In this document: one piece after another, positions 1 through 64,000 of the stretch | How positions within the stretch are numbered: position 1 is the stretch's first letter | How the letters are laid out: each line of letters begins with the position of its first letter | NCBI GenBank assembly: GCA_014380365.1 | Contig: JACMJZ010000030.1 | Coordinates: forward strand, 1 to 64,000 | Reading direction: 5' to 3' | Origin: Pyrinomonadaceae bacterium | GTDB taxonomy: Bacteria; Acidobacteriota; Blastocatellia; Pyrinomonadales; Pyrinomonadaceae | Length of the DNA: 64,000 nt | Position numbers and translations under genes: made by a program | Notes under the pieces: generated by a model | What the model saw: the letters and a program-made list of their open reading frames with translations, nothing else | Told to the model about the DNA's origin: nothing | Database searches by the model: none

Positions 1-150
1 AGTGACGCGCGTGATGTGAGCCCTCCCTGACGGTCGGGCTAGTGCCCCGGAGTGACGCGCGTGATGTGAGCCCTCCCTGACGGTCGGGCTAGTGCCCCAG
101 AGTGACGCGCGTGATGTGAGCCCTCCCTGACGGTCGGGCTAGTGCCCCAG
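1..150. repeat. Three tandem copies of a 50-bp repeat
   Basis: Three head-to-tail 50-bp units start at 1, 51 and 101, and differ only near the GG/AG at the unit end. A partial, degenerate fourth unit begins at 151. Each unit carries the core GCCCTCCCTGACGGTCGGGC, which also occurs at 7440-7464 and 57110-57141, where it is one arm of a palindrome. The array lies just beyond the 3' end of the carboxylase gene. It may continue to the left of the window. Confidence 0.95.
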
Positions 151-182
151 AGTGACGTGAGGCCTCCCTCAGTCCACTGTCT

Positions 183-1754
183 CTACAGCGGAATGTTGCC
201 GTGCTTCTTGGGTGGGTTTGTGTCGCGCTTGTTTTCGAGAAGTGAAAGTGCGCGGATGAGCTTGGGTCTCGTTAACGCAGGTTCGATCACTTCATCGATA
301 AAGCCGCGTTCGGCGGCCACGTAGGGATTGGCAAACTTGTCTTCCAATTCAACGATCCGGGCGCGTCTTGCAGCATCCTGATCTTTCGCTTCGCCAATCT
401 CGCGTCGATACAAAACACCAACCGCACCCTCTGCTCCCATCACCGCAATTTCCGCCGTGGGCCAGGCAAAATTAATGTCGGTGCGTATGTGTTTGGAAGC
501 CATCACGCAATAGGCGCCGCCGTAGGCCTTGCGAGTTATCACCGTTAACTTCGGAACGGTCGCTTCGGCGAATGCATAAAGTAACTTCGCGCCGTGGCGG
601 ATGATCCCGCCGTGTTCCTGGGAAACTCCTGGGAGAAAACCGGGCACGTCTTCGAAGGTGATGAGCGGAATATTGAAACAGTCGCAGAAGCGTACAAAGC
701 GCGCCGCCTTCACCGAGGCGTCGATATCGAGAACTCCAGCCAGGAACGCCGGTTGGTTGGCAACGATGCCCACTGATCTTCCATCCAGGCGCGCAAAGCC
801 AATGCAAATATTTGGTGCGTGAAGTTGCTGCACTTCAAAAAAGTAGCCGTCATCGACAATCGGATGGATGACGTCGCGAATGTCATAAGGCTGATTTGAA
901 GCTTCGGGAACGATGCTGTTCAGCTTTGGCTCTGTGCGATCGGGAGAGTCTGTTGGGTTCAGCCGTGGCGCGTCTTCGAGATTGTTCGAGGGAATGAACG
1001 AGAGCAGTTCACGCACCATCCGCAGAGCGTGCTCGTCTGAGTCTGCAGCGAAGTGGGCGACGCCTGAGGTGCGATTGTGAGTGAGCGCGCCGCCCAGCTC
1101 CTCTTTGGTCACATCAGCGTGCGTGACGGTCTTGATCACGTCGGGCCCGGTTATGAACATGTACGACGTGTCCTTAACCATGATGTTGAAGTCGGTGATT
1201 GCCGGACTATAAACCGCGCCGCCGGCGCAGGGGCCCATGATGCAGCTAATCTGAGGCACTACTCCACTCGCGAGCGTGTTACGCAGGAAGATGTCGGCAT
1301 AACCACCGAGGCTGACGACACCCTCCTGGATGCGGGCCCCGCCGGAGTCGTTTAACCCAATGACGGGCACGCCCACCTTCATGGCGAGGTCCAGCACTTT
1401 GCAGATTTTCTGGGCGTGCGTTTCAGATAGGGAGCCACCGAAGACGGTGAAGTCCTGGGCAAACACAAAAACCTGCCGCCCCTCTATCTGCCCATAACCG
1501 GTAATCACCCCATCGCCCGGATAAAGTTGCTGCTCGAGTCCAAAGTCTTTCGAACGATGCACGACAAACTTATCAAACTCTTCGAAGCTGTCCTCATCAA
1601 GCAAAAACTCCACGCGCTCGCGGGCCGTCAGTTTCTTTGCCGCGTGCTGTTTCTCGATGCGTGCAGCGCCGCCGCCTTCCTGGGCCTTCAGCGAACGCTC
1701 CTTTAGAACTTGGAGTTTCGACTTGGAGTGTTTGGGCTGTTGCTTTGAAGTCAT
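183..1754 (-). CDS. Acyl-CoA (propionyl-CoA type) carboxylase, carboxyltransferase beta subunit
   Basis: This 523-residue protein has the usual length of biotin-dependent acyl-CoA carboxylase beta chains (PccB/AccD5 type). It moves a carboxyl group from carboxybiotin to propionyl- or acetyl-CoA in the cytoplasm. Both halves of the carboxyltransferase fold are visible. The N half carries [11 protein letters not shown] (about 106-116) and the oxyanion-hole glycines GPCAGGA (174-180). The C half carries the second glycine-rich motif [12 protein letters not shown]. The first 40 residues are basic and poorly conserved, as is common. The biotin-carrying alpha subunit is not in the window, so substrate choice between propionyl- and acetyl-CoA cannot be decided. 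A DUF402 gene ends 20 bp upstream on the same strand, so the two may be co-transcribed. Confidence 0.93.
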
Positions 1755-1774
1755 AACAGAAGACCTTACACGCT

Positions 1775-2266
1775 CTATATATTAAACGGAAAGGCACGCG
1801 TGCGGATCATACACAACAATTCATTCACTGCATCCTGAGCGTTAGCCTGAACCTCAGCGGGATAGCTATATCGCACCGTGTTCGCTTCAAACTCTTCAAG
1901 GTCAAGTAGACTATAGGAGAAATCTTCTCTTACTAGAATGTCCATGTCCAGATCCACATAGGTCAGCGTTTGACCGTCAAACGTAGGAGGAACGTTGACG
2001 TTGCAATAGTAGTTTCTCAAATCGCCGTTTGGCTCAGCAAATCGAAAGATGTTGTACCAGCGATCCAGCCAGTAGTATTCGAGGCTGTGCGTGCCGGCAG
2101 CGATTGTTCCCAGCGAGTCGTGAACTATTTCGGCGGGAAACTTTGCGTCAAGAAGGATGAGCGCACCTTCCTGGCGAACCAACTCGGCGGGCCAGGTTCG
2201 ATGTAACAGCCCGTCGTACTTGCATGCACGTACGACGATCGCTTTAGCGCTTGTTATCACCTTCAT
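1775..2266 (-). CDS. DUF402 family protein
   Basis: The 163-residue protein resembles the DUF402 family, which includes FomD-like nucleotide-diphosphate hydrolases. The recognisable core has a tryptophan/tyrosine-rich strand region ([13 protein letters not shown]) and then a [11 protein letters not shown] segment with the acidic residues that bind a metal in this family. I chose the ATG at 2266 ([10 protein letters not shown]). The longer frame up to 2371 runs into a palindromic repeat at 2277-2353, and its extra 35 residues are repeat sequence. The substrate is unknown. It is probably in one transcript with the carboxylase gene downstream. Confidence 0.7.
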
Positions 2267-2276
2267 GACTCTGCGA

Positions 2277-2353
2277 CGCTTTGCGTCTGGCTTTGCCTGC
2301 TTTGCGGTTTCGCTGCCTGTTTCACTGCAAAGGACGCTAAGGACACGCAAAGG
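2277..2353. repeat. Palindromic GCAAAG repeat, copy A
   Basis: One arm contains CTTTGCGTCTGGCTTTGC and the other contains GCAAAGGACGC and ACGCAAAGGA, so the stretch can fold into an imperfect hairpin. Related copies lie at 7251-7352, 28661-28770 and 56891-56970. This copy sits just upstream of the DUF402 start and generates a false N-terminal extension in its frame. Confidence 0.8.
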
Positions 2354-2383
2354 AATCATCTTTGATGCCAAGAACTGCGGGGT

Positions 2384-3034
2384 TTATTTTCTGCCGCTCT
2401 TATGCCAATCGGCCAGGAACTGCGCTTGCCCCTTGTCCGTCAACGGGTGATTGAACAACTGATCGATCACTTTGAAGGGCATCGTCGCAATGTCCGCCCC
2501 CATGCGCGCCGCTTCTATCACATGAATCGGATGGCGGATGCTCGCGGCCAACACTTCAGTTTTCCACTCGTAGTTTCGATAGACATCGATAATGCTTTGC
2601 AACAGCACCAACCCATCTTCGCCAATGTCGTCGAGCCGGCCAATGAACGGACTGATAAACGACGCGCCGGCTTTGGCCGCCATGATTGCCTGTCCGGCCG
2701 AGAAGCAGAGGGTGACGTTTACTTTTATGCCGTCATCCGAAAGCGCTCGCGTGGCTTTCAAACCTTCGCGCGTGAGCGGACACTTCACCACCACGTTCTT
2801 GGCAATCGCGGCGTAGTCGCGTCCCTCGCGCAGCATTCCTTCCGTGTCCTGGCTTGTGACTTCGGCGGACACGGGGCCGGCTACGATTTCGCAAATTGCC
2901 GCGATGTGTTCCTTGAAGTCCACGCCTCCTTCCTTGGCAATCAGCGAAGGATTGGTGGTTACTCCGTCGGCGATGCCAAACGTGGCAGCATCCCGAATCT
3001 CATTTAGGTTTGCAGTGTCCAGAAAAAATTTCAT
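2384..3034 (-). CDS. Small transaldolase / fructose-6-phosphate aldolase family
   Basis: At 216 residues this belongs to the short single-domain TalC/MipB/FSA transaldolase group, which makes a Schiff base with dihydroxyacetone units in pentose-phosphate metabolism. The start [13 protein letters not shown] and the [14 protein letters not shown] motif are characteristic. The Schiff-base lysine is K84 in VVVKCPLT. The ATG at 3034 is preceded by a strong GGAGG site, so the upstream in-frame codons to 3064 are not used. Transaldolase and FSA activities cannot be told apart from sequence alone here. Confidence 0.92.
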
Positions 3035-3116
3035 TAGTCCTCCGTAAGTATTCGCGTGATGCACCCGGTCGCTACCCCGACTCGTCGGGATTCTGTATTA
3101 ATAGTTTTCGTTCATC

Positions 3117-3896
3117 CTACTCGGCGCTTGAAATCGTATTTCGCAAAACACCAATTCCTTCTATTTCAACTTCAACGACATCCCCATTCTTCATTGGCGA
3201 AACTCCGGCGGGCGTCCCCGTCGCGATCAGATCCCCCGGAATGAGCGTCATGATGTTTGCAATGTACCTGATTAAGAAGGGAACTGAGAATGCCATATCC
3301 GCAGTGCGTCCGGTTTGTTTTATCGATCCGTTTAGGCGCGTCGTGACGACCAGATTGAGCGGATCCAAACCATCTACTATGAAGGGTCCAACCGGGCAGA
3401 ACGTGTCGAACGACTTCCCACGAGTAAACTGGACGTCCGTCCGTTGCAAGTCACGCGCGGTCACATCGTTGACGCAGGTGTAGCCTACAACATAACTCAG
3501 CGGATCCTCGTGCTCTGCAATTCTCCGGGCTCGCCGGCCGATCACAACTCCCAATTCGCCTTCGTGCTCCACTTGCTGCGACTCCGCAGGAAGCTCAATG
3601 GCGTCTCCATTGGCAACCAGGGATGAAGGCGCCTTCAGAAACAGCAGAGGCTCGTCGGGCATCTTGTTGCCCAACTCCGCCGCATGCTCTTTGTAATTGC
3701 GTCCCACGCAAACAATCTTTGACGGCGCGACGGGAGCAAGAAAGGTCACGTCGGAAATCGAAATCGCGTCGGCGGTGCGTGGATTGGGAAACGACTCGAT
3801 GGTTTCACCCGGCGCGAAAGGAAGAACCACATGAGCCTCGACCAAACCGAAACGGGGAGTTGAAATGTCAGCGGTTGTGAAACGGCAGATGTTCAC
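3117..3896 (-). CDS. Fumarylacetoacetate hydrolase (FAH) family protein
   Basis: The 259-residue protein has the N-terminal cap and the FAH catalytic domain. The domain starts near residue 60 (KIVCVGRNYKEHAAELG) and carries the metal-binding acidic set EHEGELGVVIG and NDVTARDLQ. A late ATGTPAGV glycine loop is typical. Relatives cleave C-C bonds in aromatic-acid catabolism, isomerise hydroxymuconate-type acids, or decarboxylate oxaloacetate. No aromatic catabolic genes sit nearby, so the substrate is open. The start is a GTG codon at 3896. The FN3 lipoprotein gene ends 51 bp upstream. Confidence 0.88.
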   Translation of the reverse strand: MNICRFTTADISTPRFGLVEAHVVLPFAPGETIESFPNPRTADAISISDVTFLAPVAPSKIVCVGRNYKEHAAELGNKMPDEPLLFLKAPSSLVANGDAIELPAESQQVEHEGELGVVIGRRARRIAEHEDPLSYVVGYTCVNDVTARDLQRTDVQFTRGKSFDTFCPVGPFIVDGLDPLNLVVTTRLNGSIKQTGRTADMAFSVPFLIRYIANIMTLIPGDLIATGTPAGVSPMKNGDVVEVEIEGIGVLRNTISSAE

Positions 3897-3947
3897 GATA
3901 TTCGCGCTTCGCGCTCATTTGCGGCCAGGGTGCCCGCGGTCCCAGCG

Positions 3948-5126
3948 TCAAGGGACAATTTCAGAGACCACTTCGGATGCCGGGCTCACATTTCCGACTT
4001 GGTCCACAGCTTCTAAATAGTAAAAATACTTTTCCCCTGATTCGACTTTCTCATCCTGGAAGGTTGTTCGCGTCAGCAGCGCCGAATTCAGTTTGCTCCA
4101 CTTGTCCTTTGGAAGATCCGGATCCGTAGATCGATAGATGTTGTAGCCGGCCACATCCAATTCCGGGTTTGCCGGGAAGAACAATGACAGCCGTCCCGGC
4201 GCCGCGGCGATTGTGATCGATGTCGGCGCTGAAGGCCTGAACAAGTCGCGTGGGGAAACAGAAAGTACATTCGAATTCAAACTCTCAACCTGCGCGCCTT
4301 CCGTGCCTAGCGAAACGGATCGCACGATATAACGATAGGTGTCGCCAAATTTGAAATTCTTGTCGGCAAACTGCGTGGCGGAAACGAGCGAGCTGTTTAT
4401 CGGCAGTTGACTGGATTCCTGATCTGAATCAGCTGACTCTTCCATGCGATACACGTTATAGCCCAGCACATTAACCGGCGTTGAGCCGTCAATATTCGCT
4501 GCCGGAGCCTGCCACGTAATTGTGATCGCGTGCTCCGCAACTTCGTTTCCCGTTGAGATAATCATCGGTGGCTGGGATACCCGCGCGGCAGGTTCAACCA
4601 CAAGAAAGTTTGAGAAAGCGGCGCGCTGTCCCGAAGCATTCACATAACGAACTGCGTAACGCAGACGGGTTGGCTCACCCGCGAGTTCGAGCGTGTCTAT
4701 GTAGGTTAGATTGTCAGTTGCGCTCTTGATTTGATCGTAGGTGAGTGAACCGATCAAAGTAGATCGCGACGCAAAGTCTTCCTCAGTCAGGCCGAGAGGC
4801 GCGCGCGGCTGTTCTGCCAAACGGTAGACGTCGATGCGCCTAATACTTTGCACACTTTCGTCCTTAGCGTTTCGTTGCGGAGCTGGCCAACTCAGAATGA
4901 CTTGATTGCCACGCTGCGCACCAGAGAGCGCTTCCGTCCGTTGCGGCACACGCTCGATCGGCGGCAACGGCGGTCTGCGCTTGCCACAGTTCAGTAGGCA
5001 GAAGGCAGTGGGCAGTAGGCAGAAAATTAGCAGACTCCGCCGCCAGCGGCCGCGCCGGACAATTGGCTGGGAGTAGTCCTGGCAAAACTGCCTACTGCCT
5101 TGTGCCTTCTGCCTACTGGTGGTCAT
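3948..5126 (-). CDS. Predicted lipoprotein with fibronectin type III repeats
   Basis: The 392-residue protein has an N-terminal hydrophobic segment (about 31-46) ending in a lipobox-like LLNC with Cys47. About three fibronectin-type beta-sandwich repeats follow (roughly 60-165, 170-285 and 290-390), marked by ITWQAPA, LGYNVYR and AGYNIYRS. It is probably anchored on the cell surface or in the periplasm, where FN3 units usually bind partners. Its ATG overlaps the hslU stop codon by four bases (ATGA), which suggests translational coupling and supports this start. The first 40 or so codons lie inside a 127-bp palindromic repeat (4992-5118), so the signal sequence is repeat-derived. No function beyond binding is implied. 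Confidence 0.8.
4992..5118. repeat. Inverted repeat of the AGGCAGAAGGCAGT type, inside a gene start
   Basis: Two 31-nt arms, 4992-5022 and 5088-5118, are reverse complements with about three mismatches around the motif CAGTAGGCAGAAGGCA. The 65-nt centre encodes part of the lipoprotein N-terminus. The element looks like a non-autonomous palindromic repeat. It covers most of the lipoprotein signal-peptide coding region. Confidence 0.85.
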
Positions 5127-6565
5127 AGGATATATCGGCTGAGGTCCTGGTCCTTAACAGTCTCGGAGAGCATGGCTTCAACATAGGCCGCGTCGATGCG
5201 CTGGGTTTTCGGTTCCAGGTCGGGCCCCTCAAAGCTTATCTCCTCTAAGAGCTTTTCCATTATTGTCTGGAGTCTGCGAGCACCGATGTTTTCAGTGTGC
5301 TCATTTACCTGTGCGGCAAAATTCGCAATCGAATCGATTGCATCGTCCGTGAAGTCTATGATCACGTCTTCCGTTGCCATCATCGCTCGATACTGTTTGA
5401 TCAAAGCATTCTTGGGTTCCGTCAAAATGCGCTTGAAGTCCTCGACCGTCAACGACTCTAGCTCAACTCGAATGGGAAAGCGTCCTTGCAACTCAGGAAT
5501 GAGATCGGAGGGTTTGGAAACATGAAATGCGCCGGCGGCAATAAAGAGAATGTGATCCGTACGAACCATCCCATAACGCGAGTTGACGGTCGTGCCTTCG
5601 ACGATAGGCAAAATGTCCCGTTGCACGCCTTCACGTGACACGTCTGGCCCGTGTCCCGACTCACGACCGGCGATCTTGTCGATCTCATCAAGAAAAATAA
5701 TCCCGGAAGACTCGACCCTCTCAATGGCTGCGCGGGCGACCTGATCCATGTCGATGAGGCGCTCTTCTTCCTCTTGCATGAGGTGTTCGATGGCCTCGTC
5801 CACCTGCATCTTCCTGCGTTTAGTCCGCCCCTGGAACATATTGCCCAACATGTCTTTCATGTTGATGCCCATCTCTTCGACGCCTTGCGGACCGGCAAGT
5901 TCGATCACCGGAAAGCTTTTCTCGCGGATCTCTATTTCAACGAGGCGACTATCGAGCTTTCCACTTCGCAGTTGGCTGCGCAGCTTCTCGCGCGTGCGCT
6001 GAAATTGGTCGGTGCGAGTGGTGGAGGAGTCAGGGGAATCAACAACTGTGGCAGAGTCCACTTGCTCAGCAGCCGCCGGATCAAAGTCGTAGACATTCGA
6101 AGCGCGCGGAGGGGGCAGCAAAATATCGAGAATCTGTTCTTCGACGTTTAGCTCGGCTTTTTCGGCAATTTCGTCGATCTTTTCCTGCCGAGTCATATCA
6201 ACTGAAATCTCGGTTAGGTCGCGAATCATGCTCTCCACGTCGCGCCCCACATATCCCACTTCGGTAAATTTCGAGGCTTCGACTTTCAGGAAAGGAGAGT
6301 TTGATATCCGCGCCAGGCGGCGAGCAATCTCCGTCTTACCCACACCGGTAGAACCGATCATGATCATGTTCTTCGGCATCACATCAACCGCCATTTCCGG
6401 ATCCAGTTTTTGACGGCGGATACGATTACGCAAGGCAACTGCGACGGCCCGCTTCGCGTTGCGTTGTCCGACGACATGCTTATCGAGCTCGGCGACGATC
6501 TGCCGAGGTGTCATATCGTCCAACCGAACTTCTTCCCCGATTTCGCCTTCCAAATAAATCACCAT
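5123..6565 (-). CDS. hslU: ATP-dependent protease ATPase subunit HslU
   Basis: The 480-residue AAA+ unfoldase of the HslUV (ClpYQ) protease is well conserved. Residues 18-45 carry the family start [17 protein letters not shown]. Walker A is GSTGVGKTE (71-79), with the GYVGRDVE pore loop close behind. A variable intermediate domain spans about 140-280, Walker B is [11 protein letters not shown], and the C-terminal sensor-2 region includes [16 protein letters not shown]. The hexamer feeds unfolded proteins to HslV. An alternative start is the internal ATG at 6514. hslV lies 21 bp upstream, so the pair is an operon continued by the overlapping lipoprotein gene. Confidence 0.97.
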
Positions 6566-6586
6566 TTCAAATTACCGCAAGATTCC

Positions 6587-7162
6587 TTAAGTGACCGCGT
6601 TTCCCGTGGGCGTAGCTTGCAACTCTTCGACTACAATATTTTGATTCGAGTAGATACAAATCTCACCGGCGATGCCGAGAGCCTCAACTGCTATTTCCCG
6701 GGCCGAAAGTTGTGTGTGTTTTTGAAGAGCTCTCGCCGCCGCTAAGGCGTATGAACCTCCCGAACCAATAGCCAACACGCCGTCGTCCGGCGCGATGACA
6801 TCCCCATTCCCCGACAGTAGGAACGAGCTCTTGGTGTCAGCAACGACGAGCAGCGCCTCGAGGTGTCGCAGCACCTTGTCCGTGCGCCACTCCTTGCTCA
6901 GTTCGATCGCAGCGCGTTCCAGGTTCCCATGATACTGCTCAAGCTTGCTCTCGAACCGTGTCAACAGTGAAAACGCGTCAGCCGTAGCGCCTGCGAAACC
7001 TGCCAGGATGGTATCGTTATAAAGGCGGCGCACCTTCTTGGCGTTGGCCTTCATGATCGTTTCGCCGAGCGTGACCTGGCCGTCGCCGGCCATGGCTACC
7101 TGTCCTTCTTTGCGGACGAGCAGCACAGTAGTGCTGCGAATGATTGAATTTTCTCTTGGCAT
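6587..7162 (-). CDS. hslV: ATP-dependent protease proteolytic subunit HslV
   Basis: The 191-residue threonine protease is related to the proteasome beta subunit. The mature N-terminus should be Thr11 in RSTTVLL, giving a ten-residue propeptide. The motifs [12 protein letters not shown] and [22 protein letters not shown] are diagnostic. It forms the double hexameric chamber capped by HslU. The ATG at 7162 is preferred over an in-frame GTG five codons upstream, because the shorter propeptide fits the family better. Confidence 0.96.
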
Positions 7163-7250
7163 TTTAGTAACGGTCACTATAGGAATTCGCCGGAACGCAA
7201 GTCAAGCGAGGCACTCGCACGTACTGGGTTAGTTTGCCGGCGTGACTGCT

Positions 7251-7352
7251 GCATTCCTTTGCGTTTCTTTGCGCGTCCTTGGCGTCCTCTGCGGTAAAAC
7301 AAACAGCGAAACCGCAAAGCGCGCAAAGGGGACGCAAAGAGTCGCAAAGCGA
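7251..7352. repeat. Palindromic GCAAAG repeat, copy B
   Basis: The left arm contains CCTTTGCGTTTCTTTGCGCG and the right arm contains GCGCAAAGGGGACGCAAAG, with a central GGTAAAACAAACAGCGAAACC stem-loop. The arrangement is the same as in copies at 2277, 28661 and 56891. Translations of such repeats produce spurious Cys/Phe- or Ala/Lys-rich peptides. Confidence 0.85.
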
Positions 7353-7394
7353 AACTGCATGAGTGCATACTCGCGCGTTGTTCACGCCGTACAG

Positions 7395-7464
7395 GAAGCC
7401 CGACCGTTAGGGAGGGCTCCGTAGAACTGCGAGCTGCATGAGCCCTCCCTGACAGTCGGGCTTC
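7395..7464. repeat. Complete palindrome of the GCCCTCCC repeat family
   Basis: The 25-nt arms 7395-7419 and 7440-7464 are reverse complements with two mismatches, and a 20-nt loop separates them. The right arm matches the core of the tandem array at 1-150 and of the palindrome at 57065-57141. It lies about 50 bp before the next gene start, so it could affect transcription there. A poly-U tract for a standard terminator is missing. Confidence 0.85.
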
Positions 7465-7510
7465 TGCCATTTGCTCGATAGTTAATAATCTAGGCTATGA
7501 TGGTGAGAAG

Positions 7511-8329
7511 ATGAGCGCTGGAACAGAAATGGACAATGCAAACGCAGGAGCGACACAAGCGCATCGTCCGCGTATTGGGATAACGATGAGACTGGAGTTG
7601 AGTGCCGATCGTTTTTACCTCGGACGACATTACAGCGAAGCTATCGAGGCTGCCGGCGGGGTGCCAGTCCACATCAGTCTTATTCCCGACCCTCACTATA
7701 TTTCCGCCGTAATGGATGGCCTCGATGGAATTCTGCTGCCCGGCAGCGATTCTGATGTTGACCCGCTGAGGTTTGGTGCTGAACCACACCCGAACCTGGG
7801 TACAGTTCAACCAATCAAAGATGAAACAGATTTGCTGGTACTTGAAGAAGTTGAGAAACGAAGTCTACCTCTCTTCGCTATATGCTTTGGTATGCAGGTC
7901 CTGAACGTCTCTCGCGGCGGCACGCTAATCCAGGACATTGGCTCGCAAGTATCGAAGCCGATCAAGCATGAGCAAGGCGCCCCACGCGACCGGCCATCAC
8001 ACGGTATCAAGCTGGCTAAGCCGAGCCTGTTAGCGAAGCTGGCGGCGGCGGACGAGGCGATGGTAAACAGCCATCACCATCAGGCGATCGAAAACGTGGG
8101 AAGGGAACTAGTGGCTACAGCGTGGGCCGTCGATGGTTTGATCGAAGCGGTGGAGGATTCCCGCGACGGGCGTTTTATCCTCGGAGTGCAGTGGCACCCG
8201 GAGATGGGGTGGAAGACAGATAAGCTGTCGCAGGAGTTGTTCAAGTGGTTCATCACGGCTGCGAGGAATTACGGCCGTGAGAACTCTGGCTCGGAAGTGG
8301 GCGCGCAAACCGAAGTCGTAATGGAATAA
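7511..8329 (+). CDS. Gamma-glutamyl-gamma-aminobutyrate hydrolase-like (class I glutamine amidotransferase fold)
   Basis: The 272-residue protein belongs to the PuuD-like peptidase C26 family, which hydrolyses gamma-glutamyl amide bonds. The nucleophile elbow is ICFGMQVLNV, and the catalytic His-Glu pair is in GVQWHPEM. The NSHHHQ segment is typical of the group. The ATG at 7511 follows a GGTGAG site. It is followed on the same strand by an SDR gene (37 bp gap) and a muramidase gene (48 bp gap), so these may form one unit acting on cell-wall-derived or amide-linked compounds. That link is inference. Confidence 0.85.
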   Translation: MSAGTEMDNANAGATQAHRPRIGITMRLELSADRFYLGRHYSEAIEAAGGVPVHISLIPDPHYISAVMDGLDGILLPGSDSDVDPLRFGAEPHPNLGTVQPIKDETDLLVLEEVEKRSLPLFAICFGMQVLNVSRGGTLIQDIGSQVSKPIKHEQGAPRDRPSHGIKLAKPSLLAKLAAADEAMVNSHHHQAIENVGRELVATAWAVDGLIEAVEDSRDGRFILGVQWHPEMGWKTDKLSQELFKWFITAARNYGRENSGSEVGAQTEVVME

Positions 8330-8366
8330 CCTGCAACAACTTGATCAAGATTAGGGAAGACTGAAG

Positions 8367-9137
8367 GTGAAACTTGAGGATCTGGGATTACGAGGGCGGG
8401 TCGCGATAGTGACTGGAGGTTCGCGCGGTATAGGTCGAGCCGTTGTGGAACTCTTTGCCGAGCTGGGCGCCGCTGTTGTGGTGAACTATCGCAAAGATCC
8501 GGCAGCGGCTGAGGCAAGCGTCAGTGCAGCGCGCGAGCGGGGTGTTGAAGCTGTTTCTTTCAATGCCGACGTTGCTGACGTGATTGAAGCTCAACGTCTA
8601 ATCGACTTCACCAGGGAAAAGTTCAAGCGAATCGATCTTCTCATTTGCAACGCGGGAATTTGGGAAGGGTCTCCTGTCGATAAGATGAGTGAGGAGAAGT
8701 GGGACAGAACAATCGAGATAAACCTTAAAGGAACCTGGACCGTATGTCGTGCTGCCATTCCGGTAATGAAGGAACAGGGATTTGGAAAGATTGTAATTGT
8801 CACTTCGACTGCGGGCCAACGAGGCGAGGCCAATTATTCAAACTATGCCGCGTCCAAGGGTGGTCAGATCGCCTTCACCAAATCACTTGCTGAAGAACTG
8901 GGCGAGTGGGGAATTAATGTGAACGCAGTTGCGCCAGGCTGGGTTGAGACCGAAATGACTCGCGAGGTGCTGGGTGGAAGCGTGCGGCGCGCGGAGATTG
9001 CGCAGGGCATTCCGGTGGGGCGAGTGGCGACGCCTGAAGAAATTGCAGCTCCGATTGCTTTCCTTTGCAGCGGTTGGGCGCGACACATCAACGGGGAAAT
9101 ATTAAACGTCAACGGCGGCGCGGTGCTTTGCGGCTAG
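8367..9137 (+). CDS. SDR family oxidoreductase (FabG-like)
   Basis: The 256-residue short-chain dehydrogenase is a cytoplasmic NAD(P)-dependent reductase. It has the cofactor motif TGGSRGIGRA, the NAG motif (CNAGIWEG), the catalytic serine in VTSTAGQRG, and the YSNYAASKGG active-site Tyr/Lys. The C-terminal PGWVETEM segment is also typical. It resembles 3-oxoacyl-ACP reductases, but many SDRs of this type act on sugars or small alcohols. The start is the GTG at 8367. The flanking hydrolase and muramidase genes do not define a substrate. Confidence 0.9.
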   Translation: MKLEDLGLRGRVAIVTGGSRGIGRAVVELFAELGAAVVVNYRKDPAAAEASVSAARERGVEAVSFNADVADVIEAQRLIDFTREKFKRIDLLICNAGIWEGSPVDKMSEEKWDRTIEINLKGTWTVCRAAIPVMKEQGFGKIVIVTSTAGQRGEANYSNYAASKGGQIAFTKSLAEELGEWGINVNAVAPGWVETEMTREVLGGSVRRAEIAQGIPVGRVATPEEIAAPIAFLCSGWARHINGEILNVNGGAVLCG

Positions 9138-9185
9138 GTCTAAGGTTTTACATTAGGTTCAAAAAGCTCGCGCTCTTAAGGGAAT

Positions 9186-10364
9186 ATGACACGCAGCAAA
9201 ATCAAGCTTGGCCTTGAGAGATTACTTGAGGAAAACGTTGATGTCCTGAAGGACGCCCGCATTGGACTGATCTGTAATCAGGCGTCGGTAGATCACAGTT
9301 TTCGCCACGCGGCAGACATGCTACACGAGCATCCGGACGTTCAACTGCGCGCGCTCTTCGGCCCACAACACGGCATCCGGGGAGATGTTCAGGACAATAT
9401 GATCGAGACTGAACACACCGTGGATCTCCAGACCGGCCTGCCGATACACTCGCTTTACAGCGAGACTCGCGAGCCAACCGAGTCCATGTTGAAGGACCTG
9501 GATATTCTGGTTTTTGATATGCAGGACATTGGTTGTCGCATCTACACTTTTGCCTACACGATGGCAAATTCGATGGCGGCAGCGAAGCGGTTTGGGAAGA
9601 AGGTCATCGTTTGTGATCGGCCAAATCCGATTAATGGAGTTGACGTCGCGGGGAATGTTCTGGAACCTGCTCAGGCGTCGTTTGTCGGCCAATTTGCAAT
9701 TCCTACCCGGCACGGGATGACTCTGGGAGAGCTGGCGCTCCTGTTCAATAACCATTTCGGAATCGCCTGTGATCTTGAGGTTATCCGCATGGAAGGCTGG
9801 GAGCGCGAACACTGGCTCGACCAAACTGACGCTCCCTGGGTGATGCCATCGCCAAATATTCCGACGCTTGATTCCGCCACCGTCTTTCCTGGGACAGTCC
9901 ATTTCGAGGGAACGCAACTGTCGGAGGGGAGGGGAACGACGCGGCCCTTCGAACTCGTAGGGGCGCCTTACGTGGACGCCGAGCAATATGCCGGTCGACT
10001 TAATGATTTACATTTACCCGGGGTCTTTTTTCGCAGTTGCATCTTTCGACCAACGTTTCAAAAGCACGACGGCGTCAGTTGCGGCGGAGTGCAGATACAC
10101 GTGACGGACCGAGATGCGTTTGAACCTGTGCTCGCAGGCCTACAGATGGTCAAAGTTGTTCATGACCTATATCCTGATGAGTTCAGATGGAAAGAGCCGC
10201 CGTATGAATACGTCTACGATCGAAACCCTTTTGACGTGATCTCCGGGACTTCAAGTATTAGGCAAGCTATTGAAGAGGGTTCATCAATAGAGGCGCTTCA
10301 GGAAAGTTGGGGAGAGAGCCTTATAGAGTTTCAGCGCATTCGAGCAAGCCATGTCCTCTATTAG
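9186..10364 (+). CDS. NamZ-like exo-beta-N-acetylmuramidase (DUF1343 family)
   Basis: The 392-residue protein matches the DUF1343 family, whose characterised member NamZ releases terminal N-acetylmuramic acid from peptidoglycan fragments. Visible family motifs are ICNQASVD, LFGPQHGIRGD, LVFDMQDIGCRIYTF, CDRPNPING and FEGTQLSEGRGTTRPFE. I see no clear signal peptide at this start, so it is either cytoplasmic or the true start lies elsewhere. It probably takes part in cell-wall recycling together with the upstream hydrolase. Confidence 0.88.
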   Translation: MTRSKIKLGLERLLEENVDVLKDARIGLICNQASVDHSFRHAADMLHEHPDVQLRALFGPQHGIRGDVQDNMIETEHTVDLQTGLPIHSLYSETREPTESMLKDLDILVFDMQDIGCRIYTFAYTMANSMAAAKRFGKKVIVCDRPNPINGVDVAGNVLEPAQASFVGQFAIPTRHGMTLGELALLFNNHFGIACDLEVIRMEGWEREHWLDQTDAPWVMPSPNIPTLDSATVFPGTVHFEGTQLSEGRGTTRPFELVGAPYVDAEQYAGRLNDLHLPGVFFRSCIFRPTFQKHDGVSCGGVQIHVTDRDAFEPVLAGLQMVKVVHDLYPDEFRWKEPPYEYVYDRNPFDVISGTSSIRQAIEEGSSIEALQESWGESLIEFQRIRASHVLY

Positions 10365-10534
10365 ATTGTTGAAGTGAATCTTGAGAGGTCGTTGCGCCGA
10401 CCGTTGAGGCTTCGGGTTAAGTCGCTGGCGAGTCAGATGCGGAGTAGCTACAGAAGCTAACGTAAAACCTAAAGACACGAGAGACCAAACATCGGCATTG
10501 TGCTGATAAGTCAGAGATAGTTTTGGAGGGTAAT

Positions 10535-10966
10535 TTGAGTAACGTAGATAACGAACAGTCGGAGGAAACTGCTCCAGCCAGCGCGTGGCTAATGGGGGCC
10601 GCGGGATGGTTGGTCCCGGGTCTTGGCCACCTGCTTCAAGGAAGGCTCGTTCGCGCCATTTTGCTCGGCGGGGCCGTTTGGGCTTGTTTCCTGGGCGGGC
10701 TGTGGATGGGCGGACATTTGTTTATCGTCGACAGCAATAATCAGGGAACGTCAGTTCTACTTCAAGTGCCACCGATGATTGCTAACCTGGGTGCCGGGTT
10801 ACTTTACGTTGCTTCCTGGTTTCTTGGGATTGGTTTCGTGGATGATCCGGCGCATGCGGCCCGCGCCACTTACGAATATGGAAATACATTTCTGTTGATT
10901 GCCGGGCTGCTGAATTATCTTTGCATGCTGGATGCTTTTGATATTTCGGCCGGGAGGAAGTCGTGA
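10535..10966 (+). CDS. Small multispanning membrane protein (DUF6677-like)
   Basis: The 143-residue protein has three to four hydrophobic segments, starting with AWLMGAAGWLVPGLGHLLQG near residue 15. This is the 'PGLGHLYQG'-type motif of small TM2-like membrane proteins. I placed the start at the TTG of 10535, because a GGAGGG site ends four bases before it. An in-frame TTG at 10523 lies within that site. Its stop overlaps the next small gene by four bases (GTGA), so the two are translationally coupled. No biochemical role is known to me. Confidence 0.72.
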   Translation: MSNVDNEQSEETAPASAWLMGAAGWLVPGLGHLLQGRLVRAILLGGAVWACFLGGLWMGGHLFIVDSNNQGTSVLLQVPPMIANLGAGLLYVASWFLGIGFVDDPAHAARATYEYGNTFLLIAGLLNYLCMLDAFDISAGRKS

Positions 10967-11133
10967 GACATTTTTTGGTAATGACGGCTTTCGCCATCGC
11001 TGCCGCCGTGGTTTTCGGCGCCGTTGCCAAAGACTCAACCAAAGACCGCGTGCTGTACGGACTTAAAGTGTTTGTTGAGTTTATGGTCATTGGCCTGGTG
11101 CTTGGCTGGGTGCTTTATTTTCTTCCTTTCTAG
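10963..11133 (+). CDS. Short two-helix membrane protein
   Basis: A 56-codon frame starts with GTG inside the stop of the preceding gene (GTGA overlap) and ends two bases before the longest recO frame. The translation begins MRHFLVMTAFAIAAAVVFG and has a charged middle (KDSTKDRVLYGLK). A second hydrophobic helix, FMVIGLVLGWVLYFL, follows. A GGGAGGAAG site precedes the GTG. Coupling and hydrophobicity make it credible as a partner of the upstream membrane protein. No family is recognised. Confidence 0.68.
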   Translation: MRHFLVMTAFAIAAAVVFGAVAKDSTKDRVLYGLKVFVEFMVIGLVLGWVLYFLPF

Positions 11134-11186
11134 GAATGGGCTTTGTCAGTACCGCAGGCGGTTCTGAGTTAGCCGGAGTTCTCGAA

Positions 11187-11930
11187 ATGGCGTTGCTTGA
11201 GACTGAGGCGGTCATCCTAAGGACTTACAACTTTGCCGAAGCAGATAAGATCGTTGTTTGTTTGACCCGGCAAGCCGGTCTCATCCGCGGGGTTGCCAAA
11301 GGCTGCAGAAAACTCAAAAGTAGGTTTGGCGCCGCTCTTGAGCCTTTTACCCTCGCCAAGATCACCTATTACTACAAAGAGAACCAAGAGCTCGTATCTT
11401 TGGGTCAAGTCGATATTCTGGAATCATATTTCAAGATGTCGAGCGATCCGGACACGCTGGCGGGTTTGGCGTACATGGGCGACCTGGTAATTGAGTTTTC
11501 GCCGCCCTTCGAAGCTAATGAAAAGCTTTATAGAATGGTGAAGGCTTGCCTCGCCGCAGTTTCGGAGTCGCGGCCGGACTTGCAGGTGATTCTCAGATAC
11601 TTCGAGATATGGTTACTTAAGCTGGAGGGGTATCTTCCGGATATCAGGCGATGTGGGGAATGTCATCAGGAGTTTACTGAAACTGAACTGGCGTACCTGG
11701 GCATCGACTCAGTTTTTCGTTGCCGCAAGTGTAGCCGAGGCGTTGGTAAGTCGCTATCCGGGAGGCTACAGACACAACTTCGCGCCACCCAAAAGCTCGG
11801 CCCCTATCCATTTGCTCAGGCATCACATGAAGTTCCGCCAGGTATTCACCGCGAAATGGCTGAACTAACACATCAACTAATAGGCCGGGTGCTCGAGAAA
11901 CAGCCTCGACTAAGATCGACTTTTCAGTAG
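11187..11930 (+). CDS. recO: DNA repair protein RecO
   Basis: The 247-residue protein is the RecF-pathway mediator that anneals single strands and loads RecA with RecR. It has the OB-fold N-terminus (ALLETEAVILRTYNFAEADKIVVCLT) and the GVAKGCRKLKSRFG segment. A helical domain carries a four-cysteine zinc knuckle, CGECHQEF followed by CRKCSRG. The ATG at 11187 has a GGAG site eight bases upstream and matches the family start. The frame itself opens earlier, at 11136. Confidence 0.93.
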   Translation: MALLETEAVILRTYNFAEADKIVVCLTRQAGLIRGVAKGCRKLKSRFGAALEPFTLAKITYYYKENQELVSLGQVDILESYFKMSSDPDTLAGLAYMGDLVIEFSPPFEANEKLYRMVKACLAAVSESRPDLQVILRYFEIWLLKLEGYLPDIRRCGECHQEFTETELAYLGIDSVFRCRKCSRGVGKSLSGRLQTQLRATQKLGPYPFAQASHEVPPGIHREMAELTHQLIGRVLEKQPRLRSTFQ

Positions 11931-11965
11931 CTCCCAAACCAGCAAGACGTTAGAACTTTCGTTTA

Positions 11966-14272
11966 ATGTCGCCAGTCGCAAAACTTATCCCCAGATACGT
12001 GGTTAGAGGCGCGCTACCTTATGCGGTGCTCACGCTCGTCCTTTTAACCGCCATTCTATTTACGCAGCAATCGGGGCGTTTTGCAGAACTGGCGCTCTAC
12101 GCTGATCTTCCATTATCCCTCGCGGGCGAAATCGCCGCCGCGCTTTTACCCAGCGTCTTGATCCTCACGTTGCCGGTCGCGGTGCTCGCGGGAATCGTCA
12201 TTGGGTTCGCACGTATGGGCAGCGACAGCGAAATCATTGCGCTTCGAGCAGCGGGTGTGGGCACCTGGACGCTCCTTTGGCCGGCGTTGCTCATCGGTGT
12301 GCTAGCCAGTGGCGCAACCGCATTTCTGCACCTGAAGGAGGCGCCTGAAGCGGCACGCGACCTGCGCCGCGCGGTTGTGCAGGGTGCTCTGCGGAAGCTG
12401 GAGTCGCCGGTCGAGCCGCGCACGTTCAATACAGAAATACCTGGATATGTGATTTATGTGCGGGACGGCGACAAGGCCCTGGGTACGTGGGGGCGCGTGT
12501 TCATTTACGCCCATGAGCAGAAGGATGGGTCGACCAGGATTGTAACCGCGAGAGGTGGTCGAATAGATTCATCGCCCGAGAAATCAGAGCTCGTGTTAAG
12601 CGATGCCGTCGCCATGAAGATGCCGTCACAGCAAGCCGCGGAACGGTCCTATGTGGTTGAGCGACTAGATCAGCTGCGCCTGGCGATAGACACGGGCCGC
12701 GCCGGGTTGATCGAGAGTTTAAGTAAAAAGGAAGTGCAGGCGGAAGAACTCGATTGGTCCGACTTGAAACGCCAGGCCAGGTCCGAATCCGTCGTCGAGA
12801 GAAGGGAAGCGGAAAGAACGATGCAGCGCAAGCTGGCCCTCTCCGCAGCGCCACTTGTGTTTTCCCTGTTTGGCGGACTGCTCGGGGTACGTGTCAGACG
12901 AGGTGGACGTGGGCTCGGCATCCTGCTTTCGCTCGCGGTGGTTGTGGTCTATTACCTTGTTTCTCTGCTGGGGGAATCACTGGCTCGCACCGGTACCTTA
13001 TCAGCAATCGTGGGCGAGTGGATGGCGACGGCGGTGATCCTTTTGTTGAGTTTGATGTTACTGCGCTTCGACAGCAGGCCACGGTTTGAATGGGCTAAAC
13101 GACTGTCTCGGGAGAAGCAAGCAGGTGTCAGAAAACCGCGTGCTGTGCAGGAACATACTCTGGGTGCGGGGCGTTCTGGATTTCCAAGTCTGCTCGATAC
13201 AAGTCTATTCCGGACCTTGTGGATGAGTTTCCTGGTGGGCTTTGTTTCTCTGGTTTCGATTTTTATCATCTTCACGCTCTTCGAACTCTGGCGCTTCATC
13301 GGCGCCAATCGCGTGCCGGCTGGGGTCGTTGCCAGGTATCTGCTTTACCTCCTGCCGCTGGTTGCAGTTGAACTGTTTCCGGCGACCATGCTCATCACGG
13401 TGCTCATCACTTATGCGCTGCTGGCGCGGCGAAGCGAAGCGATCGCCTGGTGGGCCTCGGGGCAGAGTGTTTACCGGCTGATGATGCCTGGGTTGTTGTT
13501 TGCGATTGCGGTGGGCGCCGGCACTTGGTTGGTCCAGGAACACCTGATGCCCGCAGCGAATGTTAAGCAGGAGGCGTTGCGCACGCGAATTAGAGGCGGA
13601 CAGGCTCGGGCTACAACTGGAACAGGTCGCCAGTGGTTAGCTTCAATCGAGGATAGACGGCTCTATTCTTATGAGTTTGATGAGCAACCTGGCGCTTTGA
13701 TAGAGCCAACTATTTACGAACTGGACGGGGAAGGCGTCCACCTGGCTCGCGTAATAACCGGTAAATCGGGTAGGTGGACTGCGGCGAACCAGATGGTTGT
13801 TAGCGAGGTGGAAACAGTCAGTCTGGGGGGAGCAGGCGGAATGACGGTTGAGAGACAACTGCTGCCGGAACTCCCCTTATCGGGGATAGATTCGCCGCAG
13901 GTCTTCAGGCCCACAGTGGACAAACCTTCCCAGCTGAGCGTGCTGGCGCTCAGCAGCTATCTCAAAGCAGCAAAACAGCGGGGCGTGGATGTGTCGGCTT
14001 TGGCAGTTGCACTCCAAAGGAAGTATGTGAACCCATTCAGCGTCATTGTGATGGCGTTCATAGGAATGCCTCTAGCCCTGGCGTTTGGGAAACGGGGAGC
14101 AATCGTGGCGCTCTGCGTGGCAGTTGGGGTCAGTGTTTCCTATTGGGGAGTGGGCGGTGGCTTTCAACAACTGGGGAACCATGGCATGTTGCCGCCGGAG
14201 GTTGCCGCCTGGTCCCCGCCCGTCATCTTCGCAGCCTTAGGGACTTACTTCCTCACGAGAGTTCGCACCTAG
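11966..14272 (+). CDS. Fused LptF-LptG-type lipopolysaccharide export permease
   Basis: The 768-residue protein contains two YjgP/YjgQ permease units in tandem, where most Gram-negative bacteria have two separate proteins of about 360 residues. Unit 1 (about 1-365) starts LIPRYVVRGALPYAVLT and ends in helices after LGVRVRRGGRG. Unit 2 (about 400-768) starts SLFRTLWMSFLVGFVS and ends with LALAFGKRG and TM helices. Each unit has the usual TM bundle split by a periplasmic beta-jellyroll. With LptB and LptC it would extract LPS from the inner membrane. recO lies 36 bp upstream. Confidence 0.9.
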   Translation: MSPVAKLIPRYVVRGALPYAVLTLVLLTAILFTQQSGRFAELALYADLPLSLAGEIAAALLPSVLILTLPVAVLAGIVIGFARMGSDSEIIALRAAGVGTWTLLWPALLIGVLASGATAFLHLKEAPEAARDLRRAVVQGALRKLESPVEPRTFNTEIPGYVIYVRDGDKALGTWGRVFIYAHEQKDGSTRIVTARGGRIDSSPEKSELVLSDAVAMKMPSQQAAERSYVVERLDQLRLAIDTGRAGLIESLSKKEVQAEELDWSDLKRQARSESVVERREAERTMQRKLALSAAPLVFSLFGGLLGVRVRRGGRGLGILLSLAVVVVYYLVSLLGESLARTGTLSAIVGEWMATAVILLLSLMLLRFDSRPRFEWAKRLSREKQAGVRKPRAVQEHTLGAGRSGFPSLLDTSLFRTLWMSFLVGFVSLVSIFIIFTLFELWRFIGANRVPAGVVARYLLYLLPLVAVELFPATMLITVLITYALLARRSEAIAWWASGQSVYRLMMPGLLFAIAVGAGTWLVQEHLMPAANVKQEALRTRIRGGQARATTGTGRQWLASIEDRRLYSYEFDEQPGALIEPTIYELDGEGVHLARVITGKSGRWTAANQMVVSEVETVSLGGAGGMTVERQLLPELPLSGIDSPQVFRPTVDKPSQLSVLALSSYLKAAKQRGVDVSALAVALQRKYVNPFSVIVMAFIGMPLALAFGKRGAIVALCVAVGVSVSYWGVGGGFQQLGNHGMLPPEVAAWSPPVIFAALGTYFLTRVRT

Positions 14273-14313
14273 AAGAGTCAAGTTAAAGAAGTGTCAAGTT
14301 AGGTAGTCTCTAA

Positions 14314-14397
14314 GGTAAGGAAGGCGGGCTTGCCCCCGCTCTTGAGCCCGTCAATTTGGCCAACATCAAGAGCGGGGACAAGCCCGCCTTCCTTACC
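14314..14397. terminator. Bidirectional hairpin between convergent lptFG and ahcY
   Basis: The 32-nt arms 14314-14345 and 14366-14397 are complementary except for one base, with a 20-nt loop. The position between the ends of two convergent genes fits a bidirectional terminator. The unusually long, nearly perfect stem also suggests a dispersed palindromic repeat. A direct duplication of GAGCTCACTAGACTT follows at about 14399-14430. Confidence 0.75.
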
Positions 14398-14443
14398 TGA
14401 GCTCACTAGACTTGAGCTCACTAGACTTGAGCAGTTACTGGTT

Positions 14444-15751
<1,308 letters not shown>

Positions 15752-15783
15752 CTAAGATGTGACTACTGAGCGTTCCGGCAGAA

Positions 15784-16935
15784 TTAAACTCCAGCAGCGT
15801 TGCGTAGCGACTCAGCCTTATCAGCCTTTTCCCAGGTGAAACCCTCTTCTTCGCGACCAAAATGGCCGTAGGCTGCCGTCGCCTTATATATAGGACGCCG
15901 AAGATCCAGTTCCTTCATGATCCCTGCCGGCGTCAAGTCGAAGTTTTGCCGCACGAGGTTGGCGAGGGAACTCTCGCTGATACGACCCGTACCTTTGGTG
16001 TCCACCATCACCGAAACAGGCTCGGCCACGCCAATTGCGTATGCCAGTTGAACCAGACAACGATCGGAGAGTCCGGCGGCGACGATGTTTTTCGCTACAT
16101 AGCGCGCCATGTAAGCGGCGGAGCGATCAACCTTCGTCGGATCCTTGCCGGAAAATGCACCGCCACCATGCGGAGCATACCCACCGTAGGTGTCGACAAT
16201 AATCTTACGGCCGGTCAGGCCGGCGTCACCCTGGGGGCCGCCAGTTACAAACCGTCCGGTTGGGTTTATGTGAATCTTCGTTTCGTTGTCAAGCAACTCT
16301 TCGGAAACGGTGTGCCGGATTACTTGCTCCTCAATTTCAGCGCGCAGCTTTTCATTGGTAACGTCCTTATCGTGCTGAGAGGAGATCACAATGGCGCTTG
16401 CCCGAAAAGGACGGCCGTCGCGGTACTCGATCGTCACCTGAGACTTCCCATCGGGCCTTAGATAAGGCAAATCGCCGGATTTGCGGACCTCGGAGAGTCT
16501 CCGGGCGAGCAGGTGGGCGAGCTGAATTGGCAAAGGCATCAATTCAGGGGTTTCGGTGCAGGCAAATCCAAACATCAACCCCTGGTCGCCGGCGCCCCCA
16601 GTGTCTACGCCCATCGCGATGTCCGGAGACTGGCGATCAATGGCCGACAGTACGCTGCAGGTGTCGCAATCAAATCCGAACTTGCCTCGGGTATATCCAA
16701 TTTCACGGATCGTCTCGCGAGCAATCCTGCTGTAGTCGATCTGCGCCTTCGTTGTTATTTCACCCGCCATCACCACCAAACCGGTGGTAACCAGGGTCTC
16801 ACAAGCGACGCGCGCAGTGGGATCCTCGCTCAATGCAGCATCAAGCACGGCGTCTGATATTTGATCAGCTATTTTGTCGGGATGGCCTTCGGTGACAGAC
16901 TCTGAAGTAAATAAAAAACCTGATTCAGTACTCAA
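15784..16935 (-). CDS. metK: S-adenosylmethionine synthase
   Basis: The 383-residue enzyme makes SAM from methionine and ATP. It has the signature [21 protein letters not shown] at its N-terminus, [10 protein letters not shown] in the middle, and the P-loop-like [20 protein letters not shown] start it at the TTG of 16935, because a GGAG site lies six bases upstream and the family begins there. The frame stays open for another 59 codons to 17112, but that part spans a promoter-like sequence and has no family similarity. It heads a metK-ahcY unit. Confidence 0.96.
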
Positions 16936-16986
16936 GTAGGGCTCCTTTGTATTTGCCGGGGCTAAGATGTTACAAAAAGACCGCGT

Positions 16987-17016
16987 AATGTAACAGCCAG
17001 CCTTCTGAAGTGTCAA
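16987..17016 (-). promoter_or_regulatory. Putative sigma-70 promoter of metK-ahcY
   Basis: On the minus strand, TTGACA (17011-17016) and TACATT (16987-16992) are separated by 18 bp, about 50 bp upstream of the metK start. An inverted repeat TGTTACA-N14-TGTAACA (16968-16995) overlaps the -10 and could be an operator. No SAM-I, SAM-II or SAM-IV riboswitch core was recognised in the leader. Confidence 0.45.
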
Positions 17017-17266
17017 GGAAGGCCCGATTTCTGGAATACTGAACAACAGGAACGACAATGATCCAGAATCGATTAAACTAACACTAACACTAAGATTCAT
17101 GACCGGCGACATAATATGTATTATCAGACTCAGCGGACTTAATTGAGGCTTTCGGTTTTGGACGCCTTGCGACCTCCGGTCAGGTAAAAGTACAAAGAGT
17201 TATCAAGTAAAAGTACCAAGTCCCCTATTTGGACGCGCAATTGGTACTTTTAATCGCAACTAGCTT

Positions 17267-17482
17267 TCAACTTATCCTCTGAGACGCCTTCTGAACTGCA
17301 ATCAGAGACAAATGAACTCCAATGAATAGCCACGCCGGCAACGGAGCCCAGGGCGGAACACAGAGAACTGTGGCAGAGATTACTTCGGCGAAGCTGATAT
17401 GACGCTTGGCAAGTCGATGGTGCAGAATGTGAATCGCCTGCACAACCAAAAGCGCGATATAGGTATTCTGTGGAGTCAACAT
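17267..17482 (-). CDS. Small two-helix membrane protein, unknown
   Basis: The 71-codon frame starts at an ATG with an AGGAG site six bases upstream. It has a hydrophobic N-terminal helix (TYIALLVVQAIHIL), a basic histidine-containing link (HHRLAKRH), and a second hydrophobic region rich in W/P (VPPWAPLPAWLFIGVHLSLIAV). The site and the helices argue for a real gene. I do not recognise a family, and the neighbours give no clue. Confidence 0.5.
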   Translation of the reverse strand: MLTPQNTYIALLVVQAIHILHHRLAKRHISFAEVISATVLCVPPWAPLPAWLFIGVHLSLIAVQKASQRIS

Positions 17483-17522
17483 CGACGCTCCTGGAGTCTG
17501 ATAGTTTGGATCTTAAGTCTCA

Positions 17523-18110
17523 CTATTTCTTTAGATCTCGTTGCAGCCATTGAACCGCCTTCTTGACGTAGTACTCTTTGTCACCACCCAGCTGTGCGAG
17601 CGTTTCGTTGATCTGCGGACGTGCGTCGTTGTCTTTGACGAAATGCGTGAGCAGTACGAGAGCCAGTCGGCGCTCCCATGGATTCTTTGACTTAACTAGC
17701 TTGGTTGACCAGGCAAACAGTTCGTCCTGTTTCTTGAAAGCAATTCCGCGTAGCCCTTGCATCGCCAGAGTGTCACACACCGCCCAGTCGCTAATCTCGG
17801 AAGCAAATTTCTTTGCCACGGCCACGGCTCGATCCGGATCCTTTTTGCACGAGCTTCCGAGTAACTTCGCCGCCAGGAGTCGTTCTTCAAAGGAGCCTGC
17901 TTTCCAAAGAGCTTCCGCTAATTCGAACCCGCCATCGCTGAACTCTTTAGCGAGCTGGTTCAAAAGCGGAACGCGAACTCCGTAAACGTCTTGTGAGGTC
18001 GGGATGAACTTTTGAAAGGCGGCTTTTGCCGCAGGATCGGCCCTAGCCATCAACGCTTGCTTGATAGAAGCCGCTCTTTGAGAGACGTTCAAACCAGAAG
18101 TCTGGCTCAT
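17523..18110 (-). CDS. DNA alkylation repair family protein (AlkD-like HEAT repeats)
   Basis: The 195-residue alpha-helical protein resembles AlkD-type DNA glycosylases, which remove bulky or charged alkylpurines without base flipping. The YGVRVPLLNQLAKEF and SDWAVCDTLAMQGL segments match the family, and FEERLLAAKLL marks a HEAT-like helix pair. It is shorter than typical AlkD (about 230 residues), so catalytic activity is not certain. It stands alone between two unrelated genes on the same strand. Confidence 0.75.
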   Translation of the reverse strand: MSQTSGLNVSQRAASIKQALMARADPAAKAAFQKFIPTSQDVYGVRVPLLNQLAKEFSDGGFELAEALWKAGSFEERLLAAKLLGSSCKKDPDRAVAVAKKFASEISDWAVCDTLAMQGLRGIAFKKQDELFAWSTKLVKSKNPWERRLALVLLTHFVKDNDARPQINETLAQLGGDKEYYVKKAVQWLQRDLKK

Positions 18111-18136
18111 AGCGATACTAGCCCATCTGTCGCCGC

Positions 18137-18667
18137 CTATTTCCGTCGCCTGAAATGGTTCTCCGAATACACCTCAAACTCCTTGCCTGGTCCTGCCAAC
18201 TCAAATATTTCGACAAACTCGTTTTCGTTCAGAATCCGGTATGTCTCTCGGGCGCGCCAGCCCATCGGGATGTTCTCAATACTTTCGGAGATTAAGACGA
18301 TCAGCTTGTTATCTGGCGTGATGCTTTCCAACCGGTAATGAATAACGAAGCCCTCAGTGTGGAACTGCCGGAAGAGATGTTGCTTCCGGCCGCGATCGTA
18401 ACTGAAGAATCCTAAATCCTCGTGTGTTTCTCCCTTTGGGTTCTTCGCTTGCGGCGCATACATCGATTTGTGTTTGGCCTCAATGTATTTGCCGCCAAGA
18501 ATAAATTGGTACTGCCTTTCGAGATCAGAAACGCCGGGTTCCCCCTTGCCTGTTCCAGACCAGCTTCCGATGAAAAACATGAGCGGAGGCCACGGGTCTA
18601 ATTTGCGGGTTTCCTGCGCTAGTCCCAGCATAGGGACGAGCAATATTAGTAAGAGTGATCTTCGCAT
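18137..18667 (-). CDS. Secreted lipocalin/nitrobindin-like beta-barrel protein
   Basis: The 176-residue protein has a signal peptide (MRRSLLLILLVPMLGLAQ). The rest opens with PPLMFFIGSWSGTGKGEPG, the pattern that begins THAP4/nitrobindin-like and DUF1579-like barrels. The rest is rich in beta-strand residues. The ATG at 18667 has an AGGAG site about seven bases upstream, so the in-frame codons up to 18715 are not used. It may bind a small hydrophobic ligand or heme in the periplasm. The heme-ligating histidine cannot be assigned. Confidence 0.65.
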   Translation of the reverse strand: MRRSLLLILLVPMLGLAQETRKLDPWPPLMFFIGSWSGTGKGEPGVSDLERQYQFILGGKYIEAKHKSMYAPQAKNPKGETHEDLGFFSYDRGRKQHLFRQFHTEGFVIHYRLESITPDNKLIVLISESIENIPMGWRARETYRILNENEFVEIFELAGPGKEFEVYSENHFRRRK

Positions 18668-18740
18668 TGCCTTATCTCCTTTTGTGAAGAATGGCAGATT
18701 AGTTGGTGCGGTCACAAGTATCCTAATGTATGCGGCTCAA

Positions 18741-19205
18741 TCACAATGGTCTTAGTCCTAAACAAATCAAAGGTGAGTCTCGTAATCGGCGCACCCTTGA
18801 CACCTCAACCTGCACGGTCGCGTGCGCAATTTTGAATTCAGAGGTCACCTTCTTCTGGACCGCCGCAAGCACTTCATCATGAAGCGCGTGATCGGCTAGA
18901 ACCGCATGAACGCTCATCGGATTTACGCCGGAGGTCAGCGACCAGACGTGCAAGTCGTGCACTGAGGCCATCCCATGAACACCAGCAATGGATTCGCGGA
19001 GACTGGCTACATTTACATCAGAAGGCGTTCGCTCGAGCAACACTCCAACGGCGTCCTTCAAAAGCATCCAGGTGCGAGGAAGAATAAACAAACCGATACC
19101 GGCCGAGATGATTGGATCAGCGTAGTACCAGCCGGTCGTGAGCATGATGATTGCGGCGACGATGACCCCCACCGAGGTGAGCTTGGCTTCATTCCGCTTG
19201 CACTC
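18741..19205 (-). pseudogene. C-terminal remnant of a cation diffusion facilitator (CDF/CzcD)
   Basis: The frame encodes the last two membrane helices (SVGVIVAAIIMLTTGWYYADPIIS) and the cytoplasmic domain of a CDF zinc/cadmium exporter. That domain includes ASVHDLHVWSLTSG and a C-terminal HATVQVE. The N-terminal four helices, about 150 residues, are missing. Upstream of about 19205 the similarity stops and an RND pump remnant begins on the other strand. The 3' boundary is the normal CDF end plus a short tail. The element is a broken gene, probably left by a deletion or recombination. Confidence 0.75.
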
Positions 19206-19211
19206 GGCGTC

Positions 19212-19393
19212 GATGAGCCAGGCAAGGAGATTCAGCAGCCAATGGCCGTCGTGATTCTTGGCGGTATCTTTACCTCGACCTTTCTAAACATGATCGTCAT
19301 ACCAGCACTGTATTGAAGTATGGCCGAGCGGAAGCGCCTTCACCAGCACGGGACTCTTCCAACGGTCGAGAGCTAGCTCCAGCTGGAGATTAG
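19212..19393 (+). pseudogene. C-terminal remnant of an RND heavy-metal efflux pump (CzcA/CusA type)
   Basis: The translation GKEIQQPMAVVILGG followed by NMIVIPALY is the last transmembrane part of HME-RND pumps. Directly after PALY the frame stops, but the neighbouring frame continues as LKYGRAEAPSPARDS up to a stop at 19393. One base has therefore been lost near 19314. Only about 60 of roughly 1040 residues remain. It abuts the truncated CDF gene tail to tail. Confidence 0.75.
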
Positions 19394-20030
19394 AAAAACT
19401 ACTGCGAGTCAGATTCGCTGGTCCTCATATTCAACGCTAAACGAAAATGCAGCCCGAAGAATAGATTTCCCGAGACGTCCCAAGTCAGATCAAAAGAAAC
19501 CAGAAACACCGAATCGCATCAAAAAATGCTGCTTTCATCCCTGATGAGCTAAATCTTCTAAACGTTTCAGCCATTTCCGGTGATGCGGCAGAATTTGCAC
19601 GGCTCGTCTTTCCTACAAATCCCTTAGGATTTAGCGTCTTATTGTAGTTCGTATCCCTTGCGTGTAGTTTTACTAAACGCGTATCCTCTGCATGGACTTT
19701 TACTTGATCAGCCGTTTCGGATGGACTCCTAACGATTTTGGCAAAGCTGCGGTTTCTTCACTGAGTTTTGACGAAAGACTGAGGATTGAAAAAAGGTACT
19801 TTTACTAGACCGGAGGGCCTTGCGATTTGCTGGATGGGGCTCGATGGCTTTCGCTCCCCTCTTTCGACTTTAGAGCTTGAATGAGCTCCGTAGCGGAATC
19901 TGTTGAACTCTCTCGGCGAGCGAAGTATAGTTACGCCGCTACTAAATCCGGCTGAATTCTCACGAGGCTATTTTCTTACACGCTCGCTTAATCCAGTCGC
20001 TGAGTCGTCCATGGTTCTCACGGGTAGTCG
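19394..20030. other. Gene-free stretch with degenerate short repeats
   Basis: No frame longer than 60 codons and no RNA gene was recognised in these 637 bases. Two imperfect direct copies of a CGTATCC..TGC.TG..TTTTACT pattern lie near 19650 and 19680. The sequence near 19795-19822 (GGTACTTTTACTAGACCGGAGG) is nearly the reverse complement of a stretch near 17170-17192. The base composition is more A/T-rich than the neighbouring genes. It looks like decayed sequence next to the efflux-gene scar. Confidence 0.6.
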
Positions 20031-21545
20031 ATGATTAAGACCTCTTTAATCGCTAGCTTAATGACACTGCCGTCGCCAGACGGCGCCGAATTGAGGGCGC
20101 TGCCTGAGTGTGTGGAATGGCTCGAGGTGCGTGCCGATTTGATCGGGGAGGTTACTGCGGAATGGTTGCGGGATCGTTTCAGTGGGCGGCTCTCGTTTGC
20201 GTTGCGAAGTCGAGAAGAAGGTGGACGCTGTGAGGTTTCGCTCGTCGATAGACACCAACGATTGCGAGCTGTCGCCAGTTCCTACGATCGTGTTGAACTT
20301 GAGGGCGCCAGGGATCTGTCGCCTGCCCTGCTAGCTGAGATTCCCGCTGAGAAGCGTTGCGTATCCTGGCACGGGTCGGCCAGAGACTTATCGCATCTCC
20401 AGGCGCGTTTTGCCGAGTTGTCTGCGGTCCCGGCGGCAATTTATAAGCTTAACACCAGGACTACCAGCCTTGCCGAGGAGTTTGTCCCGTTGTTGCTATT
20501 GCAGTCGCTGGATCGCAAGGATACGATTGCCTACGCCGATGGTCCACTAGGGTTTTGGAACCGTCTTGCAGCTGTCCAACTGGGAGCGCCGGCGGTTTTT
20601 GGACTGGTCAGTAACAATCCAGAAACCCCGCGGGAACCGTCAATCAATAAGCTGATTGAAGACTACGGACTGCCGGAGGTACGGTCGATTAAGGAATTCT
20701 ACGCGATTATCGGAAACCCAGTCTTCCATTCGCTCTCGCCGCGGTTACATAATGCGTCTTACCACGCGACCAACTATCCAGCACTGTTTGTGCCACTTCA
20801 TGTGGCCGACTTCGAAGAATTTTGGCACGATGTCGTCTGTGCGAAAGTCTTCGATTCACTCGGATTCCCTCTTCAGGGCATGACGGTGGCTTCGCCGCAC
20901 AAAGAAGCGGCCTTGCTTAAGGCAAAACTAGTCAGCCCCATGGCCCAACAAGCCGAGTCCGCCAACATTCTGGTACGCAATAACGGCTGGTGGAATGCCG
21001 ACACAACCGATCCGCAAGTGGTCTACATGGCTAATCGAGAGCGAAGCTTTCAGATCGATCACAAGCGCGCCGCAGTTATCGGCTGTGGCGGTGCGGGCCG
21101 GGCCATCGCGGCGGCGCTGGTTCAGTCGGGGGCAGGAGTGACGTTGGTAAACCGTGGAGCGGAACGCGGCCAACACGCCGCCGAACTGCTCGGCTTGCCT
21201 TATCTTCCGTTGCCGGAGTTTGACGCCGATGGTTACGACATCGTGGTAAACGCCACGCCAGTAGGCCGCGATACGGATGAAGTGCCTTTTAATGTTGAGA
21301 GCCTCGGCGATCACGTTTTGGTCATTGACCTCGTCTATGGTTCTCGTCCAACCTCGCTCGTTGGCAGCACGTTGGCGCGTGATCAAACTGTGATAGACGG
21401 CCGCGACGTGTTATTGACGCAGGTACTTCAGCAGTTTCGCATGATGACAGGTCATGAGATGTCATCGGATCTCGCACTCAAGGCGCTGGGCCGCCGAACC
21501 GGCGCACCATACACGGCTGGGCCGGCGCCAGCTGGAAAGCAATAG
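20031..21545 (+). CDS. Bifunctional 3-dehydroquinate dehydratase (type I) / shikimate dehydrogenase
   Basis: The 504-residue fusion catalyses two consecutive shikimate-pathway steps. Residues 1-215 form a type I DHQase barrel, with Glu32/Arg34 in EVRADL, His114 in VSWHGS and the Schiff-base Lys139 in IYKLNT. Residues 222-495 form the shikimate dehydrogenase, with SLSPRLHN (substrate), Lys291 in TVASPHK, Asp327 in ADTTD, and the NADP motif VIGCGGAGRA. AroD-AroE fusions are standard in plants and occur in several bacterial phyla including Chlamydiae. The protein is complete and all catalytic residues are present. Confidence 0.93.
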   Translation: MIKTSLIASLMTLPSPDGAELRALPECVEWLEVRADLIGEVTAEWLRDRFSGRLSFALRSREEGGRCEVSLVDRHQRLRAVASSYDRVELEGARDLSPALLAEIPAEKRCVSWHGSARDLSHLQARFAELSAVPAAIYKLNTRTTSLAEEFVPLLLLQSLDRKDTIAYADGPLGFWNRLAAVQLGAPAVFGLVSNNPETPREPSINKLIEDYGLPEVRSIKEFYAIIGNPVFHSLSPRLHNASYHATNYPALFVPLHVADFEEFWHDVVCAKVFDSLGFPLQGMTVASPHKEAALLKAKLVSPMAQQAESANILVRNNGWWNADTTDPQVVYMANRERSFQIDHKRAAVIGCGGAGRAIAAALVQSGAGVTLVNRGAERGQHAAELLGLPYLPLPEFDADGYDIVVNATPVGRDTDEVPFNVESLGDHVLVIDLVYGSRPTSLVGSTLARDQTVIDGRDVLLTQVLQQFRMMTGHEMSSDLALKALGRRTGAPYTAGPAPAGKQ

Positions 21546-21595
21546 CAAACACCTTCGATCGCGAAGGTATTCCAATAAGTTGTTTTCAGGCCCCC

Positions 21596-22825
21596 ATGGT
21601 AACTGCACACTTTAAAAGCGCCGTCTACACCGTACTTGATCTGAGTGGCGAGCAACAGGAACTGGTCCAACGCGTCAGTTCCCTCGCCCGGGAGAGTTTT
21701 GCCCCGCGCGCTGCCGACTATGACCGGACAGCAACTTTCCCTGCCGAGGACTTTGACGACTTGTTTCGCGCCGGATTACTCGCCCCGTCGATACCAAAAG
21801 AACATGGAGGACTCGGGCTCGGACCCTACACCGGCGACGTCTTCACGCTGTGGATGATGACGAAGGAGATCGCGAAAGCTGATCTGTCCCTGGCTCGTTG
21901 TTGGGAAGGACATGCGAACTCGCTGGTGCTGCTCGATGGAATGGCAGACGACGAACAGAGATCGCGTTGGTTCAAGGGCGTCGTCGAGCGCGGTGAAAAG
22001 TGGGTAGCATGGAGCGGCGAACCACAAGCGCGGAAACCCGGCGAATCGACTCGCTTTGGCACCAGCACAGAAAAAGTAGAGGGTGGTTATGTCATCGATG
22101 GAAACAAGGTGTTTTCAACGAGTGCGGGCGGAGCGCAATGGGCGATTCTTCTGGTCAACACGGCCGGTCCGGGCGGCGTGCGCCACGCGGCGTCTGCTTC
22201 TTTAGATACGCAGTTAATGATGGCTTGTGATCTGTCGGATCCTACGGTCGAGATAGACAGTTCATGGTGGGACCCGATTGGAATGCGGGCCACGGTTAGT
22301 TACCTGGTGAATTTCCGTCGCACCTTTATTCCCGATTCGTGCCTCATCGGTTACCCGGGCCAGTATATTAAGGAGGGATGGCAAACCTGCTTCATTCCGC
22401 ATTACGCGGCGACGTTCCTGGGAGCTGCCGAAGCTGCGTATGACTATGCTTTTGAGTATGTAACGACTCAGAACAAGGTAGACGATCCTTACGTGCAACA
22501 TCACCTGGCGCAGATGTCAGTCAACGTCGAGACTGCCCACTTGTGGCTGCGTCACGTGGCACGACTATGGGAAACCGGAAGGTACCAGGAGGCTCAAATC
22601 GCCGGCAGCCGGGCTCGTCACGTGGTGGAGCATCTTGCGGAAGAGACTGTCAGACACTGTATTAGGGCATGTGGGGCACGCTGTCTAAATCGGCCCAGTG
22701 TTCTGGAACGAATATATCGTGATCTTTCGTTTTACGTCCGACATGACAACGATGACCACATCCTCGCAATGATTGGGAAATCGCTTCTCGGACTGACTCA
22801 CGATCCATCTTTCTACAAACCATAG
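21596..22825 (+). CDS. Acyl-CoA dehydrogenase-fold flavoprotein
   Basis: The 409-residue protein has the three-part acyl-CoA dehydrogenase fold. It has an N-terminal helical domain with LLAPSIPKEHGGLGLG, a middle beta domain with VIDGNKVFSTSAGGAQWAIL, and a C-terminal helical domain ending FYVRHDNDDHILAMIGKSLLG. The C-terminal region resembles the group D flavin monooxygenase (DszC/HpaA-like) branch. No catalytic glutamate of true acyl-CoA dehydrogenases is evident at the usual place. It may therefore be an oxygenase or desaturase on an unknown substrate. It precedes the accessory island by 56 bp on the same strand and could belong to it. Confidence 0.8.
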   Translation: MVTAHFKSAVYTVLDLSGEQQELVQRVSSLARESFAPRAADYDRTATFPAEDFDDLFRAGLLAPSIPKEHGGLGLGPYTGDVFTLWMMTKEIAKADLSLARCWEGHANSLVLLDGMADDEQRSRWFKGVVERGEKWVAWSGEPQARKPGESTRFGTSTEKVEGGYVIDGNKVFSTSAGGAQWAILLVNTAGPGGVRHAASASLDTQLMMACDLSDPTVEIDSSWWDPIGMRATVSYLVNFRRTFIPDSCLIGYPGQYIKEGWQTCFIPHYAATFLGAAEAAYDYAFEYVTTQNKVDDPYVQHHLAQMSVNVETAHLWLRHVARLWETGRYQEAQIAGSRARHVVEHLAEETVRHCIRACGARCLNRPSVLERIYRDLSFYVRHDNDDHILAMIGKSLLGLTHDPSFYKP

Positions 22826-22881
22826 ACTCGGCGGAACCGACGAGGTTCGTCGAGCCGCCACTGACGTCAAGGGTGCTAAAT

Positions 22882-24450
22882 ATGGAAAAGGCTTTTCCTC
22901 ATCGTCGCTTCAAACGAACCATCTGGTGGTTGGCGCTCGGCTACTTTCTCTTCTATGCGCCTTACGCTGCGTTCATCAAGATTAGCACCACTGGTCTATG
23001 GCCGGGTGTGAACGGCCCTGTCTCCGGCTTCCGACTGCTGCCTGCGGTGGTCATCTCTACTGCTGTTGTATTGCCTCTCATAGTCTCGCTGGCCGGCTGG
23101 TGGCCTCATGCCGGACGACGTCAAGTATTTGGGATGGTTATCCCGTTCCCTCGCCCGCTGGTCTTCCTTTCGGGTCTGGGCACGGCCATCATCATTGGGA
23201 CGACTACCCTGATTTTCACCTTCCCCGGAGTCTCAATCGTTTTCGCGCTGGTACTGATGCGGGGCGGCGTGCTGATCATGGCTCCCATCGTTGACCGTGT
23301 TTTCAAGCGGCGTGTGCGTTGGTTTTCCTGGGCCGCCTTTGCGGTGGTCGTACCCGCAATCATGATCGCCTTCGCTGATGTCAAGAACTACCGGATGTCC
23401 ACGGTCACCGTGATGCTCATCATCGCTTACCTCTCGGGCTACCTCCTGAGGATTCCCTGTGCCACCAAGCTGGCGAAGTCGGAAGATAGGGTGACTACTT
23501 ACCGCTACTTCGTTGAAGAGCAGATGGTTGCGATTGTTCTTTTGGTAGTAATCCCTGCCGTCTTTGCCGTGATAGGCAAGGGCGAGATCATGATGGAATT
23601 GCGCCACGGCTTTACCGGTTTCTTTTCCAGCAGCCTCACGCTTCCGGCGCTTATCATCGGGGCGTTCTACGCCTGTCTCTATTGCTTCGGCACTCTCATC
23701 TACCTCGACTGTCGCGAAAATACCTATTGTATTCCCCTGAATCGCGGATCTAGTTTGCTGGCCGGTTTCGCCGCGTCATACGCGCTCGCTGTATTCCTTG
23801 GCCAGAAGCCGCCAAGCGTGGCGCAGCTCGGCAGTGCGGGTCTGCTCGTCATCGCGCTTCTCCTCCTCTCACCTTTCCATCACGTGCTGGAGCATGCTCT
23901 CGACAGAGTTAGACTCTCATTCGCCAAAGCCTACCGAACGCTTCTGGATACCGAGTCTGGTATGGATCGGCAGCGACTATTTCTCTTCGTGTGCAGCGGC
24001 AACACGTGCCGGTCGCCCATGGCTGCGGCAATTGCCAACGCGGAGATAGCATCGCGTTTGCGGATACCTTTTGATGCCCTGCGAACAGTCAACGCGCGAG
24101 CTCTAAGCGCCGGAGTTGCTGCGAGGGCCGGCGCGCCGCTGACTCCCGAAGCGCAGGATGTGTTGCGCTCCATGAATGTTCCGGTGCGATCTCACGCCGC
24201 GCGGAATTTGACACCTGAGTTGGCCGACCAGGCAGACATGATCTTCTGTATGACGAGTGCTCAACGCAAAGCCGTCATAGAAATGATCCCTGCGGTGGCC
24301 GGCAAGACTTATTGCCTGGACGCGCAAGGCGACATTGATGACCCAATCGGAAAAGGCATGCCGGCTTACCTAAGCTGCGCTGGCCGCATTCGCGACTTAG
24401 TGCGACTCCGATTCGACCAACTCAGCCCGCCGGTGGGACTGCAAATCTGA
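22882..24450 (+). CDS. Multispanning membrane protein fused to a low-molecular-weight protein tyrosine phosphatase
   Basis: The 522-residue protein joins two unrelated parts. Residues 1 to about 345 contain nine or ten hydrophobic helices, loosely like a drug/metabolite (EamA-type) transporter. Residues about 362-522 are a full LMW-PTP domain. Its P-loop is FVCSGNTCRSPMA with nucleophile Cys371, and the general-acid loop is DIDDPIG near Asp487. The phosphatase would face the cytoplasm if the last helix exits inward. I prefer the ATG at 22882, which has an AAGGG site eight bases upstream, over the GTG at 22873. The SelO-like gene follows by 32 bp, suggesting that the two act together. LMW-PTPs often regulate polysaccharide export kinases. 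Confidence 0.85.
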   Translation: MEKAFPHRRFKRTIWWLALGYFLFYAPYAAFIKISTTGLWPGVNGPVSGFRLLPAVVISTAVVLPLIVSLAGWWPHAGRRQVFGMVIPFPRPLVFLSGLGTAIIIGTTTLIFTFPGVSIVFALVLMRGGVLIMAPIVDRVFKRRVRWFSWAAFAVVVPAIMIAFADVKNYRMSTVTVMLIIAYLSGYLLRIPCATKLAKSEDRVTTYRYFVEEQMVAIVLLVVIPAVFAVIGKGEIMMELRHGFTGFFSSSLTLPALIIGAFYACLYCFGTLIYLDCRENTYCIPLNRGSSLLAGFAASYALAVFLGQKPPSVAQLGSAGLLVIALLLLSPFHHVLEHALDRVRLSFAKAYRTLLDTESGMDRQRLFLFVCSGNTCRSPMAAAIANAEIASRLRIPFDALRTVNARALSAGVAARAGAPLTPEAQDVLRSMNVPVRSHAARNLTPELADQADMIFCMTSAQRKAVIEMIPAVAGKTYCLDAQGDIDDPIGKGMPAYLSCAGRIRDLVRLRFDQLSPPVGLQI

Positions 24451-24482
24451 GATTCCCGATTCCACGATTTTCACGGATCAGT

Positions 24483-26759
24483 TTGCCCAGCAGCATCATT
24501 AAAAACAGGACTGCGGTTGAGAGTACTCCGCGACGCGCCAGCGCAAGAACCGCCTCGTGGCCCGGCCGCGCTCAATGGAATGAATATCAACGCGCGCGCA
24601 CCGCCACCCGATTTCGAAGATTAGGAATCGAACCCGGACCAGCCGGTGAATGCGGTGTACTGGCGTCAGTGGCGTTGAAGGTGCTGGGGCGCGATTCATT
24701 TGCGGAGTTTGCCGCGGTCAGGGCGGCTGGCAAAGTGATCTGGTGCAACTTCGACCTGGCTCGCCAACTGGGTTTTGCGGTTCCACACTCAAATCAGTTA
24801 ACGGCACAATTTCTCGATCAACTGCTATCGCTTTCGTTGCGGGCCCTGGCGTCGGGGGAGGACAGCCAGGGGTTGGAAACGATAACCATGTACGCCGACA
24901 AGTACGGAGGAGATGGTGTTCGTCCGGCGCTGGGGGCCGGGCGCGCCGGATTTCTTTCGCATGGAAATCTTTACGTTAAAGGCATTGGTTTCACGCCGCT
25001 CTTCAAACACAACGACGCGGACGACTTCGCCCATTCACACGGCGGCGTTCATCTGGACGACTGCCTGGTCGAAGCTGTGTTTGGCGAAGTAAATGAGAAT
25101 CTCTTCTATCACGGCTCTAGCAGAATTCTGGCCGTCATAGATCAGGAAAAATTTGTAACTCCTCCGAGCGGTCGTCGAATTCCGATTGGAATCGCAGTTC
25201 GCACCGGCTCACAACTCCGCCCGGCGCACCTGTTAACCCGACTGCGAAGCAGACATTCTCAGCTTGAGAAGTTCATCGATATCACCCGCGTCTCTGGGCA
25301 GCTTGTTACACGAACAGACCCCTCAACGCGGGTTGAATCGCCGGACGTCAAAGCCACCATGCTCCGGATTGTCGATGACCACGCGCAGACTGCCGCCGAA
25401 GCTTTCCGCTGGCGGATGATTCACGGCGCCCTGAGCGCTTCGAACATGGAGATCAGCGGAGCAATGCTGGATCTGCCAACCCAATCGACGCAGCCGCGAA
25501 CGGCGCCAGTTTGGCTGCTCAAGTATGCCGACTCCATTTTTGGATCTGAACACATCGCGCGCGCGATGCACCTGGCCCCGCTTTACCGCAAGCTGCTGCG
25601 CAACGTCCCGGAAACGGCCTGGGGCAAACTTAACCTTGGCCCGATTAACTTCCGTGAAGAGATGACTGCTGCCTACATCAAGCACCTTCAAGTCCAACTG
25701 CTGAGCGCGGCGGGTCTAAAGAAGGATGTTGCGCGGAGAGTTCAATCCAATCATGCGCAACTCGCCAGTTCATTCACAGAACTCATCAAGGAGATGTCGG
25801 CCCTCAAGAATCGTGGCGCTCTGTGCGTGGCGAGAGCAACAGTCGAGCAAGTCGCGGTACTTGATGTCTTCAATCTTCTAGGTGCCATTCCCGGACCATT
25901 CTTCGCAAATCCCGCAGACGATCACCGGGCGGCCATCCGGCAGTCTCTCAAACCAATCTTCCGTGGAAATCGGTTTCACGTCGCGAAGAAGCAAACGGCG
26001 GTTAATGCGCTCATTGACAGATTTGCGAGTTTGTATCGAGAGTTGATGACTGTCTGTCGCTCTTACGTGAACGAGTTCTATGGTGAGCCGGAAAAGATGT
26101 CTGCTTCCATAGCGGCGCGTGCGGCTTTCGAGAACCGGCCTCTCGAATGTCTTTATTCCCATAGCCTCTTTAGTGAACTACGCCGAGCGATTCGGTTGTA
26201 CAAATCTACTGGAGACGCTGAAGTAATTCGTAGCGTGTTGGACGAATGCATTACGGCTTCAATGCGGAGCGTCGATGCGCTGTTGAACCAGGGAGATTCT
26301 CGGCTTCTCGGCAGCGACGGCATAGAGCTTGAGATGCGAACGATCGACGGAGTTAACTATTCCGTAAAGGCCTGGAACGACGCAAAGCAAACGCGCCTGC
26401 TGCATGTCGGCATTCCAGTGGAACGCGACGGCAATCACTACTCGACTGCCGTTCCGGGCTTGCGACACCTGACGAAACGACATATTCAATCGCTCCGCTA
26501 TCGTTTTACGACTGACGGGTGGAAGAACTTTGGCGAGGCCGGCGCTCGTCTGACGAAAGATCAGCGAAACGGCCTTGCCATTGATTTTCACCTGCCCTGT
26601 ACCGTTTCTTCCGTGGGACGACTTGAAGGTTATTGCCGCATGAGCCACGCCCGGAAAAGTAAAGTGAGAAATCCGGAAGAATGTCTGCGCAGATACACCT
26701 TTGCGATTCCAGACCGGCACGAGCTGATTAAGTTGGTAGCCGAGCCTTGCCTTAATTGA
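24483..26759 (+). CDS. Divergent SelO-like protein (protein adenylyltransferase / pseudokinase fold)
   Basis: The 758-residue protein resembles SelO (YdiU, UPF0061), which transfers AMP to protein hydroxyl groups using an inverted ATP orientation. Counterparts of SelO elements appear in order. LYVKGIGFTP (Lys166) matches its LKGAGLTP. HLDDCLVEAVFGEV matches the RESLASEAM helix. VRTGSQLRPA matches RVAPSHLRFG. HGALSASNMEISG (314-326, with Asn321) and the following LDLP acid match HGVMNTDNMSILG and its DYGP. SelO usually has about 480-500 residues, so some 200 C-terminal residues are extra. The start is a TTG at 24483 and is uncertain. Activity is inferred. It lies between a tyrosine phosphatase fusion and a glycosyltransferase in one tight run. 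Confidence 0.68.
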   Translation: MPSSIIKNRTAVESTPRRASARTASWPGRAQWNEYQRARTATRFRRLGIEPGPAGECGVLASVALKVLGRDSFAEFAAVRAAGKVIWCNFDLARQLGFAVPHSNQLTAQFLDQLLSLSLRALASGEDSQGLETITMYADKYGGDGVRPALGAGRAGFLSHGNLYVKGIGFTPLFKHNDADDFAHSHGGVHLDDCLVEAVFGEVNENLFYHGSSRILAVIDQEKFVTPPSGRRIPIGIAVRTGSQLRPAHLLTRLRSRHSQLEKFIDITRVSGQLVTRTDPSTRVESPDVKATMLRIVDDHAQTAAEAFRWRMIHGALSASNMEISGAMLDLPTQSTQPRTAPVWLLKYADSIFGSEHIARAMHLAPLYRKLLRNVPETAWGKLNLGPINFREEMTAAYIKHLQVQLLSAAGLKKDVARRVQSNHAQLASSFTELIKEMSALKNRGALCVARATVEQVAVLDVFNLLGAIPGPFFANPADDHRAAIRQSLKPIFRGNRFHVAKKQTAVNALIDRFASLYRELMTVCRSYVNEFYGEPEKMSASIAARAAFENRPLECLYSHSLFSELRRAIRLYKSTGDAEVIRSVLDECITASMRSVDALLNQGDSRLLGSDGIELEMRTIDGVNYSVKAWNDAKQTRLLHVGIPVERDGNHYSTAVPGLRHLTKRHIQSLRYRFTTDGWKNFGEAGARLTKDQRNGLAIDFHLPCTVSSVGRLEGYCRMSHARKSKVRNPEECLRRYTFAIPDRHELIKLVAEPCLN

Positions 26760-26781
26760 TGGTGGCAGGAGTTGCTGCCTG

Positions 26782-27732
26782 ATGAAGCTAATCATATCTC
26801 AATTAGAAGCCTTGAGAGGCTATGTCAGTCGAGAGTTCTACTATGTGATGACGGAGTTGATGGCATCTTATGACTGGAAACAGATTGACACGTATGAATT
26901 ATGGAGAGCGCCAGGAAGCTTAACGAGCAAGCTGCTGAACAACTTTGGAGAGCTTCCGGATGCCATCTTATTTTGGGAAGGTTATGAGTTTGTTTGTGCC
27001 CATACCAGGGAGATTGGTGGGCTGGATTGTAAGAAGTTTATTTTGGCCGACGATCTACATTGCCAGACTGAGGAAATGAGAGAGATGAAGTCAGTCAGCT
27101 TCGACTTATGCGACACGGTGCTTTCAACCTACGGCTATGTTTGGGATAGGTTCTACCAGGAATTCCAGGGCGCCAAGAAGGTTGTATGGGTCCCACACTC
27201 AGCCTCTCCCGATTTCCTGTTGCCGTACAATTCTAATCCTGAAAATGCGATCTTCCTTAGCGGGGCCATCTCATGGCACTACCCTCTGCGTCAACAAGTA
27301 AAGTCGCTGTATGACCAAGGCACGTACGCTATCGCCTATCACGGCCACCCGGGATATCACTGCCGATATGATTACAAAGAAAACGAAGATATAGGCCTCG
27401 GGTATGCCAAAAGAATTAACAGCTATCGTGCAGGTTTTACCGATAGCGGGTTATATGAATACGTGCTGGCGAAATACTTCGAAATGCCGGCTGCAGGAGC
27501 GCTCCTCTTTGCCGATGATACTGTCAGTGGGCCATTGCGGTCACTCGGTTTCATAGAAAATGAGCACTACCTTCCGGTTTCAGAGGACAACCTCGAGGCG
27601 CGAATCCTATATGTTCTGGACGAAAGCAATCACGACGAACTCGATGAGATTAGACGAAGAGGGCAAGCGCTGGTGTGGGAAAAGCATAAAACCAGCGACC
27701 GAGCGAGGCAGATAGATGAGGCCTGTAACTAA
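26782..27732 (+). CDS. GT-B glycosyltransferase (CgeB-like, Glyco_trans_1_2 C-terminus)
   Basis: The 316-residue protein has a variable N-terminal Rossmann half and a typical C-terminal nucleotide-sugar half. The pattern there is KYFEMPAAGALLF, LGFIENEHYLPV, and a final helix with RGQALVWEKHKTSDRARQ. This order is that of spore-maturation CgeB-type glycosyltransferases. It probably transfers a sugar from a nucleotide donor in the cytoplasm. It starts 22 bp after the SelO-like gene, with AGGAG ten bases before the ATG. Donor and acceptor are unknown. Confidence 0.8.
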   Translation: MKLIISQLEALRGYVSREFYYVMTELMASYDWKQIDTYELWRAPGSLTSKLLNNFGELPDAILFWEGYEFVCAHTREIGGLDCKKFILADDLHCQTEEMREMKSVSFDLCDTVLSTYGYVWDRFYQEFQGAKKVVWVPHSASPDFLLPYNSNPENAIFLSGAISWHYPLRQQVKSLYDQGTYAIAYHGHPGYHCRYDYKENEDIGLGYAKRINSYRAGFTDSGLYEYVLAKYFEMPAAGALLFADDTVSGPLRSLGFIENEHYLPVSEDNLEARILYVLDESNHDELDEIRRRGQALVWEKHKTSDRARQIDEACN

Positions 27733-27773
27733 AGTAATTCGTTGAGCTGGACGCCTTCAGTTCTGGAGACTCT

Positions 27774-28616
27774 ATGTGGTCAATCGCTATCTATGTTGGT
27801 GAGTCACCTTTCTGTCTGAAGCCAGCTCCGGGCATCGTGAACCCCGTGCTGACGCGTGATAACGTCAGCGACGTCGCGGCTAAATTCGTAGCCGATCCTT
27901 TTATGCACAAGGTAGGCGGATGCTGGCACATGTTTTTTGAAGTTATGAATCAGCAGACTCAGAAAGGTGAGATTGGACTAGCCACCAGCGTTGACGGTCT
28001 GGATTGGGCGTATCAGCAAATCGTTCTTGCCGAAGCATTCCACCTTTCGTACCCGTACGTCTTCGAACGGAAGAACGAACAATACATGATTCCGGAAACT
28101 CGTCGGGCGGAGGCGGTTCGATTGTACAAGGCAGATCCCTTTCCCACACACTGGTCTTTTGTCGGCTCGCTGATCGAGGGAAACTGTGCCGATCCTTCCA
28201 TCTTTCGTTTTTGGGATAGATGGTGGATGTTTACCTGTTCGGCTCCCTTCGAGCACGACGTGCTCCGATTATACTTTGCCGATGACTTGATGGGGCCATG
28301 GATCGAACATCCGTCTAGCCCGGTCGTTGAAAGTGACAAACGAAGCGCCCGACCCGCGGGCCGGGTATTAGTCTCTGACAACGGCGTCATCCGCTTCGCT
28401 CAGGATTGCGTGAACCGCTATGGCAATCACGTCAGAGCGTTTGAGATTCTTGAATTGACTACGACGAGCTATGCGGAGCGTGAACATCCTGGCAGTCCGA
28501 TTTTGAAAGCTAGCGGCGGAGGTTGGAATGCGGTAGGCATGCACCACATTGATGCCCATCCTCAGCCTCAAGGCGGCTGGATAGCTTGTGTTGATGGACT
28601 CGACGGTGCGGAGTAA
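27774..28616 (+). CDS. Five-bladed beta-propeller protein (GH43/GINT1-like fold)
   Basis: The 280-residue protein has repeated propeller strands: ADPFMHKVGGCWHMFFEV, IGLATSVDGLDW, YPYVFERKNEQYMIPET, CADPSIFRFWDRWWMF. This pattern is seen in GH32/43-like propellers and in the N-terminal module of plant GINT1 sphingolipid glycosyltransferases. In bacteria such proteins accompany sugar-transfer or formyl-transfer genes. It may bind or process a carbohydrate. The catalytic acids of true GH43 enzymes were not assigned. It follows the GT-B gene by 41 bp. Confidence 0.65.
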   Translation: MWSIAIYVGESPFCLKPAPGIVNPVLTRDNVSDVAAKFVADPFMHKVGGCWHMFFEVMNQQTQKGEIGLATSVDGLDWAYQQIVLAEAFHLSYPYVFERKNEQYMIPETRRAEAVRLYKADPFPTHWSFVGSLIEGNCADPSIFRFWDRWWMFTCSAPFEHDVLRLYFADDLMGPWIEHPSSPVVESDKRSARPAGRVLVSDNGVIRFAQDCVNRYGNHVRAFEILELTTTSYAEREHPGSPILKASGGGWNAVGMHHIDAHPQPQGGWIACVDGLDGAE

Positions 28617-28660
28617 ACCTGGAGCTTAGACACTGCGTCAGCCATCGGCGGGCCTGCTGA

Positions 28661-28770
28661 AGCTTTCCTTTGCGACTCTTTGCGCTCACTTTGCGGCCTT
28701 TGCGGTTAAGCTGTTTGTTTTAGCAAAGTACGCGAAGAACTCGCAAAGTAACGCAAAGGAATGCAGCTTC
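28661..28770. repeat. Palindromic GCAAAG repeat, copy C
   Basis: The arms AGCTTTCCTTTGCG and ACGCAAAGGAATGCAGCT frame inner pairs of TTTGCG and CGCAAAG motifs. The element lies between the propeller gene and the GT4 gene. It divides the otherwise tight plus-strand run, so it may mark a transcription or RNA-processing boundary. Confidence 0.85.
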
Positions 28771-28819
28771 AATCCAGCAATCTCTAATTGGAATTCATCG
28801 CTATCCGCTGACGAATCAT

Positions 28820-29797
28820 ATGCGGCTCTTACTTTCATCAGATCATAGATATCCGGCGTTTGAGAAGCTCGGAAGTGGTCGTCACCCGAAACTCTTCCCT
28901 TCCGGTTCAGCCTATCTCGTTCACGACTTGCTGGCGCGAGGTTTGGCCGAGCTTGGTCACGACGTGTTCTATCTCCTGCGGGAAGGTGCGGCCCTTCCCT
29001 TACCCTCCGGGGTCACGCTGGTCTCCGAACCCATCCCGGATGCCGATATTCTCCACACGGTCGCCTACCACGACGAAGACTTATCTGCAGTGAAACAGTC
29101 CGGCCGCAAGCCCTGGGTTACAACCTGCCACCTGGATCTCGAAGCGCGCGGAAAGGAACGGAGTCGGACGACAGACAATTGGATATTCGTTTCCCAGACG
29201 CTCGCCAATCTGCACGGCCGCCGGCGTTTTGTTTTCAATGGCATAGATCCGGAGGAGTACATCTATTCGGAATCAAAGGACGACTACTTCGTGTTCATGT
29301 CGGCGATGGACTGGGGCACGGAGAAAGGGTTGGAAACGGCGCTGGCCCTGTCCGCGGAGATTGGTTTTGAGTTGGTAGTTGCGGGCACGGCGAGGGACTA
29401 CGAAATCATAAACCGGGTGCAGGCGATGTGCGAGAAAGTGAAAGCCCGATATGTCGGCGATGTGAGAGGTACCGAGAAGGCAGAACTGCTCGCGGGTGCC
29501 AGAGGGTTTCTGTTTCCTACGAAAGTCAATGAAGCGTTTGGACTCGGCATGGTCGAAGCGATGATGTCTGGCACGCCAGTCATCTGCAGTGACAAAGGCG
29601 CCTGCCCGGAGCTGGTCTCTCCAGAGGTTGGTTTCGTTTGCAGAAACGACGGCGACTATGTGGCGGCGATCCACAAGTCCGCGAACATTTCTTCTGCAGC
29701 CTGTCGGGACAAAGCGATGAAGGAGTTTCACTACCTCAGAATGGCAGCAGACTACGTCGTCGAATATGAGAAAGAAATCGCGAAAAATGGGAAATAA
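28820..29797 (+). CDS. Family 4-type glycosyltransferase (GT-B)
   Basis: The 325-residue protein has an N-terminal acceptor domain that begins MRLLLSSDHRYPAFEK and includes GSAYLVHDLLARGLAELGHDV. Its C-terminal donor domain carries the E-x7-E motif, EAFGLGMVEAM, followed by SGTPVICSDKGACPELV. These features are diagnostic of retaining GT4 enzymes. At about 325 residues it is somewhat short for the family but complete in both halves. It overlaps the next gene, so both are translated together. Donor and acceptor are unknown. Confidence 0.85.
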   Translation: MRLLLSSDHRYPAFEKLGSGRHPKLFPSGSAYLVHDLLARGLAELGHDVFYLLREGAALPLPSGVTLVSEPIPDADILHTVAYHDEDLSAVKQSGRKPWVTTCHLDLEARGKERSRTTDNWIFVSQTLANLHGRRRFVFNGIDPEEYIYSESKDDYFVFMSAMDWGTEKGLETALALSAEIGFELVVAGTARDYEIINRVQAMCEKVKARYVGDVRGTEKAELLAGARGFLFPTKVNEAFGLGMVEAMMSGTPVICSDKGACPELVSPEVGFVCRNDGDYVAAIHKSANISSAACRDKAMKEFHYLRMAADYVVEYEKEIAKNGK

Positions 29798-30596
29798 GGA
29801 ACGCGGATCACCGAAGACAAATCTTGCCCGCCCGCTAACGCAGGCGGATCTGACCAAACCCACGGGAAACGAGATCATCCAGGGTTTGTGGGTTGGCCCG
29901 GAGCTTTCGGTGATGGAGCAACTCTCGATTTCGTCTTTCCTTGCAAACGGGCACGACTATCACCTTTATGTTTACGACGACGTCAAACATGTCCCCGCGG
30001 GCACGACGGTGAAAGACGCCAACTCGATCTTGCCCGCATCGGATATTTTCCAATACACAGGCCGCCCCAGCTACGCTGGCTTTTCCAACTTCTTTCGTTA
30101 CAAGCTGCTGCTTGAGCGCGGCGGCTGGTGGGCCGATACCGACACCGTATGCCTCAAGCCTTTCGACTTTCCCGAAGAGTTTGTCTTCTCCAGCGAGATT
30201 AGCAAAGGACTCGAGGTCGTAAATTGCGGCGCGGTCAAGGTTCCCGCCGGGAGCGACGCAATGGCTTACGCCTGGGAAGTTTGCCGGACTAAGAACCCTG
30301 AGCAGTTAGTTTGGGGAGAAACCGGCCCCCGCCTGATGGCTGAAGCGGTCCGTAAGTTTTCCCTGGAAAAGTACAAGCAGGCGCATCAGGTCTTTTGTCC
30401 GCTTGGTTTCTTCGAGTGGCACAAACTACTAGAACCGCAACAAGCCCTGGCGCTTGGCGACCTGAATTACGCAATTCATCTGTGGAATGACAAGTGGCGA
30501 GCCGCTGGGCAAGATAAGAATGCCCAGTACCCGGAAGACTGCCTTTACGAGAAACTGAAGCGACGATATATCAGGACCGGGAGCGGTGGCGGGTAA
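29766..30596 (+). CDS. DXD-containing glycosyltransferase (GT32 / capsule type)
   Basis: The 276-residue protein carries FRYKLLLERGGWWADTDTVCLKPF, the DXD signature of Och1/GT32-like sugar transferases also found in capsule loci. The preceding IIQGLWVGPELSVMEQLSISSFLANGH matches the start of that domain. Two starts are possible: the ATG at 29766, overlapping the upstream gene by 32 bases, and the ATG at 29787, overlapping by 11. The second is closer to the domain. The gene ends the plus-strand run and faces a convergent GT4 gene 40 bp away. Confidence 0.82.
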   Translation: MRKKSRKMGNKERGSPKTNLARPLTQADLTKPTGNEIIQGLWVGPELSVMEQLSISSFLANGHDYHLYVYDDVKHVPAGTTVKDANSILPASDIFQYTGRPSYAGFSNFFRYKLLLERGGWWADTDTVCLKPFDFPEEFVFSSEISKGLEVVNCGAVKVPAGSDAMAYAWEVCRTKNPEQLVWGETGPRLMAEAVRKFSLEKYKQAHQVFCPLGFFEWHKLLEPQQALALGDLNYAIHLWNDKWRAAGQDKNAQYPEDCLYEKLKRRYIRTGSGGG

Positions 30597-30636
30597 AACC
30601 TCAATGTCATTCCGACTTTCGGCTGCCGCCGCAGCT

Positions 30637-31782
30637 TCACCGGCGCCCGGCCACTTTGTCGAGTAGCGCATCCCATTTCTCGAGCGCTGACTCGATCGAA
30701 AAGCGCGTCAGCACCTCGGGAGCTCGCGCCGCCAGAGCTTGGCGCGCGGTGTCATCAGCCATTAGCGATGCGAGTGCAGACGCCAGCGCAGGCGTGCTGT
30801 TCGTGTTTACGATCACGCCGTCTACGCCATCGCGCACTAGCGCGCGAACCGGCGCCCCCGCGTCCATGGCCACAACCGGAACACCACATGCCAGTGCTTC
30901 CCAGATCGCATTGCCAAAACCTTCTACCCACGACGCTGACACAAAAAGATCGGCGCCGTTGAGGATGGTGTATGGGGCGTTTTCAAACCAGTGGAGGTGG
31001 ATACGGCCGGGCGCCAACTCGGAAATGTAACGAGCGATAAAGTCACGCATCGGCCCATCGCCGTGCATTTCAAGATCCCACTCCGGGAAGTCGCCGGCGA
31101 TCCTCGCAAAAGCACGCACTAGAAGTTCAGGCCGCTTCTCCCGGCCCAGCCGAGCGAGCGTTACGAGGCGACGTCGCGTTCCATTACACCTGCTGCTCAT
31201 CGGCGGCGGCGCAATTAGCGGATTGTGGATGGCGCATGCCGACGCACCGTGGCGTGCAAGCCATTCCGCGATGCTCGGTTGAGGCGCGACGACCGCCCGA
31301 GCGCGGCGGCGGTAAAGGGCCTTTCGTACGCTCTGCCACTCACCGATCGAGACACGCGCTGAGTCCGTTTGCTCGCAGGCAATAACCGGCACGCCTGTCT
31401 CGTACATGGCGGCCAGTACACGGACGTTTGTCATTTCGAGAATGGGAATAACTACATCGGGCTCGGTTTTGAGAATCCCGTAGCGGAGCATTGCGATAAG
31501 GCCAAGTTGCCTGGTCAGAGAGATGCAGCCGTCCCGAATTAAACCGCGTACTACAGGCGCAATCGAGTCGCGGTTCACCTCAACCGCACGTGGCAGTCGA
31601 GGTTTGCCAATGTCATGGTGTTTGACCTGAGGGTCGACAGAGTAAGCCGGGGGCCTTGACCCTTGTGACGTCGTAAGAATCGTGACTTGCCAACCGCGTT
31701 TCACCCAGGCGTTTGCCAGGTTCACGCAAACGCGCTCTGCCCCTCCGCCGTTCAGAGTGCCAATTACGAGCGTGATACGCAT
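30637..31782 (-). CDS. Family 4 glycosyltransferase
   Basis: The 381-residue GT-B enzyme has a clear nucleotide-sugar transferase layout. The N-terminal half starts MRITLVIGTLNGGGAERVCVNLA. The linker to the C-terminal half carries LVTLARLGREKRPELLVRAF. The donor site contains VSASWVEGFGNAIWEALACGVPVVAMDAGAP. It is the last gene of the minus-strand run of the island and most resembles polysaccharide GalNAc/Gal transferases. The acceptor is unknown. Confidence 0.9.
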   Translation of the reverse strand: MRITLVIGTLNGGGAERVCVNLANAWVKRGWQVTILTTSQGSRPPAYSVDPQVKHHDIGKPRLPRAVEVNRDSIAPVVRGLIRDGCISLTRQLGLIAMLRYGILKTEPDVVIPILEMTNVRVLAAMYETGVPVIACEQTDSARVSIGEWQSVRKALYRRRARAVVAPQPSIAEWLARHGASACAIHNPLIAPPPMSSRCNGTRRRLVTLARLGREKRPELLVRAFARIAGDFPEWDLEMHGDGPMRDFIARYISELAPGRIHLHWFENAPYTILNGADLFVSASWVEGFGNAIWEALACGVPVVAMDAGAPVRALVRDGVDGVIVNTNSTPALASALASLMADDTARQALAARAPEVLTRFSIESALEKWDALLDKVAGRR

Positions 31783-31814
31783 TTCTAATGAGGGAGTGAA
31801 GGCCTCGCTGAGTT

Positions 31815-32216
31815 TCAGTCAGATGGATAGGCGGCGATGACGTCGAGCATTACCAGCGCGCCGGCCGGCAAAGCCAGCGCTGCAAACGCGGTGCGGGCCG
31901 GCAAGGGTGTCACGCCAAGTCCCGGAAGCCAGGCAGCGTAGAGTTGGTCCACAGCTTTGAAATCCTTGATGTCGGCGAGCAGCAAAACGACCTTGACGAT
32001 ATCCGCCGGCGAGCAGCCGGCTGCGTTTAGAATCGCGTCGACATTGGACAAGATGCGGCGCGTCTGGGCCTCAAGTCCTTCCTCCAATTTTCCGGTATCC
32101 GGATCACGACCCGTTTGGCCGGTGAGGAAAACGAGATCACCGGTACGGACAGCCTGCGAGTGTGTGCCAATCGAGTGAGGCGCACCGTTGGTTGCGATCT
32201 TTATCTTGTTGACCAT
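31815..32216 (-). CDS. RidA family protein (YjgF/YER057c/UK114)
   Basis: The 133-residue protein has the RidA fold, a homotrimer that hydrolyses reactive enamine/imine intermediates released by PLP enzymes. GDLVFLTGQTGRDPDTGKL and the PARTAFAALALPAGALV segment, with its conserved arginine, are typical. Family members in biosynthetic clusters sometimes act as cluster-specific deaminases or cyclisation helpers. It sits 32 bp after a GT4 gene and 36 bp before a Rossmann-type gene. No PLP enzyme is visible in the island, so a specialised role is possible. Confidence 0.88.
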   Translation of the reverse strand: MVNKIKIATNGAPHSIGTHSQAVRTGDLVFLTGQTGRDPDTGKLEEGLEAQTRRILSNVDAILNAAGCSPADIVKVVLLLADIKDFKAVDQLYAAWLPGLGVTPLPARTAFAALALPAGALVMLDVIAAYPSD

Positions 32217-32252
32217 AGTAAATGTTCTTGTAGAGCCCGCCTGTTACTAAAG

Positions 32253-33059
32253 TTATTGATCCAGACGTTCAGCCTTAAGCGGAATTTCAAATTTAACCTT
32301 CACTGGTCCCCCACTGAGTGGCGCCAGATCCAGAAGCTGCGGTTGTTCCGGATGAATGATCTGCAACACGACCACGTTAGTGGGATTGGCAAATTCCAGA
32401 TCAAAATAGTGAAATTGGGTGATGTTTGAGGCATAGATCCAGAGGTTATTCTGGCTGCGTATCCACTTACTAAAACTGTCGCTTTCCATCGGCTCGGTAC
32501 GGATCTCCAGAGGGACTTCGGTCAGGAGCTTCCTGGTGAGATCGAAGTGTTCGAAGGCGTATTGCCAGCTCTGTTCGTACGGCCGTTTCGTGGAGCCGCG
32601 TTCGCGAGGCAGGTTACCCTCCTGCTTCATGCGAATATTTTCGCGCACGAATTCCTCCTGTTCGTTTTCAGCCGCATAGTTGCCGGTTGTCAGCCGATCG
32701 AGAAAATCCCTTGCGTCACGGCTGATGGTAAAAGCCCTTCGGATCAGGCGGAAGTAAGTAATCGCGGTCGGATTAATATCGAAGATGGTGATGCGTTTAG
32801 GCTTCCACAGTGGGATCAGGTTGAGGCCATACAAACCACCGACGACGCTAATCAGGTGTATGTCCTCGCGCCTCTCGGGAGCCACACCTTCGTAGTGAGC
32901 ACGAAACTCCGCAAACTCGCCGAAGGATCCATCCTGAGCGCCGTCGTCTGTTCCGTAGAAGACATTTTCGGGATGGTCATGATACATCTCACGATTGAAT
33001 GCTCGAGGTGCTTGTGTTGTCACTGTTCCTCTTTCCACTTTGGGTGTGTCTACGTGCAT
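32253..33059 (-). CDS. Rossmann-fold protein, possible class I methyltransferase, unknown
   Basis: The 268-residue protein has one recognisable core: HLISVVGGLYGLNLIPLWKP, then ITIFDINPTAITYFRLI. This is a glycine-rich loop followed by an acidic residue at the end of strand 2, as in SAM-binding Rossmann folds. The remainder, with many charged and aromatic residues, resembles no family I know. The ATG at 33059 lacks a ribosome-binding site. The frame stays open for 18 codons upstream into the decayed methyltransferase, so the true start might be the ATG of MYHDHPENVF, 23 codons downstream. Confidence 0.5.
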   Translation of the reverse strand: MHVDTPKVERGTVTTQAPRAFNREMYHDHPENVFYGTDDGAQDGSFGEFAEFRAHYEGVAPERREDIHLISVVGGLYGLNLIPLWKPKRITIFDINPTAITYFRLIRRAFTISRDARDFLDRLTTGNYAAENEQEEFVRENIRMKQEGNLPRERGSTKRPYEQSWQYAFEHFDLTRKLLTEVPLEIRTEPMESDSFSKWIRSQNNLWIYASNITQFHYFDLEFANPTNVVVLQIIHPEQPQLLDLAPLSGGPVKVKFEIPLKAERLDQ

Positions 33060-33062
33060 TAA

Positions 33063-33389
33063 GACGGGAACCTGCGCGCGCTCGGTCCGTGCGTGGTTCC
33101 CGAACAGGTTGAGTTACATTTCATGTTCTGCCGCCCTATACCGACTGTAGTGAACAAAATGCGCCTGCGGAAAAGCACGGCGTTCACTGCTCGATCACTT
33201 CTTCGATTAGATCGACGCACCAGTAGTCGCCATGTCGACGTTGTCGCCAGCGCTCACCAAAAACGTACCAACATTGCCGCCGAAATCGAGTACTTTACTT
33301 CCCTTCCAAACCGGACGTCCGACCACTTGATCGAAGTAAAAAAATTGCGTTACCCGAGTTGAGATAAGATTCCACATAGGCGAACCCAC
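33063..33389 (-). pseudogene. Decayed class I SAM-dependent methyltransferase
   Basis: The first frame (33389-33207) gives a good methyltransferase start, with KVLDFGGNVGTFLVSAG as motif I. Reading then continues in a second frame as HGDYWCVDLIEEVIEQ (motif II) and in a third as RRAFPQAHFVHYSRYRAAEHEM. That is followed by a TAA at 33114-33116 and LNLFGNHARTERAQ. Two frameshifts and one stop in about 330 bases leave no intact product. About two thirds of a normal enzyme is also missing. It sits inside the island between two intact genes. Confidence 0.78.
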
Positions 33390-33453
33390 CCAAAAACTAA
33401 ATCAGAAGCCGGTGAAAATAGTGCGAGGTAAAGTCAGTGCAACTTTTGTCCGC

Positions 33454-34299
33454 TCAAACCTCAATGGTCCAAGGCACGGGCTTTGGAGGGACATTGTGAC
33501 GTTTGGCCCATCGTTCCAGTGCCCAAGGTAATGTGTCGATGTCGCGATAACCGCCCAGGAGCTGCCACGTAACGGGGCCTGCATTTGCACATTTTCGGTG
33601 GTCAGGCGGTTCGAGGTAGATCTCCGGCTTCATCCACCGGTAGGAATAACCGTACATGAACACTTTCGATACTCGAGTACTTAAGTTAGGGGCGGCAGTA
33701 TGAAAAATGCGATTCTCAAATAGGAAGGCATCCCCGGCCTTGAGTTTCAGATCGCAAACCTCAACGTCCTCCGGATCGATCTTACCCTTCCGCAATTTGA
33801 GAGGTTCCGTTCTTAGGTGGGACCCGCGGGCCAGCACCGTCATTCCGGAGTTGGGCTCCGGAAAATCGGTCAGGCAGTAACAGATCTTGATGCCCACTCG
33901 CGGCAAGGCCTCGTGCCCCAGATCGCGCGGGATACGAATGTCACGATGCCACCCGCGCCGGAACGAGGCGACATCGGGACGTGACGGCCGTTTATAAAGT
34001 AGAGAGGTTGAGTGGAGATGGATGTTGGGGCTAAGTAGTTGGACTACTAATGGCACAGTCGACGAATTGGACACCAAATCGAAGAGAGCAGGTTCTTTGA
34101 GTAGGCCTGGCCGCAAATCGAGGTGATTGTACTCGGGTCGGTTTGGAACCTCCGGCTTTTTGAGAAACGTTTCCGCCAGACGATCGCCGGCTTCGGTCAA
34201 ACGGCCCACGGTCTCTTGATCAAGGGCATCGCGCACGACGAGAAAACCGTCTTCGTCAAACGACTGCCGCTGCTCCGGTCTTAGAGGGACGAAATCCAT
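33454..34299 (-). CDS. Phytanoyl-CoA dioxygenase (PhyH)-like Fe(II)/2-oxoglutarate oxygenase
   Basis: The 281-residue protein has the PhyH-type double-stranded beta helix. It begins FDEDGFLVVRDALDQETVGRL. The iron site is His/Asp in GWHRDI, with the distal His in FHTAAPNLSTRVS, whose arginine should hold 2-oxoglutarate. SGMTVLARGSHLR is another family hallmark. An Asp is present in the HxD motif, so hydroxylation is more likely than halogenation. It is one of four such oxygenases in the minus-strand run. The sialyltransferase-like gene lies 13 bp upstream. Confidence 0.88.
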   Translation of the reverse strand: MDFVPLRPEQRQSFDEDGFLVVRDALDQETVGRLTEAGDRLAETFLKKPEVPNRPEYNHLDLRPGLLKEPALFDLVSNSSTVPLVVQLLSPNIHLHSTSLLYKRPSRPDVASFRRGWHRDIRIPRDLGHEALPRVGIKICYCLTDFPEPNSGMTVLARGSHLRTEPLKLRKGKIDPEDVEVCDLKLKAGDAFLFENRIFHTAAPNLSTRVSKVFMYGYSYRWMKPEIYLEPPDHRKCANAGPVTWQLLGGYRDIDTLPWALERWAKRHNVPPKPVPWTIEV

Positions 34300-34312
34300 A
34301 TTGATGTTTCTT

Positions 34313-34960
34313 TCAGATCGCCATTGCCTGGGCGCCTAATACCATTTCAATGTCTGCATAGGGAAAACACTTCACCCGCGATCTGGGATTGCAGTTATAT
34401 ACTTTCGGTATCCAATCCTGACGACCAAGATAATCAATGCTCTCGAATGAAACGCTGTAGAGGTTCTCTTCGTTGCGCGACTCGTCATATTCGTCGAAGT
34501 GGCTCCCGTTGTCTTCGTAGTAGTCATAACCCAGGAGGAAAATGGGATTCCCACCCAGCAGCATCGCGGCATGAAGGGCGGTGCATCCGGCGCCGCCTCC
34601 AAACCAGCCATCGCTAAATGATCTGCCGACCTTTCTTGAAAGCGTGGTCATGTTGCCGCTCAATTCAAAGGTGTCGACGTTACGCTGGATGATAAAGATG
34701 TTGTCATGCGTTTGCGTCGGTCCGGCGCCTGGTCCGGCCAGGATCATGCCGTTGTAATTACGCAAGGCCTCCGCGTGAGTTATGTGGGCTGTTAGATCAA
34801 CGAAGTGCATTATCGACGGGTGATAGTGTTCAATGACCCTGTTTATGCCGATGGTGATCTTGCCGTTGAGCCTCGTAAAATCGAAGCCTCGAAGACTGGT
34901 TCCGGTTGACACCACAAATATGGGGAACCCTTCATAAAGGTTGTCTAGCTTGTGCGCCAT
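34313..34960 (-). CDS. DUF115 / sialyltransferase-like protein
   Basis: The 215-residue protein begins LYEGFPIFVVSTGTSLRGFDF and continues KITIGINRVIEHY. This 'functional site plus glycine/serine loop' is shared by DUF115 (MAF flagellin-modification) proteins and GT42-like sialyltransferases. FGGGAGCTALHAAMLLGGNPIFLLGYDYY fits the second nucleotide-binding half. It may transfer an acidic sugar from a CMP-donor or similar. Its reading frame is complete. The neighbours on both sides are oxygenase and glycosyltransferase genes. Confidence 0.68.
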   Translation of the reverse strand: MAHKLDNLYEGFPIFVVSTGTSLRGFDFTRLNGKITIGINRVIEHYHPSIMHFVDLTAHITHAEALRNYNGMILAGPGAGPTQTHDNIFIIQRNVDTFELSGNMTTLSRKVGRSFSDGWFGGGAGCTALHAAMLLGGNPIFLLGYDYYEDNGSHFDEYDESRNEENLYSVSFESIDYLGRQDWIPKVYNCNPRSRVKCFPYADIEMVLGAQAMAI

Positions 34961-34998
34961 GCGTCAAATCGCGTTTGCTTGTTCCCGTACGCGCTCCG

Positions 34999-35763
34999 TC
35001 ACGGATTCATTGTGTTACTGCGATCCATTTGGATCCTTCCCTGACTGTCAAAGATGTGGAGTCTATCGCCGGCTCCCACCGCGTGAACCACCAGATTACG
35101 AAGCACGTCTTCATTGCCCTGGAAGTTCTCGCTCCGGCCAATTAAGGTTATCGGCTCACTACTCATTTCCTCAGATGGCCAGTATTCCGGGTTGATACTT
35201 GGCCGATAGCGAATTCCGTCTTTGTAACACCACATGAGTTCGTGAATGACATCCATCAATCGCTGGTGTTCTTTGAAGAAGGAAGTCTTGCCCACGTAGA
35301 AACCGCCAGCGACCTTGCAGGCGTTTGCTACGCGGATGTCCCGCTGTATGAGTTGCCGCACCAGAGCGCCAGAAAGCTGAAAGTTAATATCGTTGTTGCC
35401 TTTCCTGGGTCCAAAAAGGACCACGTCAGGAAAAGCTGCAATGCTCTCCTCGACATAGTCTATCCAATCGGGCTCAAGATGAATGTCAGCGTCAAGCTTA
35501 ATGAAATAAGGAGCCGTGGCGAGTCGATTGATATCTCGAATGGAAAACAGCTCGAAGTTGTGGTAACCATCGGGACTATGCCGCGGGGTGTGCAGCACAT
35601 CATAAAGCCCGTCCAGTTGGTCCAGGTCGGTGTCGGACAGAAAAGAGGACGCGAGATGCACCCTGCCGTAGGGTTGTAGTTTCCCGAGGAGCGGTTTCAA
35701 TAAGTGGACGTGTTGGGAACCGCCACAAATGAAAACGTCAAATAGTTGTTCGTAGTCTTTCAC
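34999..35763 (-). CDS. GT-A-type glycosyltransferase-like protein
   Basis: The 254-residue protein has APYFIKLDADIHLEPDWIDYVEES, a DXD motif inside a GT-A-like fold with hydrophobic strands on both sides. Its C-terminal region has the acidic/aromatic character of family 2-like enzymes, but it is not a typical GT2 start. The start is a GTG at 35763. The acceptor is unknown. It lies 19 bp after a second DXD-like protein gene, so the two may act in sequence. Confidence 0.65.
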   Translation of the reverse strand: MKDYEQLFDVFICGGSQHVHLLKPLLGKLQPYGRVHLASSFLSDTDLDQLDGLYDVLHTPRHSPDGYHNFELFSIRDINRLATAPYFIKLDADIHLEPDWIDYVEESIAAFPDVVLFGPRKGNNDINFQLSGALVRQLIQRDIRVANACKVAGGFYVGKTSFFKEHQRLMDVIHELMWCYKDGIRYRPSINPEYWPSEEMSSEPITLIGRSENFQGNEDVLRNLVVHAVGAGDRLHIFDSQGRIQMDRSNTMNP

Positions 35764-35782
35764 GAGTGTGCCTGGACCAACT

Positions 35783-36481
35783 CTATGCCTGGAAATGCTG
35801 CCACCATTCCGGGCGAATAAGCATTGTGTGCCTGGCTGGAGATCGGCGCCCCTGTAACCAATCGATACCCAGCGCCGATTTATTATCCCCCACGTACCAG
35901 GAAGCGACCTTAGAACGAGCGTTCAATCCCACCAGAGAAGCCCCCCATCCCAAGTGCTGAATTAGCGAGGGCACGGTTGCAAATGCCGGCTTCGAAGTTT
36001 TGTAAAGCCACATTGAGACGCGAACATCCTCGAATGGAAAGTCCGGTGCGATATGAACGCTTTGCCATTCGATGAACTCGGCAATCAGTGTAGTGGGCCA
36101 AATGACGGCCGCACCTTCCACCCCGGTGTTCTGAATCCATGACTCGCGTCGGCGCCGAGCCGTGAACACTACTGGCGAATTCGTATAGAGAGAGATGAGA
36201 GCGTTCGGGCGCGCTTGAATCACTTCCCTCACCGACGCGACGAAGTCTTTGCATAGTGATAGATCGTCATTAAGCATCAGGTGATGCGAAGCGCCGGAGG
36301 CGGCTTGGAGGGTCCGCAAATAGGTTGGCCAGGAACCCTCACGCTCCTTGTCTTTTATGACCTCAAGCCGAAGGGTTGGCTCCTCCGCTCGCAACTTCTT
36401 GACCATAGACTCGACCCATCTCCTGCGATCGGCATAAGCAGGAGTGTGCTGGATGGCGATGCTGAAATCGATTGTGGCCAA
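35783..36481 (-). CDS. GT-A-like glycosyltransferase, putative
   Basis: The 232-residue protein has GSWPTYLRTLQAASGASHHLMLNDDLSLCKDF, where LNDD matches the acidic metal site of GT-A enzymes (GT25-like spacing). ATVPSLIQHLGWGASLVG near the C-terminus also fits such proteins. The apparent start is a TTG at 36481, so the N-terminus may be a few residues off. It follows the first of the two small barrel-like protein genes by 29 bp. Donor and acceptor are unknown. Confidence 0.6.
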   Translation of the reverse strand: MATIDFSIAIQHTPAYADRRRWVESMVKKLRAEEPTLRLEVIKDKEREGSWPTYLRTLQAASGASHHLMLNDDLSLCKDFVASVREVIQARPNALISLYTNSPVVFTARRRRESWIQNTGVEGAAVIWPTTLIAEFIEWQSVHIAPDFPFEDVRVSMWLYKTSKPAFATVPSLIQHLGWGASLVGLNARSKVASWYVGDNKSALGIDWLQGRRSPARHTMLIRPEWWQHFQA

Positions 36482-36510
36482 ACCCTAAACCTCCGACAAT
36501 CAAGACAGGT

Positions 36511-36939
36511 TCAATCGTTGCGGTAAAAGAACTCGCGATTGAGATAGTTTGACCTTCCGCTATAGTCCTTGAAAGTAATGAAGAGGACGATAACCAGCAC
36601 GCCCTTGTTAATTCGAATGTGAGTCTCGGCCCGCATGAATCCAAAATCAAATTCCGCCGCCAGAGCGACAGTACGCTGCCCAGCTTCTTCCTCGAGATTG
36701 GCGAGTGGCTTCGCTCCAGCCGTGGGCCATTCAATCAGGCCATCCTCGCCCGCGCCGAAGACCTTGACGCTGTAATGGTCGCCATCCTGCGCAATCACGC
36801 ACTCAGCAATACCTTTGGTCTCGTGGTTTGTATTCACCCAGCGGCCAATCAACCTCTCGCCGCTCGATTTGGCCTGCGCGGGATCCGTGAGAGCGGGGTT
36901 GAGATGACTACTCTGTTTGAAATCTATGATTGGTGTCAT
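36511..36939 (-). CDS. Small barrel-like protein, paralogue of the adjacent upstream gene
   Basis: The 142-residue protein has alternating beta-type stretches: ERLIGRWVNTNHETKGI, YSVKVFGAGEDGLIEWP, AAEFDFGFMRAETHI, GVLVIVLFITFKDYSGRSNYLNREFF. It shares this layout and many positions with the next gene upstream, so both come from a duplication. There is no signal peptide, membrane helix or cysteine-rich motif. The W-[VI]-N-[ST]-N opening resembles lipocalin-type barrels. I do not recognise a family. A role as a ligand-binding or scaffold protein for the island is a guess. Confidence 0.55.
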   Translation of the reverse strand: MTPIIDFKQSSHLNPALTDPAQAKSSGERLIGRWVNTNHETKGIAECVIAQDGDHYSVKVFGAGEDGLIEWPTAGAKPLANLEEEAGQRTVALAAEFDFGFMRAETHIRINKGVLVIVLFITFKDYSGRSNYLNREFFYRND

Positions 36940-36970
36940 GATGAAATTCGGCCCAGCGCGATCCTAAAGG

Positions 36971-37387
36971 TCAGTAGCGCCCATGTTCTAAAGCGAAATA
37001 CTCACGCACAAAATAGCTGACCCGCTGGCTGTCATCCTTAAAGCGATGAAATTGCGCTAATACGAGCAGGCCTTTCATGATCATTCCCTGGAGGCTCGTC
37101 TCGGCAAAGCCAAAGTCAAAGACACAGGTAAATCCTGCGCCGACCTTCGACATTGGGGAAGATGTAAACACCGAAACCTCTGCGGTGTCCCAGTCGATCA
37201 GAGCTTCCGGTCCGATAGCGAATACCCGCAGCGAAAGCTTCCCCTCAGACTGTGTCATTTCCAAGCGCGCGATCCCACTGGTATCGGGATTTGAATTTAT
37301 CCACGTTCCGGGGAAGGCGCCAACGTCTATCGTCCCCGCCGGCGCGACCGCATTTTCGACCTTGTCGGATAGTTGTGCAAATTGCAT
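36971..37387 (-). CDS. Small barrel-like protein, second paralogue
   Basis: The 138-residue protein shares with its downstream neighbour the order G-[RT]-W-[VI]-N-[ST]-N, an LRVFAIGPEALIDW strand, FDFGFAET, and the terminal FHRFKDDSQRVSYFVREYF. The ATG at 37387 has an AAGGGA site eight bases upstream, so the longer frame to 37420 overlapping the TauD-like gene is not needed. No transmembrane helix or signal peptide is seen. The function is unknown. Confidence 0.6.
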   Translation of the reverse strand: MQFAQLSDKVENAVAPAGTIDVGAFPGTWINSNPDTSGIARLEMTQSEGKLSLRVFAIGPEALIDWDTAEVSVFTSSPMSKVGAGFTCVFDFGFAETSLQGMIMKGLLVLAQFHRFKDDSQRVSYFVREYFALEHGRY

Positions 37388-37401
37388 TTTCCAGTTCCCT
37401 T

Positions 37402-38289
37402 TTAGGAAGCCCTGATCCAACTGCGAATCATCAAACGATCCGAAGCGTCACAATCTGAAATTGAAGTGCGCGAATGGATCGTCCGCGTATTGTCCGAAAT
37501 CAAAAAGTCGCCCTCGCTCATCAGGAAATCGGCGGGGCGTTTGGTGGTATTTATGACCTGTCCAAACGCGTCCAATGCGCTTAGCATTTCTTCCGAAAGC
37601 TTGGCGCCTTCGAGATCCAAAGCGTGATCGATCGTATAACGTCGCCAACATATGTTGGTTTCAGTCAGGACCGGCCGCCAAGTAACTCCGCCTCCACAGT
37701 AAGCCGCTAACTGCCACGGTACCGGCTCTTCCAGGCGTTTAAGTATCTCCGTCCCCAGATGGTTTTTCACTTCGTCACGCACGGCCTCCACGTTTAAAAC
37801 ACGCGACCGTCCCCCGCCGTCCCGATCGGCGCGGACGCAAACCATTGAGATTAGTTCAATCGGAGTTTCCCAGTCGGCGGCATCAGTGTGCAGTCTTTCG
37901 CTTTCGCGACCTTCGCCCACGCAAGGCATGTCAGTCGCCGGCTGAATGTAATGAACCAGTTGAGCGCGCGGCTTTTCATACGGACGGGCCACCAGTTCTC
38001 CAAAGGCCCGGTTGATAGCGACGAACAACCTATTCCCTTCGTCGAAACGAAGACCATGCACTACCACCCAGTAGGGCGACCGAGCCAGACACACTCGAAT
38101 CAAAGTAGTCAGCGAATCGAAACCGTCCGGACAGGCGTCCCGAATGCTATCAAAGACATACTCCTGCAAAGCAGGCGCGTAAAACTCTTTGTTGTCGTAG
38201 AGAGGAAGGCTCTCCGCCGCTTTCAGCAAGTCGCCGGCGAGCGCCCCCGGCACTTCGAGTCTTTCCGTTTGCGGAAACGGCGTGAGCAT
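37402..38289 (-). CDS. TauD/TfdA-like Fe(II)/2-oxoglutarate dioxygenase
   Basis: The 295-residue protein has a TauD/TfdA-type oxygenase core. The HxD site is ERLHTDAADWETPI, the distal histidine is in TRTIHSRTS, and DRLMIRSWIR provides the 2-oxoglutarate arginine. The N-terminal part is less conserved. Such enzymes hydroxylate amino acids, peptide-bound residues or small acids. I start it at the ATG of 38289, preceded by GGCAGG, rather than the TTG of 38304. It precedes the paralogous small-protein gene by 14 bp. Confidence 0.85.
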   Translation of the reverse strand: MLTPFPQTERLEVPGALAGDLLKAAESLPLYDNKEFYAPALQEYVFDSIRDACPDGFDSLTTLIRVCLARSPYWVVVHGLRFDEGNRLFVAINRAFGELVARPYEKPRAQLVHYIQPATDMPCVGEGRESERLHTDAADWETPIELISMVCVRADRDGGGRSRVLNVEAVRDEVKNHLGTEILKRLEEPVPWQLAAYCGGGVTWRPVLTETNICWRRYTIDHALDLEGAKLSEEMLSALDAFGQVINTTKRPADFLMSEGDFLISDNTRTIHSRTSISDCDASDRLMIRSWIRAS

Positions 38290-38387
38290 CTCAGCCTGCC
38301 ACAATCCCTTCGCTTATCTTGCGTTTCGAAAAAGCCTAACCCCTGTGAACGACTAACCCGTTAGCGATCTGGTCGATTACATTTTCT

Positions 38388-39158
38388 TCAACGGCTGAAG
38401 ACATAATTGCCTATTCCGCTAAACGGACCCTCAGTTCGCAATGCCCTGGCGACTTGTTCCTCTGAGTAAGTAAATCCGTAAGCCCGCATATCAGTTACGA
38501 TCTTTCGGTGCTGCTCGAGATTAGTGTTGATCTCTATCAGGACCGACCGGAGGTGCCTATCGGCCAGGATGCTGGCGGAACCAGTAAGAACTTTGTGTTC
38601 GAAGCCATCGACGTCGATCTTGATGTGATCTGGCATGGGCACCACGCCGGTCTTCACCAGGCTGTCCAGAGTCGCGGCGACGCATCCCTGCGATACCTCG
38701 GAATCACGATACTCGAGTTGGTAGTCTACCTTTTCTCCATATGAATGATTCGAACGTCCGGCCTGAAACTGGTTCAGGTGCAACAGTGAGTAACCGGCCT
38801 CATCGGTTAATGCGGCGCAATACGCAACGACCTGTTTGGAAAGTTGGTTCAGCACGATGTTCTTGTAAAGCACCGCATAGTTTTGGGATTCCGGCTCAAA
38901 CGCATATACGCGCACGCCGCGCGTCTTCGCCGCCCAGATCGTATAGATGCCAACGTTGGCGCCGACATCGATCAATACTTCATCTGCCTGGAAACCGGCA
39001 ATCCACTCGATAGTTTCAGGCTCCTTTGAGAACAGCGTATCCACCCGCCACTCGGTTGCGACATTGGGTGTTGCGTAGATCACCTCCACGCCTCTGTCGC
39101 GCACACACCGCTGAGGGTCCATTGTTTCGTACTGCTCGAGCGTCAAAGCGGTTTGCAT
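38388..39158 (-). CDS. FkbM family methyltransferase
   Basis: The 256-residue protein has the FkbM fold with SAM motif I in EVLIDVGANVGIYTIWAA. VYAFEPESQNYAVLYKNI follows as motif II and HIKIDVDGFEHKVLTGS as the family-specific DxDG-E motif. FkbM enzymes O-methylate sugars, polyketides or glycolipids. This enzyme therefore fits a sugar-decorating island. Its ATG directly follows the stop of the oxygenase gene upstream, so both come from one message. Confidence 0.92.
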   Translation of the reverse strand: MQTALTLEQYETMDPQRCVRDRGVEVIYATPNVATEWRVDTLFSKEPETIEWIAGFQADEVLIDVGANVGIYTIWAAKTRGVRVYAFEPESQNYAVLYKNIVLNQLSKQVVAYCAALTDEAGYSLLHLNQFQAGRSNHSYGEKVDYQLEYRDSEVSQGCVAATLDSLVKTGVVPMPDHIKIDVDGFEHKVLTGSASILADRHLRSVLIEINTNLEQHRKIVTDMRAYGFTYSEEQVARALRTEGPFSGIGNYVFSR

Positions 39159-39857
39159 TCAAGCCTCTTCCCCGTGATAAAGGCTGATCGCGACGGTCTT
39201 CCGAATCAGCGTTTGGTCGGGCAAGGTGATGGGAGTAACACAGTGCCATGACACGTCCGTCTTCACAAACATCACGCCTGCATTTGGCATGAACGGAAAA
39301 GTGTCGATCACTTCGACGTCAGCAAAATCGAGGTACTGGTTCGAATAGTTTGAGCGCAGAGCGTTGTCTTTAGGTGTACAGATTGAAGTGCCGCCTCCCC
39401 AATCAGGGTTCCACTCTCCCTCTTTCATAAGTGACAGCACCAAAGTAACCACCTTTCTGGGGCTGTCTGTGTGTGGACGCTGCGAACCGCCATTCGTGGG
39501 AAGCACGCTAAATTCGAATTGGGAAGTAAAACCCCCAGCCGAGTCACTATCACGCAGTCCCTCGGTCGTATTTGAGCGAAGAAAAGACAAGACCTGCTCT
39601 TTGAAATCTATGCTCTTGATCTCAGCATGAAATCTCCGCCAGGGTGGATAAGCGTTGACAAAATCATAATAACGTTCGCCCTCGGCTTCAGTGAGCAGGT
39701 ATTTGTTTCCCAGCGTCTCTCGGTGACGAAAGTCGGAAAGCAAGGGAAAGGTCTCCGCCAGCTCGCGATAGAAAGGAGGCCACAGCAAGTCCCGGATGTA
39801 GAAAACTGTAAACGGCTCGTGCCTTACGGATACGTTTTCCCAATTGAAGATTCGCAT
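39159..39857 (-). CDS. 2-oxoglutarate/Fe(II) oxygenase (2OG-FeII_Oxy type)
   Basis: The 232-residue protein starts with aromatic-rich helices (PFYRELAETFPLLSDF) that are common in small hydroxylases. The iron site is QRPHTDSPRKVVTLVLSL (His, Asp) and VSWHCVTPITLPDQTLIRKTV, where the last arginine should bind 2-oxoglutarate. SQFEFSVLP lies before the site. It resembles the prolyl/lysyl-hydroxylase-like 2OG-FeII_Oxy_3 group more than PhyH. The stop is immediately followed by the FkbM start, so the two are co-translated. Confidence 0.85.
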   Translation of the reverse strand: MRIFNWENVSVRHEPFTVFYIRDLLWPPFYRELAETFPLLSDFRHRETLGNKYLLTEAEGERYYDFVNAYPPWRRFHAEIKSIDFKEQVLSFLRSNTTEGLRDSDSAGGFTSQFEFSVLPTNGGSQRPHTDSPRKVVTLVLSLMKEGEWNPDWGGGTSICTPKDNALRSNYSNQYLDFADVEVIDTFPFMPNAGVMFVKTDVSWHCVTPITLPDQTLIRKTVAISLYHGEEA

Positions 39858-39988
39858 GATTTCCCATCACTGGACCCGTGGAATTCTCCAGTCGATTGAG
39901 GGGCACCATCTGCACCAATGTGTCCAATTGCCAATCTGAAGAGGCGCAGCAAATATCCCTGGCCTGGCAGGCCGCGCGATGCAACTAT

Positions 39989-40762
39989 TCAGGAGCCGCT
40001 ATAGGTTCGCCAGGCGCAAAAAGCCGACTGGTGATCTGTATCAGCCGGCGGTTGCGCGAGACTCAAATGGCTGCAATCCGCCTGGCCCCGAACCCGCAGC
40101 AATGGTCTCCCTGGATTTCTGGATCGACTGGTGACGTAGCGCACTATGAATCCGATGCGTGCTTCATCGGATGCGTTCGGATTCGACCCGTGCACCAGCG
40201 TGCTCTGATGCAAGGACATTTCGCCTGGTTCCAATACGACATCTACCGCCCGGGCTTCATCGACAGTGTTCACTCGCTCACCACGTTCCAGGAGATTGAA
40301 ATCGTCGTGGACATTCGCGTGATCCAGCGAGCCTTGCTTGTGCGAACCAGGAATCACCCGCATACAACCATTAGCGCGGTGACTCGGCGTGAGGGCGATC
40401 CATGCTGAGGTGGAAGGGGTCAGATTCCAGCCGGAATAAACACTGTCTTGATGCCACGAAACATAGCTGGAATCGCGTGGCGGCTTGGAAAACACAAGCG
40501 TACCGTCGACCAGAATATTCTCTCCGAGCAGACCCTCGACCGTGTTCAAAAGTCCCTCATTCGTGACCAGACGATAGGCCCAGTCGAAAAACAGATGAAG
40601 GCCATCGAATCGTTTAAGCGACGCGTCGCCGCAATCAGCCGCCGTCGACTCGAGCGCGCTCCGAAAAAACGATACCTCCCCGGCGGAGAAAACTTTGATC
40701 GGAAATACGATACCGTCGCCCTGGTATTGATCAAATTGACGGCTTGAGAGTGTAGTAATCAC
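39989..40762 (-). CDS. PhyH-like Fe(II)/2-oxoglutarate oxygenase
   Basis: The 257-residue PhyH-family protein has its HxD motif in VSWHQDSVYSGW and NGCMRVIPGSHK as a family hallmark. LHQSTLVHGSNPNASDEARIGFIVRYV supplies the distal histidine and the 2-oxoglutarate arginine. The Asp rules out the usual halogenase signature. The order and length match ectoine-hydroxylase-like members. It stands 131 bp upstream of the 2OG-FeII_Oxy gene and 41 bp downstream of the 715-residue gene. The start is a GTG. Confidence 0.88.
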   Translation of the reverse strand: MITTLSSRQFDQYQGDGIVFPIKVFSAGEVSFFRSALESTAADCGDASLKRFDGLHLFFDWAYRLVTNEGLLNTVEGLLGENILVDGTLVFSKPPRDSSYVSWHQDSVYSGWNLTPSTSAWIALTPSHRANGCMRVIPGSHKQGSLDHANVHDDFNLLERGERVNTVDEARAVDVVLEPGEMSLHQSTLVHGSNPNASDEARIGFIVRYVTSRSRNPGRPLLRVRGQADCSHLSLAQPPADTDHQSAFCAWRTYSGS

Positions 40763-40803
40763 GACAAGCGTTCCACTGGTTTTTAAATAAAACTGAGCGT
40801 TAG

Positions 40804-42951
40804 CTAATTCGGTTCCAACTTAGCATGCTTTTCGGCCTCGGAGTCAAAAAGGAATGCTTGCCTTGTCAGGAATGGCCTATTCTTCTCGATAGTTGCTACG
40901 TAAGCATCAAACATGTCCTGTTTGTACCCGCTCGCAGCCAGCATCTTTTTCATTTCCTTCTTCCACTTCACAGCAGCTCGCTTATCACCGTTCATTTGCA
41001 GATAGCCGCGGACAAGAGTATCCCAATCGCGAATCCGTTCGACGACGCCCTTACTGAACATATGTTGCAACTCAGGGTTGGTGAGCATCTGTTGCTGAGT
41101 TGTTCGATAAGCGTTCTTCAATTCCACCCGAGCCACGGCCTGGCCTTCCTCGTCGAGCTGCTTTCCCACCCGGTAGATGGTATGGAGACAACCAACTTCG
41201 CTCGCAGCGAACCGTTCCGGCCTTGACCTTTCCCAGATGTAACGTTCATCCAACGTCATATTCGGAACGTCGCCATGGGCGAAAAAACGCCCGCTGCTGG
41301 AATTGGGAATTACCAAAGCATCGTGATCCATAAAGATGATCTTGACATCCCACTGGCCCTTGTTCCAAAAACTTCTCAAACCTACGTTCCTTGCAACAAA
41401 CGACTCGCCTCGCGAATAGCCTCTCACCGCCAGCAAAGTACCCCAGAACTTCGCGATCTGTTGGAGCAACGATTTGTAGACCTGATCGGCCCGGGTACGA
41501 TTCTCCGCCACTGAAAATGCAGCCGCCAGATATTGATCGTGGTTCTGATAAGGTTCTCTCGGAGGCTGATAATATCCCAGTATTTCTTCAAGGATTTCAT
41601 CAGCGAATACTTTTGCTTCGTGCGGAGAGTAGTCCGCTTTCAACCCGCTCTTGAAGTAACGCTCGGACCCATCCACCGAAAGATAGGCGGCCAGCTTGTC
41701 CAAACGAAATGAGCTGGTGCCGGTGAGAATTGCCTGCGCCGGCTGAACCTGACCCAGAAACTGCGCCGTCATTCCCCAGTCGCCAGGCATCTGAGGTAGG
41801 TGTTTATTGCCTTCAGATCTGAATGCAGCGATGGAGTCTTTCATTGCCCTTCTCATTCCGCGAAAGCCTTCACCAAACATTTCGGGTTGAGTGAAATAGC
41901 TGAGGGTCCGCGCCTTGCCATCGCCAGCCGGCACCGAGTTAACGCTGGCCCTGGAGATGTAGTTACTCATCGGAGCTTCAACCCCGTGTACCAGACGATA
42001 AATTCGGGCAAGCTTGGTTGCGTTGTTTGCCTCATAACGCAAGAGCCATTGCATGCTGCCACCATCAAGGCGGTGCGATGGGGGAACCGTGTACCCATTG
42101 CGCGAGTAAACGACGTCCAGCGAGTGCTCACCCGGCCGGCCGGCTCTTTTGATTTCGAATTCTGTGTCGCTACCCGGCAACTTAATGACTAACACCACGG
42201 TTGTGATTGGATACTCAACCAGGGAATTGATCCGCGAACTCGTACCTTCGGAAACCCAGTAGATATTCGAACGCTGACAAAGTTTCCTGAGAACCCGGGC
42301 TTCGAAATCCGGCAGAAGATGGATTGCCCGCGTCATTTCGCTTTGGATGCGCTCGGGTTCGGACTTGTCCAGGTCTCGGATCCCGTCCGTGACCCGCAGT
42401 TGTTTGATAATCTCGTCAACGATCTCATCCGGAGTAAAAAGGTAGCGCGCCAGCGACAACTTGCAGTCACGACGAGACAGTTCTATGAATTCCCGTAATG
42501 CCTGGTCGGAGGTCCTCTTTCCTTTAATCTGATCGTGGATGCGATTCAGCCGCTCCAGCCTCGTGCGAAACTGGCGAACGAAGGGCCGAAGTTCGGTGGT
42601 TGAGAAACCCTCCCGCAATACTGAACTATAAACCCCAATGCTCAATCCCAGCGCGGGCTTGAGCTTTAGCTGAGCCAGCAAGAAATCAAACTGCTCCAGA
42701 TTCTCCGAAGGCAATTTCAATATTTGATGTTCGAGCATCAGGACCGCTAACCGCCTGATGTCCCAGCCGAAGTCGGCTCCCTGCCTGGCTACTGACAGAA
42801 GTCTTAGACAATACTTTCTGCTATACGCCCGATGCCGCAGAAACTCTTCAAGCAAGTCAGCAGCTTGATGGGTATCCGGAAACTCGCTGTGCATAAGATT
42901 GAGTAAGCGTGTATCGCTAGAGATGCGACGGGCCCTTCCAAGATTTGTCAT
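40804..42951 (-). CDS. Large protein of unknown family with possible kinase-like C-terminal lobe
   Basis: The 715-residue protein is largely helical in the first 230 residues. A region follows with TVVLVIKLPGSDTEFEIKRAG, which could hold a nucleotide-binding lysine. Near residue 550 is FVARNVGLRSFWNKGQWDVKIIFMDHDAL, which resembles an N-containing catalytic loop followed by an acidic metal site (the N...D of kinase folds). I cannot place it in a family. The N-terminal half does not resemble the LanM or SelO families closely. No signal peptide or membrane helix is seen. It is the longest gene in the minus run and lies directly after the Gly/Lys-rich gene. Confidence 0.5.
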   Translation of the reverse strand: MTNLGRARRISSDTRLLNLMHSEFPDTHQAADLLEEFLRHRAYSRKYCLRLLSVARQGADFGWDIRRLAVLMLEHQILKLPSENLEQFDFLLAQLKLKPALGLSIGVYSSVLREGFSTTELRPFVRQFRTRLERLNRIHDQIKGKRTSDQALREFIELSRRDCKLSLARYLFTPDEIVDEIIKQLRVTDGIRDLDKSEPERIQSEMTRAIHLLPDFEARVLRKLCQRSNIYWVSEGTSSRINSLVEYPITTVVLVIKLPGSDTEFEIKRAGRPGEHSLDVVYSRNGYTVPPSHRLDGGSMQWLLRYEANNATKLARIYRLVHGVEAPMSNYISRASVNSVPAGDGKARTLSYFTQPEMFGEGFRGMRRAMKDSIAAFRSEGNKHLPQMPGDWGMTAQFLGQVQPAQAILTGTSSFRLDKLAAYLSVDGSERYFKSGLKADYSPHEAKVFADEILEEILGYYQPPREPYQNHDQYLAAAFSVAENRTRADQVYKSLLQQIAKFWGTLLAVRGYSRGESFVARNVGLRSFWNKGQWDVKIIFMDHDALVIPNSSSGRFFAHGDVPNMTLDERYIWERSRPERFAASEVGCLHTIYRVGKQLDEEGQAVARVELKNAYRTTQQQMLTNPELQHMFSKGVVERIRDWDTLVRGYLQMNGDKRAAVKWKKEMKKMLAASGYKQDMFDAYVATIEKNRPFLTRQAFLFDSEAEKHAKLEPN

Positions 42952-42960
42952 GTCTTAGAT

Positions 42961-43068
42961 CTAAACTTGCCTCTCAGTAAGGGGGGACAAAGAAACCGCG
43001 CGGGTGCCACCACCAAACCATGTGCCGCCAGGTGTGCCGGAGGTTTGCTCGACCAATTGACTATCCAA
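42961..43068 (-). CDS. Possible 35-residue Gly-rich peptide ORF, very uncertain
   Basis: The frame starts at a TTG and encodes MDSQLVEQTSGTPGGTWFGG and then GTRAVSLSPLTERQV, with seven glycines and one tryptophan. It lies between the Gly/Lys-rich gene and the 715-residue gene, all on the minus strand. There is no ribosome-binding site and no ATG or GTG start, so it may be chance or a remnant of a longer gene. It is listed because the composition resembles short modified peptides. The frame upstream stays open to a stop codon at about 43119. Confidence 0.2.
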   Translation of the reverse strand: MDSQLVEQTSGTPGGTWFGGGTRAVSLSPLTERQV

Positions 43069-43095
43069 GCCGATCGACGAGTGCTTAGATGAAAC

Positions 43096-43132
43096 ACCGC
43101 TTTGATCTGAGTGAATCAGAAATCAAAGCGGT
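43096..43132. terminator. Hairpin between the Gly/Lys-rich and 715-residue genes
   Basis: The perfect 11-nt arms ACCGCTTTGAT (43096-43106) and ATCAAAGCGGT (43122-43132) enclose a 15-nt loop. There is no strong U-run on either strand. Together with the hairpin at 43166-43207 it could attenuate or stabilise the minus-strand transcript. Confidence 0.55.
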
Positions 43133-43165
43133 ACCCGCTTGATTAACTGAGCATTATGACGGGGA

Positions 43166-43207
43166 GGTGAGACACCGAACTTCATCTCTGTCAATAGGTA
43201 TCTCACC
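43166..43207 (-). terminator. Hairpin just downstream of the Gly/Lys-rich gene
   Basis: The arms GGTGAGACACC (43166-43176) and GGTATCTCACC (43197-43207) pair with one mismatch, 15 bp after the stop of the minus-strand gene at 43222. The stem is GC-rich, but no U-tract follows on the minus strand. A terminator role is likely but not proven. Confidence 0.55.
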
Positions 43208-43221
43208 ACCGCTGACTGACC

Positions 43222-43566
43222 TTAGCGGCCCTTTTGTTTACGCCCACCGATAAGCTTACCGCCGCCGTCTTTCTTGCCTCCACCGTCTTTCTTACCGCCA
43301 CCATCCTTTTTCTTGCCGTCCTTCTTGCCACCGCCACCCTTCTTCTTGCCCTCAGCCTTTTTCTTCTTGGTGCCTTCCCCGATATTCAGGGCGATGATCA
43401 GGGCATTTGCCAGCTCTTCGGCGCAGTATCTGGAGATTTGAATGTTGACTATGCGACCTTTACTGTACCGGTCGCCACCACCTTTTCCATCTTTACCTTT
43501 GCCCGGTTTGCCGCCGCCCTTGCCGCCGCCTCGGGTGCCACCTCTACCTCGGTTTATCGCTGGCAT
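43222..43566 (-). CDS. Gly/Lys-rich low-complexity protein with a conserved-looking hydrophobic centre
   Basis: The 114-residue protein has three parts. Residues 1-33 are Gly/Arg/Lys-rich (RGRGGTRGGGKGGGK). Residues 34-65 are ordinary sequence (YSKGRIVNIQISRYCAEELA, then NALIIALNIGEG) with the only cysteine and an amphipathic helix. Residues 66-114 are KKKAEG and repeated KKDGGG units. The charge is strongly positive. An AGGAG site seven bases before the ATG makes it a real gene. It is the first gene of the minus run that holds the oxygenases and glycosyltransferases, so it is a candidate substrate or carrier. Another reading is a nucleic-acid- or polysaccharide-binding protein. No family is recognised. 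Confidence 0.7.
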   Translation of the reverse strand: MPAINRGRGGTRGGGKGGGKPGKGKDGKGGGDRYSKGRIVNIQISRYCAEELANALIIALNIGEGTKKKKAEGKKKGGGGKKDGKKKDGGGKKDGGGKKDGGGKLIGGRKQKGR

Positions 43567-43757
43567 AGCTTTTCTCCTAACTTTTGAAAAAGAGTTGAAA
43601 TATCGTTAACGCCAACTGGTAACCCATGTGAGTCTCTGGTCATTCGATCGACCAGGATCCGGGTTTTCAACCAGCGAGAGTAGGATTTGTCATCCTTAGA
43701 CCCTTGCTTCCAGAGCTTTGAACAAATCCTCCCAGCGCCTAACTTACGGCTTTGCAT
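43554..43757 (-). CDS. Possible 67-codon ORF bridging the oxidase and the Gly/Lys-rich gene
   Basis: The frame starts at an ATG 13 bases inside the oxidase gene end and stops 12 bases inside the Gly/Lys-rich gene. It begins MQSRKLGAGRICSKLWKQGS and ends ISTLFQKLGEKLCQR, so it is basic with a possible amphipathic helix. The whole 177-bp gap is filled by it, but no ribosome-binding site precedes it. It could be a coupling ORF or chance. Confidence 0.25.
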   Translation of the reverse strand: MQSRKLGAGRICSKLWKQGSKDDKSYSRWLKTRILVDRMTRDSHGLPVGVNDISTLFQKLGEKLCQR

Positions 43758-46700
43758 CCTTGTTGATTGGCTGCCTGATGAAGCGTTCTATCTCCGATTC
43801 CTTTGTGGGCGGAGGAGCTGGCGCCGCGACCGGCGGAGGAGGCACGCAGCCTGGAATGCCAGGTCTAGTTCTCCAGGCTTCGTCAGCCGCGCCCACTCGG
43901 AAGAGTCCCCAGGCGCCAAGGCTGGCCTGCCCGGGAAGATAAACGCTGTACAGATAATCGCCGGGTCGCTTCCACGCACCGCCGGCCGAATCGAGGACGA
44001 GTTCAAAATGGTCTGTCGCCCCATGATTATCGCGCGAGCCTAACCATTGCGAGAGACTGTTTTCGCCGATCTGGGTCGAACTGTTCTTATATGGATTCCG
44101 CGGCCAAACGTGACCGTGCACCGTAAAGACCTGCGAGGTGCCGGTGCCATACGGATGGGCCATGCGGAAGCGAACATTATCGCCAGGGTCGGCTGTGAAA
44201 ATTGGCGTTTTCGGTTCACCCTTCACCAGCTGATTCGACAACATGCAGGAGAAATCCCTGGTTGGATTGCCGGCATAACGCGCGGAGGGCTGCGTGCCCG
44301 CGAGGTTTTTCGAGGGTTCCGTTCGGTAATTGACTGCGCTGATGTTGCCCTCAGAGATCCTGATGGAATCACTAATCATGACCACAAACTCGCGGAACGT
44401 CTTCGTCTGGTACGGGTCCGTGGGGTCGGTGACCGTCGCCGAGGCTCTGGTGAAGTCTGTTGAGCTTGATGGAGGATCGCAACTCACCTGAATGGGATTG
44501 CCGCTCGCGTCTTTCCCATCGCAGGTCCATTTGGAGCCGGCCGGTTCGATCACCATCGAGCCGAAGAGACTGTTAGAGGATTGGAACAGCGGATCGGCTG
44601 GAAACAGGTTAAGCGTGCCAAACTCGACTGCAGTGTAGTTTAGCTTGCCACTAGCTTCCCGCTCGATCTTGCCTGCGTACCATTTGTACTTAACGGTTTC
44701 ATTGTATGCGACCGTCTGATTAGGGGCTCCCTTGGCGTTGAAGCCTATATTACTGCCGAAGCTATTAGCGGCATCGTAGGAAAGCAGCTGCGGATGCAGT
44801 CCGACCCGTGTTGACGGTGCCACTTTGATCACGCCTGGCAGTTTATCCATTGGCGCGGCGTAAGTGAGCTTCTGGTCAAATACGTCGGAACCATAGGGAA
44901 TCTCATTCTTCAGGTAAACGTTAATGCAGTCCCCGGCATTGGCTCGCAGGATCAGCGGTTCGATTGGGACACCCTTCTTGAGTTTCCCTCCCTCCAGATC
45001 TTGCGTCCGGACATACATTAATCCCCTGCGTGCACTTAGAAGTTTCGCGGGATCGCGATCATTGAAAACGATCTGTCCCTTCTTTGGAGTAACACCGGGT
45101 ATGGGACTGCGATCTACTAAAGCGTGCTGTGCCGTGACGGCGCTGATGTAGAAGTCTCGTTGCGGCGCTCCGTCCGGGCAAGTTTCATAGTTGACGCTCG
45201 CACTGGGCCCTACCGGGTTGTTTGGCAGCGGCTGCAAGGCGACCTGGGTGGTCGCTGGATCGATGACTTTGTGTCTAGGGTCATAAACGCGGAAAAGACC
45301 CCATAGGCCATTGGAGACCCCAAACTCGTCCAGGCTGGGACTGTACAGATAATCGGAGCAATCTCCCTGGGTCATCTTGTCCGGGCATTTGCGACCCGTG
45401 TTGGGCCCCGAAGAAGACGGCGCGTTGAAGAGAAACTCAAAGTGTTCGGAGAGTCCCATCGCCTGGGCGCTGCGATAGCCGGAGTTTTTCCAGGCAGGCT
45501 CGGAGAACCAGGTCGGCCCTTCCAGGTTAAACTGATGAGCAAACATGTGCGCCCCGACCAGGACACGAACCTGCACCTTATCACCCTGATAAGCACGCAG
45601 TAGCGGCGTGATAGGATCGCCGCCGAACTTAGCGTTCGGTTGGCAGCCAATTGGCGGAGTTCCAGTAGTGGGGCACGGAGCGGCGTTCGAGTTGAATGCC
45701 TCCGAAGGATCACCGCTACCGATACGATACGGGACGGGTTCGTTCAGGTAATTTACTGAATAGCTTCCGATGGCGGCTGTGCTAACCAGCGTAGGGCCAC
45801 CCGGCGGAGGGCCGATGGCGAATTTCTTATCGATGTAGCCTTCGCTCGGGTTGTTACTTGGCTTTGACGTGGCGAAGGGATACTTCGGATTAAGCTGCGT
45901 GAATTTAAACGTCCCATTTGGTTGTTTGACCCGCTCGTCTATTGGCTCGGTCATGTAGGCAAGCAGAAAATCCTGAAACTCCAGGGCAAATTCCCGGTAG
46001 CTCACGTCTTTATTGTCCTTGTCCTTCGTCAGGATGTCGGCCTTCCAACTCGTTGGACCCCCATCTTTACGCACCGGCGGCTGATCGGTTGGCCTACCCA
46101 TCGGTTGACCTGTTTCTGAGTTTCGCCAACTCGAACCCATTGGCTCTATCAACAGACCTGCGTAGAGGCCCGCCTGCTGGTGCGTTGAGGGCCCAAAGTG
46201 GTCGTGTGTAAAGACAGTTCGCATCGTTCGATCTTCATTGGAATTATTGACCAGAGGATCCAGATACCAGCGTTGAATTGTCGTCTGGGCGCCCCACCAG
46301 CTCTGACATTGCGGACGATTCATCGGCGTGATCTTGATGTGGTTCTTTTCTTGCCAGTCTTCGCAAGTCATGCAACGCGTATCGGTCGGGTTTAGCGCGC
46401 AGTCTAAAATCTCGGCTGGCGGACTCGTTGGTGCGAGAGGCTTGTTGGGAACGTTCGTAAAGCCATTGGTTGGGCTCTTGTTAATGGCGTGGATTGTTTC
46501 CTGAACTTCCTGAGGACTGAAGGTCCCGTCTTCGTAATTGAAACCATTGCCCGCGCCATCGGATGAGGTTACGTCAAACTTCACCAGGTGGATATGCTGA
46601 CCCAGAATGTCGGTCGGAGTTCGCACCTGAAAATCATCTACCAGGTAATAGCTCGGTACCAGGTTGGTATGCCAATACTCGATGATGTCTCCTGAGTTAC

Positions 46701-49700
46701 CGCGGAAGAACAAGGGCTCCGGCGGCCGCCCCTTTTTCCCAAGGGAATAGTCAATAGTCGGCTCCACGTCGCTCCACAGGGCAAGCATCCGACTCTGTGG
46801 GTAATGCCAGGCGATGGGCTTTTTGTTAAAGACCATATTCACCTGGAGTGCTGCGGCCTTGTAGATTCGCTTGGTTTGAATCTTGGTCGCCTTGTCATAG
46901 TTAACCGGGTTGCCATTGTCGTCTATGGCCGGATCGGCGAAGGGAGCGCCCGCTTGCGGTCCCAGTGGTAATCCGTTTAGCACGAAGCCCGTCGGCGGCG
47001 TGTTAAGCGTGCTTTGCGGAGAGGTGCTGTCGGACGAGGGACACTTGCCTGCGCTGCCATCGGGAAAGAAGGACGATTGACAGCGTCTGCTGAAATACTG
47101 CATCGCCACCTTCTCGACCCGGGTACCATCTTCCGGCAGCAGGTTGGCATTCATCGTGTGCAGGTCTTTGCTCCAGTCAAACTTATTGTGCCGCTCATAG
47201 GCGATCGAGCCGCCGGTCACAACGTGACGCGGCAATCCGCCATTCAGGTAGATGATGTTGCCGCTGCCATCCGTCATGCATTTGCCGCTTGCGTCCGTTT
47301 GGCAGGCGAAATCGAACGGCGGATGCGGAGCGCGGGCGCCGGCGACACCGGGAATGAAGAACGGAAAGCCTGGGTTTTCAGTCACATTCTTTCCAGTTGG
47401 GTCTGGAGCTCCCGGAGTTCCGAAAACCACCTGACCGTTGTCGATGAAGACATCGGACGGCAGCGGCGCCATCGGAATAGTTGGCATCGGAACCAGGGCC
47501 GGTATCGGTGTACCAGCCTTGATTTCGCCGTCAGGAAGTGCGCGGGCCGAAGCGAGCGGCCTTCCACTAGTATCGAGTTCGGTGCCGCTTTCAAACACAT
47601 CGTGGGTGCGCCACATGGCCCACATGCCCGACGCGAAGTGAGGATAGAAGTGGCAGTGGAAGATCGAGTCGCCAACAACCTTGTTGCGATTGCCACTACC
47701 GTTGTAGGTCATCTCAAGCGTGTAGCTGCTGCCGGGACTAATCATCTGGCTGTCCAAATAACTGCCCTCGTCGCTGTTGGGTGATTGCAACCATTGATGC
47801 GCGTGTTGGTGATGCACGTGGGTTACGCCAGTACCACCATGAAGGATTCTGAATTTGATGTGGTCGTTGATGTAACTGTGAAAGACGTTGGATGGATCGT
47901 CCGGATAAAAAGCTTTGGTCGCTTTTATCAGTCCGGCGAGCGTGTAAGATTCAGCTATGGAGTAGGCGCCGTTGGCGCTGGCGATAGCCTTCGCATCAAG
48001 AATAATCTGCGTATCACTCGTGATCGTTTTCACGGTACCGCGCACACTGGTGGGAGTAGCCAGCAAAACCACTGAGTCTCCAGGTACCAGTTCGGTTTTG
48101 AATTTGGTTCCGGTTCCGGTAAGTGTCGTGCTGCCGTTCGAGAACGCTACGGTACCGGTACGAGGAGTGCCGGCAGAAGCTTGTCTGTTGTTCACGCAAT
48201 TCGGGTTGGATGCAGTAGGCGGATTGTCTCCAAGCTGCGTGCTCGTACATAACGGCGGAGGCGGTGGCACGAACGGCTGCGCTTTTCCTGGCGGGAGGGG
48301 TGTCTGAATATTGACGTTGGCCGGAAAGTCAACCATCATAGCTGGGTCGCCCACTGACCACGCACTCAGGAAGAACTCTTCAAATTTGCAGTCGACGCAT
48401 GAACCCATTGGCCCGACGCCAATCCGGTTGGCATAGACTTCGGCGGAAATGCCCCCGGTGCCGTAGTTGATCGCAAAAGCGTCTTTTCCAGCCGCTACCA
48501 CACCGCCCATAATCGGATCGCTGAACACCGGGAACGCCTGGGCCGTGACCGTGCTCATCGCTTCGTGATAGACAACGGTAACTTCGCGATAGGGTTGTTT
48601 GCGATCCGGCGCGGCCGGGTTAGCGCAAAATAATGGATCGCCCTTGCCATTGGTGGGACCAAGCGATGGGTTTCCTTCTGCATTACAGGGGGGCTCTGCG
48701 TTCTTCGCTCCGGTAGTTCCCTCAAATCTGCCCGCCTTTAGACCAGTAATAACCGCCGTCAGATCACTATGGACAATATTATTATCCTTATTCAGCATGT
48801 TTAGAATCGGAGTGTTCGGCGGAATAGGAGTGCCATCAGGGTACGTTGCGCCATTCGGATACACCGCGGTGTAGTCAATAATGGGGTGTTTATCCAGTGT
48901 CTCCAGACGTCCATCAGGCCTCTTTAATACTTTGACTGCGGGTTTACCTGGAGCCGTAAAGGTGCACGGAACTGGATCTGTGCAACTTCCCGCACTTAGA
49001 GTAGCGCCAGCCGGTAAGCTATTGGCATTGTAGGTGGCGAGTGCCAAGTCTTTGGCGGTGACCTGACTGCGATACCACTCGGCATCCTTCGGCTGGACGT
49101 TCAGTGCACCAAAGAGTCCGCGCTGAAGTTGCACCCCCTGGGTGCTGGTGTCGCCCATCGTGTAGAGGAGGAAAGTGCCTTCTTCTTTCACATAAAGGTT
49201 GTAGGGCACTGGGGGCGGCGAGGAAGAGGAAGCGCCTACGTTAAAGAGACTAGACTTGTTAGCGCCCACAAACGAACCATCGTCATCGCTGCCATTGACC
49301 CATTCCATGCCTTGAATGTGTAGCGAAACCTCGGTAGTGCCGATTGACGCTAACGGCACTTTCGTCGTTCCGAAATTGTTCTTGGGGATCGCATTGGTAA
49401 AGTTGATGGTCAGACAGTCGCCCACGTTCGCGCGCAACACAATGGGACGGGGCCTCTTGTCGTTCCTGAGTTTAGGCCATGCCCCTCCGGTCGTGTCACT
49501 TCGAAGAGCAAAGACCAGTGCATCAGGGATTACAGCGCCAAGACGGTTCAGCATGATCGGATGCGGAAGACCAACCACGTCGGCGCTAATCTGCCTGCCG
49601 GTCGGCTTGCCGGTCCTCGGATCGACGACGCTGCACGGGGAGGTAGGCGTCGGTGTAGGCGTTTGCGATGGTGTAGCCGGCCGATCGCTGACCGGGTTGG

Positions 49701-49959
49701 TGCTGCCTGGGTTTGAGTTGCCTCCAGCGTGACTCTCCGCGAGTGCTGCTCCATCTATTTGAGACGTGGCAGTCTTGTCAGAGCCAGGTAGTTCAGACGC
49801 TGTTTGGGGGTTGGCAGGCTGCGGTGATGATTCGAGATCAACCTTCTTGTCAGTGGCGATTAATGGAGCTTGCGCGCTGACCATCCCAGCAATGGAAAAG
49901 ACGAGTGCAATCAAAACCAGATAACGGACGGCGACTATTGGCAGAGATTTGCGAGACAT
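43744..49959 (-). CDS. Giant secreted multicopper oxidase (McoA/MnxG-like)
   Basis: The protein of about 2071 residues starts with a signal peptide (MSRKSLPIVAVRYLVLIALV) and ends with a conserved copper-oxidase domain. Copper motifs are clear. HVHHQHAHQW lies near residue 711 and HCHFYPHFASGMW near 766. HIHLVKFD lies near 1119 and THDHFGP near 1249, with further histidine-rich cupredoxin parts near 1470 (HMFAHQF) and 1946 (VHGHVW). The HxxHxH/HCH pair precedes the HxH/HxH pair, unlike laccases. An extra beta-type insert (GTVAFSNGSTTLTGTGTKF) lies between copper domains, and a Pro/Thr-rich linker follows the signal peptide. Large MCOs of this type oxidise Mn(II) or metals at the cell surface. 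I prefer the ATG at 49959, preceded by AAGGAG, over the GTG at 49965. Confidence 0.85.
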   Translation of the reverse strand: MSRKSLPIVAVRYLVLIALVFSIAGMVSAQAPLIATDKKVDLESSPQPANPQTASELPGSDKTATSQIDGAALAESHAGGNSNPGSTNPVSDRPATPSQTPTPTPTSPCSVVDPRTGKPTGRQISADVVGLPHPIMLNRLGAVIPDALVFALRSDTTGGAWPKLRNDKRPRPIVLRANVGDCLTINFTNAIPKNNFGTTKVPLASIGTTEVSLHIQGMEWVNGSDDDGSFVGANKSSLFNVGASSSSPPPVPYNLYVKEEGTFLLYTMGDTSTQGVQLQRGLFGALNVQPKDAEWYRSQVTAKDLALATYNANSLPAGATLSAGSCTDPVPCTFTAPGKPAVKVLKRPDGRLETLDKHPIIDYTAVYPNGATYPDGTPIPPNTPILNMLNKDNNIVHSDLTAVITGLKAGRFEGTTGAKNAEPPCNAEGNPSLGPTNGKGDPLFCANPAAPDRKQPYREVTVVYHEAMSTVTAQAFPVFSDPIMGGVVAAGKDAFAINYGTGGISAEVYANRIGVGPMGSCVDCKFEEFFLSAWSVGDPAMMVDFPANVNIQTPLPPGKAQPFVPPPPPLCTSTQLGDNPPTASNPNCVNNRQASAGTPRTGTVAFSNGSTTLTGTGTKFKTELVPGDSVVLLATPTSVRGTVKTITSDTQIILDAKAIASANGAYSIAESYTLAGLIKATKAFYPDDPSNVFHSYINDHIKFRILHGGTGVTHVHHQHAHQWLQSPNSDEGSYLDSQMISPGSSYTLEMTYNGSGNRNKVVGDSIFHCHFYPHFASGMWAMWRTHDVFESGTELDTSGRPLASARALPDGEIKAGTPIPALVPMPTIPMAPLPSDVFIDNGQVVFGTPGAPDPTGKNVTENPGFPFFIPGVAGARAPHPPFDFACQTDASGKCMTDGSGNIIYLNGGLPRHVVTGGSIAYERHNKFDWSKDLHTMNANLLPEDGTRVEKVAMQYFSRRCQSSFFPDGSAGKCPSSDSTSPQSTLNTPPTGFVLNGLPLGPQAGAPFADPAIDDNGNPVNYDKATKIQTKRIYKAAALQVNMVFNKKPIAWHYPQSRMLALWSDVEPTIDYSLGKKGRPPEPLFFRGNSGDIIEYWHTNLVPSYYLVDDFQVRTPTDILGQHIHLVKFDVTSSDGAGNGFNYEDGTFSPQEVQETIHAINKSPTNGFTNVPNKPLAPTSPPAEILDCALNPTDTRCMTCEDWQEKNHIKITPMNRPQCQSWWGAQTTIQRWYLDPLVNNSNEDRTMRTVFTHDHFGPSTHQQAGLYAGLLIEPMGSSWRNSETGQPMGRPTDQPPVRKDGGPTSWKADILTKDKDNKDVSYREFALEFQDFLLAYMTEPIDERVKQPNGTFKFTQLNPKYPFATSKPSNNPSEGYIDKKFAIGPPPGGPTLVSTAAIGSYSVNYLNEPVPYRIGSGDPSEAFNSNAAPCPTTGTPPIGCQPNAKFGGDPITPLLRAYQGDKVQVRVLVGAHMFAHQFNLEGPTWFSEPAWKNSGYRSAQAMGLSEHFEFLFNAPSSSGPNTGRKCPDKMTQGDCSDYLYSPSLDEFGVSNGLWGLFRVYDPRHKVIDPATTQVALQPLPNNPVGPSASVNYETCPDGAPQRDFYISAVTAQHALVDRSPIPGVTPKKGQIVFNDRDPAKLLSARRGLMYVRTQDLEGGKLKKGVPIEPLILRANAGDCINVYLKNEIPYGSDVFDQKLTYAAPMDKLPGVIKVAPSTRVGLHPQLLSYDAANSFGSNIGFNAKGAPNQTVAYNETVKYKWYAGKIEREASGKLNYTAVEFGTLNLFPADPLFQSSNSLFGSMVIEPAGSKWTCDGKDASGNPIQVSCDPPSSSTDFTRASATVTDPTDPYQTKTFREFVVMISDSIRISEGNISAVNYRTEPSKNLAGTQPSARYAGNPTRDFSCMLSNQLVKGEPKTPIFTADPGDNVRFRMAHPYGTGTSQVFTVHGHVWPRNPYKNSSTQIGENSLSQWLGSRDNHGATDHFELVLDSAGGAWKRPGDYLYSVYLPGQASLGAWGLFRVGAADEAWRTRPGIPGCVPPPPVAAPAPPPTKESEIERFIRQPINKDAKP

Positions 49960-50228
49960 TTTCACTACTCCTTGTGGCTTTGCTGGTCGGCGTGCATGAG
50001 CTTTTGGGAAAAACCCCTCCTGCCTTGGTGAAATCCAAGGTCAGGACAATTGCAACTGTTTGAAAGGAAAAAACAGCCGCGTGAGAAAGAAACGATAAGC
50101 GCCCTTAATGAAGTTGTTGACAGGCGCAGGGTAATTCTCCTAACCTGCGATGTCAAGCAAAATTCCTTGCACTAAACTCGCAACGAGGCAAACTTGGGAA
50201 CGTGTCTCTTCCTCAGCGGGGAAACAAA

Positions 50229-51623
50229 TTGTCAGTTCCAGTTACAGTTATGAAATTTGGCGGCACGTCGCTCGAGGACGGTCCGGGCTTTGCACGAGTC
50301 GCCGAGCTTCTGCGGTCACAGGAGATAGACGACGGGCCGCCGCCGATCGCGGTCGTTTCCGCAATGAGCGGTGTCACCGATGCGCTGATGAGGAGTCTGC
50401 GCCTGGCTCAGGAGGATGGTAGTGCCAGCGCAGCACGTTCGCTTGAACCCCATTTTGATCGTCACATGGAAGTTGCCCGCGCGCTTGGCGCAACCGCGGC
50501 GTCGACAATGCGACAGCTTCTCGAGACCGCACGAAAAGAGATTGTCGAACTGCTTGAGGCTGACCGTCGCGACGACACTTCGTCAAGATCGCGGAATGCT
50601 ATAACGCGAGATGCGATAAGTTCGTACGGCGAGATTCTTTCCGCTCACCTGTTGAGGCTGGTCTTAAACGAATATGGTTCGCCCGCCTCATATGTCGATG
50701 CGCGCCGGTGCATAAAGACTAATGGCGATTATGGCAACGCGAGGCCTTTGGGTTTGGAGACTGCGCTTCACACTCGGGCTGAACTGCAGTCCTTGCTGAA
50801 CCGGAAAAGGCTTCCGGTCCTGGGAGGCTTTATTGGTGCGACTATCGACGGTGTGACCACGACGATGGGGCGCGGGAGTTCTAATCACACGGCGACGCTC
50901 GTCAGCGCTGCGCTTGGTGCACGTGAAACTCAAATCTGGACGGACGTCAACGGAGTCCACACGGCGGATCCGAGTCTGGTGGAACAGGCGCGCACCATCT
51001 CTCACCTTTCTTACGATGAAGCCGAAGAGATCGCCCGTCTCGGCGCCAAGGTTCTTCATCAGCGAATGTTTGAACCTGTTCGAGCGCAGCAGATACCTAT
51101 CCGGATTCGTAACTCTCAGTCACCTCGGGCGGAAGGAACGCTAATCAGCGCTCAAAGCCCAAGCCCGGAAGCGTCGCCCACGCAAACTATCAAAGCGATC
51201 GCGCACCGAAACCACCTGATCAGGATCGACGTCAGATCGACACCGGCTCTTGTAGCAAACGGCTTTCAGCGCTCGATAGAAGCAATTTTCAATCGACATC
51301 AGATTTCCATGGAGATTGTCGGCGGAACGGCGGAGGGGCTTTCCCTGGCTTGCGACGAGGGTGTGCCGCTCGCTGCGCTCGTTCAGGAATTGAATCAATG
51401 CGGTTCGGTCGAAGTCACGAGAAGCCGCGCAGTTGTTGGTTGTGTGGGCGAGGGTCTGAACAGCCCCTCTGACGCGGTTAACAGGATGACTGAGATCTTA
51501 AAGTCGTTTGACTCCACGCTGGAATGGCAAAAGATCTCCAGGATCAACCTTGTGTCTCTGGTTGATGCAGGCTTGGTTGGGCAATTGGTGAAGCGTTTGC
51601 ACCACGAAATCTTCGAACAGTAA
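50229..51623 (+). CDS. lysC: Aspartate kinase
   Basis: The 464-residue protein catalyses the first step from aspartate to lysine, threonine and methionine. It carries VMKFGGTSLEDG at the N-terminus, GFIGATIDGVTTTMGRGSSNHTATLVSAAL, and EIWTDVNGVHTADPSLV-type substrate residues. Two ACT-like regulatory segments follow at the end (IRIDVRSTPALVANGF and the region after GVPLAALVQ), suggesting feedback control. I start it at the TTG of 50229, since GGGGA lies just upstream. An in-frame GTG at 50202 and an ATG at 50250 are alternatives. It interrupts the minus-strand copper/redox gene set. Confidence 0.9.
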   Translation: MSVPVTVMKFGGTSLEDGPGFARVAELLRSQEIDDGPPPIAVVSAMSGVTDALMRSLRLAQEDGSASAARSLEPHFDRHMEVARALGATAASTMRQLLETARKEIVELLEADRRDDTSSRSRNAITRDAISSYGEILSAHLLRLVLNEYGSPASYVDARRCIKTNGDYGNARPLGLETALHTRAELQSLLNRKRLPVLGGFIGATIDGVTTTMGRGSSNHTATLVSAALGARETQIWTDVNGVHTADPSLVEQARTISHLSYDEAEEIARLGAKVLHQRMFEPVRAQQIPIRIRNSQSPRAEGTLISAQSPSPEASPTQTIKAIAHRNHLIRIDVRSTPALVANGFQRSIEAIFNRHQISMEIVGGTAEGLSLACDEGVPLAALVQELNQCGSVEVTRSRAVVGCVGEGLNSPSDAVNRMTEILKSFDSTLEWQKISRINLVSLVDAGLVGQLVKRLHHEIFEQ

Positions 51624-51630
51624 TTGGTTC

Positions 51631-51697
51631 GGAGTACCGCCTTCAGGCGGGGTTTATGTTGTTGTTCGGAAAAAGCCCGCCTGAAGGCGGTAACTCC
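51631..51697. terminator. Bidirectional terminator between lysC and the SCO gene
   Basis: The arms GGAGTACCGCCTTCAGGCGGGG (51631-51652) and CCCGCCTGAAGGCGGTAACTCC (51676-51697) pair with one or two irregularities across a 23-nt loop. The stem is flanked by short U/A runs. It lies eight bases after the lysC stop and 25 bases from the end of the convergent SCO gene. Confidence 0.75.
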
Positions 51698-51722
51698 AAA
51701 CAGTTCTCTCCAACCCAGCACT

Positions 51723-52505
51723 TCACTTTTTGCTCGCTGCCTCTGCAAGCACTTTAAGCAAGGTTGACGGCGACGAAAGACCATAAGTTCGCGTCCAAAA
51801 GCCGCGTGCGTCATTCCCGATCAGAATCATCGGCGTGTGATCCGTTTTGACGGCAACCGCAGTCCCCATCGCCCGCAGGATGGAATCGATCGACGCTTTG
51901 TCGCCAGTCACAAACGTCCAGCCCGGCCCCGCCTTAAACTTTGCCGCATACTCATGCAACCTCTCGGGCGTGTCGGTAGTGGGATCGACGCTGATGGAGA
52001 TCAACTCCACGGGAAGCTTTTGCGCGGTCAGCTCCTGCTGGACCCGGCGAAAGGTGGCGGTCAGCGAGGGACAAATGGCAGTGCAGGTTGTGAAGATGAA
52101 GTTAATAGCAACTGTTTTCCCTTTGATCAGGTCGCTCCTAAACTTTAATCGCTTACCGTTTTGATCGTAGACTTCAACATCCGGAATCCCACTTGAGGAA
52201 ATTGATCTGGTTGCGTCGGGAGCGGTTAACGGCCCGGCCGGCACTGCCGAGACTGGCGCCGTCGCCGCGGCGGGTTCGTCCTTAACCAGCCTGAGACTCA
52301 TGCCGCACTTCGGGCACTTCCCTCTCCGCGTGGAGCTAACTTCCGGGTGCATCGGACATGCGTACCGATTAACTTTCCTTGATGCCTTCGCCTGCTGTTT
52401 CCGCGTCGTTTGAGCGTTCACGTAAGAATGCCCCGCTGCCTGCGGAGCCTCCGGCATAGCAATTAGCAACAGAAGTAACGCTGTGAAAGTTGTTTTAATT
52501 AACAC
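51723..52505 (-). CDS. SCO1/SenC family protein with heavy-metal-binding domain
   Basis: The 260-residue protein has a signal peptide (LIKTTFTALLLLLIAMPEAP) and then a small cysteine domain, YACPMHPEVSSTRRGKCPKCGM, of the heavy-metal-binding type. The SCO thioredoxin-like domain has CxxxC in FTTCTAICPSL and the copper-ligating His in TDHTPMIL. SCO proteins deliver copper to cytochrome oxidase or reduce its cysteines in the periplasm. The HMBD-SCO combination suggests copper handling. I start it at the GTG of 52505, with GAGGAG a few bases upstream. It is the last gene of a minus-strand run that includes another SCO. Confidence 0.9.
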   Translation of the reverse strand: MLIKTTFTALLLLLIAMPEAPQAAGHSYVNAQTTRKQQAKASRKVNRYACPMHPEVSSTRRGKCPKCGMSLRLVKDEPAAATAPVSAVPAGPLTAPDATRSISSSGIPDVEVYDQNGKRLKFRSDLIKGKTVAINFIFTTCTAICPSLTATFRRVQQELTAQKLPVELISISVDPTTDTPERLHEYAAKFKAGPGWTFVTGDKASIDSILRAMGTAVAVKTDHTPMILIGNDARGFWTRTYGLSSPSTLLKVLAEAASKK

Positions 52506-52535
52506 TTCATCTCCTCTGCTTGGGTCTGCCAACGG

Positions 52536-54152
52536 CTACTTCGGCTGACCCAGGCCGATCCATCCGCTGGCAGGAACAAACTTCTTTTCTTTTAGATTAA
52601 TGGTTATTACATACGCGCCCATCGCGCCGATGCGCCGGTTGGGTCCGTATGTAATCGGCGGCGTGAGCCCTGTCTGGTATTCATAGAACCCATCGAGAGC
52701 CTCGATTAACTTCTCGCGGCTCAGATCCTTCCCTGCTCTCTTCAGGGCCTCGACCAAAAGTTTCGCTGCACTGTACGCGAGAATTTGGGTGGCCGGATGG
52801 CCACTTGGGAGCTTATGTTTTGCCGAGAAGGCGCCAAACTCAGCTAAGCCTTGCGCCGACTGAGCGTCCGGCGAGGTTGAAAACGCCATGAAGAGTCGAC
52901 CGTCAAATCCGGCGGGCGCGTTGAAAATTTCCTTGATCGGAGTCGTGCTGGACAAGAAAATAAAAGGAAACCAACCTGACTTTTCCGCCTCCCTCATGAA
53001 GGCCAGGGCGTCCTCGCCGCTGCCGAAAAACAACACTGCCTCGCGCTTGGCCTGTCTAACTTTCCTGAGGGTCTCAACACTATCAAAAGTTCCCGCGACG
53101 TAGCCAAAGGGTTGCGCGTCGGCCAACCCGGCTGCTTTGGTCTGTCGCTGGATAGCCTCAAAGACCGCCTTACTGTTTTCGTTTTGAGGATAAACGACGG
53201 CAACCCCGCCGCCCTTAATCTCCGGATTCTTTGCCGCAAACTCAATTACGGCTCGCGACTGATCATCAATTCCGGAGAGCAGATAGAAAACGCGTGAGTT
53301 CAGCGCCGCCCCCGTCCTGGGAAAAAGCGTGAAGGGGCCAATCAGTGGTACTTCCTTCTCGGTGGAGAAAGGTAGAACTTCATTTTCCGCGCCCGCGATA
53401 AAGGCCCCGGTCATGGCAAAGAAGGGCTCGGCGGTAAATGACCGTTCAAGGTTTGCCCGTGTTGCCGCTGGTGTCTCGGCAGTTTCTGCAACGCTCAGTT
53501 CCAGTCGCCGGTGGTAGATTCCTCCCGCCGCGTTCACGTCAGCAAAGACGCCGGCAGTGACCGCCTTGATAACCTGACCCATCTCAGCGAGTGAACCCTG
53601 AGCCGGTACCAGAGTTCCAATAACGATTTTGCTTTCGTGAATGCCGGGATCGATATCTTTGCCGAGGCGTGCAAGGTAAAGCACGAGATCAGCCATATCC
53701 TCGCGCGACATCGAATAACGCGGCATCACTCCGAGCAACTTATTCCCCGCGGGATCTAAACCGCGCGTGAGTGCCAACTCGATACCGCGGTTGGTGTAGG
53801 CCGGATGCTTCCTTCCTGACGGGTGCGTCACACCGTAAGGTTTAGTCAGAGCTTCCCAGGTAATGTTTGACGGAATGACGCCGCCTTCAGGCTTGCCGCG
53901 TCCGTCCATACCATGACAGTTGGCACACGCCATCGAGCTGCCCGGCACCTCCAATGAACTGTCACCGAGGTAAGCGAGAATTGCTTTTTCTGAGGGGCTT
54001 GTGCCGTGAAAATAAATCTGCCTGCCGCGACTCTCTCTCGCCGCTAAAGGCCCCTGGGCAGTGGAAACCTGCCAGGCGCCGCACGCGAGCGCCATCAGAG
54101 TCGCGACACCAGGAAACAGAATTCTACTCTTCAAGCTATCCCGTAATTTCAT
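52536..54152 (-). CDS. Cytochrome c domain fused to a branched-chain-type periplasmic binding protein
   Basis: The 538-residue protein has a signal sequence (residues 1-33) and then a class I cytochrome c domain (about 35-170). That domain carries the CANCHG heme motif, near residue 76, and GVMPRYSMSREDMADLV with the distal Met. From about 175 to the end it is a Peripla_BP_6-like substrate-binding protein: KIVIGTLVPAQGSLAEMGQ, FFAMTGAFIAGAENEVLPF. A covalent heme domain fused to a solute-binding protein is unusual and suggests ligand-gated electron transfer. It lies between two SCO genes in one run and is probably exported. Confidence 0.85.
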   Translation of the reverse strand: MKLRDSLKSRILFPGVATLMALACGAWQVSTAQGPLAARESRGRQIYFHGTSPSEKAILAYLGDSSLEVPGSSMACANCHGMDGRGKPEGGVIPSNITWEALTKPYGVTHPSGRKHPAYTNRGIELALTRGLDPAGNKLLGVMPRYSMSREDMADLVLYLARLGKDIDPGIHESKIVIGTLVPAQGSLAEMGQVIKAVTAGVFADVNAAGGIYHRRLELSVAETAETPAATRANLERSFTAEPFFAMTGAFIAGAENEVLPFSTEKEVPLIGPFTLFPRTGAALNSRVFYLLSGIDDQSRAVIEFAAKNPEIKGGGVAVVYPQNENSKAVFEAIQRQTKAAGLADAQPFGYVAGTFDSVETLRKVRQAKREAVLFFGSGEDALAFMREAEKSGWFPFIFLSSTTPIKEIFNAPAGFDGRLFMAFSTSPDAQSAQGLAEFGAFSAKHKLPSGHPATQILAYSAAKLLVEALKRAGKDLSREKLIEALDGFYEYQTGLTPPITYGPNRRIGAMGAYVITINLKEKKFVPASGWIGLGQPK

Positions 54153-54170
54153 GGTTTATGTAAACGGAAT

Positions 54171-54818
54171 TTACTTCGCGGCCGCTGGCTGGTCGTTAAT
54201 GACGCTCTCAACCACCTTGATTAATTCGTCGCTCTTAGCGAGACCGAAAGCTTTCTTCCACAATCCGGTGCGCACGTTTCCGATTATGAAAACATTGACG
54301 TGCGCTTCCTTCTGATCGACGAAGTGGCCAATTTTCTTGAGGGCAAAGTCGACCTCCTGCTTGCTGCCCGTCAGGAAAAACCAACCGGGCCGCGCATGAA
54401 GTTTTTTTGCGTACTCCTTAAGGCTGGCGGGTGTATCAACCTCGGGGTCGACGCTAATAGAAACGATGTGAACGTCTTTCCCCAGGCGATCGCCGAGGGC
54501 TGCCTGGACCTTTTCCATATTACGGTTCAAGGGCAAACAGCTCCCCGTGCAAGTGGCGAAGAACGAGTTGATGATGACCACTTTGCCCTGGAGGAGGTCG
54601 CTATAGAAGCGCATCTTCTCGCCGTTCTGATTCACGAGCAGCACGTCGGTGAAATACGTCTGCGCGGCGGACGGTTGAGCGACTGCGCCTGGCTGCTGGC
54701 TGGTGACTGGCTGTTGTGCTTCCGCCGTGCGGTGAGTGACGAGGAGCAGGCTGATAGCCATTAGCCCGATAGCTAATCGCTTTTCCCAGTTAATTGATTT
54801 CAAACCTTGTTCTGTCAT
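54171..54818 (-). CDS. SCO1/SenC family protein
   Basis: The 215-residue protein has an N-terminal signal or anchor helix (RLAIGLMAISLLLVT) and a single SCO domain. CxxxC is in FFATCTGSCLPL, the conserved DVHIVSISVDPEVDTP follows, and the copper-ligating His is in KEAHVNVFIIG. It is more compact than the downstream SCO with its HMBD, so the two may handle copper in sequence. It lies 18 bp upstream of the cytochrome c-binding protein gene. Confidence 0.92.
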   Translation of the reverse strand: MTEQGLKSINWEKRLAIGLMAISLLLVTHRTAEAQQPVTSQQPGAVAQPSAAQTYFTDVLLVNQNGEKMRFYSDLLQGKVVIINSFFATCTGSCLPLNRNMEKVQAALGDRLGKDVHIVSISVDPEVDTPASLKEYAKKLHARPGWFFLTGSKQEVDFALKKIGHFVDQKEAHVNVFIIGNVRTGLWKKAFGLAKSDELIKVVESVINDQPAAAK

Positions 54819-54951
54819 ACCGAATCTCCCGTTTGGACAAAGTCACGATCCACGCGCATCACACGAACCAACACGAATTGCCGTTCGTGTATTTTCGTGG
54901 ATCGCCCTCCTGGTTGCCGCGAGCGCGTATGGCTCCAACGCCGCGACCAGG

Positions 54952-57045
54952 TTATTTGCTTTCGTCTTTCGTCGCAGTAAGTGTTACCGATTGTATCTGA
55001 TTAAGTTTCACGCCGAGTGAAGGACTTTGGAAGAAGACATAGTATACACCGGGCTCGGGCGGCACAAAGCTCATCTCGTAAGCGCCGTTGCCGGCGGGTT
55101 TCGCCCAGGCGCGTTGCTGCCAAATACCGGGAGCCAGGAACACCAGCACGCCCATGTCTTCCAGATCCGGCTTCGGTTGGTTGGTCTTCGCGTCGGTCAC
55201 CTTGAACCGTACTTTGTATTCCTTCCCAACGCGCAAGGCCGTGTCGCCGGGAAGCATTTCCACTTTGATTGGAACAGCTTGTTCCTTTGGATGGTCAGGG
55301 TTCTCCGCGATGGTGAGATTAAAACAATTGACCAGCCGCGGAGTGTCCAGCAAGAGTGCTACGTCGTAAGTGCCCGCGCCTGTAAGCCGCACGTTGGTTG
55401 AATAAACGCCCGGCTCAGTCTCTCGCAAGCTATTGTTCAGGACGAGGATCGCGCGGGGTTCACGCTTGTAGTTCTGAAAACTTCCCATGGGCGCAGCCAT
55501 GCCTTCAGTGTAAAAGTAAATCATCTTGTCTGCGGCGTTTGCGACCAACACCGCACCCGGTTCCGGCGCTGGAACCATAGCCCCGGCAAGCGAGGCGTGA
55601 AGCGAATCTTGCGGAGCTTTCTGCCCGCCCGGAAACCGACTGATAGCCGCCTCCTTGCCCAAGCCTGCGAGATTAATCATGGTGACAAACTCACTGCCGG
55701 CCGCCCGTACGTAAGCGAATTGTTGTGTGAACGTGATTTGATCTGGCTTTGATCCGACGGGAACTGTGTGGGCGAGGCGATGTGTGGAGAGGTCGAAAAT
55801 GTAAACCACACTGGTTGCTTGATTGACTACAAATCCGTAACGCCCGTCTGGCGAAATGCGGACTGTTCGTATTCCCGGGGCGGTGGGCAGTTTTGCCAGC
55901 GTCTCAAATCGCGCGCTGTTGATGGCGAACACGGTCCCATCACCTTCGTTCGCTACATAAACCGCCTGGCTGAGCGCGGAAAAAGCCAGCGAGACTGGAA
56001 GCGCGCCAACCTTGATATCTTTGACGCGAGTCAGACTTCGCCCATCAACCACTGACAACGTGCCGCTTTCCTTGTTTGTAATGAAGGCCGAGCGGTCGTT
56101 CGGCGTGAGAACGATTTCATGGTGACCCAGCCCTGTGCTAACCCGGGCTGCGACTTTCAGTGTCGTCGTGTCAATTACCGTGACCCCGCTATCGGTCTCG
56201 TTGGCCGCGTCATTCCCCACCCACAGGTATCTCCCATCATTCTGCAAAACAAGGCGCGATGGGTTCACGCCCGCTTCGACGTTTGCAACGACCTTCCAGT
56301 TGGCGACGTCGATCACGGCGACCTGATTTGTGCGCGGCAGCGAAACGTACAGTCGCTTTTTATCAGCGCTCATGACCCAGTCTTCACCCGGGCTCGGCAA
56401 AGCTACGAGTGTAATTAATTTCGTTCCGCCGAAGCCGGACAAAGGATCAATGACCGAGATGTTTGGTTCATTGTTAAGAGCCAGGATGAAGTAGGAGTTG
56501 AGATCCAAGCTGGGGCGTCTGGTGAAGCTCGCCTGGAGAAACGACTGAACCTTCTCGCGGCACTCGCGCGCACCCGGCACGGCTCCGGCGTCGCGCAAGT
56601 CTAACCAGGCTGCCGGGCGCAGATTGTTAAGTGCTTTGCGAGTATTGGCGTCGTAGATTTTGAATCGTATTGTGGCTTCAGTTCCTGCCAAAAGTTTAGC
56701 GGCGTGTCCTGTTCCTGCTGGGACAGGATCCATGCTGAACTCAACGCCAACGCCCTCTTGCTCATATTTTTGCGTTTGCGTGCTACCGGAGGGCACGCGT
56801 GCTCGTTCAGTGGGGCTCTGCGCGTAAATAACGGACGACGAAAGCTGAGCGATCACAGCGACCAGTATCGCGACGATCTCTGCGACCTTGGCGTTCTGCT
56901 TTGCGTTCTTTGCGGTTTGGTTTCGTCTTACCGCAAAGCACGCAAAGAACGCGCAAAGTAACGCAAAGGGAATTCGGGCGATTCTGCCGGTTGAATATTG
57001 GAACTGGAACACGTTGGATATCCCTCTCTTTGGGTGCTGGGTCAA
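54952..57045 (-). CDS. YVTN-type beta-propeller protein with YtkA-like domains
   Basis: The protein of about 697 residues carries an N-terminal segment, then VGVEFSMDPVPAGTG with GTEATIRFKIYDANT. The following propeller has about seven YVTN repeats, such as LNNEPNISVIDPLSG and RTNQVAVIDVANWKV. A C-terminal YtkA-like immunoglobulin domain ends GVYYVFFQSPSLGVKLN. Such proteins are secreted and often accompany copper or PQQ redox systems. The frame opens at TTG 57045 (or GTG 57012). The N-terminal stretch LLCAFFACFAV is encoded by a palindromic repeat, so the signal-peptide start is uncertain. VAEIVAILVAVIAQLSSSV is a plausible signal helix after it. Confidence 0.78.
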   Translation of the reverse strand: MTQHPKRGISNVFQFQYSTGRIARIPFALLCAFFACFAVRRNQTAKNAKQNAKVAEIVAILVAVIAQLSSSVIYAQSPTERARVPSGSTQTQKYEQEGVGVEFSMDPVPAGTGHAAKLLAGTEATIRFKIYDANTRKALNNLRPAAWLDLRDAGAVPGARECREKVQSFLQASFTRRPSLDLNSYFILALNNEPNISVIDPLSGFGGTKLITLVALPSPGEDWVMSADKKRLYVSLPRTNQVAVIDVANWKVVANVEAGVNPSRLVLQNDGRYLWVGNDAANETDSGVTVIDTTTLKVAARVSTGLGHHEIVLTPNDRSAFITNKESGTLSVVDGRSLTRVKDIKVGALPVSLAFSALSQAVYVANEGDGTVFAINSARFETLAKLPTAPGIRTVRISPDGRYGFVVNQATSVVYIFDLSTHRLAHTVPVGSKPDQITFTQQFAYVRAAGSEFVTMINLAGLGKEAAISRFPGGQKAPQDSLHASLAGAMVPAPEPGAVLVANAADKMIYFYTEGMAAPMGSFQNYKREPRAILVLNNSLRETEPGVYSTNVRLTGAGTYDVALLLDTPRLVNCFNLTIAENPDHPKEQAVPIKVEMLPGDTALRVGKEYKVRFKVTDAKTNQPKPDLEDMGVLVFLAPGIWQQRAWAKPAGNGAYEMSFVPPEPGVYYVFFQSPSLGVKLNQIQSVTLTATKDESK
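56891..56970. repeat. Palindromic GCAAAG repeat, copy D, inside a gene start
   Basis: GCGTTCTGCTTTGCGTTCTT on one side and GCAAAGAACGCGCAAAG on the other form an imperfect hairpin. The copy falls inside the YVTN gene frame and encodes its Phe/Cys/Ala- and Ala/Lys/Asn-rich N-terminal segment. No ATG, GTG or TTG occurs between it and the mature region except within the following signal helix. Confidence 0.8.
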
Positions 57046-57064
57046 AAGTGCGTTGTTAACCTCC

Positions 57065-57141
57065 GGGGCACTAGCGGGACCGTTAGCGAGGGTTCCCAGA
57101 TTTATGAATGGAGCCCTCCCTGACGGTCGGGCTAGTGCCCC
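57065..57141. repeat. Palindrome of the GCCCTCCC family
   Basis: The arms 57065-57096 and 57110-57141 (32 nt each) pair with about five mismatches. The right arm is the same GGAGCCCTCCCTGACGG core seen in the tandem array at 1-150 and at 7440-7464. It lies between the YVTN gene start and the end of mtnC, both on the minus strand. Confidence 0.8.
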
Positions 57142-57184
57142 GCATCGCGAAAGCTCAGTGCCCGAAGGATTCTTTTCACGGGTT

Positions 57185-57937
57185 TCAAATCAATAGACCT
57201 GTAAGAGTATGGACGCGCTCGTGTTGTTCTCCGCCAGACTGTGGCGCATTCCCGGGGCGGAGGCAAAGAACTGTGTCCATACCGGCCAAGCTCGCCGCGT
57301 CCAATTCCGCGACCACGTCTGAGATGAATACGATGCTTTGCGCCGGCAAGAGAAGCGACGCCGCGATGCGCCGGTAACTCTCAGCATCGGTCTTGCGGCC
57401 GACCTTCGTGTCAAAGTAGCTGTCGATGAGGCCCGTGAAGTCGCCGGCTTGGGTGTGAGCGAAGAGAAGTCTTTGGGCCAGTTCACTGCCGGACGAAAAG
57501 ATGTTAATGCTCAGGCCCGCGTTTCGCCACCTTTCCAACGCCGCGGGAACGTCGTTGAAAAGCTCCGCCTTCAACGTTCCGTCAAGGTAACCCTGCCGCC
57601 AAATCTTGCCCTGTAGGGATTTCAAGGCCGTGGACTTGCGGTCGCGATCAATTAACCAATTTAGATACGCGACCACCGAGTCAATCTCGTCGTCCACAGT
57701 TCCCTGCACCAGTATCGGCGGGTTCAACTGCCGATCGACGTCGGACGCATGTTCATTGCGTAGCCTTGCAATGTCGGCCACCGTCTCCGTTGAATTCCAA
57801 TGCGCCGTCAGATAATCCTTCAGCGCCGCGCGGGCGTAAGAAAACAGAACCTCATGAACAAAGGAAATGGGAGTGGTCGTGCCTTCGATGTCCAGCAAGA
57901 CGCCGCGGACGTGTGCGGTCGTGAGTTGTAATGTCAT
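57185..57937 (-). CDS. mtnC: Acireductone synthase (enolase-phosphatase E1)
   Basis: The 250-residue HAD-superfamily enzyme enolises and then dephosphorylates 2,3-diketo-5-methylthiopentyl-1-phosphate in methionine salvage. It begins VRGVLLDIEGTTTPISFVHEVLF, the HAD nucleophile motif with the extra cap features of E1. FSSGSELAQRLLF and VFISDVVAELDAA follow. The frame opens earlier, at 58024, but that part overlaps mtnD and encodes a short duplication ([10 protein letters not shown]). I start it at the ATG of 57937. It is the last gene of mtnB-mtnD-mtnC. Confidence 0.92.
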   Translation of the reverse strand: MTLQLTTAHVRGVLLDIEGTTTPISFVHEVLFSYARAALKDYLTAHWNSTETVADIARLRNEHASDVDRQLNPPILVQGTVDDEIDSVVAYLNWLIDRDRKSTALKSLQGKIWRQGYLDGTLKAELFNDVPAALERWRNAGLSINIFSSGSELAQRLLFAHTQAGDFTGLIDSYFDTKVGRKTDAESYRRIAASLLLPAQSIVFISDVVAELDAASLAGMDTVLCLRPGNAPQSGGEQHERVHTLTGLLI

Positions 57938-57980
57938 CCCTGAGTTCAACTTTTGAGCGCGGTTATAGTTTTGAGCGCGG

Positions 57981-58550
57981 TTATATTTCCGTTCGCGTGT
58001 GCGGCCGCAGATAACCAGCGCCAAAACATACCGGCAGAAACTTCGTTTCCTCGCCGCTGTCGGTGTAGTGCGGCGTCCAACCGCTTACGTCCTGGAAAAG
58101 CCGGATAGCCCGGATGCGGCGGTCAGCGCAGAGGTCAAACCAGTGCAGCGTGCCGCGGGGAACGCGAATCATGTCTCCGCTGCCAACTTCTATTGCGACG
58201 ACCGGACCGTCCGGAGTATGGAGATGAAAGACTCCATTGCCGGCAATGATGAATCTGACTTCGTCTTCGTCATGCCAGTGTTCCCGGCTAAACTTCGCCA
58301 GCATCGTTTCCAGGCCCGGGGTTTCCGGAGTGACATCGATCACGTCGGCGGTGACATAACCACCGCGGGCCTTCAAAGCATCGATCTCGCTCCGGTAGGC
58401 GTTGAGCACATCGTCTGCCGGAGCGCCAGCGGCGACCCGGTCGTCAACCGGCCAGCGTTCATAATCTATCCCGCGAGCTGCCAGGCATTCCGCAATCACC
58501 GCGCTATCGGTCAGCGTCCGGTTCTCATCGATAATTCTCAATACAGCCAT
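57981..58550 (-). CDS. mtnD: Acireductone dioxygenase
   Basis: The 189-residue cupin oxidises acireductone to 2-keto-4-methylthiobutyrate and formate (Fe form), or to methylthiopropionate, formate and CO (Ni form). The [18 protein letters not shown] metal site and [12 protein letters not shown] are typical of ARD. The ATG at 58550 has a perfect GGAGG seven bases upstream, inside the end of mtnB, so the two genes are coupled. A direct tandem 15-bp duplication lies just past its end. Confidence 0.93.
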
Positions 58551-58552
58551 TC

Positions 58553-59203
58553 TCAAACCTCCGCCGGTTCACCGCCTGATTTCGCTAATAATGTCCGGCC
58601 CACCGCTTCGAGCAGGAACTCAAGTATCTCAACATGGCGTTTTGCCTGCGCCAGATCGTTACCCCAGGAATAAAGCCCATGACGCCTTAACAAGAATCCG
58701 TGAGCCTTTGGGTGTTGGCGGAGAGCCTCGCCAACTTTATCGGCAAGTGCCGGCATGTCCTGGGAGTTTTCAAGAATCGGCAGCCACTCGGAGTGTTCGT
58801 GCGTGGCGACATCTTCGAGGCCCTTCAACATCTCGTAGCCCTCGATAGCGAGACCTTCCGCCTCGGCATGAAGATCGGAAAGCATCGTACTCCAGATTGA
58901 GTGAGTGTGCAGAACGGCGCCGGCGCCGCGCTCTCGCACAATACGGATATGCAAGAGACTCTCGGCTGATGGCCGCCCGTCGCCACCGCCCACGGGCAGC
59001 GCGTGCTCGTCAATGAGCATGAACTGCTCCGGAAGCAGAGCGCCTTTATCGAGGCCGCTGGGACTCATCGCCAAAGACAATGGTTCGCGATTGACCACCG
59101 CGCTTAGGTTTCCACTCGTGCCCAGCAGCCAGCCCCGCGAGTAGAAGCCACTGGCGATGGACGTAAGGCTCGAAGCAATTTGTGAGAAATTCTCAGGCAC
59201 CAA
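58553..59203 (-). CDS. mtnB: Methylthioribulose-1-phosphate dehydratase
   Basis: The 216-residue protein is a class II aldolase-fold zinc enzyme. [14 protein letters not shown] marks the start, [13 protein letters not shown] has the metal-binding HTH, and [21 protein letters not shown] carries the third histidine. It dehydrates 5-methylthioribulose-1-phosphate to the diketo compound used by MtnC. It heads mtnB-mtnD-mtnC. The start is TTG 59203 or the directly following GTG. Confidence 0.93.
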
Positions 59204-59279
59204 TGGGATCCTTCAACGGGAAATCGACCGCAGGCAGCTTATCTTAGCCTCAAGTATTCTCAGAGCGCCACCGGACTCT

Positions 59280-59363
59280 GTAACGCAAACGGTTAGTTTG
59301 AGACGCTTCGGCAGCGGACAGTCTTGAGTGCACCTCAGCCCGCAAACTAACAGTTTGCGTTAC
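59280..59363. repeat. Inverted repeat of the GTAACGCAAAC type
   Basis: The 21-nt arms 59280-59300 and 59343-59363 pair with a single mismatch around a 42-nt loop. The palindrome lies between the divergent mtnB and hypothetical genes. It has no homology to the GCAAAG or GCCCTCCC families. Confidence 0.8.
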
Positions 59364-59456
59364 GGCGTACCGGCGCCTGCTCGCTTGACCGAGTATAGCC
59401 AGCACCTTAGAGTGGCGAGTTCGATTAATACGGTTGCGGGAAGAGGTATTTGCGCG

Positions 59457-60008
59457 TTGGCTATTAAAATTGAAAACCAGTCTGAAAGAAAACTACCCAA
59501 GGATACAATCAGTCAGATCGAGGGCCTGCTCGAGAGTTTGCCGCGCGAACACACTCGCGGGTTAGAACGCGTGAGACTAGTGGAGTTCATCTCTGAGCCC
59601 AGACTCCGCGGGATGATGCAAGCCACGGAATTGCCCGGGCTCTATCATCCTCGCCAGGGTCCCAAGGGCGCCTGGTTGGAGATCGCACTCGGCGTACTGC
59701 TACCCGCCAACAAACCAATTCACAAACGAATAATCCCGCGCATGTCGTTCAAAGGTAACCTCGCCGCGACGATCTTCTCGCTCGTCGGCCAGCACTATCA
59801 CTTCACTCTCAAGCATTCGCTGAAGAAGACGCAACTGGAGCCGGCGATAAGGGCTTATACGGAAAAACAACTCAAAGCCTGGAACGAGAAGAAGTACAGC
59901 TTCCGCGCGAAACTCTTCAAGCCAATTCAACCAACGCTCGAGCGCTGGGCAAAGGGATTACAAAAACGAGCTGCCGCGGAAAAGAAGAAGGGCGCGAGTT
60001 CCAGGTAA
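59457..60008 (+). CDS. Conserved-looking hypothetical protein
   Basis: The protein of about 183 residues starts at a TTG with GGAAGAGG ten bases upstream. It has an acidic/basic N-terminal part (KIENQSERKLPKDTISQIEG) and then a globular middle including PGLYHPRQGPKGAWLEIALG. The Lys/Arg-rich tail contains KKGASSR. A histidine-rich stretch, LVGQHYHFTLKHSLKK, could bind a metal or nucleic acid. The 5' end of the frame, up to 59328, covers the palindromic repeat and is not likely coding. No family is recognised. Confidence 0.5.
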   Translation: MAIKIENQSERKLPKDTISQIEGLLESLPREHTRGLERVRLVEFISEPRLRGMMQATELPGLYHPRQGPKGAWLEIALGVLLPANKPIHKRIIPRMSFKGNLAATIFSLVGQHYHFTLKHSLKKTQLEPAIRAYTEKQLKAWNEKKYSFRAKLFKPIQPTLERWAKGLQKRAAAEKKKGASSR

Positions 60009-60029
60009 CCTGCGTTCACCCTCGGTGAT

Positions 60030-60376
60030 TCAGATGTAAATGACTTGATCCTCCATCTCATCGGCGGTCGTCTGATTGAGAATTGTTATCAGTCGTGTCG
60101 CGATCTCACGCGGCGGGCGGCGTACAGCGATGACGACTCCGTAGTGTTTGCGTCCAGCAGTAAAGTATTGTTGAGCCAACTGAGCGAAGTCGTCGCGGTT
60201 ATGAGTTAACAACGCCCGCTCTTGGCTAACGGCAAAGGCTAATTGCCCTCATCGTCAGCACTCTTCCGTCCGGCTTCGTTGGTGGTCTGGACGGTGAAAC
60301 CGCGCACGCGCAGCCATTCAGCGATCAGAACACTCACGTCCTCGTCGAGATAGAGCTCGATGAACAGCCGATTCAC
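60030..60376 (-). pseudogene. Frameshifted DUF5615-type PIN-like toxin
   Basis: Reading from GTG 60376 gives LFIELYLDEDVSVLIAEWLR and RGFTVQTTNEAGRKSADDEG, then a stop at 60239-60241. The next frame continues with LAFAVSQERALLTHNRDDF and AGRKHYGVVIAVRR to 60030. One base has been lost near 60243. Restoring it would give a normal DUF5615 (VapC/PIN-like) RNase toxin. Acidic residues expected for metal binding (LDED, NRDD) are present on the two halves. The GTG overlaps the antitoxin stop by four bases. Confidence 0.75.
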
Positions 60377-60654
60377 AGTTCTCTGACACGCGCATCAATG
60401 AGTTCATCTGGAATGCGGTTGCGCTCGATGTGCCGGTTGATTTCGTCCATGTGGTCACTGTAATAAGAGAGCGCATCAAAGACCTGCGCTTGAGTCAGGT
60501 GAGGAAGGTGGCTCGTAATCTCTTCGGCTGCAACGCCAAGACGCCATACTTCGACTATGGCGCGCACCGGCGTCCGCGTACCCTTGATGATCGGCTCGCC
60601 GCTCAAGATTTTTTCGTTTGTCACGATGTAAAGATGTTCAGTGGCAGTTGTCAT
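60373..60654 (-). CDS. DUF433 family antitoxin
   Basis: The 93-residue protein is a DUF433 (VapB-like) antitoxin with a C-terminal helix-turn-helix-like region. ILSGEPIIKGTRTPVRAIVEVWRLG is the family hallmark. Such proteins bind the promoter of their operon and neutralise the downstream DUF5615 toxin. The ATG at 60654 is used. The frame extends upstream to 60711 inside the parB end, but lacks family similarity there. With the toxin inactivated by frameshift, the antitoxin may persist only as an immunity or regulatory remnant. Confidence 0.85.
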   Translation of the reverse strand: MTTATEHLYIVTNEKILSGEPIIKGTRTPVRAIVEVWRLGVAAEEITSHLPHLTQAQVFDALSYYSDHMDEINRHIERNRIPDELIDARVREL

Positions 60655-60682
60655 ACTTCCAATCTTTCGGAGGCGAATGCTT

Positions 60683-61534
60683 TCAGTCCGCTCCACCGTT
60701 GTTGTCACCATCGAGGCCCTCGGCCACGGATCGCAAAGCTTCGGCTATCTCTGATGCATCAACCTGCGAGCGGCGAAAACGGAGTTCGAGACTGAATTCC
60801 TTCTTCGGCGAGACATATTTGTAAGTGTAAGGTTTGGCTTCGGGAGCGATGCGTGGGCCCATCTCCTGTCGTCTCACTTCGCGCGCGTCTTCGCGCGTTA
60901 GTCCGCGTGAAGTTATTTGTTCTGCCAGCCGCCGCATACTCTCGTCGTCCGGTTGGCGAACAATCTGAAGCAGAACGGACTTCGCGGAGACATCCGCCGC
61001 GCGACACATTTCCCTGACGTCGCTTGGGATTGCGGCGATGGACAGCGCTTCGGTGACGCTGCTCCGACTCTTGCCCAATTTCCGCGCCACGTCTTCGTGC
61101 GTATAGCCAAATCTTTCGCAGAGCGCCACCAGACCGTCGGCCTCTTCCCAAACCGTCAGGTCCTTGCGCTGCATGTTCTCTATCAGCGCAATCTCGGCGA
61201 CCGTGTTGTCGTCAACTTCCATCTCGACACACGGCACTTCCCGGAGCCCGGCAGCGGTCGCTGCTCTGAACCGTCGCTCGCCCGCGATAATCATCCACCG
61301 CCCCGTCGTGCGCGAGGGCTTCACCAGCAGAGGCTCCAGCACGCCTTTATCGGCTATCGACGCGGTCAGCTCAGTCAAATCGCCAAACTCCGTGCGCGGT
61401 TGCTCCGGGTTTGGATCGATCTTGTCCAGCGGAATCATCCGCCCAACCGGGGCCGGTTGATGCTGTGATAACTCCTCGACATAGTGGGCGTCGTGGCGCA
61501 TTTGAAGTCCCGCTGGTAGTCCCCTCTTAGACAC
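60683..61534 (-). CDS. parB: Chromosome-partitioning protein ParB
   Basis: The 283-residue protein has a ParB/Spo0J domain. IPLDKIDPNPEQPRTEFGDL opens the CTPase domain and IAGERRFRAATAAGL carries the GERR motif. ALIENMQRKDLTVWEEADGL follows, and the helix-turn-helix is near TPEDVARKLGKSRSSVTEAL-like residues. It binds parS and slides as a clamp to segregate the origin region. parS sites (TGTTTCACGTGAAACA-like) were not found in the window. Its GTG start overlaps the parA stop by eight bases. Confidence 0.95.
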   Translation of the reverse strand: MSKRGLPAGLQMRHDAHYVEELSQHQPAPVGRMIPLDKIDPNPEQPRTEFGDLTELTASIADKGVLEPLLVKPSRTTGRWMIIAGERRFRAATAAGLREVPCVEMEVDDNTVAEIALIENMQRKDLTVWEEADGLVALCERFGYTHEDVARKLGKSRSSVTEALSIAAIPSDVREMCRAADVSAKSVLLQIVRQPDDESMRRLAEQITSRGLTREDAREVRRQEMGPRIAPEAKPYTYKYVSPKKEFSLELRFRRSQVDASEIAEALRSVAEGLDGDNNGGAD

Positions 61535-62282
61535 GGCTCATTACCTCGTCGCATAGATTTCCATATTCAATTGCCCCCGATGAGGTCGGGGCAAAGCTAA
61601 AAATCGCTTCCTTGTAGGCAGGCGACTCCTCGAGTCTGACGCTCTTGGTGATCACTGTATTAAAAAGCTTATCGCCGAATACGTTCTTGATCTGCTCTAA
61701 GACTTCGCGTGCGAGTGTGGTGCGTTTGTCGTGAAGCGTCACGAGCACACCTAACAATTCCAGACCCGGATTTGGACGCGCGCGAACTTTCTCGATTGTC
61801 TCCAGCAAATCATCAGTGCCTTCGAGTGCGAAATACGAAGTCTGGATTGGCACCAGCACGTGCGTCGCGGCCACCAGCGCGTTTACCGTTATCAAACCAA
61901 GCGTAGGCGGGGTGTCGATGACAATAACGTCATAGCTCTCGCGAAACGGTTGGAGTCGATCTTTCAGACGGAACGCTGCGTCGAAATCGCCAATAAGTTT
62001 TGCTTCCAGCTTGGCCATGTTGATACGCGCTGGAATCATGTCCAGGCCCTCGACTGGCGTGCGGTAAACAGCTTGTTCCGGAGGCGCTGCTCCGTCAGTC
62101 ATTAGCTCATAGGCGGAACGTTCGACTGTCATTGGATCGAGAAATGAAATCGAGCTGTTTGCCTGGGGATCGAGATCGAGGAGCAGTACACGTTTGCCGT
62201 GTCTGGCGAAGGCGGCAGCCAAATTGATGGCGGTAGTGGTCTTGCCGACGCCACCTTTTTGATTTGCGATCGCAATTATCAT
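61527..62282 (-). CDS. parA: Chromosome-partitioning ATPase ParA (Soj)
   Basis: The 251-residue protein is a small ParA with the deviant Walker A IANQKGGVGKTTTAINLA near the N-terminus, LLLDLDPQANSS and VIIDTPPTLG. It forms ATP-bound dimers on DNA and moves ParB complexes during segregation. It lacks the long N-terminal DNA-binding extension of plasmid ParAs, which fits a chromosomal locus. The gene is 27 bp after the bifunctional-nuclease-domain gene and overlaps parB. Confidence 0.95.
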   Translation of the reverse strand: MIIAIANQKGGVGKTTTAINLAAAFARHGKRVLLLDLDPQANSSISFLDPMTVERSAYELMTDGAAPPEQAVYRTPVEGLDMIPARINMAKLEAKLIGDFDAAFRLKDRLQPFRESYDVIVIDTPPTLGLITVNALVAATHVLVPIQTSYFALEGTDDLLETIEKVRARPNPGLELLGVLVTLHDKRTTLAREVLEQIKNVFGDKLFNTVITKSVRLEESPAYKEAIFSFAPTSSGAIEYGNLCDEVMSRV

Positions 62283-62309
62283 TCGTTGGTTAGTCGAGAG
62301 TATGTCGCG

Positions 62310-62801
62310 TTACATCGGAAGGTCGCCGGCCTCGCCGATCACGTCGGGCCAGTCTTCCTCGCCCAGGGCCGATTCTTCCCCGCCCTCTTCATCCGACGGA
62401 ACATTGTTTCGAGACGCTTTAATCACCTCGGCATCCACAAAGATTGGACAATCAGCGCGGAGCGCGAGCGCTATCGCATCGGATGGTCTGGAGTCGAGCA
62501 CCATGCGATTGCCGTCGCTCATGCGCATCTCAATCACCGCGAAAAAAGTGTTGTCGCGCAGGCTGGTTACCACTACGCGATCGACCTGAATACCCAGCTC
62601 GATAATCAGGTTGCGAAGCAGATCGTGAGTCATGGGACGCGGCGGTGCGATTTTTTCAATTTCCAAAGCGATGGCGTTGGCTTCATACGCACCCACCCAG
62701 ATCGGCAGCATCGTGTCGCTATCCACATCCTTGAGGATAATGATCGGAGTCCCGGTGTTCGGGTCCATCATCAGCGCTCTGATTTTGACTTCGATCTCCA
62801 T
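62310..62801 (-). CDS. Bifunctional nuclease (BFN/DUF151) domain protein
   Basis: The 163-residue protein has the DUF151/BFN fold: TPIIILKDVDSDTMLPIWVG, then EANAIALEIEKIAPPRPMTHDLL, and VLDSRPSDAIALALRADCPIF. Members have been reported to have nuclease or ribosome-associated activity in thermophiles and plants. The C-terminal tail is acidic (EEGGEESALGEEDWPD). Its gene lies between miaB and parA. The exact biochemical role here is unknown. Confidence 0.88.
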   Translation of the reverse strand: MEIEVKIRALMMDPNTGTPIIILKDVDSDTMLPIWVGAYEANAIALEIEKIAPPRPMTHDLLRNLIIELGIQVDRVVVTSLRDNTFFAVIEMRMSDGNRMVLDSRPSDAIALALRADCPIFVDAEVIKASRNNVPSDEEGGEESALGEEDWPDVIGEAGDLPM

Positions 62802-62852
62802 AACTACTTACCCTAGACTACGACAGCGTGGCACGCGCATCTTGCGCGTGAT

Positions 62853-64000
62853 TCACGGGCGAGACTCCCGTGCCACCTCCCCGTAAAGACTGTACGGCTT
62901 TGCCTGCGAGATCAAAACATCAAGGATCTCGCCGGCAGCAGTTCCTTCGCTCCGGAAGTTAACTACCTTTTGGCAAGTTGAATGCCCTGTCATATCTTCC
63001 GCCGATCGCGCGCTCTGCCTTTCAACTAGTACACTCACCCGGCGTCCCACGTAATCGCGGTAAATCCTGCTCTGGATTGACTCCTGCAATTCTTCGAGGG
63101 CAAGAAACCGTCTTGTCTTCTCAGCTTCAGTCACCGAATCTTCGAATTTCTCCGCTGGGGTTCCCTTTCGTTTCGAATATTTGAAAATGAAGAGTCCATC
63201 GTATTCGCAAGCGCGCACCAGTCGCATCGTATCTTCAAAATCCGCTTCCAACTCGCCAGGAAAACCGACGATGATATCGCTAGTGAGAGACAAACGCCGC
63301 GTGGAAGTTTTGATCGCTTCCACCCGCCGCAAATAATCTTCTGAGTTGTGCCCGCGCCGCATGGCCTTCAAGACCCGATCGCTTCCGGACTGCACAGGCA
63401 AGTGGACCCAATCGCAAAGGTTTGGAAACTCCTCGAGTGCGGACACTATATCAGGATGAAAGTCTCTGGGAAACGAAGTCATGAATTTGATTCGTTCCGT
63501 CCCCGTATCGGCGACCGCGCGAAGCAGGCGTGAAAAAGGCGTCGCTCCCCCATAAGGTTCCAGACCCGCTTGCGACTTCGGCCGATAACTATTCACGTTC
63601 TGGCCAATCAGGTGAATTTCTTTGTACCCAAGCGCGCGAAGTCGGAGTACTTCGGCCACGATTTCCTGGGCGCTCCGGCTTTTTTCTCTTCCGCGGGAAT
63701 ATGGAACAATGCAGAACGAACAAAACTTATTACACCCTTCGATGATCGGAACGAATGCAACGTAAGGTGAGCGTCTCTCCGCCGGCGAAACATCCCAGAC
63801 TTCGCCTTCCTGCCGCTCCTCTAAATCAATGACGGACTTTTCGCCATCCTGTACGCGTTCGATCAAAGACGAGATACGGTCAGTGGCGCGGGTGCCGATG
63901 ACCAAGTCGACAGCGGGAGAATTCCGGAAAATTGATGGACCTTCGAGTTGCGCGACGCAACCCATCACACCAATCAACGGCCTCTTGCGCGTCGGGCTCG
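62853..64000 (-). CDS. miaB: tRNA-2-methylthio-N6-dimethylallyladenosine synthase, C-terminal part (truncated by window edge)
   Basis: The frame stays open to the window end and yields 382 residues of MiaB, a radical-SAM methylthiotransferase acting on A37 of tRNAs. IIEGCNKFCSFCIVPYSRGRE carries the CxxxCxxC cluster motif. LIGQNVNSY, HLPVQSGSDRVLKAMRRGH and SDIIVGFPGE follow, and a TRAM domain (YVGRRVSVLVERQSA) ends it. The N-terminal part of the UPF0004 domain continues beyond the window, and MGCVAQL near the edge belongs to it. The C-terminal codons overlap a small GC-rich hairpin region near 62830-62878. Confidence 0.93.
   Translation of the reverse strand, partial: SPTRKRPLIGVMGCVAQLEGPSIFRNSPAVDLVIGTRATDRISSLIERVQDGEKSVIDLEERQEGEVWDVSPAERRSPYVAFVPIIEGCNKFCSFCIVPYSRGREKSRSAQEIVAEVLRLRALGYKEIHLIGQNVNSYRPKSQAGLEPYGGATPFSRLLRAVADTGTERIKFMTSFPRDFHPDIVSALEEFPNLCDWVHLPVQSGSDRVLKAMRRGHNSEDYLRRVEAIKTSTRRLSLTSDIIVGFPGELEADFEDTMRLVRACEYDGLFIFKYSKRKGTPAEKFEDSVTEAEKTRRFLALEELQESIQSRIYRDYVGRRVSVLVERQSARSAEDMTGHSTCQKVVNFRSEGTAAGEILDVLISQAKPYSLYGEVARESRP

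Follow-up and report, generated by a model that had tools for sequence, protein, structure and literature searches.

The predicted gene at 22882-24450 of the window (the whole 64,000-nucleotide stretch of Pyrinomonadaceae DNA analysed here) joins a membrane transporter-like half to an LMW tyrosine phosphatase (LMW-PTP). It raises the question of whether the two halves truly form one protein and, if so, what a carrier might do with a phosphatase on its C-terminus.

A single gene encodes ten transmembrane helices and a complete phosphatase

The frame was unbroken on the forward strand from the ATG at 22882 to the stop ending at 24450, the earliest possible start of the frame being a GTG at 22873. 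Its product comprised ten transmembrane helices joined by a short linker to a complete LMW-PTP domain. Because the ATG lay 56 bases past the stop of an acyl-CoA dehydrogenase (ACAD)-like gene, and the next frame could start no earlier than 32 bases beyond the stop, the gene stands in an operon-like row. The features of the gene were as follows.

22882..24450 (+): DMT-LMW-PTP fusion gene, 522 aa plus stop, identified by ORF, Pfam and fused homologues
22882..23910 (+): membrane half, residues 1-343, predicted ten-helix DMT-superfamily fold, no Pfam or NCBIfam family
23911..23967 (+): linker, residues 344-362, into which a helix of the full-length model extends as far as residue 358 or so; length variable among homologues
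23974..24429 (+): LMW-PTP domain, with the boundaries of the match of profile A5
23992..24015 (+): catalytic P-loop C371-S-G-N-T-C-R377-S378
24340..24345 (+): D487-P488, presumed general-acid motif, followed by Ile (Phe/Tyr in YwlE and 4egs)

At the curated cut-off LMWPc (PF01451) was the sole Pfam domain in the protein, covering residues 367-507 (E 1.5e-21; 77.5 bits against a cut-off of 23.2). An earlier note, made from the sequence, had described nine or ten helices preceding a full phosphatase domain with an intact Cys371-x5-Arg-Ser and a late DP motif. Indeed, AlphaFold models showed ten helices of membrane length plus short extra ones, and C371, R377-S378 and D487-P488 were all present. 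That two genes had been wrongly joined by assembly or annotation has a negligible probability: the sole point in its favour was that the clade includes two unfused members, and an identical junction was found in 10 distinct genes from separate records, so that homologues do not break there, as the earlier note had considered they might. This common junction ruled out an assembly join, and 22882-24450 is a genuine transporter-phosphatase fusion, neither chance nor the join of one assembly.

Distribution of the fusion

The membrane half was found in 10 of 145 related genomes (the window's own included) and was in frame with the phosphatase in nine of these, the exception being G018. The eight other fused proteins were 44-72% identical to that of the window. 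Relatives were also sought in the genome_contigs collection by two peptide patterns taken from A2, an alignment of mostly fused sequences, in a scan that finds only relatives keeping those peptides. The best 80 of the 99 relatives returned were retained; nine of them had the phosphatase motif in the same frame and 71 did not. The two sets overlap, since nine relatives from the 145-genome search recur among the 80 loci; each counted once, the fused genes numbered 10 with that of the window, and those with a taxon name (n = 9) were all from Acidobacteriota. Of the unfused loci, three (L023, L026 and L069) were from Acidobacteriota and the others included Myxococcota, Neomarinimicrobiota and further phyla; in the observed loci from phyla other than Acidobacteriota the transporter stood alone. 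Within the phylum the membrane half is patchy, as it was present in 9 genomes of a 396-genome sample, two of them (the window's own and G043) fused by frame and locus.

A 40-row tree, built from the window, 37 loci of the 80 and two additional ones, placed the 10 fused rows in one clade of 12 (support 97/99) together with the unfused L023 and L026. The fusion label required three changes on this tree, which are best explained by one gain and two losses (in L023 and L026), though three gains fit equally. Beyond the last matched residue L023 had 46 residues and L026 had 62; the number was ≤30 in 59 of the 69 other unfused loci and 32-56 in the remaining ten. The longer tails of L023 and L026 are suggestive of linker relics.

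The membrane half is predicted to have a DMT-type fold

No convincing Pfam or NCBIfam family was found for the membrane half, either alone or among 36 homologues. Weak single-member matches were scattered among the 36, including one to TIGR00950, a DMT model (E 0.029), and EamA, TPT, NST, LicB and similar Pfam families were not matched by any of the 36 members at E ≤ 0.1, although sequence models of this kind can miss distant relatives. A PDB profile search with the family gave no credible relative, the best being two ice-structuring proteins (E 0.65 and 0.91).

The AlphaFold model of the membrane half made with the 36 homologues had a pLDDT of 90.3 and a pTM of 0.89. In comparisons by Foldseek and VIA-align, the best 21 VIA rows were all DMT proteins (Z 14.7-21.5), and the next row scored 7.5. 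The top row was a triose-phosphate/phosphate translocator (Z 21.5; 292 aligned residues; rmsd 4.2 Å), tied with LicB (21.1), and further DMT matches included CMP-sialic acid and other nucleotide-sugar carriers, SLC35B1, PfCRT and 5i20. The predicted ten-helix fold of the membrane half is thus that of the DMT superfamily, to which the triose-phosphate/phosphate translocator, the choline importer LicB, the nucleotide-sugar transporters and 5i20 belong, whereas sequence identity was just 8-14% in the 21 best rows. On these models the membrane half is predicted to be a DMT-fold carrier. The fold itself gives no clue to the cargo, because the best matches (a phosphate translocator, a choline importer and nucleotide-sugar carriers) differ in substrate.

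The earlier note had left the side of the phosphatase to topology prediction. Lysines and arginines in the loops of the membrane half, counted with three flanking residues included, numbered 17 predicted inside versus 6 outside, and 6 more were present in the 35 residues following the last helix. Owing to this excess, the phosphatase should be cytoplasmic, a prediction made by the positive-inside count alone.

The phosphatase active site

The P-loop C, R and S were invariant in all ten rows of A5, the profile of the ten fused phosphatase domains, as was Thr at P-loop position 5 (CSGNT). The D-P motif was present in nine rows, with E-P in L031. It was followed by I in five rows, A in three (once as E-P-A), M in one and V in one, whereas YwlE, PtpB and 4egs carry F or Y at this position; the aromatic was absent from all ten fused phosphatases.

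LMW-PTPs of established substrate act mostly on proteins, and YwlE and PtpB are single-domain, soluble enzymes. The nearest solved relatives of the fused phosphatase were 4egs and the arginine phosphatases of the YwlE type, the match to 4etn having a Z of 22.8 over 143 aligned residues (rmsd 1.6 Å). This best fold match and the P-loop Thr are common to the fused phosphatase and the LMW-PTP-type arginine phosphatases YwlE/PtpB, but the fused enzyme lacks the aromatic after DP and is attached to a transporter. Thr at position 5 of the P-loop favours phospho-arginine over phospho-tyrosine, according to excerpts of one paper (PMC8001253). Both this Thr and the loss of the aromatic argue against a usual phosphotyrosine substrate; since the Thr points to phospho-arginine while the aromatic after D-P is missing, neither phospho-tyrosine nor the plain YwlE substrate can be assumed.

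Other LMWPc proteins were encoded in the same genomes. A separate gene with the P-loop CTGNSARS, read as ArsC-like from the motif alone, was present in six of the 10 genomes; the window's own genome had one other LMWPc protein, with the P-loop CTANRCRS, as did G058.

Gene neighbourhood

The genes surrounding the fusion are listed below.

20031..21545 (+): second, cluster-bound fused 3-dehydroquinate dehydratase/shikimate dehydrogenase (aroDE), scoring lower than the other copy
21596..22825 (+): ACAD-like flavoenzyme, SfnB/DszC-like, below curated cut-offs; conserved directly upstream
24483..26759 (+): 758-aa protein that matched nothing in Pfam, NCBIfam or the PDB, kept in three related clusters (51-57% identity)
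within 26782..31782: glycosyltransferase-type genes at 26782, 28820 and 29766 (+) and at 30637 (-)
27774 (+): GINT1_N-domain protein
31815..42951 (-): probable rest of the cluster, with RidA-like, PhyH, TauD and other 2-oxoglutarate-oxygenase-type proteins, an FkbM-type methyltransferase and unknowns

Two of the PhyH proteins resembled chlorinating enzymes, far below the cut-off. Among the 80 loci, whose flanks extended up to 8 kb with several cut by contig ends, the ACAD gene lay directly upstream in 9, the aroDE copy was present in 7 and luciferase-like monooxygenases in 8. The latter were alkanesulfonate-monooxygenase-like, below the cut-off, and the scanned genes of the window gave no luciferase-like match.

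Two Shikimate_dh_N matches were present in 7 of the 10 genomes, with the weaker one on the cluster contig in six; in G003 it was on another contig, and the cluster contig begins inside ACAD. G045 and G043 had one match each and G018 had none. G043 (locus L033) carried the fusion without aroDE-ACAD. In the fused L033 and the unfused L023, an opine-type dehydrogenase, a shared-family gene and an FAD-NAD(P)-binding gene were found near the DMT gene instead.

L023:1617-4892 and L033:2770-7033: opine-type dehydrogenase region near the DMT gene

Because L033 and L023 have these other neighbours, the cargo need not be identical everywhere.

Two further observations concern neighbouring genes. A P-loop protein family (Walker A GRPASGKS) occurred near the unfused DMT gene, adjoining it or within three genes, in 11 of the 80 loci, seven of the 11 being from Neomarinimicrobiota; an example is L034:9119-9841, without Pfam or NCBIfam match, and a PDB profile search with the family gave none at 0.1. 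This protein could conceivably be a kinase-like partner. In the window, 43744-49965 (-) encoded a 2073-aa protein with no Pfam match, whose sole PDB match was MnxG (9bxa_A, E 2.8e-79) and which is possibly a giant manganese-oxidase-like protein.

The same phosphatase on an ABC importer

The profile of the ten phosphatase domains gave matches in 13 of 162 class genomes at E ≤ 1e-20. Nine were the known DMT fusions, two were stand-alone LMW-PTPs with the P-loop CTGNICRS (G118 and G103), one was cut by a contig end (G011) and one, in G013, had another partner. The gene order in G013 (locus L150) was aroDE, the ACAD-like gene, a WtpA-like binding protein, a WtpB/ModB-like permease and a ModC-like ATPase-TOBE-PTP, the TOBE between ATPase and PTP being assigned from how the ModC model aligned.

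L150:3990-10360: ABC importer of the tungstate/molybdate type whose ATPase bears the same PTP, occupying the DMT-PTP slot

The ATPase-PTP protein of 552 aa was encoded in one frame on a stretch free of N, and the NCBIfam ModC model stopped before its PTP part. The catalytic C and R were also kept in this copy, and S occupied the position after D-P. The importer resembles the WtpABC/ModABC tungstate and molybdate importers and replaces the DMT half while bearing the same PTP, but its components scored below the curated cut-offs (WtpA 145.9 of 355; ModB 148.9 of 182.6; ModC short by 0.35 bit). Compared with the cluster of the window, identity was 65% for aroDE, 84% for ACAD, 66 and 63% for glycosyltransferases, 76% for the RidA-like protein and 80% for an unknown protein. 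A DMT protein of the window's family was not found in G013.

The upstream ACAD was present at E ≤ 1e-90 in nine of the 162 class genomes, and the next gene was the DMT-PTP fusion in eight and the ABC importer with PTP in G013. None of the 11 other class genomes with a ModC relative (E ≤ 1e-60) had a PTP of the fused clade at E ≤ 1e-20. The swap was seen in one genome, G013, which comprises 910 contigs with contamination given as 6%; its gene order is unaffected by binning, because the contig itself bears the cluster genes. Since the same PTP sits on the ABC ATPase of this cluster, the phosphatase seems to belong to the pathway slot and not to one transporter.

In a tree of 15 PTP domains the two stand-alone proteins were set apart (100/100), and most inner branches were without resolution. 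With the ABC-borne PTP and G352 held outside the DMT-borne group the AU p was 0.195, and the tree placed the ABC copy neither firmly in nor out. G352 was one more PTP relative from the phylum sample (L152:1-543, E 6e-45); it has the P-loop CGGNVSRS, begins at a contig end and lies in a genome from another family within the phylum.

Molybdate or tungstate was considered as the DMT cargo but not adopted. A ModB permease above the curated cut-off was encoded elsewhere in 7 of 12 genomes tested, including those of the window and G013, so that ordinary molybdate uptake does not depend on the cluster transporter there; with the threshold relaxed to E ≤ 1e-20 ModB relatives were present in 12/12 genomes, but in 14/14 controls too. 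For 113 proteins encoded near unfused DMT genes, no Mo/W-cofactor family was found in the 25 Pfam families listed of 100; the proteins came from 36 of the 80 loci, selected for spread, and excluded five P-loop neighbours.

Conflicting histories of the two halves

In the membrane half the window was nearest to L022 (78% or 82% in two comparisons), and in the phosphatase it was nearest to L025 (69%, versus 62% for L022). The phosphatase data rejected a grouping of the window with L022 (AU p 0.001), and the membrane data rejected one with L025 (p 1e-60); the groupings were chosen with the identities already known, which makes these p-values optimistic, but the conflict is still large. From SPxHH to the phosphatase motif the linker spanned 40 residues in the window and 34 in L025 but 68-72 in L022, L029 and L033, with both short and long forms among the others, and these lengths fit differing histories of the halves. 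The conflict between the trees of 22882-23910 and 23974-24429 points to an exchange of the phosphatase module among related clusters.

Comparison with arsenate reductase fusions

The arsenate reductase that occurs fused to aquaporin or ACR3 is of the LMW-PTP-fold, thioredoxin-dependent type. The statement of the earlier note that LMW-PTPs are normally single-domain was too strong: excerpts of a review (PMC12838822) describe arsenate reductase domains fused to aquaporin in actinobacteria and to ACR3 in mycobacteria, calling such arsenic transporter-enzyme fusions quite unique, and a part of another paper (PMC4531530) describes a thioredoxin-dependent arsenate reductase of the phosphotyrosine-phosphatase type. 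These proteins are the nearest precedent, since in them a membrane channel or transporter carries an enzyme producing its substrate on site; the window fusion differs in its DMT fold, its phosphatase-type active site and the presence of the enzyme also on an ABC importer.

An LMW-PTP-fold ArsC joined to an arsenite exporter would follow this plan of membrane channel or transporter plus enzyme outlined in the review excerpts (PMC12838822), but it is highly improbable as an explanation of the window fusion. The protein scored 27.6 of 215 bits against PRK13530 and 18.8 of 174.3 against TIGR02691, its P-loop CSGNT(C/S)RS differs from the CTGNSARS of the separate ArsC-like genes, and the DMT-fold membrane half had no ACR3 or MIP Pfam match. 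Model scores, P-loop and membrane fold together led to the rejection of an arsenate reductase identity. The scanned neighbours of the fusion included no arsenic gene.

No report of a DMT protein or an ABC ATPase fused to an LMW-PTP was found in the open-licence PMC literature, judged from titles and the beginnings of abstracts. Transporter-arsenate reductase fusions are already known, and the exchange of the carrier under a constant phosphatase is the part that a specialist would not expect.

A model for the fusion and its alternatives

The fusion protein would sit in the inner membrane as a DMT-fold carrier and bear an LMW-PTP-type phosphatase, on the cytoplasmic side, at its C-terminus. The carrier would serve an accessory cluster containing the aroDE copy, the ACAD-like flavoenzyme, glycosyltransferases and 2-oxoglutarate oxygenases, with luciferase-like monooxygenases in relatives. 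The solute moved would most likely be anionic. By acting at the cytoplasmic mouth on this solute, or on a phosphorylated form of it, the phosphatase would couple transport in space to the loss of a phosphate-like group. Binding-protein-dependent ABC systems are importers, and uptake would be favoured over export because one relative fills the slot with a tungstate/molybdate-type ABC importer carrying the same phosphatase. We hold tentatively to this model of a carrier for an anionic solute with a phosphatase acting on that solute at the cytoplasmic mouth, in which the fusion, its conservation, the catalytic residues, the gene context and the swap are observed, the folds of both halves and the cytoplasmic side are predicted, and solute, direction and coupling are all inferred. 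Against coupling, L023 and L026 keep the transporter without the phosphatase, L026 while retaining aroDE-ACAD, and coupling would thus be dispensable there. Further points against the model are the single genome behind the swap, the L033 fusion that lacks aroDE-ACAD, and the mostly protein substrates of other LMW-PTPs.

Close behind this model, though rather doubtful in itself, comes a regulatory protein phosphatase that strips phospho-Arg or phospho-Tyr from a protein, such as the transporter itself or the cluster enzymes, and so tunes transport. It agrees with 4egs and the protein-arginine phosphatase YwlE being the closest solved relatives, with the P-loop Thr of the type associated with phospho-Arg in excerpts of PMC8001253 in 10/10 A5 rows, and with an add-on that was lost from L023 and L026 while the transporter was kept; the non-aromatic residue after D-P (I, A, M, V or, in the ABC-borne PTP, S), where YwlE, PtpB and 4egs have Y/F, argues against it. 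No protein-arginine kinase match was found in the 10 genomes, which says little since the control search was equally silent. An exporter with a finishing step, whose PTP would strip the cluster product of a protecting phosphate on the inner side before the DMT half exports it, is near the idea of the earlier note and suits a cluster that looks biosynthetic; excerpts of PMC5719457 describe a DMT protein, CntI, that exports a cluster product, pseudopaline, elsewhere. It is unlikely, because the system in the G013 slot includes a periplasmic binding protein, as importers characteristically do. Of the membrane-coupled dephosphorylation proposed in that note, perhaps of an exporter or of a lipid or sugar phosphate, the true transporter-phosphatase fusion stands, the exporter and these substrates staying conjectural, and the swap for an ABC importer in G013 speaks for uptake instead of export.

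A more specific version of the uptake model, less probable than the regulatory phosphatase but somewhat more so than the exporter, is that the LMW-PTP is a portable, pathway-bound module grafted onto whichever transporter occupies the slot, in most genomes a DMT carrier and in one an oxyanion-type ABC importer. At the cytoplasmic mouth it would couple uptake to the removal of a phosphate-like group, so that an anionic or oxyanion solute would be enzymatically trapped or sensed by a phosphatase active site forming part of its transporter.

Fusions of a transporter with a substrate-making enzyme are few; here the enzyme is a phosphatase and the carrier comes from a DMT-fold family for which Pfam has no model. 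The presence of the same enzyme on an unrelated importer at the same place in the cluster makes the question of the solute concrete, as whatever both carry is a candidate substrate, and the fusion gives this nameless DMT family its first functional handle.
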